From a virus, in the IMG/VR virus record IMGVR_UViG_3300026097_000068, positions 1 to 31,653 of that record: a DNA stretch of 31,653 nt; one strand, given 5' to 3'. The translations under genes and the position numbers were made by a program. Below the pieces are notes generated by a model. That model did no database searches. It was not told the DNA's origin and worked only from the letters and a program-made list of their open reading frames with translations. This document shows, in pieces, positions 1 through 31,653 of the stretch (positions within the stretch are counted from its first letter, which is position 1; each line of letters starts with the position of its first letter).

Positions 1-169
1 CGTGAATACTAAACCCTTCAGCAGTAAATTCATCGTATCCTTCAAAAGCTTCTTCAAGTGCTGCAAAATATTCTTTTTTATATTTCTGTCGTATTGTAAA
101 GTGTCTACCAGCATAGAACTGATTAAGGCTTGGTGGCTTAGGCAGTAGTAGGTCTATCTCGTTATGCAT
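1..169 (-). CDS. RusA-like Holliday junction resolvase, 3' part missing
   Basis: The first 56 residues are present; the gene runs off the left edge of the window. The N-terminus has the RusA-family opening: a short hydrophobic strand, then LPKPPSLNQFYAG, then a basic stretch (RHFTIRQKYKKEY). RusA proteins are small dimeric endonucleases that cut Holliday junctions and branched phage DNA, and they are common in phage recombination operons. The start ATG at 169 overlaps the end of the upstream nuclease gene by 8 bases, as expected for a coupled operon. The catalytic aspartates of RusA lie beyond the window edge, so activity cannot be judged. The family call rests on the N-terminal motif only. 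Confidence 0.65.
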   Translation of the reverse strand, partial: MHNEIDLLLPKPPSLNQFYAGRHFTIRQKYKKEYFAALEEAFEGYDEFTAEGFSIH

Positions 170-560
170 ATTCTTTGCCATCCTTAATGTTCAAATACCC
201 TACCACTTTATCTACAAACTGACGTTGATTAAAGTGTGAAGTCTTAGGCATACCTCTTGTCTCCCATACAGGTTCTTTTAGCTTAGAGATGTTGAACGCA
301 TAAATACCTTGAGGTGTTTGAGATATGTATACCGCTAGTGTACCGAACTTATTAGCACGAGCTATAAGCTTATCGTACTTAGCTTTCTCTATGAGTAGGT
401 CATCGTAGTGTTTATTGCGACACTTGAGTTCTATGTCTACTCCTGTTTCCAACGAGTAACAATCGTAATGAGAATACTGTCCCTCCGACCATTCTAAGTC
501 AGAGAGATAGTTATTCTTTAGGTGGTCAAATAGCTTGTCCTCGTTCTTCTTCCAACTCAT
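162..560 (-). CDS. Small PD-(D/E)XK-like nuclease (putative)
   Basis: This 132-residue protein has the core pattern of a restriction-endonuclease-like fold. A variable N-terminal helix comes first, then YSLETGVDIELKCRNKHYDD (about residues 36-55), in which D-x-E-x-K supplies the metal-binding and catalytic positions. A strand rich in small residues follows (FGTLAVYISQ, about 72-81). Phage nucleases of this size process recombination or packaging intermediates. It sits between DUF3310 and the RusA-like gene, overlapping each by a few bases, so it belongs to the DNA-metabolism operon. The motif is visible, but the exact subfamily and substrate are not. A non-nuclease member of the fold cannot be excluded. 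Confidence 0.5.
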   Translation of the reverse strand: MSWKKNEDKLFDHLKNNYLSDLEWSEGQYSHYDCYSLETGVDIELKCRNKHYDDLLIEKAKYDKLIARANKFGTLAVYISQTPQGIYAFNISKLKEPVWETRGMPKTSHFNQRQFVDKVVGYLNIKDGKEYA

Positions 561-766
561 TTATATGATTTTATATGCTCTATCTCTCTTTGCAGATGAA
601 CAACAGCTTTCTCTAAATCTTGAAGCATTGGATTTTCTGGCTTTCTTCCTGCTCTTAATAAATAAGCAATGGCTACTCCAACATTGTAATTATCTTCTTG
701 AAAATCAAGAACAACATCCATAGCTTCAATGTTTTTGTAATCCCCTATGTAGTATTTAGGTGTCAT
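557..766 (-). CDS. DUF3310 family protein
   Basis: This 69-residue protein matches the compact phage family DUF3310. It opens with a YYIGDYKNIEAMDVV-type segment, then a VGVAIAYLLRAGRK block and a DLEKAVVHLQREIEHI helix. The family is often found as a small domain next to phage nucleotide-metabolism genes; its biochemical role is not settled. Its start overlaps the stop of the upstream GIY-YIG gene (ATGA arrangement at 763-766), and its end overlaps the next nuclease gene by 4 bases, so translation is probably coupled through the endonuclease. Length and motif order fit the family. Confidence 0.75.
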   Translation of the reverse strand: MTPKYYIGDYKNIEAMDVVLDFQEDNYNVGVAIAYLLRAGRKPENPMLQDLEKAVVHLQREIEHIKSYK

Positions 767-1362
767 ATTCTATAATAGTTTTTAATTTCTGTTTTATCGC
801 ATCTATTTTTTATTGTCTGTACGCTTAATCCTAGCTGCCTAGCCGCTTCGGACATACTGCCGTACTCCTTGCCATTTATCACAACTTGATGGCTGTTTGG
901 GCAAAGGTATCCAGTCTTCCCTTTCTTTGCTATAGACATCTTTATTTTGGTTTCTTCTGAGTGTTTATGAGAAAAACCTTCTCCCCCGTCTGTTATATTG
1001 CAAAGAGGACCTCTGTTGTCTATTCTTTTGCCAAACATATATATATACCACTTCTCAAGTCTTTTTGCATATTCCTCAGAGCAATTATCACATAGTATTA
1101 CGACATCTCTTCCGTGCTTATTTTCTATTTTTGACCAGAAATTATTTCTATTAGTTTTTTCGTAGGGTCTTTTGTGTCTTTGATTAGGAGAACATATACC
1201 TATGTAAAAAGGAATGCCATTTGTTTTCTTTAAATGAGCATAAACAGTCCATTTCCCATAATCTTTTTTCGTCAAATTAAAACTACTGTCTTTGTATTCT
1301 TTTAATCTGCTGATTATGTCGGACTTACAATTGTTTACAATCGAGACTATTATTTCTTCCAT
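763..1362 (-). CDS. GIY-YIG homing endonuclease
   Basis: This is a free-standing homing endonuclease of 199 residues. The GIY-YIG nuclease domain comes first: VYA at about 40-42, YIG at 53-55, a basic patch after it (QRHKRPYEKTNRNN), a likely catalytic Glu at about 103 (RLEKWYIY) and CNITDGGEG near 121-129. A NUMOD3-type DNA-contact motif (KHSEETKIKMSIAKKGK, about 133-149) follows, then a C-terminal NUMOD1-like helix-turn-helix (SMSEAARQLGLSVQTIKNRC, about 169-188). Such enzymes spread their own gene into phages lacking it. The gene sits between an unknown gene and DUF3310 with a 4-base coupling overlap downstream. The DNA around it is more AT-rich than its neighbours, which suggests later arrival. 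All domains look intact. Confidence 0.9.
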   Translation of the reverse strand: MEEIIVSIVNNCKSDIISRLKEYKDSSFNLTKKDYGKWTVYAHLKKTNGIPFYIGICSPNQRHKRPYEKTNRNNFWSKIENKHGRDVVILCDNCSEEYAKRLEKWYIYMFGKRIDNRGPLCNITDGGEGFSHKHSEETKIKMSIAKKGKTGYLCPNSHQVVINGKEYGSMSEAARQLGLSVQTIKNRCDKTEIKNYYRI

Positions 1363-1374
1363 AAGCTAAACTAC

Positions 1375-1650
1375 TCAATCGTCAACTAGGTCAACTTCTA
1401 ATTTATAAATCTTTTTAACAGACTTATTCTCAATTACCATTCTTCCATTAGAAGGGTTGAAGAAAATATACGCCTCAGTTTTTCCAGTGTAGTCCGATAC
1501 ATCAAACTTGAATAGTGTACCATTGATAGAGATATCTCCATCTTCGTTAACTACTATGTCTGTTGCGGATGCTACATTGAACTTTAGATAAGCCCTTACA
1601 AGTTCTGCAAAGGCTTTCTTTCTATCTTTAATCAAGCTGTACTTATCCAT
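1375..1650 (-). CDS. Conserved-looking hypothetical protein (91 aa)
   Basis: I do not recognise this protein. It has a basic N-terminal helix (residues 1-24), then a beta-rich middle with an acidic turn (VVNEDGDISINGTLFKFDV) and an acidic C-terminal end (LEVDLVDD). There are no membrane segments, cysteines or nuclease motifs. Its ATG overlaps the stop codon of the helicase-like gene in a TAATG junction, so it is almost certainly translated by coupling and may serve the same replication step. The homing endonuclease follows after 12 bases. Confidence 0.7.
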   Translation of the reverse strand: MDKYSLIKDRKKAFAELVRAYLKFNVASATDIVVNEDGDISINGTLFKFDVSDYTGKTEAYIFFNPSNGRMVIENKSVKKIYKLEVDLVDD

Positions 1651-2678
1651 TAAAAGTCTAGTTCAGTTTGTTCTTCTTCTTTTTCTATCTCGATAATCTC
1701 TGGAGTATCACGCTTACCATCTTTGCTGATAAACACTTCATCGTTATCGTAATCCATATCGGGGTCTTGATGTGCGAATAGTGGTTTACCATTCTCATCT
1801 TTCTCGTAGTATCTATTCATCATCTTATCGTAGTATAGGGTAACAACACCTAACGCACCTACAATCTTAGGTTTAGCTTTCTGAATAGTAATCTCTACTT
1901 GGTTAGGCTCGTATGGTATTCCGTTTTCGTCTGATAGACCAAAGGGACAGCGCCATATATTTATAATCATAAACCCACGTCTACTCCACATCTGACCTCC
2001 AGCAACCTCGCTCATAGTAGGTTTTGGCACAAATGAGATTCCATCTTTATATTTCGCTTGCATATATTTGGTATGCACTGTTACTACGATGTGCCAGTTC
2101 TTATCAGAAGCGTATTTTCTAAACTTGGACAAGTCTTTACCGATAGCAATGTCATCTCTTACTCCTGCTGATGTATCGTTAGTAATCTCAGTGTAAGGGT
2201 CAACCAGTAAACCTTGAATCTTACCGAAGTCTTGTTCTATGGTTTCTGTGTATTCAAGTACGTTAGAAGCTGTAACATCTCTAAGACCGCCATCAATGAT
2301 ATAAAACCTAGAGTTGATAAAGTCTATTCCTTTTTGAACCTCTTCGTCTGTAGCTGTAATCTTATCATTAATCATTATAGGCTTACGCAGATACACCCAT
2401 AGAAGCTCAGAAAACACATCTGCTGGACTACCAGTCTCTGGAGTGAACATCGCCCATCTCCATCCATTAAACTCTGCTGTATTCACTAATAATTCAAAGG
2501 CAAACTGAGACTTACCTTGATGCGGAGAAGCATATATATAAGTAGTGCTACCAAGCTTCATAGAATACTTTTTATACAAGGAAGGTAGACCTGTATAAGC
2601 GCCTCTCTTTACACCTCCGTTTCTGATTTTAAAAATTGATTCCTTGACATCATCTGCTGTAAATACTGTTCTCTTCAT
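1650..2678 (-). CDS. DnaB-like replicative helicase / RecA-fold ATPase
   Basis: This 342-residue RecA-fold ATPase is best described as a DnaB C-terminal-like helicase or AAA_25-type protein. A P-loop variant, ASPHQGKS, lies at residues 50-57 after a hydrophobic strand (TTYIY). MFTPETGS (about 77-84) sits where DnaB proteins carry the E-M strand. Walker B is LLVDPY, with the Asp at 160. VVTVHTKYM is in the position of the sensor strand. The C-terminus is an acidic tail ending TELDF. It lacks the N-terminal domain of full-length DnaB (usually over 400 residues), so it may work with a separate primase or loader outside the window. Its start overlaps the upstream HNH gene by 29 bases and its stop overlaps the next ATG. 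Confidence 0.75.
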   Translation of the reverse strand: MKRTVFTADDVKESIFKIRNGGVKRGAYTGLPSLYKKYSMKLGSTTYIYASPHQGKSQFAFELLVNTAEFNGWRWAMFTPETGSPADVFSELLWVYLRKPIMINDKITATDEEVQKGIDFINSRFYIIDGGLRDVTASNVLEYTETIEQDFGKIQGLLVDPYTEITNDTSAGVRDDIAIGKDLSKFRKYASDKNWHIVVTVHTKYMQAKYKDGISFVPKPTMSEVAGGQMWSRRGFMIINIWRCPFGLSDENGIPYEPNQVEITIQKAKPKIVGALGVVTLYYDKMMNRYYEKDENGKPLFAHQDPDMDYDNDEVFISKDGKRDTPEIIEIEKEEEQTELDF

Positions 2679-3234
2679 ACTTATTTGACTTTCTTAAATT
2701 ATCTCTTGCTGTTAGTAACTGTAAATTTGAGTAATGATTTAGTATTATTAAATCAACCTCGTCTTTAGCGAACGATATAGGGATTATATGGTCGATGTGA
2801 TAATTTCCCCTATTTCGTATAAAATCTATCCTTTGTTCCCTAGGTAAAGTTAGTAGTAGGTGTACTATAAAGCTTTCGTAATCACAACCTATTATCTCAT
2901 AAGTTCTAGATTTCTTACTCATACCATAATTACTTAGGTATTGAGACACCATTGACCTTACATTGCACTTGATTCGGTAAAACAAATCATTGTCTCTCCT
3001 TTCTTTTCTTCTTTTAGCTTGCTTCGGATTAACAGTTTGTTTGTTCTGGTAATAATACCTCAAAGACCTATCCCTGTTATATTTAGGGTTTTGTTCATAT
3101 CGCTTCCTTGCTGATGCATTCTTACAAGATTTACAAACATAAGAGTATCCATCATTAACGCCAGCTCGTCTCCCAAATTCTGAACAGTCTTTGATTTCTT
3201 TGCAAGTGCTACAGGTCTTATTCACTCTCTCCAA
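2650..3234 (-). CDS. HNH homing endonuclease
   Basis: This 194-residue HNH nuclease has an N-terminal treble-clef or zinc-ribbon module. CSTC at residues 8-11 pairs with CKSC at 34-37, followed by a highly basic stretch (about 43-80). The C-terminal HNH core reads YHIDHIIPISFA (catalytic His-Asp-His at about 146-149), then NHYSNLQLLTARDNLRKSNK with the structural Asn residues. This layout (zinc knuckle, basic linker, HNH) is common among phage homing or orphan HNH enzymes. It is wedged between an unknown gene (17-base overlap) and the helicase gene (29-base overlap). Overlaps this long are unusual for operon design and fit a mobile gene that invaded the junction. All catalytic residues appear intact. 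Confidence 0.9.
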   Translation of the reverse strand: MERVNKTCSTCKEIKDCSEFGRRAGVNDGYSYVCKSCKNASARKRYEQNPKYNRDRSLRYYYQNKQTVNPKQAKRRKERRDNDLFYRIKCNVRSMVSQYLSNYGMSKKSRTYEIIGCDYESFIVHLLLTLPREQRIDFIRNRGNYHIDHIIPISFAKDEVDLIILNHYSNLQLLTARDNLRKSNKYEENSIYSR

Positions 3235-3544
3235 ACTCTTTACTATATTCGCTCTCTTTGTGTGTAAAGCTTTTGCTTATCTCCTTTCTATAGAACTCCT
3301 TCTGTACATAGAAATCGTAGTTAGCTTTACCTGTAAGTCCTACAAAGGACATTATCTTGGCTATCATCTCTGGATTACGATTAATATGGTCAAGAGACTT
3401 TGCTCTTGTAACAAACTGAAAGGGTCTGTCCTTTGTACCTTGGTACATATTGGTGTATCCGTTACCACGCTTCTTCTTCCAAGCAAGGCGTACACCAACG
3501 TCATAAATCATTTGCCCTTCTTGGGGCTGTTGCTCTTGTTCCAT
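3218..3544 (-). CDS. Hypothetical protein (108 aa)
   Basis: I do not recognise this protein. It is charged, with a Gln/Glu-rich N-terminus (MEQEQQPQEGQ), a basic patch (WKKKRGNGY, about 22-30), a segment rich in aromatic residues (YDFYVQKEFYRKEI) and an acidic C-terminal tail. The tail ends inside the overlap with the HNH gene, so its last few residues may be read-through sequence created when the endonuclease gene arrived. The start overlaps the small basic protein gene at 3508-3648 by 37 bases in another frame. No membrane segments or metal ligands are seen. Position suggests a replication accessory role, but this is only inference. Confidence 0.65.
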   Translation of the reverse strand: MEQEQQPQEGQMIYDVGVRLAWKKKRGNGYTNMYQGTKDRPFQFVTRAKSLDHINRNPEMIAKIMSFVGLTGKANYDFYVQKEFYRKEISKSFTHKESEYSKEFGESE

Positions 3545-3648
3545 TTATTTATCTGTTTGAGTTTCTTAGCTTTTCTCTTCTTGCGTTGAGACTTTATGTT
3601 ATCAAAGTACTCACGCTCCCAATTATCTTCGTGAGGTATAAACTTCAT
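3508..3648 (-). CDS. Small basic hypothetical protein (46 aa)
   Basis: This is a 46-codon reading frame starting MKFIPHEDNWEREYF. The second half is a lysine/arginine-rich helix (SQRKKRKAKKLKQINKWNK) and the end is SNSPKKGK. The start ATG at 3648 shares its first base with the TGA stop of the preceding gene (TGATG junction), the same coupling seen elsewhere in this operon, which is the main reason to call it. It overlaps the next gene by 37 bases. The charge suggests binding to nucleic acid or to an acidic partner. No known family is recognised. Confidence 0.5.
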   Translation of the reverse strand: MKFIPHEDNWEREYFDNIKSQRKKRKAKKLKQINKWNKSNSPKKGK

Positions 3649-3842
3649 CACATCTTTATTAATCGTAACCTTCTCTGATACTTACGGATAAGTAGTGCTG
3701 AGTTGGTTAGTTGGTTTTGTACGTCTTCACTCCATCCAAATCTACTTGCTTGAATAGATAAATTTACATTGTCTATCATCAGCATATCAAGGTACTTTTG
3801 AACTTCCCTCATATGCTTACGCTTTCTAATTAACTTATTCAT
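3648..3842 (-). CDS. Small basic helical hypothetical protein (64 aa)
   Basis: This protein is strongly basic and predicted helical: an N-terminal KLIRKRKHMREVQKYLDML and a C-terminal LIRKYQRRLRLIKM frame a short polar middle (SIQASRFGWSEDVQNQ). It has no cysteines or membrane segment. Its ATG overlaps the end of the MazG-like gene by 8 bases and its stop forms a TGATG junction with the following small gene, so it lies within a coupled run. Function is unknown. Confidence 0.6.
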   Translation of the reverse strand: MNKLIRKRKHMREVQKYLDMLMIDNVNLSIQASRFGWSEDVQNQLTNSALLIRKYQRRLRLIKM

Positions 3843-4140
3843 CGTCTTTAATAAATACTCCGTCTACTGTTTTACCCGTACGGTTAGAGATTGTAGCATA
3901 AGCCATAGCAAGAGATGTTACTGGGTCTAAGCCTAGTTGTTCAGCCAAGATGATTAAGGTCACTAGAGTGTCTCCTAGAGCATCCTCAGCCTCTACCATA
4001 TCTTGACGTGCAATAGCACCTGCTAACTCACCAACCTCTTCGGTTACTTTTAAGAATTGTCTGTTGCGGTTTGAAGGGTCCAGCAAGTCTCTGTTACTTG
4101 CCCATAGCTTTACTGCTTGTTGTAGTTGTTCAAATTTCAT
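3835..4140 (-). CDS. MazG-like nucleoside triphosphate pyrophosphohydrolase
   Basis: This 101-residue all-alpha protein carries the MazG signature. The first metal-binding helix is KVTEEVGELAGAIAR (Glu at about 34, 35 and 38). The second is EAEDALGDTLVTLIILAEQLG (Glu/Asp at about 52-53 and Asp 57). A C-terminal LAMAYATISNRTGK segment closes the four-helix bundle. These enzymes hydrolyse NTPs or dNTPs to the monophosphate and pyrophosphate. In phages they may adjust nucleotide pools or act on (p)ppGpp-linked signalling, though this role is debated. All the usual acidic ligands are present, so it should be active. It sits in the DNA-metabolism operon, which fits a nucleotide role. Confidence 0.85.
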   Translation of the reverse strand: MKFEQLQQAVKLWASNRDLLDPSNRNRQFLKVTEEVGELAGAIARQDMVEAEDALGDTLVTLIILAEQLGLDPVTSLAMAYATISNRTGKTVDGVFIKDDE

Positions 4141-4147
4141 AGTGTAT

Positions 4148-4648
4148 CTATTTCTCGTTAATAAAGTCTTCTACCATTGTTTCAAGAACTGTTGTTCTTA
4201 GCTTACGTCCTGTGATTTCGTTTACTGCAAACTGCATAGCCATTAGTAAATCTTGTTCGGTGTAGCGCTTGTAGTTATCTTTTTTAAACTCATATACCTT
4301 ACGTTGCTCCTCGTGGTATCTATTTAAAAACTCCTCTAATAATGGCTTTACACGTTCATCAGAAATGTTCTCCCGAAGAATGTTTAACAAGTCATAGTTA
4401 GGTACATTCTCAGCCTTTTTGTTTCTTATCACAAAGTCAGCTGTAAATGGTCTTGGCTCTCTAAAGACTTCTAATGCGCTTATGCAACCATTAGAATCTG
4501 TTTCTACCCAATCTTCCGTAGACTCTATAAGATGCTCTCTAAAGGTATCTCCGTCTGTTATAGACAGCCTTACATCACCCAGTGTTGCGTAGTTCTTGTT
4601 GAACCCTTTATGGTTTATTACAGTTACTAATGTTCTTTTTGTTTCCAT
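4148..4648 (-). CDS. Hypothetical protein (166 aa)
   Basis: I do not recognise this protein. The N-terminal half (1-75) is beta-rich, with an acidic loop (DGDTFREHLIESTEDWVETDSN, about 32-53). The C-terminal half is helical and charged (LLNILRENISDERVKPLLEEFLNRYHEE, then DLLMAMQFAVNEITGRKL), suggesting two domains. There are no cysteine pairs, P-loop or membrane segments. The start abuts the stop of the preceding gene (TAATG-type junction at 4646-4650), so it is co-translated with the repeat protein upstream. Its function may relate to the MazG-like enzyme directly downstream, but nothing in the sequence proves this. Confidence 0.65.
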   Translation of the reverse strand: METKRTLVTVINHKGFNKNYATLGDVRLSITDGDTFREHLIESTEDWVETDSNGCISALEVFREPRPFTADFVIRNKKAENVPNYDLLNILRENISDERVKPLLEEFLNRYHEEQRKVYEFKKDNYKRYTEQDLLMAMQFAVNEITGRKLRTTVLETMVEDFINEK

Positions 4649-4911
4649 TACTTATTGGTGTTAAATGATTCAAACTCTTCTTTACTTACAGCTTCACGTC
4701 CGATAATGTAACCCCCTTCTGAATTCTTGTAGGTCAAAATGTTGCCAAATTCATCAACGGTACACTCGTAACAAAATCCTTCTGAATTCTTGTAGCTCAA
4801 CTCGTTTCCCTTCTCATCGTAGGTAAGTTCAAACCATTCTCCATTATCTTTCTCTACTCTCTTGAAAGAAACTACATCCGATTTCTTGTGATAACGTGTT
4901 ATTGTTTTCAT
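4648..4911 (-). CDS. Hypothetical protein with two 21-residue repeats
   Basis: This 87-residue protein contains two tandem units of about 21 residues. Each has the form (Y/V)DE(K/F)GN-x-L-(S/T)-YKNSEG, at about residues 31-44 and 52-65. The DNA for the YKNSEG part is identical over 18 bases in both copies (4715-4732 and 4778-4795), 63 bases apart, so the repeat is a recent in-frame duplication. The D-x-x-G-N turn resembles YD or Rhs-type beta-hairpin repeats, although those proteins are much larger. The leader upstream of its start is one of the repeated elements of this cluster. Function is unknown. Confidence 0.65.
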   Translation of the reverse strand: MKTITRYHKKSDVVSFKRVEKDNGEWFELTYDEKGNELSYKNSEGFCYECTVDEFGNILTYKNSEGGYIIGREAVSKEEFESFNTNK

Positions 4912-4923
4912 CTCTCTTTGGTG

Positions 4924-5205
4924 TTAAAGGTTATAAAATTGTTTTGTCTTAATTACTTCTCCGTTTACAAGAATTTGTCGTAACCCTCTATCATTACCTA
5001 TACCTATTTGTTTATGAGCTGGATGAGCATCTACAAATGCACCATCAATCGGGTTCCAATGGATTCTACTTTTCCAAGGAGTCCTTGTTTCAATCGGCAT
5101 AGAGAGTTTTACTTCATCAGCGGCATATAGTTTGTTTCCAACACTATCTTTTCCAAGATAGTATTTTAGTTTATGTCGCTTTTTGAATTCTCTAAAAGAT
5201 GTCAT
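4924..5205 (-). CDS. Hypothetical protein (93 aa)
   Basis: I do not recognise this protein. It is basic at the N-terminus (MTSFREFKKRHKLKYYLGK) and then forms short beta-type segments rich in aromatic and histidine residues (TPWKSRIHWNPIDGAFVDAHPAHKQ), ending VIKTKQFYNL. The start at 5205 forms an ATGA overlap with the stop of the small gene upstream. Its stop codon lies inside the repeated leader of the next gene. It is one of four consecutive small genes that share nearly the same upstream sequence. Function is unknown. Confidence 0.6.
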   Translation of the reverse strand: MTSFREFKKRHKLKYYLGKDSVGNKLYAADEVKLSMPIETRTPWKSRIHWNPIDGAFVDAHPAHKQIGIGNDRGLRQILVNGEVIKTKQFYNL

Positions 5206-5351
5206 CTCTCTTTGGTGTTAAAGGTTTCTTCATAAACTTTATTAAGCAACATCGTCCAAATAGGTAACTCTTCTTTAGTAGTTACTATTGGTGTGTACTC
5301 ACATCTTTCAAGTTTCTCTGCTACTTGGTTTAATAATTCTTGTCTTTTCAT
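5202..5351 (-). CDS. Small hypothetical protein (49 aa)
   Basis: This is a 49-codon frame starting MKRQELLNQVAEKLERCEY and ending EETFNTKER. It has an amphipathic N-terminal helix and one cysteine. Both ends form ATGA overlaps with the flanking genes (5348-5351 and 5202-5205), which is strong positional support for translation. Its last codons (TFNTKER) are the coding reading of the repeated leader element of the next gene, so that element doubles as coding sequence here. No family is recognised. Confidence 0.6.
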   Translation of the reverse strand: MKRQELLNQVAEKLERCEYTPIVTTKEELPIWTMLLNKVYEETFNTKER

Positions 5352-5554
5352 TTTTCTTTTGTTTTAAAGGTTTCTACTACTGGAGCAAAACTTTGGACTA
5401 CCTCTCCCTTTACCCAAACTGAACCATTAAACTCTTGATACATTACTTTAGGTTTCCAAAACTGCCACCAGCGAGGTGAGGATTCAACAACAAAGGTTGT
5501 TTCTAATCTGTTCCATCCGTTTAAGGATTCTGTTACTTCAAATTTTGTTTTCAT
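5348..5554 (-). CDS. Small hypothetical protein (68 aa), Trp-rich
   Basis: I do not recognise this protein. The centre is rich in tryptophan (SSPRWWQFWKPKVMYQEFNGSVW, roughly 25-47), flanked by beta-type strands, and the C-terminus is FAPVVETFKTKEK. Its C-terminal FKTKEK resembles the FNTKER tail of the next gene because both are read from related copies of the repeated leader. It is the first gene of the repeat-leader cluster, after 126 bases of noncoding DNA. Function is unknown. Confidence 0.6.
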   Translation of the reverse strand: MKTKFEVTESLNGWNRLETTFVVESSPRWWQFWKPKVMYQEFNGSVWVKGEVVQSFAPVVETFKTKEK

Positions 5555-5680
5555 TTCTCTTTTGTTGTTAAAGGTTTTATGTAAATAAAATTCGTTTTTC
5601 TTATCATACCCCTACACCTTTGTAAAGGTTATTAATGCCAATAATCTGTAATACTGGCAAAAGTTAGTATGCGCCTATTT
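5555..5680 (-). other. Noncoding gap with imperfect inverted repeats
   Basis: These 126 bases lie between the zinc-ribbon microprotein gene and the repeat-leader cluster. On the minus strand they hold an imperfect inverted repeat with GCCA and TGGC ends (about 5638-5659) and a CCTTT/AAAGG dyad near 5621-5632. Either could be a weak hairpin or operator for the small-gene cluster. No clear TAnnTTTG promoter is visible. Confidence 0.3.
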
Positions 5681-5830
5681 TTATTCAGTTGCGCTTGTTT
5701 TTACATAGTTGGATACTCTACATACAGAGCAGAGTCTTTTACCTTCCAGCGATAAGGTTAGCTTTGGGATGTGGTGTGTGTCTTTCTTGCACCTACTACA
5801 ATACTGCATACCTTCTTCAGTTACTTTCAT
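5681..5830 (-). CDS. Zinc-ribbon microprotein (49 aa)
   Basis: This is a 49-codon frame beginning MKVTEEGMQYCSRCKKDTHH. CSRC (residues 11-14) and CSVC (34-37) are spaced as in a classical zinc ribbon, with two histidines after the first knuckle and basic residues around both. The last residues are VSNYVKTSATE. Small phage zinc ribbons of this type often bind nucleic acid or RNA polymerase, but nothing here fixes the partner. The four-cysteine pattern in so short a frame is unlikely by chance, and the ATG has an A-rich upstream region. Confidence 0.65.
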   Translation of the reverse strand: MKVTEEGMQYCSRCKKDTHHIPKLTLSLEGKRLCSVCRVSNYVKTSATE

Positions 5831-5939
5831 TTCAGTTGTAAAGTTTTTCTTTACTACTCATTAATGGTACAAATAAGCATCATTCTGTCGCTTTAAATGA
5901 ACATTATTGCGATATGCAATATTGCTGTTGTTCTGTACA

Positions 5940-6059
5940 TCAAGGTGTACAATCTGGATAAGTGCAGTTGTTGTTTAGTCTGCAACTTTCACCTTCTCTT
6001 TTAATGTGCTCACACCTCTTGTTGGTGTCAACTATTTTGTGCAATTTACTTGACATCAT
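5940..6059 (-). CDS. Cysteine-rich microprotein (39 aa)
   Basis: This is a 39-codon frame with two adjacent start ATGs. From about residue 16 on it reads CEHIKREGESC, then LNNNCTYPDCTP, giving four cysteines and a histidine that could hold one zinc ion. The first 15 residues are polar. The gene lies alone between the putative terminator after the SSB-tip gene and the zinc-ribbon gene. Its short length makes the call less certain, but the cysteine pattern and lack of internal stops support it. Function is unknown. Confidence 0.45.
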   Translation of the reverse strand: MMSSKLHKIVDTNKRCEHIKREGESCRLNNNCTYPDCTP

Positions 6060-6122
6060 TGTGAAGATTTAAGGTTCATCGTTGTGAGGATTTGAGCCGT
6101 TTAGCTTACTTAATTGGCTCAT

Positions 6123-6164
6123 AAGAAAGGGGGACACTACCTTGTCCGCAGTAATGTACCCCCC
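6123..6164 (-). terminator. Putative intrinsic terminator after the SSB-tip gene
   Basis: On the minus strand a GGGGG run with GTAC lies at 6156-6164 and pairs with GTCCCCC at 6129-6135 (one bulge), followed by a T-rich stretch (TTTCTTAT). A competing inner hairpin, GGACA/TGTCC, is also perfect, at 6132-6136 and 6143-6147. It sits about 50 bases downstream of the SSB-tip gene and could reduce transcription into the small-gene cluster. Confidence 0.45.
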
Positions 6165-6215
6165 TATCCTAATCATTTTAAAAAGTATTATATGCTATAA
6201 AATAAATACTACTCC

Positions 6216-6458
6216 TTAGAAAGGCATTGCATCTGAGTCGTTTACAGCGGTAGCTTTAGAAGCTCCTTTGTATTCGCCTTGAATCTGGATGTACTTACCG
6301 CCATCACGCTTACCTTTGATTTCTAGGTTTACCCAACCCATATCGTTTTTAGCGTTGTTTAGCTTCTCAAAATCTTGAGGACCAAAAGATACCTTAACGA
6401 TTTCTCCGTACTGAGTAGTTACTACGTTGGTCTTACCAACAAATACTTTGTCTGACAT
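6216..6458 (-). CDS. Small protein with SSB-like acidic C-terminal tip
   Basis: This 80-residue protein is mostly beta (VFVGKTNVVTTQYGEIVKVSFG, then GWVNLEIKGKRDGGKYIQIQGEY) and ends in a disordered linker plus DSDAMPF. That acidic-hydrophobic tip closely resembles the D-D-x-P-F tail by which bacterial SSB recruits partner proteins. The body is too short for a canonical OB-fold SSB (about 110 residues or more), so it may be a reduced ssDNA-binding protein or a decoy that displays the SSB tail. Its place beside the exonuclease, annealing protein and DnaA-like genes fits a role on single-stranded DNA. The tip is seen directly; the function is inferred. Confidence 0.6.
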   Translation of the reverse strand: MSDKVFVGKTNVVTTQYGEIVKVSFGPQDFEKLNNAKNDMGWVNLEIKGKRDGGKYIQIQGEYKGASKATAVNDSDAMPF

Positions 6459-6482
6459 TTTAATTTAATTTAGATTAGACAA

Positions 6483-6908
6483 TTAGTTTAACAATAATTC
6501 TTTTAGGTGTTGGTACTTGCTTTCCAAGTCCATCTGACGAGTGTACAATACATTCATCTTTTCCTGTAATCCTGCATTAGAAGAGTAGTACCCTTCTACA
6601 AATTCATTTGCCATCTCATAACTCTTAGCGTAACGCTTCTTCTCTAAGTTATCTTCGTGCATATAAAGGAATCTACGGACTCCTTTAGGGTCGGTGTTTA
6701 GTAGTCTGCCTATTTCTCTTGTAGCAAAGTCATAGGTCTTTAGGATTACGCAACAGATAGCTCTTGCTGTTGTAGCTTCACGAGCCTTGTCTGCGTTTAC
6801 TATCTTCACGGTAGGAACACCAGTAGCCTTCGCTACGGATAGGATAACCACATCCGATAGGCTATTAGAGTTCTCCGATGATAGCTGAGTAAGGTCTAAA
6901 TTCTCCAT
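6483..6908 (-). CDS. Stand-alone DnaA domain-IV-like DNA-binding protein (copy 1)
   Basis: This protein of about 141 residues has an N-terminal region resembling the DnaA C-terminal DNA-binding domain: VAKATGVPTVKIVNADKA, then REATTARAICCVILKTYDFATREIGRLLNTDPKGVRRFLYMHED. It corresponds to the basic-loop helix and the helix-turn-helix that read DnaA boxes. The AAA+ ATPase domains are absent. The C-terminal half is a charged helix or coiled coil. I chose the ATG at 6908 (MENLDL) because an upstream ATG at 6962 would extend the overlap with the exonuclease gene from 44 to 98 bases and add 18 non-conserved residues. It may bind an origin or compete with host DnaA. A weaker match than the copy at 8265. 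Confidence 0.6.
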   Translation of the reverse strand: MENLDLTQLSSENSNSLSDVVILSVAKATGVPTVKIVNADKAREATTARAICCVILKTYDFATREIGRLLNTDPKGVRRFLYMHEDNLEKKRYAKSYEMANEFVEGYYSSNAGLQEKMNVLYTRQMDLESKYQHLKELLLN

Positions 6909-7632
6909 TGATAAATAAATTTTCGTATTGTTTAATTGATGCTTTGAATTGACGCTCCCCAAAATTTAAGAAGTCTTCCGTTACATAGAAGATACCTACA
7001 TCGTAAGGATATTCTTTTTGTATAACTAAGAACCTAAAGTCGGTAACACCAGCCAACATACTGTACATATACGCTTGTTGAGCATAGTTCCACTTCGCAT
7101 TCTTTGCCCACTTAGAGATAGGGTCTTTGGTAGTCTTTAAATCCACCAAGTAGTCATTCACTCCATCAAACACTAGAGCATCTGCTTTACCCTTTAGAGG
7201 AATTACATTACCAGCATCGGTAGTGTAATCCATAATCATAGGAACTTCTGGTCTAAAAGAAATACCCATAAGCTCTTTAACGTCATTAGTCTTCTGGAGC
7301 TTGTCGTACATACCGTCTACTATAGATGCGTTCTTAGAGGTCAGCACAAGTAGCTCTGGGTTCGCTTGACAAAACTCTTTGTACTCTGCTCCTCTACGAG
7401 TTCCGTTCCATCCTGTGTGTATGGTTTTGTTCTCTAGGAATAGTGCGTGGATAGCGTGACCTACATCAAAGGCATCGTTACCGTCTTGCGACCATTTACC
7501 TATAGACTTTAGATAGAACTTTGTTGGAGACTCGTTAAGGAGTTTAAGACCACTATTGGTGATGTAGTGAGTATCAGCATAGTAGTTCTTATCATCGTCA
7601 AAGAACTTGAGTATTTCTTCTTTAGACTTCAT
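6865..7632 (-). CDS. PD-(D/E)XK exonuclease (RecE/lambda-exo/Cas4-like, DUF3799-type)
   Basis: This 255-residue nuclease has motifs in the order expected for RecB/RecE-like phage exonucleases. GHAIH is at residues 58-62 (the His of the first motif). GKADAL follows, with a catalytic Asp at 151, then the strand YLVDLKTTKD with Asp 164 and Lys 166. The Q-motif helix NYAQQAYMYSML has Gln at about 185-186. Such enzymes resect dsDNA ends to give a single strand for an annealing protein, and the next gene upstream encodes an ERF-family annealing protein. The two genes meet at a start-stop overlap at 7632. All catalytic positions are intact. DUF3799-type is my best family guess. Confidence 0.8.
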   Translation of the reverse strand: MKSKEEILKFFDDDKNYYADTHYITNSGLKLLNESPTKFYLKSIGKWSQDGNDAFDVGHAIHALFLENKTIHTGWNGTRRGAEYKEFCQANPELLVLTSKNASIVDGMYDKLQKTNDVKELMGISFRPEVPMIMDYTTDAGNVIPLKGKADALVFDGVNDYLVDLKTTKDPISKWAKNAKWNYAQQAYMYSMLAGVTDFRFLVIQKEYPYDVGIFYVTEDFLNFGERQFKASIKQYENLFINGEFRPYSAIIGEL

Positions 7633-8204
7633 TATCCTAAGATTTCTTTCTTCACCTTAGCAGTGATTTTGTATTTGCCTAGAGCGCTCTCTACTGCTGA
7701 CTTGTTACCAGACTCTACAGCGGCAATCATCTTAGCCTTGATTTCATCTGTAAGCTCTAGTAGTTGTGGCTTAGCATTAGATGTTGGCTTAGGAGCGTTC
7801 TGTGTGCCTCTACCGTGTTGGTTTGTAGCATCTGGGTCTTTCGTATCGTCAATTAAGAACATACCATTAAGAGCATACTTACGAGAATATGAACTTGATG
7901 CACCAAAGCATTGTGCGATATCCATCCCTTTACGAGTAGGGTCAATACCTGCTTGAGCAGTTACTACTCTGTCGTGTTCTCCATCAGATACTACTACCAT
8001 TGATTCAATGTAAGGAATACCTGCGACTTCTGATACAGAGTCTGAGATTTGCATCGTAAGTCCGTTACTAGCAAGTAGTGGTTTTACTGCTTCTAGGATG
8101 TCCTCCGCAGAACGGTAGTTGTACTTACCGAAGTTGTTTCTCTGATTCTTTGGTGCTTTCAGTTCCGACTGCACCTTAATCAGTTTCTTAGTTAAATTAC
8201 TCAT
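7632..8204 (-). CDS. ERF-family single-strand annealing protein
   Basis: This is a 190-residue recombinase of the Erf superfamily. The diagnostic N-terminal block, NNFGKYNYRSAEDILEAV and KPLLASNGLTMQIS (about 23-54), is followed by the strand pattern PYIESMVVVSD, a QAGIDPTRKGMDIAQ stretch and SSSYSRKYALNGMFLIDD (about 103-120), the family's conserved helix. A Thr/Gln-rich linker and a small helical C-terminal domain complete it. ERF proteins anneal complementary single strands during phage recombination and genome circularisation or concatemer formation. Pairing with the exonuclease directly downstream gives a complete two-component recombination module. Confidence 0.9.
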   Translation of the reverse strand: MSNLTKKLIKVQSELKAPKNQRNNFGKYNYRSAEDILEAVKPLLASNGLTMQISDSVSEVAGIPYIESMVVVSDGEHDRVVTAQAGIDPTRKGMDIAQCFGASSSYSRKYALNGMFLIDDTKDPDATNQHGRGTQNAPKPTSNAKPQLLELTDEIKAKMIAAVESGNKSAVESALGKYKITAKVKKEILG

Positions 8205-8264
8205 ACTATAATTGATTATTGATTACTTTCTCTGTGTTAATATAAGACTTTCTTCCTTATTACT

Positions 8265-8738
8265 CTACCCTATGCTGTCGTTTTGTTCAGTAACTTTTAA
8301 CAGACTTTTTAACATACCTTGTATTTCTTCTGCGTTTACTGAGCCATCAGCAATAGCACTTGAGATGATGTCTAGTATGCGTTTCTTCAGTAGTTCTGTA
8401 GTGCTTGTAGCTTGATTGACTTTCTCTTGTAAGTTGGTAAACACTAACCTCCATCTGTTTAGTGCTTCAATGTATGCTGGGTCTTTGATTTGTATAGCAT
8501 CCATCACTCGCTTGTTACTGTGAAGTATGGTAGCGTGGTTACACTCAAAGAGTCTGGATATTTGACTTGCTCCAGAGTTATACTTATGAGTCAGAATGTA
8601 ACCAAGACATTGTCTCGGTATAACGACGCTCGTTTGCCTCGTTGGGGACATTGGATTCAGTCCGTACAATCGTTTGTATTCTATGCTTAGTTCGCTCAAC
8701 AGATGTGTAGGTATTGCTAAGTTCTTTTCTTTGTTCAT
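8265..8738 (-). CDS. Stand-alone DnaA domain-IV-like protein (copy 2)
   Basis: This 157-residue protein has a near-complete DnaA domain-IV pattern. IEYKRLYGLNP forms the first helix, SPTRQTSVVIPRQCLGYILTHKY gives the basic loop and second helix, and SGASQISRLFECNHATILHSNKRVMD is the helix-turn-helix with the characteristic N-H-A-T-I-L (compare D-H-S/T-T-V in DnaA). There is no ATPase domain. The C-terminal 70 residues are helical and acidic. The start at 8738 places 155 bases inside the 3' end of the sigma-like gene. The internal ATG at 8651 would cut the first helix, so I kept the longer form. It may bind DnaA boxes at a phage or host origin. Confidence 0.7.
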   Translation of the reverse strand: MNKEKNLAIPTHLLSELSIEYKRLYGLNPMSPTRQTSVVIPRQCLGYILTHKYNSGASQISRLFECNHATILHSNKRVMDAIQIKDPAYIEALNRWRLVFTNLQEKVNQATSTTELLKKRILDIISSAIADGSVNAEEIQGMLKSLLKVTEQNDSIG

Positions 8739-9300
8739 TGCCTTCTTGTTCTAGTTCTTTCTTAATTCTATTGTATCTCGTCTGTATTCTCTTTAAAGAC
8801 TTCCTAAGTTGGGTGTCTGTGATTTCTAAGTGTCCCATCACCTCAGCGTTTCTAAAGTCCTCTTTGAACTTCAAGTGTAGTACCTGTCTATCCAGTGGAG
8901 AAAGTCTCTTAGAAAGCTCCGTATACAGCTCCTTGACGGTGTTGTCATAGCTTAGGTCAGTAGCTCTTGCAGAGTTTAGGTACACATTGTACTCATCATC
9001 ACTATCTCCATATAGTAGTTCTGACTCTGTACGAACATCTAAGCTATCTTTCTTAGCTACGTGATACGAGGATAGGATAGCATACCTTATAGCGTTCATT
9101 ACATAGCCGTATAGATGCTCACTGCTCTCGAACTCCATTCCCTTGTTGTAAATCTTTGTAATGGCTACAGAGGCAAAGTAATTAGCTCTCCTTACTGCTT
9201 CATCATTGTAGAAAGAGTAACCATACTTCTTAGCTACAAAGTGTAGGAATCTCATATTCGCTGGGAAGAACTCCCGCATTTGTTTCTCTGTTATCTTCAT
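8584..9300 (-). CDS. Divergent sigma-70-like RNA polymerase sigma factor
   Basis: This 238-residue protein has sigma-factor architecture. The region-2-like helices include NDEAVRRANYFASVAITKIY (about 32-51) and HLYGYVMNAIRYAILSSYHVAKK (about 62-84). An acidic spacer follows (GDSDDEYN). The C-terminal helix-turn-helix of region-4 type begins LSPLDRQVLHLKFKEDF (133-149) and continues NAEVMGHLEITDTQLRKSLKRIQTRY (about 151-176). Phage sigma factors redirect host RNA polymerase to middle or late promoters. The last 51 residues (from about 188) are encoded where the next gene overlaps in another frame and look polar and unconserved. It is the first gene after the AT-rich array. Region 2 is weak, so its DNA specificity is unknown. 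Confidence 0.7.
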   Translation of the reverse strand: MKITEKQMREFFPANMRFLHFVAKKYGYSFYNDEAVRRANYFASVAITKIYNKGMEFESSEHLYGYVMNAIRYAILSSYHVAKKDSLDVRTESELLYGDSDDEYNVYLNSARATDLSYDNTVKELYTELSKRLSPLDRQVLHLKFKEDFRNAEVMGHLEITDTQLRKSLKRIQTRYNRIKKELEQEGNEQRKELSNTYTSVERTKHRIQTIVRTESNVPNEANERRYTETMSWLHSDS

Positions 9301-9344
9301 CTCTTGTTTCCCCTTGTGAGTGATTACTATAATAAACTTATCTA

Positions 9345-9505
9345 TCCCCTTATAATAATAGTATCAATGATACTAGTAGTGTAATAGAGAATACCCTAAA
9401 GGTATTCTCTTATAATAATAGTTATTACTTATTATAGATTTATAATTTAATATAGCAGTATAACTTATAATACTAGTTTAAATTATAATAGTAGTATAAA
9501 TAGGT
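9345..9505. repeat. AT-rich array with TATAATAATAGT repeats and hairpins
   Basis: This nearly G/C-free stretch has two exact copies of TATAATAATAGT (9351-9362 and 9411-9422) plus several diverged copies (9427-9436 and 9458-9470). A perfect 7-bp hairpin lies at 9359-9375 (TAGTATC, loop AAT, GATACTA) and a 9-bp hairpin at 9387-9409. It also contains ATACTAGTAGT (9370-9380), which recurs at 13867-13877. It lies upstream of the sigma-like gene. It is a candidate DNA-unwinding element, an operator array, or a promoter region for that gene. Confidence 0.75.
9387..9409. other. Perfect 9-bp hairpin
   Basis: GAGAATACC (9387-9395) pairs exactly with GGTATTCTC (9401-9409) across a 5-base loop (CTAAA). 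The T/A-rich DNA on both sides lets it act as a weak terminator in either direction, but the surrounding repeat array makes a protein-binding or origin role equally likely. Confidence 0.6.
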
Positions 9506-9507
9506 TT

Positions 9508-9627
9508 TTATGCGTTAGTAATTTCATTTTGACTATCAAAGTTATTGTCCCAGTTATTCACATAGTCTCCGTACTGGTACTCATCATCAATGTAGTTATC
9601 TCTAAAATCCCAAGTCTTTATCATCAT
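9508..9627 (-). CDS. Very acidic small protein (39 aa)
   Basis: This is a 39-codon frame starting MMIKTWDFRDNYIDDEYQY and ending NNFDSQNEITNA. It is rich in Asp, Asn and Tyr, with no basic patch after residue 10. The start overlaps the 3' end of the coiled-coil gene by 26 bases, as in other junctions of this operon. Small acidic phage proteins often mimic DNA or bind RNA polymerase, but no family is recognised. The frame contains the DnaA-box sequence at 9554-9562, so part of its conservation could come from DNA-level function. Confidence 0.45.
   Translation of the reverse strand: MMIKTWDFRDNYIDDEYQYGDYVNNWDNNFDSQNEITNA
9554..9562. promoter_or_regulatory. Perfect DnaA box (TTATTCACA)
   Basis: TTATTCACA matches the bacterial DnaA-box consensus TTATNCACA at all positions. 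It lies about 50 bases from the AT-rich array that starts at 9505 and about 800 bases upstream of the gene for DnaA-IV-like copy 2. A single box can occur by chance in 31 kb of AT-rich DNA, so its position beside the array is the main support. Confidence 0.45.
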
Positions 9628-9934
9628 CTTCTGTATTAAATTCTTCGTTCATAATCTTATGCAAAACTTTTTGAGTAGCATCTAATTGTTCCTCCATTCC
9701 TTTGTATTTTAGGTAGAGACTTCGATACTCATCTCTTGCTTTCTCTATTGTGTCTCGATAAGTAACCATATCTCTGGTTCTTGTCTTGTGGATTTCCACA
9801 AATTTCTCTAGGTGTAGGAGGAGTTGGATTAATTCCTTCTCCTCCTTAACCTTAGCATACTCAGCTAACCTACTGAGAACTCCGTACAAGGTTTCTAGGT
9901 CAGCTCTTAGTAGTAGGTCATCTGCGTTTGTCAT
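9602..9934 (-). CDS. Coiled-coil hypothetical protein (110 aa)
   Basis: This 110-residue protein is almost entirely helical, with heptad-like leucines (LLLRADLETLYGVLSRLAEY, then LIQLLLHLEKFVEIHK and YRSLYLKYKGMEEQLDATQKVL) and an acidic tail (EDDDKDLGF). It has no catalytic motif. The start forms an ATGA overlap with the small gene upstream. It may be a scaffold or adaptor for a replication or transcription complex, but this cannot be determined from sequence. Confidence 0.65.
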   Translation of the reverse strand: MTNADDLLLRADLETLYGVLSRLAEYAKVKEEKELIQLLLHLEKFVEIHKTRTRDMVTYRDTIEKARDEYRSLYLKYKGMEEQLDATQKVLHKIMNEEFNTEDDDKDLGF

Positions 9935-10080
9935 TCTTCTTTTTTAGATATTGATAATACTGCGTTATAAGCGTTGTGTAGAGCTAAAGCTATACGAGCT
10001 TCATCTATACTCTCAAAGTCCTGTTGGTATCGTGTAAGCCCCGTAGGGCTGTCCCAAGATACATTGTAGTTTAGTTTCAT
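9931..10080 (-). CDS. Small hypothetical protein (49 aa)
   Basis: This is a 49-codon frame beginning MKLNYNVSWDSPTGLTRYQ and ending LSISKKEE. It has a short beta-strand start, then an amphipathic helix (SIDEARIALALHNAYNAVLSI). Both ends are ATGA overlaps with the flanking genes (10077-10080 and 9931-9934), which is strong evidence that it is translated. No family is recognised. Confidence 0.6.
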   Translation of the reverse strand: MKLNYNVSWDSPTGLTRYQQDFESIDEARIALALHNAYNAVLSISKKEE

Positions 10081-10343
10081 ACTAGCTTCCATTTTTGTCC
10101 GTTGTAACTTACCTCTAAGATGTTCTCTGGGATAAGCGAAGTGTAACGCTTACGATTGTTGTCCCAGATAGTCCATACGTTAGGGTTACTCTTACCTGTT
10201 CCTTTGGTGAACTTACGAACTCCAAATCTACCATTGATTCTGGTAACCTCTCCGTTCTTCTTACGATACTCAGCACCAAAGATATGACCAGTGTCTTGTA
10301 GTGCTTCTACCATCTCGTTTCTTGTAATTTTCTCTGCTTTCAT
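10077..10343 (-). CDS. SH3 beta-barrel fold-containing protein (putative)
   Basis: This 88-residue protein resembles a small group annotated in Bacteroidota phages and mobile elements as SH3 beta-barrel fold proteins. After an N-terminal helix (ITRNEMVEALQDTGHIFGAEY) come short strands with the signature INGRFGVRKFTKGTGKSNP, then an aromatic segment (NVWTIWDNNRKRYTSLIPENI) and VSYNGQKWKLV. The role of the family is unknown. A promoter of Bacteroidota type lies just upstream (10369-10399), so this is probably the first gene of a transcript that continues leftward through the operon. Confidence 0.6.
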   Translation of the reverse strand: MKAEKITRNEMVEALQDTGHIFGAEYRKKNGEVTRINGRFGVRKFTKGTGKSNPNVWTIWDNNRKRYTSLIPENILEVSYNGQKWKLV

Positions 10344-10368
10344 TGCTTATCGTTTTTGTTATATAGGC

Positions 10369-10399
10369 GCAAGATACATCTATTTTCTAAACCACCAAA
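10369..10399 (-). promoter_or_regulatory. Bacteroidota-type promoter (duplicated copy B)
   Basis: On the minus strand, TTTG (10396-10399) is followed after 19 bases by TATCTTGC (10369-10376), close to the TTTG/TAnnTTTG consensus. The surrounding sequence is a near-copy of the promoter at 11068-11097: both share the GGTTTA...AAATAGATGTA spacer and the downstream AACAAAACGATA-like leader. It would drive the gene starting at 10343. Confidence 0.7.
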
Positions 10400-10448
10400 T
10401 ATAAATTGATATTTTCTTTTTTAGGTACTTAACTATTCTCTTCATCTC

Positions 10449-10613
10449 TTAAAGGTTCTTAGCAAGGTGTATAGCATCCCAGATAACACCCCAAGCTCCC
10501 TCGTTAGCTTCAAAGTCTACTAGGACCTCTGCTGTGTCTCCGTGTAGTACGGTAATCCATCCATCTCTAAGTTCAATGTTGATACTTGCGGCTCCTTTCT
10601 CTGTGCGTTTCAT
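10449..10613 (-). CDS. Small hypothetical protein (54 aa)
   Basis: This is a 54-codon frame starting MKRTEKGAASINIELRDGW and ending GVIWDAIHLAKNL. It has alternating strands and an acidic centre (HGDTAEVLVDFEANEGAW), then a short C-terminal helix. It lies 4 bases downstream of another small gene in the same operon, with a usual ATG start. No known family or motif is seen. Confidence 0.55.
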   Translation of the reverse strand: MKRTEKGAASINIELRDGWITVLHGDTAEVLVDFEANEGAWGVIWDAIHLAKNL

Positions 10614-10617
10614 AATC

Positions 10618-10791
10618 TTATTTGTTAAAGTAATTGTCAGTTCTCATTGCTCCATCACTTACTGCTTGTCGGTAAGCTACCTCTTGTACGTTATAGTTAT
10701 CGTATGTACCCCAGCGTTGCATCTGCTCCATACACACTAGGTCCATCAGTTGTTCCTGTTCTTCGTCTTTCATTGTAAAATACATCTTCAT
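10618..10791 (-). CDS. Small hypothetical protein (57 aa)
   Basis: The frame starts MKMYFTMKDEEQEQLMDL and ends SDGAMRTDNYFNK. I chose the ATG at 10791 because it shares a base with the stop of the preceding gene (TAATG junction); a start at 10773 would leave 51 residues. The protein is acidic at the N-terminus, with a Met/Gln-rich middle (CMEQMQRWGTYDNYN). It has no recognisable domain. Confidence 0.5.
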   Translation of the reverse strand: MKMYFTMKDEEQEQLMDLVCMEQMQRWGTYDNYNVQEVAYRQAVSDGAMRTDNYFNK

Positions 10792-11039
10792 TAGTCTATT
10801 TGGCTTAACACTTCTCTTTCTACTCCATCGTCTATCAAGCTCATCATCTTTGAGTCTAGGTAATCTAAGTCACGATACAATACCTTATCGTTCGCATCGT
10901 ACTCTACAATCTCCTCAATGGTGTAGCTCCAATCAAACTCTCTCGGATTGTCAAAGGTTGCTGGTACATACAATACATCAACATATACCTCTACTACAAA
11001 GCAAGATGTTTCGTAATCAAATTCTACTTCAAAATTCAT
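10791..11039 (-). CDS. Acidic hypothetical protein (82 aa), first gene of the left operon
   Basis: This 82-residue acidic protein has strand-rich segments (FEVEFDYETSCFVVEVYVDVLYV), then EFDWSYTIEEIVEYDANDKV and a C-terminal acidic helix (LDSKMMSLIDDGVEREVLSQID). It has one cysteine and no membrane segment. It is the first gene on the minus strand after the divergent control region and follows the promoter at 11068-11097, so it is probably among the earliest proteins made. Small acidic early phage proteins can inhibit host enzymes; here this is only a possibility. Confidence 0.65.
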   Translation of the reverse strand: MNFEVEFDYETSCFVVEVYVDVLYVPATFDNPREFDWSYTIEEIVEYDANDKVLYRDLDYLDSKMMSLIDDGVEREVLSQID

Positions 11040-11067
11040 AACTCTATCGTTTTGTTGTTATCTGGGT

Positions 11068-11097
11068 GCAAGTTACATCTATTTTTTAAACCACAAA
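11068..11097 (-). promoter_or_regulatory. Bacteroidota-type promoter (duplicated copy A)
   Basis: On the minus strand, TTTG (11094-11097) and TAACTTGC (11068-11075) are separated by 18 bases. The spacer and the leader downstream closely match the copy at 10369-10399. It should initiate the leftward operon a few bases before the gene at 11039. Confidence 0.7.
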
Positions 11098-11258
11098 ACT
11101 ATTTTTACTTTTTTTCGAGTCCCAATTTTTTTTTCACTTCACGTTACAGAAAACCCCCCAGTTTTTTGACCCAAGCCCGAATATATTTAGGTAGGCTCAC
11201 CCACTCGTTCCACCCGTGTGACGGGATAACCCTTAGTAGTGGTATTTTTTACCTAGTT

Positions 11259-11275
11259 TGTCCAATGTTTGGACA
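11259..11275. promoter_or_regulatory. Palindromic operator candidate
   Basis: TGTCCAA (11259-11265), spacer TGT, TTGGACA (11269-11275) form a perfect dyad. A half-site TGTCCAA recurs at 11405-11411, next to the plus promoter. The right arm overlaps a TTTG at 11268-11271, which is followed 19 bases later by TATACTTA (11291-11298), a weaker plus-strand promoter match. A repressor bound here could control rightward transcription. Confidence 0.5.
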
Positions 11276-11349
11276 TATTCAGTAGAGGTTTATACTTAGA
11301 TAAGAAAAAAGTGTTAAAATTCTTTTTTATATCAATTTATTTTTGTAGA

Positions 11350-11359
11350 CGCACGTGCG
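11350..11359. promoter_or_regulatory. 10-bp palindrome CGCACGTGCG
   Basis: This is a perfect G/C-rich palindrome inside a strongly AT-rich region, about 55 bases upstream of the plus promoter. Such a dyad is a typical binding site for a dimeric regulator. No regulator gene that would obviously bind it is identified in the window. Confidence 0.4.
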
Positions 11360-11413
11360 GGTCATATAGACGACAACTAGAGCGAAAAAAATATTTTAAA
11401 AAAGTGTCCAAAG

Positions 11414-11445
11414 GTTGCACAGTTTAAAAAAGTGTTTTATCTTGC
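11414..11445 (+). promoter_or_regulatory. Promoter for the plus-strand cassette
   Basis: GTTG (11414-11417) followed by 20 bases and TATCTTGC (11438-11445) matches the same promoter form as the two minus-strand copies. Transcription would begin about 45 bases before the first small gene at 11497. A TGTCCAA half-site just upstream suggests control by the factor that binds 11259-11275. Confidence 0.55.
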
Positions 11446-11496
11446 GAGTGCAAACGAGCGAAAAACGCCCGACCACATTAAAAACAAATACTAGAA

Positions 11497-11604
11497 ATGA
11501 AAACAGACAGAAAAGACAATTGGCAATTTATAGCAGTTCAAACCGTTATCGGATTGACAGGTGCATATGCGATTCTCTTGTGTATTGCTGTATTATTTAG
11601 TTAA
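11497..11604 (+). CDS. Single-pass membrane microprotein (35 aa)
   Basis: This is a 35-codon frame with a charged N-terminal tail (MKTDRKDNWQ) and one hydrophobic segment (FIAVQTVIGLTGAYAILLC) spanning about residues 11-29, then IAVLFS. By the positive-inside rule the N-terminus would face the cytoplasm. It is the first gene of the rightward cassette. Such small membrane proteins in phages may act on the host envelope or exclude other phages, but nothing identifies the role here. Confidence 0.55.
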   Translation: MKTDRKDNWQFIAVQTVIGLTGAYAILLCIAVLFS

Positions 11605-11623
11605 TTAAAAAAAAATTAAAGCA

Positions 11624-11719
11624 ATGAGACATTTAATTTTAGTAGCCATTATCGGGCTAATTGCCTACAAATTGGAACAGTACCAAAACAGACAAACCAG
11701 AAACGAAACAAAAAATTAA
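11624..11719 (+). CDS. Membrane microprotein (31 aa)
   Basis: This is a 31-codon frame: a short hydrophobic start (MRHLILVAIIGLIAYKL) followed by a polar, basic tail (EQYQNRQTRNETKN). It may be a membrane anchor with a cytoplasmic tail. It is preceded by the cassette leader ATTAAAGCA directly before ATG. Two consecutive small membrane proteins at the start of the cassette suggest an envelope-directed role. The call depends on the leader and the hydrophobic segment only. Confidence 0.45.
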   Translation: MRHLILVAIIGLIAYKLEQYQNRQTRNETKN

Positions 11720-11723
11720 AACA

Positions 11724-12128
11724 ATGAAAGTATCTAAACTCAACCCAGCAAAAGCCGTAAACATCAACACGGCACACCGCAAAGAAAACAATTTTACAAA
11801 AGGTTTGACAATCTGCGCAACAATAGACGGCAAAATCAAGGAAGTAATAACAACCCGTTTATACTGGACAAAAGGCGGAACGTGTACCGCTTGCGTGTGG
11901 TTACATTCTGGAACTTGGGACAGTGCCAGCGGAAAGAGTCCCGCAAACAGTGGCGGCTATTGTAAAGAATCCAACGCAGTAGGCGAAGCACTCACAAAAC
12001 TAGGCTTTGAGTTCACCGAATCAATAAACGGAGGCGTAGGGATGCGAACGATAGAAGAAGCCTTAGAAGCAGCTGCAAAGTACCTGAGCGGAGCGAAGGA
12101 AGTCAAAACAATAACGCAACACGGATAA
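11724..12128 (+). CDS. Hypothetical protein (134 aa), three cysteines
   Basis: I chose the ATG at 11724 (MKVSKLNPAKAVNIN) because it carries the cassette leader ATTAAAACA. The longer frame from 11661 would overlap the previous gene by 59 bases. The protein is strand-rich, with a core TTRLYWTKGGTCTACVWLHSG and GKSPANSGGYCKESNAVGEALTKLGFEF. CTAC plus a later Cys could bind metal, but the family is not known to me. The C-terminal helix reads RTIEEALEAAAKYLSG. Similar short proteins occur in Bacteroidota mobile elements by general impression only. Confidence 0.6.
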   Translation: MKVSKLNPAKAVNINTAHRKENNFTKGLTICATIDGKIKEVITTRLYWTKGGTCTACVWLHSGTWDSASGKSPANSGGYCKESNAVGEALTKLGFEFTESINGGVGMRTIEEALEAAAKYLSGAKEVKTITQHG

Positions 12129-12151
12129 CATAAATAAAATAAAATAGAGCA

Positions 12152-12523
12152 ATGAAAACAACGTACAAGACAAACGAGCTAAAAGACAGAACGCACCTGC
12201 TAAGAATCAACGTATTTGATGGAACGAGCGACGATATCAGACCTACACACCTACAACTATTAAAAGTAAACAAGGCACACGCTGAAAGGCTGTATAATAG
12301 TGGGCATACTATTTTTATACACCCCTGCAAAATGAGGCTTAATAATATGTGGCAAAGCCCTTACCAAGCGCAAAGAAACGAACAACACCCCGAAGAATTT
12401 AAAAAAGTAGATGCTGAATATACTTACTACAATTGCGACAGCGAGAGAGGAAGATATCCGAACTACTTTGCTGTATTAAATTACGCAGGAGAAAACAAGT
12501 ACCAGATAGTAAAAGAATTTTAA
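12152..12523 (+). CDS. Hypothetical protein (123 aa)
   Basis: I do not recognise this protein. It starts with a strand segment (RTHLLRINVFDG), then helices (PTHLQLLKVNKAHAERLYN), a strand-turn (GHTIFIHPCKMRL) and a tyrosine-rich C-terminal half (EYTYYNC, YPNYFAVLNYAGENKYQIV). There is no membrane segment or clear metal cluster. Spacing to the next gene is 4 bases. It belongs to the plus-strand cassette under the promoter at 11414-11445. Confidence 0.6.
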   Translation: MKTTYKTNELKDRTHLLRINVFDGTSDDIRPTHLQLLKVNKAHAERLYNSGHTIFIHPCKMRLNNMWQSPYQAQRNEQHPEEFKKVDAEYTYYNCDSERGRYPNYFAVLNYAGENKYQIVKEF

Positions 12524-12527
12524 AGCA

Positions 12528-12863
12528 ATGAAAATAAAAACAGAAACAATACAAGGTATAGAGGTACACACGTGGACAGGACACAAGGCGTTATACTACA
12601 CCAACCACAAAGGACACACCCTCCTTTGGAGATATTCAAAAGACACCCCAACAGAAGAAGCGGTAAGAGACTTTAAAAAATTATTTAGGTTTGATATGAT
12701 GACAGAAATAGAACAAATACAGGAAGCCATTAAAATTTACGAGGGGTACAGGTTCGCAACTCAAAAAGAATGGATAGAGGCGGAAAGGTTTCTCTTAAGC
12801 GTCCACGATGAACACGGAACAATTGAAATAAACAAACTAAAAAATATTTTAGCCGATGTTTGA
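12528..12863 (+). CDS. Hypothetical protein (111 aa)
   Basis: I do not recognise this protein. An N-terminal strand-rich part (TIQGIEVHTWTGHKALYYTNH, then HTLLWRY) is followed by a helical, charged half (EEAVRDFKKLFRFDMMTEIE, EAIKIYEGYRFATQKEWIEA, LNK-type end). It has several His and Trp residues but no obvious catalytic set. An internal ATG (MMTEIEQI) could give a shorter product, but the leader TTTAAAGCA lies at the first ATG. Its stop overlaps the next start by 8 bases. Confidence 0.55.
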   Translation: MKIKTETIQGIEVHTWTGHKALYYTNHKGHTLLWRYSKDTPTEEAVRDFKKLFRFDMMTEIEQIQEAIKIYEGYRFATQKEWIEAERFLLSVHDEHGTIEINKLKNILADV

Positions 12864-13041
12864 TTTCATAAAGACCAAACCCGCAACAATTAAAAAAGCC
12901 AAAAGAAAGGGTGCGTACATCAACGCCAACGGCAGGAAATACCTTGAGAGCCTAAACGACTACACAGAACTAAACACAGGTACTACACATTACTTTAATG
13001 AGCAACGCACCAAAGTTAAACGTATACTAAACTATATTTAA
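12856..13041 (+). CDS. Small basic hypothetical protein (61 aa)
   Basis: This 61-residue basic protein has an N-terminal MFDFIKTKPATIKKAKRKG, a turn region (INANGRKYLESLNDY) and a C-terminal helix (NEQRTKVKRILNYI). The ATG at 12856 overlaps the previous gene's stop by 8 bases, consistent with coupling, and it lacks the cassette leader, unlike its neighbours. It may bind nucleic acid; no family is recognised. Confidence 0.5.
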   Translation: MFDFIKTKPATIKKAKRKGAYINANGRKYLESLNDYTELNTGTTHYFNEQRTKVKRILNYI

Positions 13042-13052
13042 AAATTAAAACA

Positions 13053-13211
13053 ATGAAAAAACTTCACCACATAGAAAAAATAAAGGACGCATATACCGAT
13101 TACTTATTTACTGAATCAATGATACCACACGACGAAATCAGCTGGTTAATTGATAACCTAAATGAGGACGCAAGGCAAACTATAATAGATTGGTACAGCG
13201 ATAACCACTAA
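13053..13211 (+). CDS. Small acidic hypothetical protein (52 aa), last gene of the cassette
   Basis: This is a 52-codon frame starting MKKLHHIEKIKDAYTDYLF, then an acidic helix (PHDEISWLIDNLNEDARQT) and IIDWYSDNH. The leader ATTAAAACA directly precedes ATG, as for other cassette genes. It ends 28 bases before the strong terminator at 13240-13265, so it closes the transcription unit. Function is unknown. Confidence 0.6.
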   Translation: MKKLHHIEKIKDAYTDYLFTESMIPHDEISWLIDNLNEDARQTIIDWYSDNH

Positions 13212-13239
13212 AGAGAAACACCAACCAGAAGAAACAAAC

Positions 13240-13265
13240 AGGCGCCCTAATAAGGCGCCTTTTTT
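13240..13265 (+). terminator. Strong intrinsic terminator
   Basis: AGGCGCC (13240-13246), loop CTAATAA, GGCGCCT (13254-13260) form a perfect 7-bp GC stem followed by a run of six Ts (13260-13265). This is the clearest terminator in the window. It ends the small-gene cassette and insulates it from the late region. Confidence 0.9.
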
Positions 13266-13279
13266 ATGCTTCAAAGGTT

Positions 13280-13339
13280 CGTAACTGGGAGAGGGAGAAA
13301 GGGAACACGGGAAAGGGGAAATACGCCCGTAGGTTACGC
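13280..13339 (+). other. Potential G-quadruplex framed by an inverted repeat
   Basis: Five G-runs (13287-13289, 13293-13295, 13301-13303, 13309-13311 and 13315-13318) are separated by loops of 3, 5, 5 and 3 bases with no T in them, fitting the G3+N1-7 rule for quadruplex formation. CGTAAC (13280-13285) and GTTACG (13334-13339) flank it as a perfect 6-bp inverted repeat. In an AT-rich genome this is unusual. Function is unknown; it could be RNA or DNA structure. Confidence 0.55.
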
Positions 13340-13411
13340 AAAACCAAAACTCCACCCCTTATAATAAAGCGCAGAATATAAGACCCACGCACCATAAGCG
13401 AAGACCCGAAC

Positions 13412-13471
13412 CAATACCAGAACCGAACCAATAAGAGGCCCTAAGCAATACCAGAGACGAACCACTAAAGG
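13412..13471 (+). repeat. Two imperfect 26-base direct repeats
   Basis: Copies at 13412-13437 and 13446-13471 share CAATACCAGA and CGAACCA blocks with about five differences over 26 bases. A shorter GAACCAATA unit also precedes copy 1 (13408-13416). Tandem repeats next to terminase genes can be binding sites for the small terminase subunit, though they could also be remnants of a longer repeat. Confidence 0.5.
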
Positions 13472-13486
13472 AAGGTAAAAATACTA

Positions 13487-13615
13487 ATGACCGGAGGAAG
13501 TGAAGCTCGAGTATACTCTAACCCCTCAGCACGGGGGGGGCAGCTACAGGCTCCAAACAACCAAAATAAACAACTTATACACCGAAGAACAGAAAGTCTC
13601 TTAGAGACGCTCTAA
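13487..13615 (+). CDS. Doubtful small reading frame (42 aa)
   Basis: This frame starts MTGGSEARVYSNPSARGG and ends RRTESLLETL. It is low-complexity and contains an eight-base G run (13533-13540), and there is no promoter or terminator relation that supports it. A second open frame without a start codon overlaps it (13570-13680). I list it only because the region otherwise has nothing, and I lean towards noncoding. Confidence 0.2.
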   Translation: MTGGSEARVYSNPSARGGQLQAPNNQNKQLIHRRTESLLETL

Positions 13616-13721
13616 ACACCCTTAGAATAGATGTGAGCTACCTTTGTGTTGTAAGGTGGATTAGGAATTAAAAGTAAGGGGAAGGGAAGTTAGTATATGG
13701 ACTATTCGAGACTGACCCGTT

Positions 13722-13880
13722 ATTATAATACCATTATACTCTTATTATAATAATAGTATAACTTCTACTATTATTCTAATTACTTATACTTAACTAAAGG
13801 ACTATTAGTATAATATCCTCTCTTATTAGGAGAGGATATAATAACTTATTCTATTATAATAGTATTATACTAGTAGTATA
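13722..13880. repeat. AT-rich palindrome array matching the one at 9345-9505
   Basis: This array has TATAATAATAGT (13746-13757) and ATACTAGTAGT (13867-13877), both exactly as in the left array. It forms three strong dyads. AATAATAGTA pairs with TACTATTATT (13749-13758 and 13766-13775), extendable outward past one mismatch. ATATCCTCTC pairs with GAGAGGATAT (13813-13822 and 13830-13839) with a 7-base loop. CTATTATAATAG (13851-13862) is a perfect palindrome. A near-match to a DnaA box (TTATACACC, 13575-13583) lies about 150 bases upstream. It is a candidate origin, packaging or regulatory element. Confidence 0.7.
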
Positions 13881-13931
13881 CAGGAATCTCTCTCTGAGAT
13901 AATTTACAAACTTCAGAAGGAAAGGATAATG

Positions 13932-13962
13932 ATTGATGTCAACATTCATTATTGTATATTTG
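13932..13962 (+). promoter_or_regulatory. Late promoter (TAnnTTTG type)
   Basis: ATTG (13932-13935), 19 bases, then TATATTTG (13955-13962) matches the Bacteroidota promoter consensus at the full -7 element and the best spacing. It would start transcription near 13969, so the next gene cannot use an ATG further upstream than 14026. It is the likely promoter of the terminase operon and perhaps of the whole late region. Confidence 0.75.
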
Positions 13963-13965
13963 AAT

Positions 13966-13986
13966 AGAAGCGTTCTAAGAGCTTCT
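13966..13986 (+). promoter_or_regulatory. Hairpin or operator just after the late promoter
   Basis: AGAAGC (13966-13971) and GCTTCT (13981-13986) form a perfect 6-bp dyad with a 9-base gap, covering the expected start of transcription. It could be an operator or a 5' hairpin in the late mRNA. Confidence 0.4.
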
Positions 13987-14025
13987 AATAAGTCAATCTA
14001 TACAAGTGTATCAAAAAGTAATTAT

Positions 14026-14322
14026 ATGACGACAAAACAGCTCCTAGTAGCCTTGAGTGGCAACGGACTACCCAAGGGGGACCTCAAACAAGAGATGTTT
14101 AAGTTCCACAACTCTATGGTGGGTAAAAGTAGATACTTCCGAAAGGAGGAGAATCCAAAGACAGCGTGTGGTAGTTGTATTCAGAGGGTGAAGACGGCTA
14201 TTTGGAAGTGGTATCACCTAGATGATAAGGCTCCAGACTACAAAGGGTTTACCTTTACGGGTAGATTAGGAGCGCATAACATACCAATCTATATATTTGA
14301 TGATGCCAAGTCTAAGGGATAA
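14026..14322 (+). CDS. Small protein before terminase, CxxC motif (98 aa)
   Basis: I start this gene at 14026 (MTTKQLLVALSGNGLPKGD) because a perfect promoter element ends at 13962, which rules out the longer frame from 13936. The protein has a basic helical middle (KQEMFKFHNSMVGKSRYFRKEE), a CGSC pair at about residues 54-57 and a C-terminal GRLGAHNIPIYIF strand. It overlaps the small terminase gene by 23 bases. It may be a terminase accessory or transcription regulator. No family is recognised. Confidence 0.6.
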   Translation: MTTKQLLVALSGNGLPKGDLKQEMFKFHNSMVGKSRYFRKEENPKTACGSCIQRVKTAIWKWYHLDDKAPDYKGFTFTGRLGAHNIPIYIFDDAKSKG

Positions 14323-14764
14323 AAACGGTGAAGTGATTCGTGGTCAAGGGGCAAAGCTTACTGACTTGCAAACTAACTTCATTGAGAGGGTAGCCAACGA
14401 AGGGTTGGAGAACGCCTCTAAGATTGCAAAGGATATTGGGTATACCAATTACTACCGAGATAGAAGAAGAACAGGTACAGCGTTCTATAAGGAGCTTATG
14501 GCTATTGCTGATTCTGAAGGTAAGACTATTGAGGCGGCGAAGGGTACAAACCTTAACAAGTTGATTTGGATTAGGGATACTGCCTTGATGAACGATGATA
14601 TGAAGACAGCTATGGATGCCATCAAGATTATCAACGAGATGCAAGGGTATAAGGCTCCTACGAAGGTAGAACAGACCAAGTTTGATGTGAAGGCTACTAT
14701 TGACCTTACAGCTCCTAAAGAAGAGGAGGATGACTTCTTAGATATTGATTACACTGAAGAGTAA
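14300..14764 (+). CDS. terS: Terminase small subunit (putative)
   Basis: The protein has about 154 residues; the start is ATG at 14300 or 14303 (MPSLRDKNGEV). The N-terminal part has a helix-turn-helix pattern: LTDLQTNFIERVANEGLENASKIAKDIGYTNY (about 20-51). A long helical middle follows and then an acidic tail (KEEEDDFLDIDYTEE). Its position directly before the large terminase, with a TAATG stop-start junction at 14764, and its size and HTH are typical of phage small terminases. These bind the packaging site and regulate the large subunit. The DNA-binding site is probably in the noncoding region just upstream. No single diagnostic motif exists, so the call rests mainly on context. Confidence 0.8.
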   Translation: MMPSLRDKNGEVIRGQGAKLTDLQTNFIERVANEGLENASKIAKDIGYTNYYRDRRRTGTAFYKELMAIADSEGKTIEAAKGTNLNKLIWIRDTALMNDDMKTAMDAIKIINEMQGYKAPTKVEQTKFDVKATIDLTAPKEEEDDFLDIDYTEE

Positions 14765-16014
14765 TGAACATAAAGCTTTACAATCCTACAAAACCTCAAG
14801 TGGACTTTCATAAGTTAGTACACGAGGACAAACCTTTTATCAGTTGTGTTGTTGCTGGTAGACAGACAGGTAAGACGTTCTTTATGCAGAACGATTGCTT
14901 TATGCGTGCCTTAAACAACCCTAAACACCGCATATTCTGGGTGTCACCCATCCAAGACCAAGCGAATAAGGTGATGAAGGATATTGAAGCTATGTTTAGT
15001 AGCCATCAAGAACTATGGACGAAAATAGTAAAACGATATGACAGAAAGGCTAATGAACTCTACCTTTATAACGGTAGTTTTATTAAGTTTCGTTCTGCTG
15101 ACAGCGGGGATAATCTGCGGGGGGCTACTCTGGATTTTATCTATCTAGATGAGGCAGCGTATATGAAGCTAGACTTTATCAATGAGGTGCTGTTACCTAT
15201 GGTGACAAGGACTGATGGTAGGGTATGTGCAGCGAGTACCTTCAATGGTCCCAATTGGTTCTTTGAATGGTACAAGGAAGGGCAGCTAGAAGAGAACTGG
15301 GAGCAAGTAAAGAGCATCAAGCGTACTTACCTAGACTTAAACGATGAAGGTGTCGCTAAGACGGTCTTAGGGATTAAGAAGAGTATGACTAAGGCTCAGT
15401 TTGACCAAGAGTTTCTATGTAAGCCAGTAAGTGCTAATGCTTTGTTCTCTAACATAGAAGATGCTATATTCACTGAAGAGATAAAAGACTATGAGCGTGT
15501 GTATATCGGTATGGATATTGGTGTAGCTCAAGATTACACGGTGATGACTGCTATAAATGAGCGTTACGAGGTTGTAGATATCTTTAGGTTCAACTACAAG
15601 GAAGAGAGCTTAGACTATGATGAGTTCAAGGATAGGATTAAAGATTTCTACTTGAAACACGATGATAAGCTTGCTGCTTGTTACTTCGAGGTCAATAACA
15701 ACGATTTATTGTTTGATGACCTTACGGATGACGATAGATTGTACAAGATGATACCCTTTCAGACAACTTCTAAGAGTAAACCAGAGATTATACGTACTTT
15801 GATTAAGCTTTTTGAGGATAAAGAGATAAAGATACCTCCAAATACAGACCTTATTAAAGAGTTATACGACTTTAAAAGCAAGAGAAACCCTATTACAGGA
15901 AACTTACAGTTCTCAAATACGGATGGCAAACACGATGATATGGTAATGTCGTTAGCTATTACAGCATATTGTGCTAAGGAAGAGCAAGACGGAGGTATAA
16001 CTTTATTTTTATAG
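14764..16014 (+). CDS. terL: Terminase large subunit
   Basis: This 416-residue packaging motor and nuclease carries its motifs in order. Walker A is GRQTGKT (32-38). Walker B with the catalytic Glu is LDFIYLDEAAYM (D129-E130). Motif III is STFNGPNW (about 158-165). In the C-terminal RNase H-like nuclease the likely metal ligands are D251 (YIGMDIGVAQD), E309 (CYFEVNNND) and D391/D392 (GKHDDMVMSL). The length is normal for siphovirus large terminases. It pumps DNA into the prohead and cuts concatemers. It shares a TAATG junction with terS. All motor and nuclease residues look intact. The TerL subtype that predicts cos or headful packaging cannot be read by eye. Confidence 0.95.
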   Translation: MNIKLYNPTKPQVDFHKLVHEDKPFISCVVAGRQTGKTFFMQNDCFMRALNNPKHRIFWVSPIQDQANKVMKDIEAMFSSHQELWTKIVKRYDRKANELYLYNGSFIKFRSADSGDNLRGATLDFIYLDEAAYMKLDFINEVLLPMVTRTDGRVCAASTFNGPNWFFEWYKEGQLEENWEQVKSIKRTYLDLNDEGVAKTVLGIKKSMTKAQFDQEFLCKPVSANALFSNIEDAIFTEEIKDYERVYIGMDIGVAQDYTVMTAINERYEVVDIFRFNYKEESLDYDEFKDRIKDFYLKHDDKLAACYFEVNNNDLLFDDLTDDDRLYKMIPFQTTSKSKPEIIRTLIKLFEDKEIKIPPNTDLIKELYDFKSKRNPITGNLQFSNTDGKHDDMVMSLAITAYCAKEEQDGGITLFL

Positions 16015-16015
16015 T

Positions 16016-16717
16016 ATGATTACAATGCGTCAGCACATCGGTATTATGGGTCATATCTATAAGGGCGGTGATATATCTAGCTATGTAGAAGAGCTTTCTC
16101 CTATGGATAAGCTTGTTTTTATTAGGGAGTCGGAAAATACATACCCTATAAACAACAATTTGAAGAAGCCTAGCTCTGATAAAAAGATATACACTAATAT
16201 AAACAGCTTAGTTCTAGGTCAGTTTATAATGCTTGAGCAAATCATAACAGGCAAAACGAAATTACCCGACCATTTAATAGACCTAGAGATTGCAAAGCTA
16301 ATCATCCGACCTAAACACCACGACGTCTTTGATAATGAAAATCTAGAGGACGAGGCTAAGAATCAAGAAGAAATACTTGATATGAGTGTGTCTGAGGTGT
16401 ATTGGGTGCTAGAGAACTTTATGAACGATAGAAACAAAATTCTATTTAAAGACTTCTCTGGGGTCTTCTATGACCCTATGGAGGAAGAGGACGAAGAAGA
16501 AGAGATAAGCGAGGAAAAAAGCTCTGAGATGGTTTTTAATCAACAATGGTATTGGTATTCTATTGTAAGAACACTATCAGGAGAGGACATCCATAAATAT
16601 GCGGATACTTATATGCTTCCAATGAGTGTTGTGTTGCCCGAAATGTCCTACTTGGCTCAAAGGAGTAAGATTGAAGCTGCTGAAAATAGAAAGCAACAGG
16701 CTATGCGTAAATTGTAA
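16016..16717 (+). CDS. Late structural or assembly protein (233 aa), possible tail assembly chaperone
   Basis: This acidic 233-residue protein has helical N- and C-terminal parts and an Asp/Glu tract (MEEEDEEEEISEEK, about 159-172). The C-terminal part reads NQQWYWYSIVRTLSGEDIHK and ends LAQRSKIEAAENRKQQAM. It lies between terminase and the tail genes. Chaperones for tape measure proteins are often acidic and sit in this area, so that is the best guess, but the usual -1 frameshift extension is not visible: the A-run near 16512 leads to a quick stop. A neck or portal-linked role is an alternative. I do not recognise a family with certainty. Confidence 0.55.
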   Translation: MITMRQHIGIMGHIYKGGDISSYVEELSPMDKLVFIRESENTYPINNNLKKPSSDKKIYTNINSLVLGQFIMLEQIITGKTKLPDHLIDLEIAKLIIRPKHHDVFDNENLEDEAKNQEEILDMSVSEVYWVLENFMNDRNKILFKDFSGVFYDPMEEEDEEEEISEEKSSEMVFNQQWYWYSIVRTLSGEDIHKYADTYMLPMSVVLPEMSYLAQRSKIEAAENRKQQAMRKL

Positions 16718-16734
16718 ATTAAAAAAAGACTAAG

Positions 16735-17175
16735 GTGACTGATTTATTAAGCATTTACAAGCTGTTTGAAGAGTTCGGAACATCCCATAATATGGTAGAT
16801 GAGTTCAAGCTACTCAACAGCTTAGAGGACCTTGAGAAGATGGAAATGAAGTACAGAGGTATGTACATCGCACTGAATGATGCAAACATCTCTAGGGAAA
16901 ACTCTAACCCAGTATACGACATTAGTATAGATATTGTTATCGTAGATAGAGTTGCCTTAAACGAACCCGTAGGGCTAATAAACTCAAACCAAGAGAACCT
17001 TTTTGTAATGGGTCAGTTGCAAGACTACTTTATACAAAACCTATCTGGGGAACAAAATTTCCAAGAAGTCAATATCCAAGGATTCTCAGATGACGATTAT
17101 AACATCACTGCTGCTATTAGTAATGCTACATTTGTAGTGGGTAGAACACCTTACATTAAAGGTATTGATGTATAA
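16735..17175 (+). CDS. Putative tail terminator or neck protein (146 aa)
   Basis: This 146-residue protein uses a GTG start with an A-rich leader and an AAGG-like element directly before it. It is beta-rich (VYDISIDIVIVDRVALNEP), with a helix (LFVMGQLQDYFIQNL) and C-terminal strands (NITAAISNATFVVGRTPYI). This pattern and size resemble phage tail terminator or minor tail proteins, and it comes directly before the putative completion protein and the tape measure. Its stop codon overlaps the next start (TAATG at 17175). The assignment is by fold impression and context only. Confidence 0.5.
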   Translation: MTDLLSIYKLFEEFGTSHNMVDEFKLLNSLEDLEKMEMKYRGMYIALNDANISRENSNPVYDISIDIVIVDRVALNEPVGLINSNQENLFVMGQLQDYFIQNLSGEQNFQEVNIQGFSDDDYNITAAISNATFVVGRTPYIKGIDV

Positions 17176-17873
17176 TGAGTTTAAAGCTTTCTCAGAAAAC
17201 GGTTCGCCCGTCTAAAAACCAACAAGACGGTAGTATGCGGTTCTATATACAGGATGAACTGTATAAGGCTCGTATTATTAAGAACCTAAAACTTAATCTT
17301 TACGGACAAGCGGGTGATGAAGAGTACCGTCACAGAGCAACAGGAGCCTTAGAGAAGTCCATACGTCCTACTCAAGATAAAAGACCAGCAAGAGGTGTAG
17401 GGAAAAGCTCTCTATGGACAAGAAAAAACCTAAAGGTAGACTTAGTCACAGACAAGTATTTAGGTTTAGCTGTTGGTCAGAATGAAGTTTCTGTAAGAGT
17501 GTTGATGAATGAGTACGGATGGAAGATATCCGAAGGGTTCAGAGGCGCAAACTACAGTGATATAGTTCAGTGGATAATGGTAAAAGCTAGAAGGTTTCCT
17601 ACTAGCGGTTGGTACATATGGAACGGTACAAAGCCTTATTACTATTACGGGGAGGAAGTTACAGAAAATGTTGCAAAGGTTATTGCGAGTGCTATAACAC
17701 CTAGGTTACAAACAGAGGGTTATGAAGGTTCTAGATGGACAGATGTACTGAAGGGTAAGAATGGGCTACACGGAGCCTTACAAAGAGCTAGAACAAGGTT
17801 CTTGATGAAGTACGAGGAGTGGGCATATATTGCCGTAGATATGAAGTTAGATAAAATGTTAAGCAAGCTATAA
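17175..17873 (+). CDS. Putative tail-completion / head-tail joining protein (232 aa)
   Basis: This basic 232-residue protein includes YRHRATGALEKSIRPTQDK (about 51-69), similar to the T-G-A-L-x-x-S-I segment at the start of HK97 gp10-like tail-completion proteins. A long linker with Tyr/Trp (GWYIWNGTKPYYYYGEE) and helical C-terminal ends follow. It sits just before the tape measure gene with a 1-base gap. It is longer than typical gp10-like proteins (about 130-150 residues), so an extra domain is present. The function is inferred from motif and location. Confidence 0.5.
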   Translation: MSLKLSQKTVRPSKNQQDGSMRFYIQDELYKARIIKNLKLNLYGQAGDEEYRHRATGALEKSIRPTQDKRPARGVGKSSLWTRKNLKVDLVTDKYLGLAVGQNEVSVRVLMNEYGWKISEGFRGANYSDIVQWIMVKARRFPTSGWYIWNGTKPYYYYGEEVTENVAKVIASAITPRLQTEGYEGSRWTDVLKGKNGLHGALQRARTRFLMKYEEWAYIAVDMKLDKMLSKL

Positions 17874-17874
17874 A

Positions 17875-20800
17875 ATGGCAGAAGATAATAGAAGAATAGC
17901 GTTTCTAAAAGACGCATTAAGCAAACTAGCAAAGTCGGTAAGAGAGGTTTCTGCTGGACTTATTGATTTAGAAAAGGTTATATCTAGAATTACTGGTAAG
18001 ACTAGAGATTTCGCAAAAGCTAATAAAGAAGCCGCAACATCGGTAAACAAAACCTCTAAGTCTATAAAGGACTCTACAGCTTCAATGAAGGCTAACGAGT
18101 CTCAAACGAACAAGACAACAAAAGCCAATAAAGGATTCTTTGGAAATATCGGTAAGAATCTAAAAACTATTGTTAGTTTCTACGGAGCTTATCAAGTTCT
18201 TAATCTAGCGTTATCTGCTTTTTTAGACTTAACTGTAGGCTCCGCTAAAAGAGCTATAGCTTTAGAGAAATCTCTTGCAGACCTTAGAGCTGTAGCTGGA
18301 TTAACTACTCAAGATATAGGAAGGCTTAGAGATGTCGTATTCGAGGTAGCTGGAACCACTTCCTTAACAGCAACAGAAGTAGTAGAACTACAAAAAGCTC
18401 TTGCGAAGCTAGGCTCTTCTACCGAGGAGATAGAAAATCTTACTCAACCTATTGCTCTATTATCGCAAGCTTTAGGAGAAGACGCTGGTGGGGTAGCCAA
18501 TGTATTAAAAAAGACACTTAATCAGTTTCAAGCAACATCTGAAGAAGCAGGTAATTTTGCAAACATCCTAACAGGTGCTGTTAACGAGACTGCTTTATCT
18601 ATGAACGACTTGGGAACTGCATTAGGATATGTAGGTCCATTAGGAGCGCAGTTAGGCGTAAGCTTTGAAGAAACTGCTGCGCTGTTAGGTATCTTGGCTG
18701 ATAATGGATTTAAGGCATCAAAGGCAGGTACTGGTCTTCGTAGTTTCTTTATTGCTGCCGCTAAAGACGGTAGACCATTTAATGAGTTCTTAGAAGATGT
18801 AGGTAATAGGAGTTTAACAGCTACTGAATCTGTAGAGGTTTTTGGTAAAGTAGCTGCTTCTCAAGCACTTGTACTTGGTGAAAACGTAGATAGATTTAAA
18901 GAGCTATCTATGGAGCTGACTGAATCCGACAGACTTTTTAAGGCTAATGCTATTCAGATGGCTTCTACAGAGGGTCAATTACAGCTTTTAAATTCTGCTT
19001 ACGATAAGTTTTCTACAAATCTAGGAACGGTTATAACTCAGACTGATTTATTTATAGGTTTGATATCGTTCTTAAATAGAGAAACGGCAGCTCAAGCAAG
19101 GGCTTATAAAATCGTAGCTAATGCTACTGATGAGCAAAATGAATCTTTGTCAACAATAACAGAATCTTTAACCAGATTCAACAGAGAGTCTAGTCAATCC
19201 GAAGGTCAAATTCAAGCGGTTTCAGAAGCATTTGATTTGCTAGATTTGAGTACACAAGGGATTGATAAAGACGACTTCTTGAAAAATTTTAATGAGCAGT
19301 TAAAGGAAACAGGAACAGTGCAAGAGGCACTTACCAACATAGGTGAAGAGTGGAACAATGTCTCTAAACAAACAGCTATAAACCTAAGAGAGCTTATAGA
19401 GCTTAGTTACCAACAGAGTAAAGGAATAGATGAGGCTTACATTGCTCAAGAAGCAAACAACGAAAGTGTAAAGAGATACAAGCAAGAGTATGCTGGATTA
19501 CTTAGTTTAACTAGAGAGGGGATATCTGTAGACGAAGAAAAGAAAAATCTTCAAGCTCAGATTTCAAATGATATTCTAAAATATTCAGAAGAACTAAGAC
19601 AATTAGAGTCTGAAGGTCCCGCTAGAGAAGATGAGGTTCGTATATTAGAGAAAAGAATTGCTTTACTAACCGAGCAGTCTTCAAAACTAGGCGATTTATC
19701 TGTTGCAGAAGAAACCCTAGCTCAACAACGTAAGACAGCAGATAAAGAAGCTGAAAATAGAATCAAGGGTCAGCTAAACGACTACATAGAAAGAATCAAA
19801 GAAACCGAAAAGGTAATCGGTGACCTAACAGTAGAGCTTGGAGAAAGTGCTTTCCCAGACCAAGTAGACCTTCTTAATGGATTCTTTGGAAGTGCTGAAG
19901 ATATTATCGCAGAGGCTACAGAGCGATTTGGAGCTGACTCAGAATTTGTGAAAAGCTTAATAGCAACCTTAAAAGGTGCTGCTGAAGAGGTTTCTATTCA
20001 ATTACCAAAAGAGGCTGGAGAAACATTAGACTTAGCTGTAAAAGGTGTGTTTGGAGATGGTGTTGACTTAACGCCAGAGCTACCTAAGATAGTAGAGCCT
20101 ATAGAGGAAACAGCGTTAACACTATCTGAAAAGTTAAAAGAAGCTTTTGCAGGAGTAAAACTAGCAGAAGTTATAGCTGAAGGGTTAGATAAAACCGCTG
20201 AGTCTATAGAGGCTTTTAATGACGTGGCTCTAGAAAACACTAAAGCATCAGCCGATGCTCAGTTAGCGGTTATTGAAGAAAGATACAACATAGAAGGTCA
20301 AATCTTAAAGTCTCAGCTTGACAATCAGTTGATTACAGAGTCTCAGTTTAGAGTTAAGCAGAAAGAACTTCAAAAAGCTAAGATTGCAGAACAAAATGCT
20401 ATAGATAAAAAAGTATTTGACGCTGAAAAGAAAAGAGACAGACAAAACGCTACCACAGACTATCTTCAGTCTTTAGCTTCTATTATACCTAACCTTATCG
20501 TTTATGACAAGGAGGGTAACCCAGTTAAACTTGCTGCAAAGGCAGCTATATCAGCTGGTCTTACTACCGCTGCTTATGGGGCAGAACTTGCTGCTATTAG
20601 TCAAAAGAAATTCTTCCCTAAGAAGTTTGAGCAAGGGGGTGTTGTAAACGGACCGTCACACTCAGAAGGTGGAGTTCCTTTTACTGTACAAGGTAAACAA
20701 GGGTACGAAATGGAAGGTGGAGAATTTATTGTGAACAAGAAAGCCACTGCTATGCACAGAGACTTACTTGAACGCATAAACAACTCACAAAGAACAAGAC

Positions 20801-21009
20801 CGCAAATCGGAAAGATGAAGTTTGCTGATGGTGGTTTAGTCGGTGCTAGTCCTGTAGACGAAAGTGTAGATTATCTAAAGGCTATTGCTGAGGCTACTAC
20901 ATCAACGGCTGTAGGTGTAAGTAAACCAGTTCGTGCATATGTTGCTGATAAAGACCTTAGAAGTAATGCTACAGAACGTAGATTAAGAGACAGAAACGAT
21001 AGAATATAA
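17875..21009 (+). CDS. Tail tape measure protein
   Basis: This 1044-residue protein is the longest gene in the window. A charged coiled-coil start (1-90) leads to a TP901-type core of about 130-330: ALEKSLADLRAVAGLTTQDI, then VVFEVAGTTSLTATEVV, ALAKLGSSTEEIENL and ALGYVGPLGAQLGVSFEETA. Long helical regions and a C-terminal glycine-rich part follow (FEQGGVVNGPSHSEGG, YEMEGGEFIVNKKATAM), which is common in Bacteroidota phage tape measures. The protein sets tail length. By the usual rule of about 0.15 nm per residue, the tail would be near 155 nm (inference). It ends with a TAATG junction to the next tail gene. Confidence 0.95.
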   Translation: MAEDNRRIAFLKDALSKLAKSVREVSAGLIDLEKVISRITGKTRDFAKANKEAATSVNKTSKSIKDSTASMKANESQTNKTTKANKGFFGNIGKNLKTIVSFYGAYQVLNLALSAFLDLTVGSAKRAIALEKSLADLRAVAGLTTQDIGRLRDVVFEVAGTTSLTATEVVELQKALAKLGSSTEEIENLTQPIALLSQALGEDAGGVANVLKKTLNQFQATSEEAGNFANILTGAVNETALSMNDLGTALGYVGPLGAQLGVSFEETAALLGILADNGFKASKAGTGLRSFFIAAAKDGRPFNEFLEDVGNRSLTATESVEVFGKVAASQALVLGENVDRFKELSMELTESDRLFKANAIQMASTEGQLQLLNSAYDKFSTNLGTVITQTDLFIGLISFLNRETAAQARAYKIVANATDEQNESLSTITESLTRFNRESSQSEGQIQAVSEAFDLLDLSTQGIDKDDFLKNFNEQLKETGTVQEALTNIGEEWNNVSKQTAINLRELIELSYQQSKGIDEAYIAQEANNESVKRYKQEYAGLLSLTREGISVDEEKKNLQAQISNDILKYSEELRQLESEGPAREDEVRILEKRIALLTEQSSKLGDLSVAEETLAQQRKTADKEAENRIKGQLNDYIERIKETEKVIGDLTVELGESAFPDQVDLLNGFFGSAEDIIAEATERFGADSEFVKSLIATLKGAAEEVSIQLPKEAGETLDLAVKGVFGDGVDLTPELPKIVEPIEETALTLSEKLKEAFAGVKLAEVIAEGLDKTAESIEAFNDVALENTKASADAQLAVIEERYNIEGQILKSQLDNQLITESQFRVKQKELQKAKIAEQNAIDKKVFDAEKKRDRQNATTDYLQSLASIIPNLIVYDKEGNPVKLAAKAAISAGLTTAAYGAELAAISQKKFFPKKFEQGGVVNGPSHSEGGVPFTVQGKQGYEMEGGEFIVNKKATAMHRDLLERINNSQRTRPQIGKMKFADGGLVGASPVDESVDYLKAIAEATTSTAVGVSKPVRAYVADKDLRSNATERRLRDRNDRI

Positions 21010-21575
21010 TGTCAGACTATAACTTTTACCATAACCCTACGTCTAATGTATCTGTAACCGCTAACTTTAGCGGAGATACTTTTACGCTAACAACAGCGAG
21101 TGGATTCTCTGATGGAGATATTATCTATCTACCTATTTCTGATACCTCTGGATTATTTGGGTATTGTATTGATGGAAGCGCAAAACAGTTTAGATACGAC
21201 ACAGGTATATACGGCACGTTTACAGGCTCTGATGCTGTAAGTGGATGTCAAGTATGGGACGAAAGCAACGACCTCCTCTATGACGATGTGAGAGCTTATA
21301 GGGTAGCTGCTGAGATTGAACGAGGATTGTACTCAGAAACTTACAAGACTTACTCTTCTTCTGTGGACTATACTTTAATTATAGGGACAAAGCGTAGAGA
21401 GTTCTTTGAGGATACTCAATACAAGTCTACTAAGGATTTAGTATTGGCAAACGATGTTGTATTCTCCGATTCTTGTAAGGAGGTTGCTTATGGAGTAGGA
21501 TTCGCAGGAAGCGACTTTGATGTGTTCAACAATAAGTTCAAGTCTTCACTAGAGTTTAATATCGCTACACGATAA
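21009..21575 (+). CDS. Tail protein after the tape measure (188 aa)
   Basis: This 188-residue beta-rich protein contains SVTANFSGDTFTLTTASGF, GDIIYLPISDTSGLF, then YSSSVDYTLIIGTKRREFF and GVGFAGSDFDVFNNKF. It lies in the place of a distal tail (Dit)-like or tail-tip adaptor gene, between the tape measure and the large tail-tip protein, with a TAATG start. I do not recognise a named family. There is one Cys pair near the end but no membrane segment. Position supports a tail-tip component. Confidence 0.6.
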   Translation: MSDYNFYHNPTSNVSVTANFSGDTFTLTTASGFSDGDIIYLPISDTSGLFGYCIDGSAKQFRYDTGIYGTFTGSDAVSGCQVWDESNDLLYDDVRAYRVAAEIERGLYSETYKTYSSSVDYTLIIGTKRREFFEDTQYKSTKDLVLANDVVFSDSCKEVAYGVGFAGSDFDVFNNKFKSSLEFNIATR

Positions 21576-21578
21576 TAT

Positions 21579-24266
21579 ATGGATTTTAAGCTAGAAATTA
21601 GCAGGGATAATCAGACCTACTACAAGGTTGATTTATTTCCTAAGCAGCAACTTGACTATGACCTTGATTTCTACGATAAGGTAGAGATAGACAAGGTTAA
21701 GATACCTTTCTACACAGACCTTCGCATACCTCTTACGGAGACAAACAAATCTGCCGTAGTCTTTGATTATGAACCTGTTGCATCTAGTGGAACTGATTTC
21801 CCTAAAGAAGACTTTTATTATAGGCTTACTATATATGGCTCCACTACAAGTACTATATCGGGTATACTAAATGTAGAATCCGTAGAGTACAATTCTGGTG
21901 AACCTTATTTAACCATAGTATTAAAGGACTACATCTCTAAATACCTTTCTGAGATTAAAGACACTCCATTAGGAGAGATATATAACGATACATTCCATAC
22001 TACTAGAAGAAGTATGAATGTGTTTAGAAGTCCTACCTCAGCGAGTGGTGAAGGCGGTATTGTAGGTCAGAATCCAGACTATAGTAGACCTATTTCTTTT
22101 CCTTACATAGACTTTGTAAACGACATCAAGGGCAAGTTTGGCTACGCTGCTAGACAGTTCTTAGAGTATGGTACAGGTATTGATAGAGCGGGACTAGCTC
22201 CTGTGTTTAGCGTTAAGGGGTTCTTAGAATACCTAGGCTCATACATTAATGATGCTAACTTTCAGTTTAGAGTAGATTCTCATTTACTAGGGGTGGGTCA
22301 GTTCGCAGGAAGTCCATTGTACGCAGACCTAGAACCCGAAAAGATACATATGTTATTGCCAGCTAAACTATTAGCAAAGCAAGACACAAACACTAGGACT
22401 TTCTTTGTTCGTCAATCTCCAGCTTGGGTGGGTACAAACCAAAGCTTAGAGTCTACATTTGACTTTGAGGGGAATCAAAAACTTATTACTACAGGGTACT
22501 TTGGTAATATGGAAACTGCTGGTAACTACGGAAGTAGCGGACTAGAAGACCCTGCGTTGTACAGCATCCAAGCTTGGGGGGCAGAAAAAAGATTACCTTT
22601 CTATCCAGACGATAACGATGAAGGTATTAGAGGATTCTTTGCTCCAAAGGTTTCTTTCAATGCTGATATAGCTTATGTAAACGGAACAAATAGAGCTGTG
22701 TGGCAAAATCCAGAGCTTGAGATTCCATTAGTAGGTCTAGATAAAATGGTTCAGCGTATCTATAGTTTATCCGCCGATAGTGATATGCGATTCAAGCCTT
22801 ATCTTAGTATCTACGAGGATGGATTTATGGTAAAAAAGATTGCTCTTCAAGATGTAAGTGGCGATGATATCATACTTACTATGGCTGATGTAGGCAACGT
22901 AATTCAAGGATACTCACAGAAAACCGCAGCTGTTGCCCCTTACGACTTTTTTGATGCTGATGATGGTGACCCTTCTATCGTAGGTGTTGGTGCTACTGTA
23001 TATGACACCCTTCAATTCGAGACGTTTGACGCTTATTTACCTTCTGAGGAGATATTTATCAACGGAGGGAGTAGATACAGCATTAACTATTTCATTGAGC
23101 CTTTAGACGGTGAGTTAGATATTGACTATGTGTCTGATTACAATAACGCTAACCCACATCAAGCTACAACAATAACCAAAGGGATATTTGGTGTTAACGA
23201 CATCAAGAAAGCAATTACAAGGTTAGGTACTCCAGACGGAAGTAGTGGCTCTTATGGAGATTCTAATTTAGAGTTTACCGCCAATGCAGACTTCCTTCCT
23301 TACCGATTATCAGACGAGTATATCATCCAAGACTCTATACTACAGACTTGTCCGTACACTGTCTCAGAAGTATTGTTGGGTATTGTTAAGCGTTTTGATT
23401 GTGGATTATTCTACGACTACGATGATAATGCTGACCAACACGTATTACGCATAGACCCTATATCTTTGATGCGTACATCTACGCTAAATATCAAAGACTA
23501 CATAGATGACCTAAAGTCTTACAAGATTACTAATCAAGGAGACAAGGTAAAAACACTTAGCCTAAACAATAAAGACTACGGGTTGTACTACGATGACCTT
23601 GACCAAGATGGTGTTACAGTAGGTTCTACTACTCAAGATATTAATCAAGATGGTATTGCCGAGATAAACATAAACTTTGATTCTTCGGTATACTTCAACT
23701 CTGTTTGTGGACCTGTGTCTGATGATTACACATCTAGTCAAAACTTTCAGAACGGAGCGTTTAGTGAGAATGAGTTAGGATTTACTCCTAATGTGTTTAC
23801 TAAAAATCAAGATGTAGGATTTAGATTTGCGTTCCTAGACAAGCCTCTGTATCAAACAAATGTGTTAGGTCCAGAGATTGTTCTCAAAGGTCTTCGCACT
23901 GATGACAAGATGATTACAGAAATTGAGCGTATATACACCGCTAATCAATTTAATAAGCACACCTTTAATGGTCGTTTAAGAGATGTGAATACCGCAGGAT
24001 GGAGCTTATTTTTTGAGGATGAAAGTGGTAATGTTACCGACCTATATACTGCTATATATCAAGATTCAGAAAAGATAACACAATCTAACCTTCCTAAGAT
24101 TGAGTTTAATATGGTAGTACCTACATCTGAGTTAGGCAGCTTAAATTTCTTTTTAAACAGATTTGTTTCTCCACCTATGACTGCTGGAGAGATATTTGTT
24201 AAGAGTGCAAGTGGCGAAGTATTTGAGGATTACGCTTACTTAACGATAGAAGGTTTATTAAGATAA
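21579..24266 (+). CDS. Large tail-tip / baseplate-like protein (895 aa)
   Basis: This 895-residue protein starts with a strand-rich domain (FKLEISRDNQTYYKVDLFPK and further strands to about residue 130), typical of tail-hub or baseplate proteins. Several beta domains follow. At about 667-695 an acidic double loop, DDLDQDGV then DINQDGIAEI, resembles Ca-binding EF-hand or dockerin-like loops. The order tape measure, small protein, large protein matches siphovirus tail tips (Dit, Tal). No peptidase motif is evident, so cell-wall digestion cannot be claimed. Confidence 0.7.
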   Translation: MDFKLEISRDNQTYYKVDLFPKQQLDYDLDFYDKVEIDKVKIPFYTDLRIPLTETNKSAVVFDYEPVASSGTDFPKEDFYYRLTIYGSTTSTISGILNVESVEYNSGEPYLTIVLKDYISKYLSEIKDTPLGEIYNDTFHTTRRSMNVFRSPTSASGEGGIVGQNPDYSRPISFPYIDFVNDIKGKFGYAARQFLEYGTGIDRAGLAPVFSVKGFLEYLGSYINDANFQFRVDSHLLGVGQFAGSPLYADLEPEKIHMLLPAKLLAKQDTNTRTFFVRQSPAWVGTNQSLESTFDFEGNQKLITTGYFGNMETAGNYGSSGLEDPALYSIQAWGAEKRLPFYPDDNDEGIRGFFAPKVSFNADIAYVNGTNRAVWQNPELEIPLVGLDKMVQRIYSLSADSDMRFKPYLSIYEDGFMVKKIALQDVSGDDIILTMADVGNVIQGYSQKTAAVAPYDFFDADDGDPSIVGVGATVYDTLQFETFDAYLPSEEIFINGGSRYSINYFIEPLDGELDIDYVSDYNNANPHQATTITKGIFGVNDIKKAITRLGTPDGSSGSYGDSNLEFTANADFLPYRLSDEYIIQDSILQTCPYTVSEVLLGIVKRFDCGLFYDYDDNADQHVLRIDPISLMRTSTLNIKDYIDDLKSYKITNQGDKVKTLSLNNKDYGLYYDDLDQDGVTVGSTTQDINQDGIAEININFDSSVYFNSVCGPVSDDYTSSQNFQNGAFSENELGFTPNVFTKNQDVGFRFAFLDKPLYQTNVLGPEIVLKGLRTDDKMITEIERIYTANQFNKHTFNGRLRDVNTAGWSLFFEDESGNVTDLYTAIYQDSEKITQSNLPKIEFNMVVPTSELGSLNFFLNRFVSPPMTAGEIFVKSASGEVFEDYAYLTIEGLLR

Positions 24267-24284
24267 TTGTAAATTTACTAGAAT

Positions 24285-24680
24285 ATGGCAACCTATAACG
24301 ACTACCCACAATCAGCTACTAATAACGCCAAGAAAGTTCTTGAGTGGAAGGAGAAGTATGGCGATGAAGTTAAGGGAATGACTTCGGTGGGATGGACTCG
24401 TGCAAGGCAGTTAGCATCTAGACGTAAGCTGTCTTACAAAACGATTGCTAGAATGGCTGCTTTTAAGCGTCACCAGAAGAATGCTGCTGTAGACCCTAAG
24501 TACAAGAACGAGCCTTGGAAGGACCGAGGCTATGTTGCTTACCTAGGTTGGGGAGGAGCATCTGGAATTAACTGGGCTATTAAAAAAGCTGAGTCTATTC
24601 GCAAGGGAACTGTTAAGGCTAGTACTGATATTGCAGACCTACCTTACGGAGACAGAACTAAAAAAGATAAAAATGGATAA
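24285..24680 (+). CDS. Small conserved phage protein next to the capsid protease (131 aa)
   Basis: This protein contains a recognisable conserved block: TSVGWTRARQLASRRKLSYK, IARMAAFKRHQKNAAV, then DRGYVAYLGWGGASGINWA. The module is often found beside, or fused to, XkdF-like protease proteins in phages; its function is unknown. The C-terminus ends DIADLPYGDRTKKDKNG, and LPYGDR recurs in the capsid protein start (residues 8-13). Its stop overlaps the protease start by 8 bases. It probably belongs to head assembly. Confidence 0.6.
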   Translation: MATYNDYPQSATNNAKKVLEWKEKYGDEVKGMTSVGWTRARQLASRRKLSYKTIARMAAFKRHQKNAAVDPKYKNEPWKDRGYVAYLGWGGASGINWAIKKAESIRKGTVKASTDIADLPYGDRTKKDKNG

Positions 24681-25707
24681 ACTACCATTATTTGATATAT
24701 CGTTAGAAGACATTGCTCAAGGTATGTACAAGATTTCACTTGTAGATAAACCAGCTATTGAGGAAGACTTCATCCATTTCAACGAAGTGGAGAAGGTACA
24801 GATGTTTGCTGACGAAAAAAAGAAAGAAGTAGTAGGACCTATTATGATTCCTAACAAGGAAATCCTACGCTTCAGTCCAGAGATGGGATACTACTATGTA
24901 CGATTTACGGAAGAGACTATCCGTGAGATTATGTACAAGTATTCTCGTGAAGGGCTATTTAACGCATTTGGCATCAACCATTCCTACGATACGGACGAGG
25001 TGGTTATGCTTGAAGTTTGGACCAAGGAGAGTGATAACGATAAGTCTAAGGACTATGGTTACAACTTACCAAACGGAACAGTATTCGTAAAGGCTAAAAT
25101 TGAGTCTGACGAATTATTTACTGCGATTGAAAATGGAGAGATAAATGGTTTCTCTATTGAGATTAAAGCGGATATTAAACCAACAATTAATAACGAAGAA
25201 CAAATGAATGAATTTGCTTTCGCTAAGGAACTTGGTAAGTTAGAGGCTCAGTTTGAGACTATGGCAAACAAGTACGAGGCACGAATTGAAGCTTTGGAGA
25301 ATGAGAATAACTCATTACTCGAAGCATTGACATCTTTTGAAGAACAGTTCGCTGGTGTAGAAGACTTGAAGTCTGCCATTGAAATGATTCAAAAGCACAT
25401 TGAAAGTATGGGTGCATCTCAAGAAGAGGAAAAAGAGATGGGCGAGCATACAGAAGATGAAGAGAAAGAAGAAATGGCTTCCGAAGAAAAAGAGGAAGAA
25501 ATGGCTTCTAAAGAAGAAGAAATGAAGGAAGAAGAAAAGTACGAAGCTACTGAAGAAGAAACCAATGAGGCTGAGGTTGAGGAGCAATTTGCTGCTGAAC
25601 AAAAGGCTGAAGAGGAAGAAGAAAAGGTAGAAGACAAGACTGTAGTTTTTAGTGGTATTACACCAGAGAAGGTGAATATGATTAACAACTTCTTCAACCG
25701 CAAGTAA
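24673..25707 (+). CDS. XkdF-like prohead protease with C-terminal scaffold
   Basis: The protein has 344 residues; I chose the ATG at 24673 (MDKLPLFDISLED) because the frame extended to 24631 has no support. Residues 1-170 resemble the XkdF-like phage serine protease domain: FRFSPE-type start, NHSYDTDEVVMLEVW with His at 103, NLPNGTVFVKAKI and ENGEINGFSIEI with Ser at 161. The C-terminal half is a Glu/Lys-rich coiled coil (about 180-330) as in scaffold proteins, so protease and scaffold are fused. It should build the prohead, cleave the scaffold and mature the capsid. The protein gene at 25752 is its likely substrate partner. Confidence 0.75.
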   Translation: MDKLPLFDISLEDIAQGMYKISLVDKPAIEEDFIHFNEVEKVQMFADEKKKEVVGPIMIPNKEILRFSPEMGYYYVRFTEETIREIMYKYSREGLFNAFGINHSYDTDEVVMLEVWTKESDNDKSKDYGYNLPNGTVFVKAKIESDELFTAIENGEINGFSIEIKADIKPTINNEEQMNEFAFAKELGKLEAQFETMANKYEARIEALENENNSLLEALTSFEEQFAGVEDLKSAIEMIQKHIESMGASQEEEKEMGEHTEDEEKEEMASEEKEEEMASKEEEMKEEEKYEATEEETNEAEVEEQFAAEQKAEEEEEKVEDKTVVFSGITPEKVNMINNFFNRK

Positions 25708-25710
25708 TTA

Positions 25711-25721
25711 TTGTAAATTAA
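25711..25721 (+). repeat. Recurrent TTGTAAATTA element between late genes
   Basis: TTGTAAATT(A/T)A appears just after late-gene stops at 16712-16722, 24267-24277, 25711-25721 and 27259-27269. Each copy lies within about 10 bases of the previous stop codon and 8-55 bases before the next start. It may be a late promoter or mRNA-processing element, for example one recognised by the phage sigma-like factor, but this is unproven. Confidence 0.45.
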
Positions 25722-25751
25722 CTAAACGAACTTTTTTAAAACTTATATAAA

Positions 25752-26645
25752 ATGAGTGTAACTATTTCAAACTTGCCATACGGTGACCGTCGTCCAGATT
25801 TGTTCATTGATGCTATGGTAAAATCGGCAGCGGTACTTAACCGTTTCCGTCTTATTGATGGTGTTAAAGCTAAGGTAAATGTACCAATCTTTGACGCTTC
25901 TTTGACATTTGGTAATGACCTTTGTGTATTCGATTCTCAATCTACTGCTTCAGTAGGTGAAAAAGAGATGACTGTAGAGACTTACAAGTGGGCTTTCTTG
26001 AACTGTAAAGATGCTCTTGAGTCTTCTTACCGTGGACTTCTTTTGAAGAAAGGACAGCACAACCCAGAGACTATGGACGCTGAGTTCAAGGATTGGGTAT
26101 TCGATTACTTCGCAAAATTGTCTGCTGAAAAAGCATTGACTCTTGCAGGTACTGAATTGACTACTGAGATGGCTGCTGATGCTGACGTTATCGATTACGA
26201 TACTAACGCTGCTATCACTTCTGCAAACATCCTAGACTTGATGGAAGGTGCTTACGAAGCAATGAGTGACGTAATGTTGGCTGCTGTTTATGGCGATGCT
26301 GACCGTGACTTCAAACCAACTTTCTTCTTGGGTACTGCTGCAATGCAAGCTTACCAAATCGCTATCGCTGGTTTGTACACTACTACTCCTCAAGGTGTTG
26401 TAGAAGGTGCTATCCCTGCATACTACGGAATGGAAGTTGCTCACTTCGCTTCTATGCCTGCTAACGAATTTATGATTGCTGCTCCACAGAACTTGGTGAT
26501 GTTGACTGACGATTACAATGACGTTAAGGCTATCGATATGAAGTACGAAGCAGAATTGTCTTCTGATAAGATTTGGGGACAGTTCAAGCTAGGTTTCTCT
26601 TACTTGAAAGGTGAAGAGATTGTCTACGCTAAGAACTTCGCATAA
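25752..26645 (+). CDS. Major capsid protein (HK97 fold, putative)
   Basis: This 297-residue protein follows protease/scaffold directly and has typical capsid composition: hydrophobic, few cysteines, an extended N-arm (SVTISNLPYGDRRPDLFI), helices (FDYFAKLSAEKALTLAGTEL) and beta segments near the end (VAHFASMPANEFMIAAPQ, FKLGFSYLKGEEIVYAKN). Its codons favour TTG, GCT and AAC more than its neighbours do, as expected for a highly expressed gene. A terminator follows at 26661. No unique motif exists by eye, so the call is by place and composition. A portal gene is not in the window. Confidence 0.8.
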   Translation: MSVTISNLPYGDRRPDLFIDAMVKSAAVLNRFRLIDGVKAKVNVPIFDASLTFGNDLCVFDSQSTASVGEKEMTVETYKWAFLNCKDALESSYRGLLLKKGQHNPETMDAEFKDWVFDYFAKLSAEKALTLAGTELTTEMAADADVIDYDTNAAITSANILDLMEGAYEAMSDVMLAAVYGDADRDFKPTFFLGTAAMQAYQIAIAGLYTTTPQGVVEGAIPAYYGMEVAHFASMPANEFMIAAPQNLVMLTDDYNDVKAIDMKYEAELSSDKIWGQFKLGFSYLKGEEIVYAKNFA

Positions 26646-26660
26646 TAATTAACTAACGAG

Positions 26661-26682
26661 AGGGGGCTAGTCCCCCTTTCTA
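26661..26682 (+). terminator. Intrinsic terminator after the capsid gene
   Basis: A GGGGG run (26662-26666), loop CTAGT, and CCCCC (26672-26676) followed by TTTCT make a GC stem with a T-rich tail. Placed right after the major capsid gene, it may be partly read through so that capsid mRNA exceeds downstream mRNA. Confidence 0.75.
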
Positions 26683-26698
26683 TAATACCTCATAACAA

Positions 26699-27250
26699 AT
26701 GGCTTGTACTACAATTAATCTTACTGGCATTGATTACGCTTGTGATGACTTGGGTATTGGTGGTATCGTTGAGCTTCACGTTTCAACTCGCACTAATGCA
26801 ATTACTGCTATTGGTCTTAATAACTACGATGAAAGCACTCGTGTTATTGCTTCTGGTAATCCTGCTGCTGGTGTTACAGGTATCGTTTCTTTTGGGTTCA
26901 ACCTAAAGGATGGATTCTCTGTATTCAGCGAAGTAAAAACTGTCAATGCTGACGGAACTACTACAACTGTTCCAACTATCTCTGTTGAGCTTCCTAAGAT
27001 GGATGCTGACAAAATTAGCGCACTTAACCAAATCGCTCAAGGCGGTGCTGAATTGGTTGCTTGGGTTAAAACTGCTGCTGGTACTTATCACGTTAGTGGA
27101 CTAGACTACGGTCTATACGCTGCTACTGTTGATGGTAACTCTGGAACAGGTCGTGCTGAAAAGAATCGTTTCCAACTTACTCTTACGGGTGAGGAGAATG
27201 GTCTTTCTTACAGCATTACTGCTGCTGACTTTACCGAGGCTACTACTTAA
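26699..27250 (+). CDS. Tail tube-like protein, copy 1
   Basis: This 183-residue beta-rich protein has YACDDLGIGGIVELHV (about 13-28), FNLKDGFSVFSEVKTVNADG, ISVELPKMDADKIS and a VSGLDYGLY...NSGTGRAEKN segment (about 130-156) before FQLTLTGEENG. Copy 2 directly downstream has the same order. Flanking by terminators and a high-expression pattern fit a tail tube or abundant structural protein of the virion. No single motif is diagnostic. Confidence 0.6.
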   Translation: MACTTINLTGIDYACDDLGIGGIVELHVSTRTNAITAIGLNNYDESTRVIASGNPAAGVTGIVSFGFNLKDGFSVFSEVKTVNADGTTTTVPTISVELPKMDADKISALNQIAQGGAELVAWVKTAAGTYHVSGLDYGLYAATVDGNSGTGRAEKNRFQLTLTGEENGLSYSITAADFTEATT

Positions 27251-27275
27251 TAGTAATCTTGTAAATTAATACAAG

Positions 27276-27309
27276 GGGAGAGTTGATTAATTTCTTCTCT
27301 CCCTTTTTT
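27276..27309 (+). terminator. Intrinsic terminator between the tail tube-like genes
   Basis: GGGAGAG (27276-27282) pairs with CTCTCCC (27297-27303) around a 14-base loop, followed by six Ts (27304-27309). It lies between the two paralogous genes and would favour the upstream copy. Confidence 0.75.
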
Positions 27310-27323
27310 ATAAAATATATATT

Positions 27324-27851
27324 ATGGCATTTTCTTGTAGCGTACTTCTTTCTGACATTGATATTAATTGCAATAAGCGAGTAACTGGTGGTATCAAAAA
27401 AGCTATCCTTGCCTTGCAAGAAGATGTGATTATCACCTTTAACCCTTTTGACGAGACTGTTGTAGATGCTGTAGAGGTGGTAAACGAAGTTACCTTTGAG
27501 CATAATCCAAAGGACGGAACAACTACTTTTACAGAAAACAAAAGCACCTCCAATGGCTTAGGCGTTGTAACTACAGACATTACTATCCAAGCTCCTGCGG
27601 TAGATAACAAGGTCAACAAGATTGACTATATGAGCCGTAGAGAAGATATTGTAGCTATCCTATTGCATAATAACGATACTGTTACTATCAGTGGATGGTT
27701 AGACGGATTAACAATGAACTACGAGGCTAATTCGGGTACGGGAGTATCAGATAAGTCTTACGTTAACATCACACTAAACACCGAAAGCGGAATGGCTTCT
27801 TTGGTTCTTGATGATAAAACACCTTTCCTAGACCCTACAATCTTTGACTAA
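27324..27851 (+). CDS. Tail tube-like protein, copy 2
   Basis: This 175-residue protein is related to the preceding one in organisation: an N-terminal LLSDIDINCNKRVTGGIKKA (Cys then G-G-I), HNPKDGTTTFTENKSTSNGLG, IQAPAVDNKVNK-type and then VTISGWLDGL with NSGTGVSDKSYVNITLNTESG near the C-terminus. The similarity is at the level of motifs, so the duplication is old. The two may be tube and a variant, or two rings at the head-tail junction. A stop-start overlap links it to the next small gene. Confidence 0.6.
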   Translation: MAFSCSVLLSDIDINCNKRVTGGIKKAILALQEDVIITFNPFDETVVDAVEVVNEVTFEHNPKDGTTTFTENKSTSNGLGVVTTDITIQAPAVDNKVNKIDYMSRREDIVAILLHNNDTVTISGWLDGLTMNYEANSGTGVSDKSYVNITLNTESGMASLVLDDKTPFLDPTIFD

Positions 27852-28009
27852 TGGATAGAGACTACTTATACTTTGATAACAGAAACAGCTATGGATGCAC
27901 TACCGAAAAAGGTATTGACAATGTATACCATAAAGCTGAATCCGAAGGTCTATTAGAAGACCTTAGAAAGACTAACGATTGTATTATCGAATCAATACGA
28001 CTAAGCTAA
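27851..28009 (+). CDS. Small hypothetical protein (52 aa)
   Basis: This is a 52-codon frame starting MDRDYLYFDNRNSYGCTTEK and ending CIIESIRLS. Two cysteines and an acidic helical middle (AESEGLLEDLRKTND) are visible. Its ATG shares one base with the stop of the preceding gene (TAATG at 27849-27853), which supports translation. It is probably a minor structural or assembly protein in the late operon. No family is recognised. Confidence 0.55.
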   Translation: MDRDYLYFDNRNSYGCTTEKGIDNVYHKAESEGLLEDLRKTNDCIIESIRLS

Positions 28010-28026
28010 ATAAATTAAACTGAATT

Positions 28027-28290
28027 ATGTCATTTGAGAATATTGTAAAGCAAGGCAACTTCCACCAATCAGCTGTAGGAGACTATGGTTTTGCTTATTT
28101 AACCACAGGGGGTTCTACCTCTGACTCTTGCAGAGCTATCCAAGCACTAGAAGACTCAAGCGTAACAACTACCACTAGTGTAGGCGATGCACTTACAGAA
28201 GTTATTATCCCAACAGGAACTGTTGTTTGGGGAAAGTTTGACAGCGTGTCTGTTGTAGCTGGAAGAGTAATCGCATACAAAGCATCATAA
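28027..28290 (+). CDS. Small beta-rich structural protein (87 aa)
   Basis: This 87-residue protein has short strands rich in Thr, Ser, Val and Gly (DYGFAYLTTGGSTSDS, SVTTTTSVGDALTEVIIP, then VVWGKFDSVSVVAGRVIAY). It resembles small capsid-decoration or tail proteins of phages by size and composition only. It sits between tail genes and a small unknown gene, and the next start follows after one base. Function is unproven. Confidence 0.55.
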   Translation: MSFENIVKQGNFHQSAVGDYGFAYLTTGGSTSDSCRAIQALEDSSVTTTTSVGDALTEVIIPTGTVVWGKFDSVSVVAGRVIAYKAS

Positions 28291-28291
28291 G

Positions 28292-28564
28292 ATGATTGTA
28301 AACGCTTCTCTCGCATCTAATCACATCTCGGTATACAATACCATCAGCGAGTCTGTACACGTCTTTAAACAGCGTGTATTAGCCTCTGGTGGAACTGTAG
28401 AGAGTGATAGGTGTCTAGACAGAAAATTAAAACAATTAGGATTAGAAAATTTACAACATAAAGAAATCTCAGCTACATTTGATGAGCGTCTTGTCCAAGG
28501 TGGGTACTCTACCGAAAGTATTGATTGTTTAGAGAAGGCTGTTTTCAAATTATTACACATTTAA
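28292..28564 (+). CDS. Hypothetical protein (90 aa)
   Basis: This 90-residue protein is helical and basic in the middle (SVHVFKQRVLASGGTVESDR, LDRKLKQLGLENLQHKEI), with two cysteines, a GYSTESIDCLEKAVFKLL helix and a short C-terminus. It begins one base after the preceding stop. I recognise no family. It may be a fibre or baseplate assembly factor, because the fibre gene follows after four bases. Confidence 0.5.
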   Translation: MIVNASLASNHISVYNTISESVHVFKQRVLASGGTVESDRCLDRKLKQLGLENLQHKEISATFDERLVQGGYSTESIDCLEKAVFKLLHI

Positions 28565-28568
28565 TATT

Positions 28569-30323
28569 ATGGCAGAAAGTATATACAGAAAATCTTCCCT
28601 TGCAATGATTCCCTACGGGTCATTGGAAGGCGAGTTACCGAGCATCAGACCGCAAGACGGAAGCGGAGACTTCACCTTTTCACGAGGTACGGACACGGCA
28701 ACGAGGGTGAATAGTAGCGGACTGATTGAGAAGGAGCGGAGTAATCAACTCTTGCAGAGTAATACTTTTAGTACTACTTGGACTACCAATAACGCAAGTG
28801 TAACGAGTGGGCAAAGCGGTTACGATGGTTCAAGTGATGCTTGGCTTTTAACCGCAACATCAACATCAAACTGCCGTGTAAATCAAACTATTGGTGGTTC
28901 TGGAGTGCAGTCTATTAGCGTATATGCAAAGGCAAATACATCTAATTTTTTAGCAATAAACGCTATTGTTTCGGGTACTAATACTATCGCTTATTTTGAT
29001 TTGTCAAGCGGAGCAGTAGGTACTACTGGAGGCGCACCTATTGATGCCGACATTGAAAGCGTAGGAGGTGGATGGTATAGATGTTCTCTTGTTTACAACG
29101 ACATCAATACTCAAATGAGATTACTAATTACTGATGCTGATGGTTCGGGTGCAGTTACGAATGGTAATAGCATCTACATCCAAGACGCACAACTTGAACA
29201 AGGTTTAGTAGCTACGGACTACATAGAAACGACAACTTCGGCAGTCTACGAAGGCATTACAGACAACCTACCGAGATTGGATTATAGTGGGGGGGCTTCG
29301 TGTCCTTCTTTGTTGCTTGAGCCGCAGAGACGAAACCTTATAGACCAAAGCGAATACTTTGGAGCGTGGACTATTGCATCGGGAATCACCTTAACGCATA
29401 ACCACGCAATCAGTCCAGAGGGCGTTCAAAATGCTACATTACTTGCGAGAACGACAAGCGGAAACATTCAACAGAGCAAAAGCGTTACAAGTGGAACTAC
29501 TTATGCGATTAGTGTTTTTGCTAAAGCGGGAACAAGTAGTATTGTTAATGTTATTGCTACGGGAACACTTACCGAATCAGTAACGGAATTCGATTTGTCC
29601 GACCAAAGCATTACAACTACAACGGGGTCTGTTGTAGATAGCGATATTGAAGATTACGGAAATGGCTGGTATCGGTGTTGGGTTATTCAAACAGCAGCAA
29701 GTACGGGAAGCGGTCAAGTAAGAATCAACACGGGAGATAATGTAAATATCTTACTCTACGGAGCACAATTAGAAGATGATGGCGCTGGAGGCGATGCGAA
29801 CTATATTTCTAGCTACATCCCCACCTACGGAACGAGTGCTTCAAGAAGTGAAGATTCTTGTAGTAAGACGAGTGCTACTGATTTGATTGGTCAAAGTGAA
29901 GGTACTATTCTTTTTGATTGGAATTACTTGTCTAATGACGGAGATTTTGATTTTCGTTTTAATCTTTCCGATGGTGCGGGGACAACAGAATGGATGTTTG
30001 TTGGTATGACAAATGCTGATGCTCGTGCCTATATAACATCTGGAGGTTCACTTCAATTTGATTCGGAGGATGAATATGCTATAACAATCGGCAATCGTTA
30101 TAAAATGGCGTTAGCATATGCTAATAATGATTTTGCTTTTTATATTAATGGAACACAAGTAGCAACATCATCAAGCGGTAGCGTTCCTACTGGAATGGAT
30201 TATGTTATGATGTCTAATAGACCTAATTCATCTGGTTCGTTAGTAAAGGCAAGTGTAAACCAAGCCCTATTATTCAAGACACGATTAACAAACGCAGAAC
30301 TTGCGGCACTAACAACTCTTTAA
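28569..30323 (+). CDS. Tail fibre / receptor-binding protein with duplicated carbohydrate-binding-like domains
   Basis: This 584-residue protein has two tandem jelly-roll-like modules of about 150 residues. Repeat 1 (about 60-225) contains SISVYAKANTSNFL, FDLSSGAVGTTG, GGGWYRCSLVY and IYIQDAQLEQG. Repeat 2 (about 260-415) contains AISVFAKAGTSSIV, FDLSDQSITTTTG, GNGWYRCWVI and LLYGAQLEDDG. A C-terminal LamG/concanavalin-like part follows (about 430-584: WNYLSNDGDFDFRF, YALAYANNDFAFYINGTQV). Domains of this kind bind glycans, so this is the likely receptor-binding fibre. It is followed by a small protein that may assist assembly. Confidence 0.75.
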   Translation: MAESIYRKSSLAMIPYGSLEGELPSIRPQDGSGDFTFSRGTDTATRVNSSGLIEKERSNQLLQSNTFSTTWTTNNASVTSGQSGYDGSSDAWLLTATSTSNCRVNQTIGGSGVQSISVYAKANTSNFLAINAIVSGTNTIAYFDLSSGAVGTTGGAPIDADIESVGGGWYRCSLVYNDINTQMRLLITDADGSGAVTNGNSIYIQDAQLEQGLVATDYIETTTSAVYEGITDNLPRLDYSGGASCPSLLLEPQRRNLIDQSEYFGAWTIASGITLTHNHAISPEGVQNATLLARTTSGNIQQSKSVTSGTTYAISVFAKAGTSSIVNVIATGTLTESVTEFDLSDQSITTTTGSVVDSDIEDYGNGWYRCWVIQTAASTGSGQVRINTGDNVNILLYGAQLEDDGAGGDANYISSYIPTYGTSASRSEDSCSKTSATDLIGQSEGTILFDWNYLSNDGDFDFRFNLSDGAGTTEWMFVGMTNADARAYITSGGSLQFDSEDEYAITIGNRYKMALAYANNDFAFYINGTQVATSSSGSVPTGMDYVMMSNRPNSSGSLVKASVNQALLFKTRLTNAELAALTTL

Positions 30324-30326
30324 GAT

Positions 30327-30704
30327 ATGAAATTTCGTAAGTACACATATCCCAACGCTGAAGCTTGGGAAACACAAAAAGCCCTAATCGTACAAACCGA
30401 TGAAGAGGGAAACGAATCGTACAACCAAAGCGTTGTTATGGTCGTACAACTTGGCAACCTTGTTGAAACCCCTGCGGTACTTGATGAGGATGGCGAGGTC
30501 GTAACCGAAGCCGTACTTTCTACGGACTACTGCGTGGACATCCTATGGCGTAGTGAGCCACACGAGGACTTTGTACCTACTCCCGTGACACCAGTGGGAA
30601 TACATACCTTTGGTTCTAAGCACGCAGCAGAGTACGCTAAATGGTACTGCTCTGTAATGCCAGACAGTGATTACTGTAACCCAGTTATTGAAGAGTTAGA
30701 GTAG
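30327..30704 (+). CDS. Small protein after the fibre (125 aa), possible fibre chaperone
   Basis: This 125-residue acidic protein contains KFRKYTYPNAEAWETQKALI, NQSVVMVVQLGNLVE and a Trp- and Pro-rich centre (VDILWRSEPHEDFVPTPVTP), then FGSKHAAEYAKWYC and an acidic end. Proteins in this place next to phage fibres often help them fold or attach; that is inference from position. Two cysteines lie near the end. It ends at a TAGTG stop-start junction with the endonuclease. Confidence 0.5.
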   Translation: MKFRKYTYPNAEAWETQKALIVQTDEEGNESYNQSVVMVVQLGNLVETPAVLDEDGEVVTEAVLSTDYCVDILWRSEPHEDFVPTPVTPVGIHTFGSKHAAEYAKWYCSVMPDSDYCNPVIEELE

Positions 30705-31393
30705 TGACTGGTTTTGTGTATAGGTGGACAGATTCCTCTAACGGGATGCAATATATAGGAAGTCACAAGGGCACGCCCGATGATGGATATATTGGTAGTG
30801 GCAAGTGGTTTATGTCCGCCTATACGAAACGACCAAAAATGTTCTCAAGAGAGATACTTTATCTTGGCGAAGATTTTAGAGAGTTGGAAGAGTTTATATT
30901 AACAGAGCTTGACGCTGCTAATAATAAGGGGTTTTACAACCTTAAAAACGAAGCGGTAGGTGGAAACACATTTCTTGGAAGAAAACATACAGAGGAATCT
31001 TTAAGAAAGATGTCAAAAGCCCAAAGGGGAAAAAAGGTTTCTGAAGAAACGAGAAAGAAAATATCTAAAACTCTTAAAGGGAGAAAAGCCTCTGAAGAAA
31101 CAAAGCATAAACTTTCTGAAAACAGAAAAGGAAACAAAAATCATTTTTACGGCAAAACACACACTTTAGAATCAAGAAAGAAAATAAGTGACTCAAAAAA
31201 AGGAACTTATATCGGTGATGAAAAAATGAGTATTTTATGGAATGCTAATAAAAAAAGTGTTTATTGCGAAAGCCTTAATAGTTATTTTCTGTCTATTAAA
31301 GAATGTGCATTAAAACTTGGTATATCTCAATCTTCTGTGTCAAATATGATTGCAGGGAGAGTTAAAAACAGATACGGAGTAAAAATTATTTAA
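30704..31393 (+). CDS. GIY-YIG homing endonuclease with NUMOD repeats
   Basis: This 229-residue endonuclease starts at GTG in a stop-start overlap. Its GIY-YIG domain shows FVYRW (4-8), YIGS (17-20) and a conserved Glu-rich helix (LEEFILTELD, about 61-70). At least three and probably four NUMOD3-type repeats follow (KHTEESLRKMSKAQRGK at about 94-110, VSEETRKKISKTLKGRK at 112-128, ASEETKHKLSENRKGN at 129-144 and a weaker one around 153-168). A C-terminal helix-turn-helix closes it (SIKECALKLGISQSSVSNMI, about 197-216). The gene is inserted between tail genes and joins them at both ends through overlaps. All the main motifs look intact. Confidence 0.9.
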   Translation: MTGFVYRWTDSSNGMQYIGSHKGTPDDGYIGSGKWFMSAYTKRPKMFSREILYLGEDFRELEEFILTELDAANNKGFYNLKNEAVGGNTFLGRKHTEESLRKMSKAQRGKKVSEETRKKISKTLKGRKASEETKHKLSENRKGNKNHFYGKTHTLESRKKISDSKKGTYIGDEKMSILWNANKKSVYCESLNSYFLSIKECALKLGISQSSVSNMIAGRVKNRYGVKII

Positions 31394-31653
31394 TGAAAAG
31401 ACTTAAAACAGGAGTAGTAAATACTCTATCTTTCGTCAAGCTATCTACCTTTACGGTGAACAGCTTTGACGTTACATTGGAAAAGGTAGTAGGGAATGGT
31501 AGTCTAACGATTACCAATCTTACTGACCTTAACGACCTTGACTCCTGTAAGGATTTCATTAGATTAAACATTGACCTTCTCTCTAACGAAATTGATGGCG
31601 GAGAATACGAGCTTACTATCACCAATCAAGGTGGTAGTTATAAGTATCTAACA
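31393..31653 (+). CDS. Late protein, 3' end missing
   Basis: The first 87 residues are present and the gene continues past the right edge. It starts MKRLKTGVVNTLSFVKLST, then beta-type segments rich in Thr/Asn (SLTITNLTDLNDL, YELTITNQGG), which fits a tail or fibre component of Bacteroidota phages. Its start shares a base with the endonuclease stop (TAATG). Because it is incomplete, the full domain structure cannot be judged. Confidence 0.6.
   Translation, partial: MKRLKTGVVNTLSFVKLSTFTVNSFDVTLEKVVGNGSLTITNLTDLNDLDSCKDFIRLNIDLLSNEIDGGEYELTITNQGGSYKYLT

Follow-up and report, generated by a model that had tools for sequence, protein, structure and literature searches.

A pair of AT-rich palindromic arrays is found in a family of uncultured marine viruses that infect bacteria: one array stands at the head of a leftward operon with a stand-alone DnaA domain IV-like (DnaA-IV) gene and the other upstream of the terminase gene, and both arrays of one genome use the same lineage-specific repeat sequence. 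Judged from sequence comparisons, the arrays are probably (roughly 0.6) multicopy targets, i.e., iterons or operators, of one phage protein, the likeliest being the DnaA-IV protein; the left array would be autoregulatory, and the right array would serve the late operon and/or a replication origin.

Two AT-rich arrays share short words

The window, i.e., the whole stretch of DNA analyzed, is the IMG/VR virus record IMGVR_UViG_3300026097_000068 (31,653 bp), and both of its strands were scanned for shared words. The two arrays, to which no strand is assigned, are as follows.

9345 to 9505: left array, with AT-rich imperfect palindromes at 9350-9384 and 9465-9499, two copies of a 12-mer (9351 and 9411), and a central hairpin
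13718 to 13885: right array, with palindromes at 13744-13780 and 13852-13880, the common 12-mer at 13746, and an 11-mer at 13867

The 12-mer TATAATAATAGT has no copy on either strand of the record besides these three, and the 11-mer ATACTAGTAGT occurs only twice, at 9370 and 13867; the preliminary description, which had reported both exact words in the two palindromic arrays, was thus correct as to their positions. The longest word present in both arrays in one orientation is ATACTATTATTATAA (15 nt). Each array element is an imperfect palindrome, about 35 bp long with arms of 17 nt, and the arrays are the two stretches of lowest GC content in the window (0.18 to 0.20 over 150 bp, versus a mean of 0.384). 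They have 26 different 8-mers in common, compared with an average of 11.6 after dinucleotide shuffling of the right array, and 26 was reached by 1 of 300 such shuffles. Folding as single-stranded DNA gave z scores of -5.2 and -3.9, and none of 200 shuffles was equally stable. The arrays are not copies of each other; they have only short units in common, which occur in both orientations without consistent polarity. Rfam and tRNA scans returned no match.

The array pair is conserved and changes dialect between lineages

Relatives were found via the large terminase gene, and 80 of 201 were kept. The same array pair is present in relatives whose terminase is 72 to 85% identical, with 3 to 6 kb between the arrays. 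The left array occupies the same place, directly next to the first gene of the leftward operon with the DnaA-IV gene, and in most genomes of clades A to E only a few bases separate it from the start codon; a position just before a start codon is the classical autoregulatory place. The right array lies 0.8 to 1.3 kb upstream of the terminase gene, close to the first motif resembling a late promoter. Array positions with respect to the flanking operons were constant among the relatives examined. The repeat sequence varies over six lineages (dialects A to F), and within one genome both arrays have the same dialect. Accordingly, the mean number of 8-mers common to a left and a right array was 18.5 within a genome, 16.9 between genomes of the same clade, and 8.0 between clades. 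As in an operator pair, the same site sequence stands at both places and changes at both together between lineages. This sharing of one dialect per genome lends good support to the earlier proposal of a shared DNA-binding protein. Moreover, both words are confined to the arrays in the window, the exact 12-mer is likewise confined in 12 related clade A contigs, and the array pair is kept in close and distant relatives; scattered words or an unconserved pair were what the preliminary description had named as evidence against its proposal.

In a blind whole-contig scan with 200-bp bins, the array pair ranked first in most array-bearing genomes, including cases in which it came first after terminal repeats, and genome G017 showed a separate dialect of its own. 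In several single genomes, the observed 8-mer sharing was reached by some shuffles. This observation, and the low complexity that favors short common words, would fit a chance likeness of two AT-rich intergenic stretches; such a coincidence is hardly credible, given positions conserved across dialects A to F, the clade-wise sharing of dialects, and the blind-scan ranking.

Scans of IMG/VR with dialect-specific words gave a similar picture. A clade B 21-mer matched 7 loci, all with the DnaA-IV gene of the family. A clade A 19-mer matched 13 loci, 10 of which had terminase-family genes in the fetched stretch; locus L213 and family locus L044 share a contig, and at L210 and L215 none of the tested family genes was seen. 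The word ATAGTA is enriched in dialects A, B, D, and F and not in C or E, so we claim no universal core word and dropped the idea of a single one for all dialects.

Genes that accompany the arrays

The genes around the left array are as follows.

6483 to 6962, minus strand: second DnaA-IV-like protein, an alternative or partner candidate binder (PF08299, E = 1.1e-4, below the cutoff)
8265 to 8738, minus strand: stand-alone DnaA domain IV-like protein of 157 aa, the leading candidate array binder
8584 to 9300, minus strand: sigma-factor-like gene, optional (PHROG 1740, E = 9.2e-5, a weak match)
9602 to 9934, minus strand: 110-aa protein on the other side of the left array (18/18 versus 0/3; no Pfam family above the cutoff)
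10077 to 10343, minus strand: 88-aa protein, weakly WYL_2/Sm-like (PF10902, E = 0.016, below the cutoff)

The first DnaA-IV gene was found in all 18 array-bearing genomes and the second in 16 of the 18, and neither was present in the three array-less relatives; co-occurrence with the two DnaA-IV-like genes, which the preliminary description had raised as a question, is thus observed, although it amounts to one independent event because the three array-less genomes form one clade. The only families present in all 18 and absent from all 3 were DnaA-IV and two small genes beside the left array. The presence/absence pattern is common to three or four genes and not to DnaA-IV alone. DnaA-IV proteins without such arrays are found in G027/L004 and in Nonlabens phage P12024L. 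Rough alignments indicate that overall DnaA-IV identity does not follow dialect: L070 and G018 have a common dialect and DnaA-IV proteins 28% identical, and the value for G017, of another dialect, is 26%. As a swap test of DnaA-IV against dialect, G017 is not clean because several left-arm genes are also divergent there. The sigma-like gene lies between the left array and the DnaA-IV gene in most clade A genomes only; it is missing there in clades B to F and in L036/L041.

These data leave an unlikely, though not negligible, alternative, namely, that another factor of the same module binds the arrays. This factor could be the second DnaA-IV-like protein, either of the 110-aa and 88-aa proteins, or small proteins associated with the terminase; the right array might then form, e.g., part of a packaging site. 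The first three genes match the presence/absence pattern of the arrays, and the right array is upstream of the terminase, adjoining a CGGGGGG motif, a possible cos/pac site. However, no DNA-binding domain is recognizable above the cutoff in the 110-aa and 88-aa proteins, the terminase-associated genes are retained in the array-less clade, and a packaging site would not be expected to have a second array of the same dialect 3 to 6 kb away.

Among the 12 genomes compared, the region between the arrays holds mostly variable small genes, the 88-aa gene being the only one common to all 12. This composition could suggest the ends of a mobile cassette or site-specific recombination sites; a recombination site had been proposed in the preliminary description. 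We found no positive support for this reading and consider it very improbable: no recombinase or integrase gene was noticed, the arrays share only short units and these run in both orientations, and placement relative to the flanking operons is constant. That earlier interpretation is supported in part: the link to the DnaA-IV-like genes is observed and a shared binding protein is likely, whereas a two-part origin is a possible reading and a recombination site a very improbable one.

A stand-alone DnaA domain IV-like protein

The protein encoded at 8265-8738 is predicted to have the fold of DnaA domain IV with its basic loop and helix-turn-helix. Several lines of evidence point to this assignment. 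(i) The window protein matched Pfam PF08299 with an E value of 2.3e-6 and 28.0 bits, below the gathering score of 31.5, which was passed by the orthologues L054 (36.0), L059 (47.2), and L084 (39.8); orthologue L072 had no PF08299 match. (ii) A profile match to PDB 1j1v had an E value of 7e-10, and the alignment retains the basic-loop and helix-turn-helix pattern. (iii) The structure model (pLDDT 86) gave as top Foldseek matches 3pvp, 8btg, and 1j1v, DnaA domain IV bound to DNA, with a probability of 1.00 and E values of 3e-3 to 3e-2 (target-based TM scores of 0.73 for 3pvp and 0.70 for 1j1v). Pfam returned no AAA+ match in the 157-aa protein, which consists of the helix-turn-helix and a helical tail only. 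A full DnaA initiator was thus rejected, as no AAA+ domain III is joined to domain IV.

The operon of the DnaA-IV gene starts at the left array and runs leftward; after this gene come those for an annealing protein, an exonuclease, the second DnaA-like protein, an SSB-like protein, and a helicase.

Hairpins and surroundings of the right array

Besides the AT-rich palindromes, each array has one GC-richer hairpin. These hairpins (no strand assigned) and the features downstream of the right array are as follows.

9386 to 9410: left-array central hairpin, a 10-bp perfect stem with arms 100% complementary
13809 to 13843: right-array central hairpin, arms 88% complementary
13926 to 13965, plus strand: inverted repeat and TTGTATATTTG, downstream of the right array
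14764 to 16014, plus strand: terminase large subunit (PHROG 2, E = 8.5e-45), in the operon downstream of the right array

The stems are maintained, the right one by compensatory changes: in relatives, both sides of the right-array hairpin had changed in 5 of 9 pairs, with 100% of cells paired. Left-array hairpins of relatives have CCCTTTAGGG-type stems that differ in sequence from that of the window. G-U pairs are practically absent from the stems across relatives. Such conserved hairpins with compensatory changes, together with the location of the left array between two genes of one strand, where it may be transcribed, would suit arrays acting as RNA, i.e., as transcribed leaders, antiterminators, or terminators heading two operons. 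Yet RNA would tolerate G-U pairs, the repeat units run both ways round, no Rfam family matched, and the right array is upstream of a promoter-like motif. The reading is improbable, and the missing fixed polarity and G-U pairs led us to reject a nut/put-like leader or antiterminator as the main one. The central hairpin alone could be a terminator.

A series of late-promoter-like TTGTAnATT motifs starts with TTGTATATTTG, the CGGGGGG motif adjoining the right array is conserved, and most genomes have a G-run motif 44 to 111 bp upstream. At the right array, the direction of the genes and the GC skew both reverse, and in many genomes the GC-skew minimum is close to it. A possible reading, which keeps only the origin part of the one that we prefer, is that the arrays are replication-origin elements; the main origin would be at the right array (iterons plus hairpin), and a second origin or a site of initiator titration or autoregulation would be at the left array. 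The AT-rich, hairpin-forming arrays with their G-run motif, the skew minimum, the relation of the candidate binder to the replication initiator DnaA, and the replication and recombination proteins encoded in the left operon are consistent with it. However, the skew turns where the genes change direction, and so it is no proof of an origin. In addition, the AAA+ domain is the part of DnaA that opens origins, and a protein without it would need host DnaA or a phage helicase.

Proposed role and comparison with known systems

In the reading that we prefer, one phage-encoded sequence-specific protein would bind repeated sites in both arrays, most probably the stand-alone DnaA-IV protein encoded by the operon that starts at the left array. 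Binding there would regulate the protein's own operon, and binding at the right array would govern the first late (terminase) promoter and/or open a replication origin. DnaA domain IV alone binds double-stranded DNA sequence specifically, and DnaA autorepresses its own gene (The DnaA Tale, PMC5835720). We propose more tentatively that the AAA+-less DnaA-IV protein is the initiator or regulator of a two-site system in which the paired arrays evolve together, switch dialect between lineages, and couple the early replication genes to the late operon.

In this reading, the arrays are a variant of iteron/operator biology. Plasmid iteron/operator systems, e.g., those of R6K pi and RepA, have repeated initiator sites at the initiator's own gene and at the origin. 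The phage similarly has an initiator-like protein and repeated candidate sites at the head of its operon and at a second site, the presumed origin. In contrast to plasmid iterons, the candidate binder has DnaA domain IV only, the second site is 3 to 6 kb away beside late genes, and the arrays combine a conserved hairpin with AT-rich, imperfectly palindromic units that run in either direction. In lambda, the operator pair oL/oR flanks a central region, before leftward and rightward operons; here, too, two multisite arrays precede such operons, presumably with one reader protein. The phage differs in that its rightward operon is the terminase/late operon, its units are longer, AT-rich, and palindromic with hairpins, and we identified neither a CI/Cro-like repressor nor lysogeny genes. 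Mycobacteriophage stoperators and start-associated repeats are scattered, lineage-specific repeated binding sites; the sites described here also change with phage lineage but are confined to two hairpin-bearing arrays. Clustered sites with AT-rich DNA recall bacterial oriC, whereas the phage protein is domain IV plus a helical tail and its sites differ between lineages. Reading of the arrays and of enriched 5- to 7-mers revealed no clustered TTATNCACA DnaA boxes; the units are TTATAATAATAGTATA and other AT-rich dialects, and an E. coli-type DnaA box/oriC was rejected.

Host and cultured phages

Among 50,697 phage records, the best-listed terminase matches were only about 26% identical, and the DnaA-IV protein had no match in cultured phage records. 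No bacterial genome contigs with the terminase were found, and the Bacteroidota-type promoter TTTG-N17-21-TAnnTTTG had 0 matches in the window versus 1.3 expected; hence, we claim no host.

Structure searches showed that many phage proteins on record resemble DnaA domain IV alone, and a limited search of the open-access literature found no account of what such proteins bind or do. In the present family, such a protein is accompanied by an evident candidate target, and the six lineages each have their own sequences. Binding can therefore be tested directly, and the family lends itself to the study of joint change in a DnaA-type recognition helix and its sites. If they are targets of the DnaA-IV protein, the arrays mark the control of replication and late genes.

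The best terminase matches in the phage collection did not include the cultured Nonlabens phage P12024L (Bacteroidota), which has no such array upstream of its DnaA-C-like gene; this gene is followed by those for Erf, exonuclease, and SSB, the same order as in the present family.

Paired arrays in the window and its relatives

The two AT-rich arrays of the window (left, 9345-9505; right, 13718-13885) are the GC minima of the 31,653-bp record, and a search of the whole record located the exact 12-mer and 11-mer common to both only within them. Each array consists of imperfect palindromes of ~35 bp surrounding one GC-richer hairpin, and folding of their single-stranded DNA gave z-scores of -5.2 and -3.9. 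Taken together, these data indicate that the paired arrays with shared words reported in the preliminary description are real and not due to chance.

Genes at 1-11,039 run leftward (DNA metabolism), those from about 14,026 rightward (terminase, structural genes), and a rightward block sits between the two sets:

11500-13262, plus strand: small genes between the arrays, ending with a T-tailed hairpin near 13240-13266

Parts of this block are common to the window and G019 (a related clade C contig) and one gene is common with contig G002; the block seems to have been inserted where genes otherwise run leftward.

Scanning IMG/VR with the window terminase retrieved 80 loci (identity, 72-85%). An AT-rich palindromic array lies 5' of terminase in most loci that extend far enough, and a second one about 3-6 kb leftward in those extending further. 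In clades A to E the left array ends near the start codon of the gene that opens the leftward operon; in clade F the distance is about 90 bp. This opening gene encodes a stand-alone DnaA domain-IV-like protein (DnaA-IV protein) in clades B to F and in loci L036 and L041. Most clade A genomes, the window among them, have a sigma-like gene in between that overlaps the DnaA-IV reading frame:

8265-8738, minus strand: DnaA-IV protein, 157 aa
8584-9300, minus strand: sigma-like gene, only in most clade A genomes and G027, a contig that lacks a terminase relative

Both arrays of a genome share one repeat dialect

Repeat forms were sorted by eye into six dialects, one per clade; the window belongs to clade A.

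Repeat dialects
Dialect A: TTATAATAATAGTATA
Dialect B: TATAATAGTAACTAT
Dialect C: TAATATATTAGTA
Dialect D: TATAGTATACTATA
Dialect E: TATAATGTAATTA
Dialect F: CCCTATATAGTATA

Left and right arrays of any one genome use the same dialect. (i) They have on average 18.5 8-mers in common within a genome, 16.9 across different genomes of one clade, and 8.0 between clades A to E, and the own clade ranks top in every row except that of clade C (a single genome; D slightly higher). (ii) In dinucleotide shuffles of single array pairs, 0 to 38 of 300 reached the observed sharing, so that not all genomes are convincing alone. (iii) When all 200-bp bins of whole contigs were compared blindly, most genomes with arrays had the array pair at the top, either outright or directly below contig-end repeats; other repeats outranked it in G006, G011, G021, G024, and G026. 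(iv) The 12-mer is restricted to the arrays in the 12 clade A contigs examined.

In 17 clade A right arrays, 100% of the cells of the central stem are paired, with 5 of 9 pairs changed on both sides. For both helices jointly, 98% of cells are paired, with 34 double-change cells versus 10.4 in shuffles, and slid controls lowered pairing to 31-68%. A single G-U pair was seen. Stems of other clades have quite different sequences and are again nearly perfect, in a scan that favors Watson-Crick pairs. The outer helix is almost invariant, which fits a conserved putative binding site; the inner stem looks maintained for its shape, with possible roles in strand opening, cruciform formation, or termination.

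The arrays co-occur with a DnaA domain-IV-like protein

The window DnaA-IV protein matches Pfam Bac_DnaA_C with an E value of 2.3e-6, under the curated cut-off; the orthologues in L054, L059, and L084 score above it, and a Pfam search with the clade D protein gave no Bac_DnaA_C match. A profile of 17 orthologues retrieved only DnaA from the PDB, the best match being 1j1v (E value, 7e-10), the structure of E. coli DnaA domain IV in complex with a DnaA box. The AlphaFold model (pLDDT 86) resembles DnaA domain-IV structures. The elements that contact DNA in 1j1v, namely the arginine of the basic loop and the motifs PRQ and D/N-H-x-T, are mostly retained in the alignment. Since small DnaA-C proteins are frequent in phages, the protein is not new; the distinctive feature is the paired arrays.

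The presence of gene families was compared between 18 genomes with arrays and 3 without; a number of shorter ORFs, partly antisense and incompletely distributed, were excluded by judgement. The DnaA-IV protein, a 110-aa protein (9602-9934, minus strand), and an 88-aa weakly WYL_2-like protein are present in 18/18 and 0/3, respectively, and a second DnaA-IV-like protein (6483-6962, minus strand) in 16/18 and 0/3. All three array-less genomes retain terminase, annealing protein, exonuclease, SSB-like protein, and helicase, and the two long ones retain structural genes. In a quick terminase tree (support near 80 on several branches), clades A, C, and D each form one group, as does B except for F nested inside, and the array-less G014, G015, and G022 form one clade adjoining A; the co-occurrence of arrays and DnaA-IV protein thus represents one event, not many. 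In G014 and G015 the DNA 5' of terminase includes an AT-rich stretch containing ACTTATAGTA repeats, and no second array was seen in either.

Two side observations concern neighboring genes:

10077-10343, minus strand: the 88-aa protein, weakly WYL_2/Sm-like, sole gene between the arrays common to all 12 genomes compared
7632-8204, minus strand: in relatives, the place of two alternative single-strand annealing proteins (MSNLTKKLIKVQSELKAPK-type, Erf, or MSxxxFKTTNIKGKxYVEVN-type), both occurring among close relatives

Proposed function

Both arrays are most likely multi-site targets of the DnaA-IV protein. The left array is located as would be expected of an autoregulatory operator. The right array lies at the turn of gene direction and, in many genomes, of GC skew, 30-100 bp 5' of TTGTATATT, the first in a row of TTGTAnATT motifs. 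Given these locations, one protein could fill both roles, limiting its own replication operon and starting replication and/or late transcription. DnaA itself likewise acts both as an operator-binding regulator, through autorepression (PMC5835720), and at the origin. However, G027 and the cultured Bacteroidota phage Nonlabens phage P12024L have a DnaA-IV protein without such arrays.

The paired arrays may be regarded as a variant of iteron/operator systems. To our knowledge, no described phage family has paired, coevolving, hairpin-bearing arrays linked to a DnaA domain-IV-only protein, and a limited literature search of incomplete coverage yielded no account of one.

The TTGTAnATT motif looks like a phage late-promoter motif:

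13952, 16712, 24267, 25711, 27259, plus strand: TTGTAnATT in gaps preceding late genes of the window

It likewise occurs in gaps preceding late genes of relatives. In the array-less clade, TTCGTAAATTATAAAA occurs four times, and the occurrences that were read lie at gene starts.

A conserved CTCnGnnCGGGGGG motif, possibly a cos/pac site or the GC cluster of an origin, stands 44-111 bp 5' of most right arrays in relatives. It is more distant in L059 and has shorter G-runs in L041, L044, and L054; the window version, CTCAGCACGGGGGGGG (about 13521-13545), lies 186 bp ahead of the right array.
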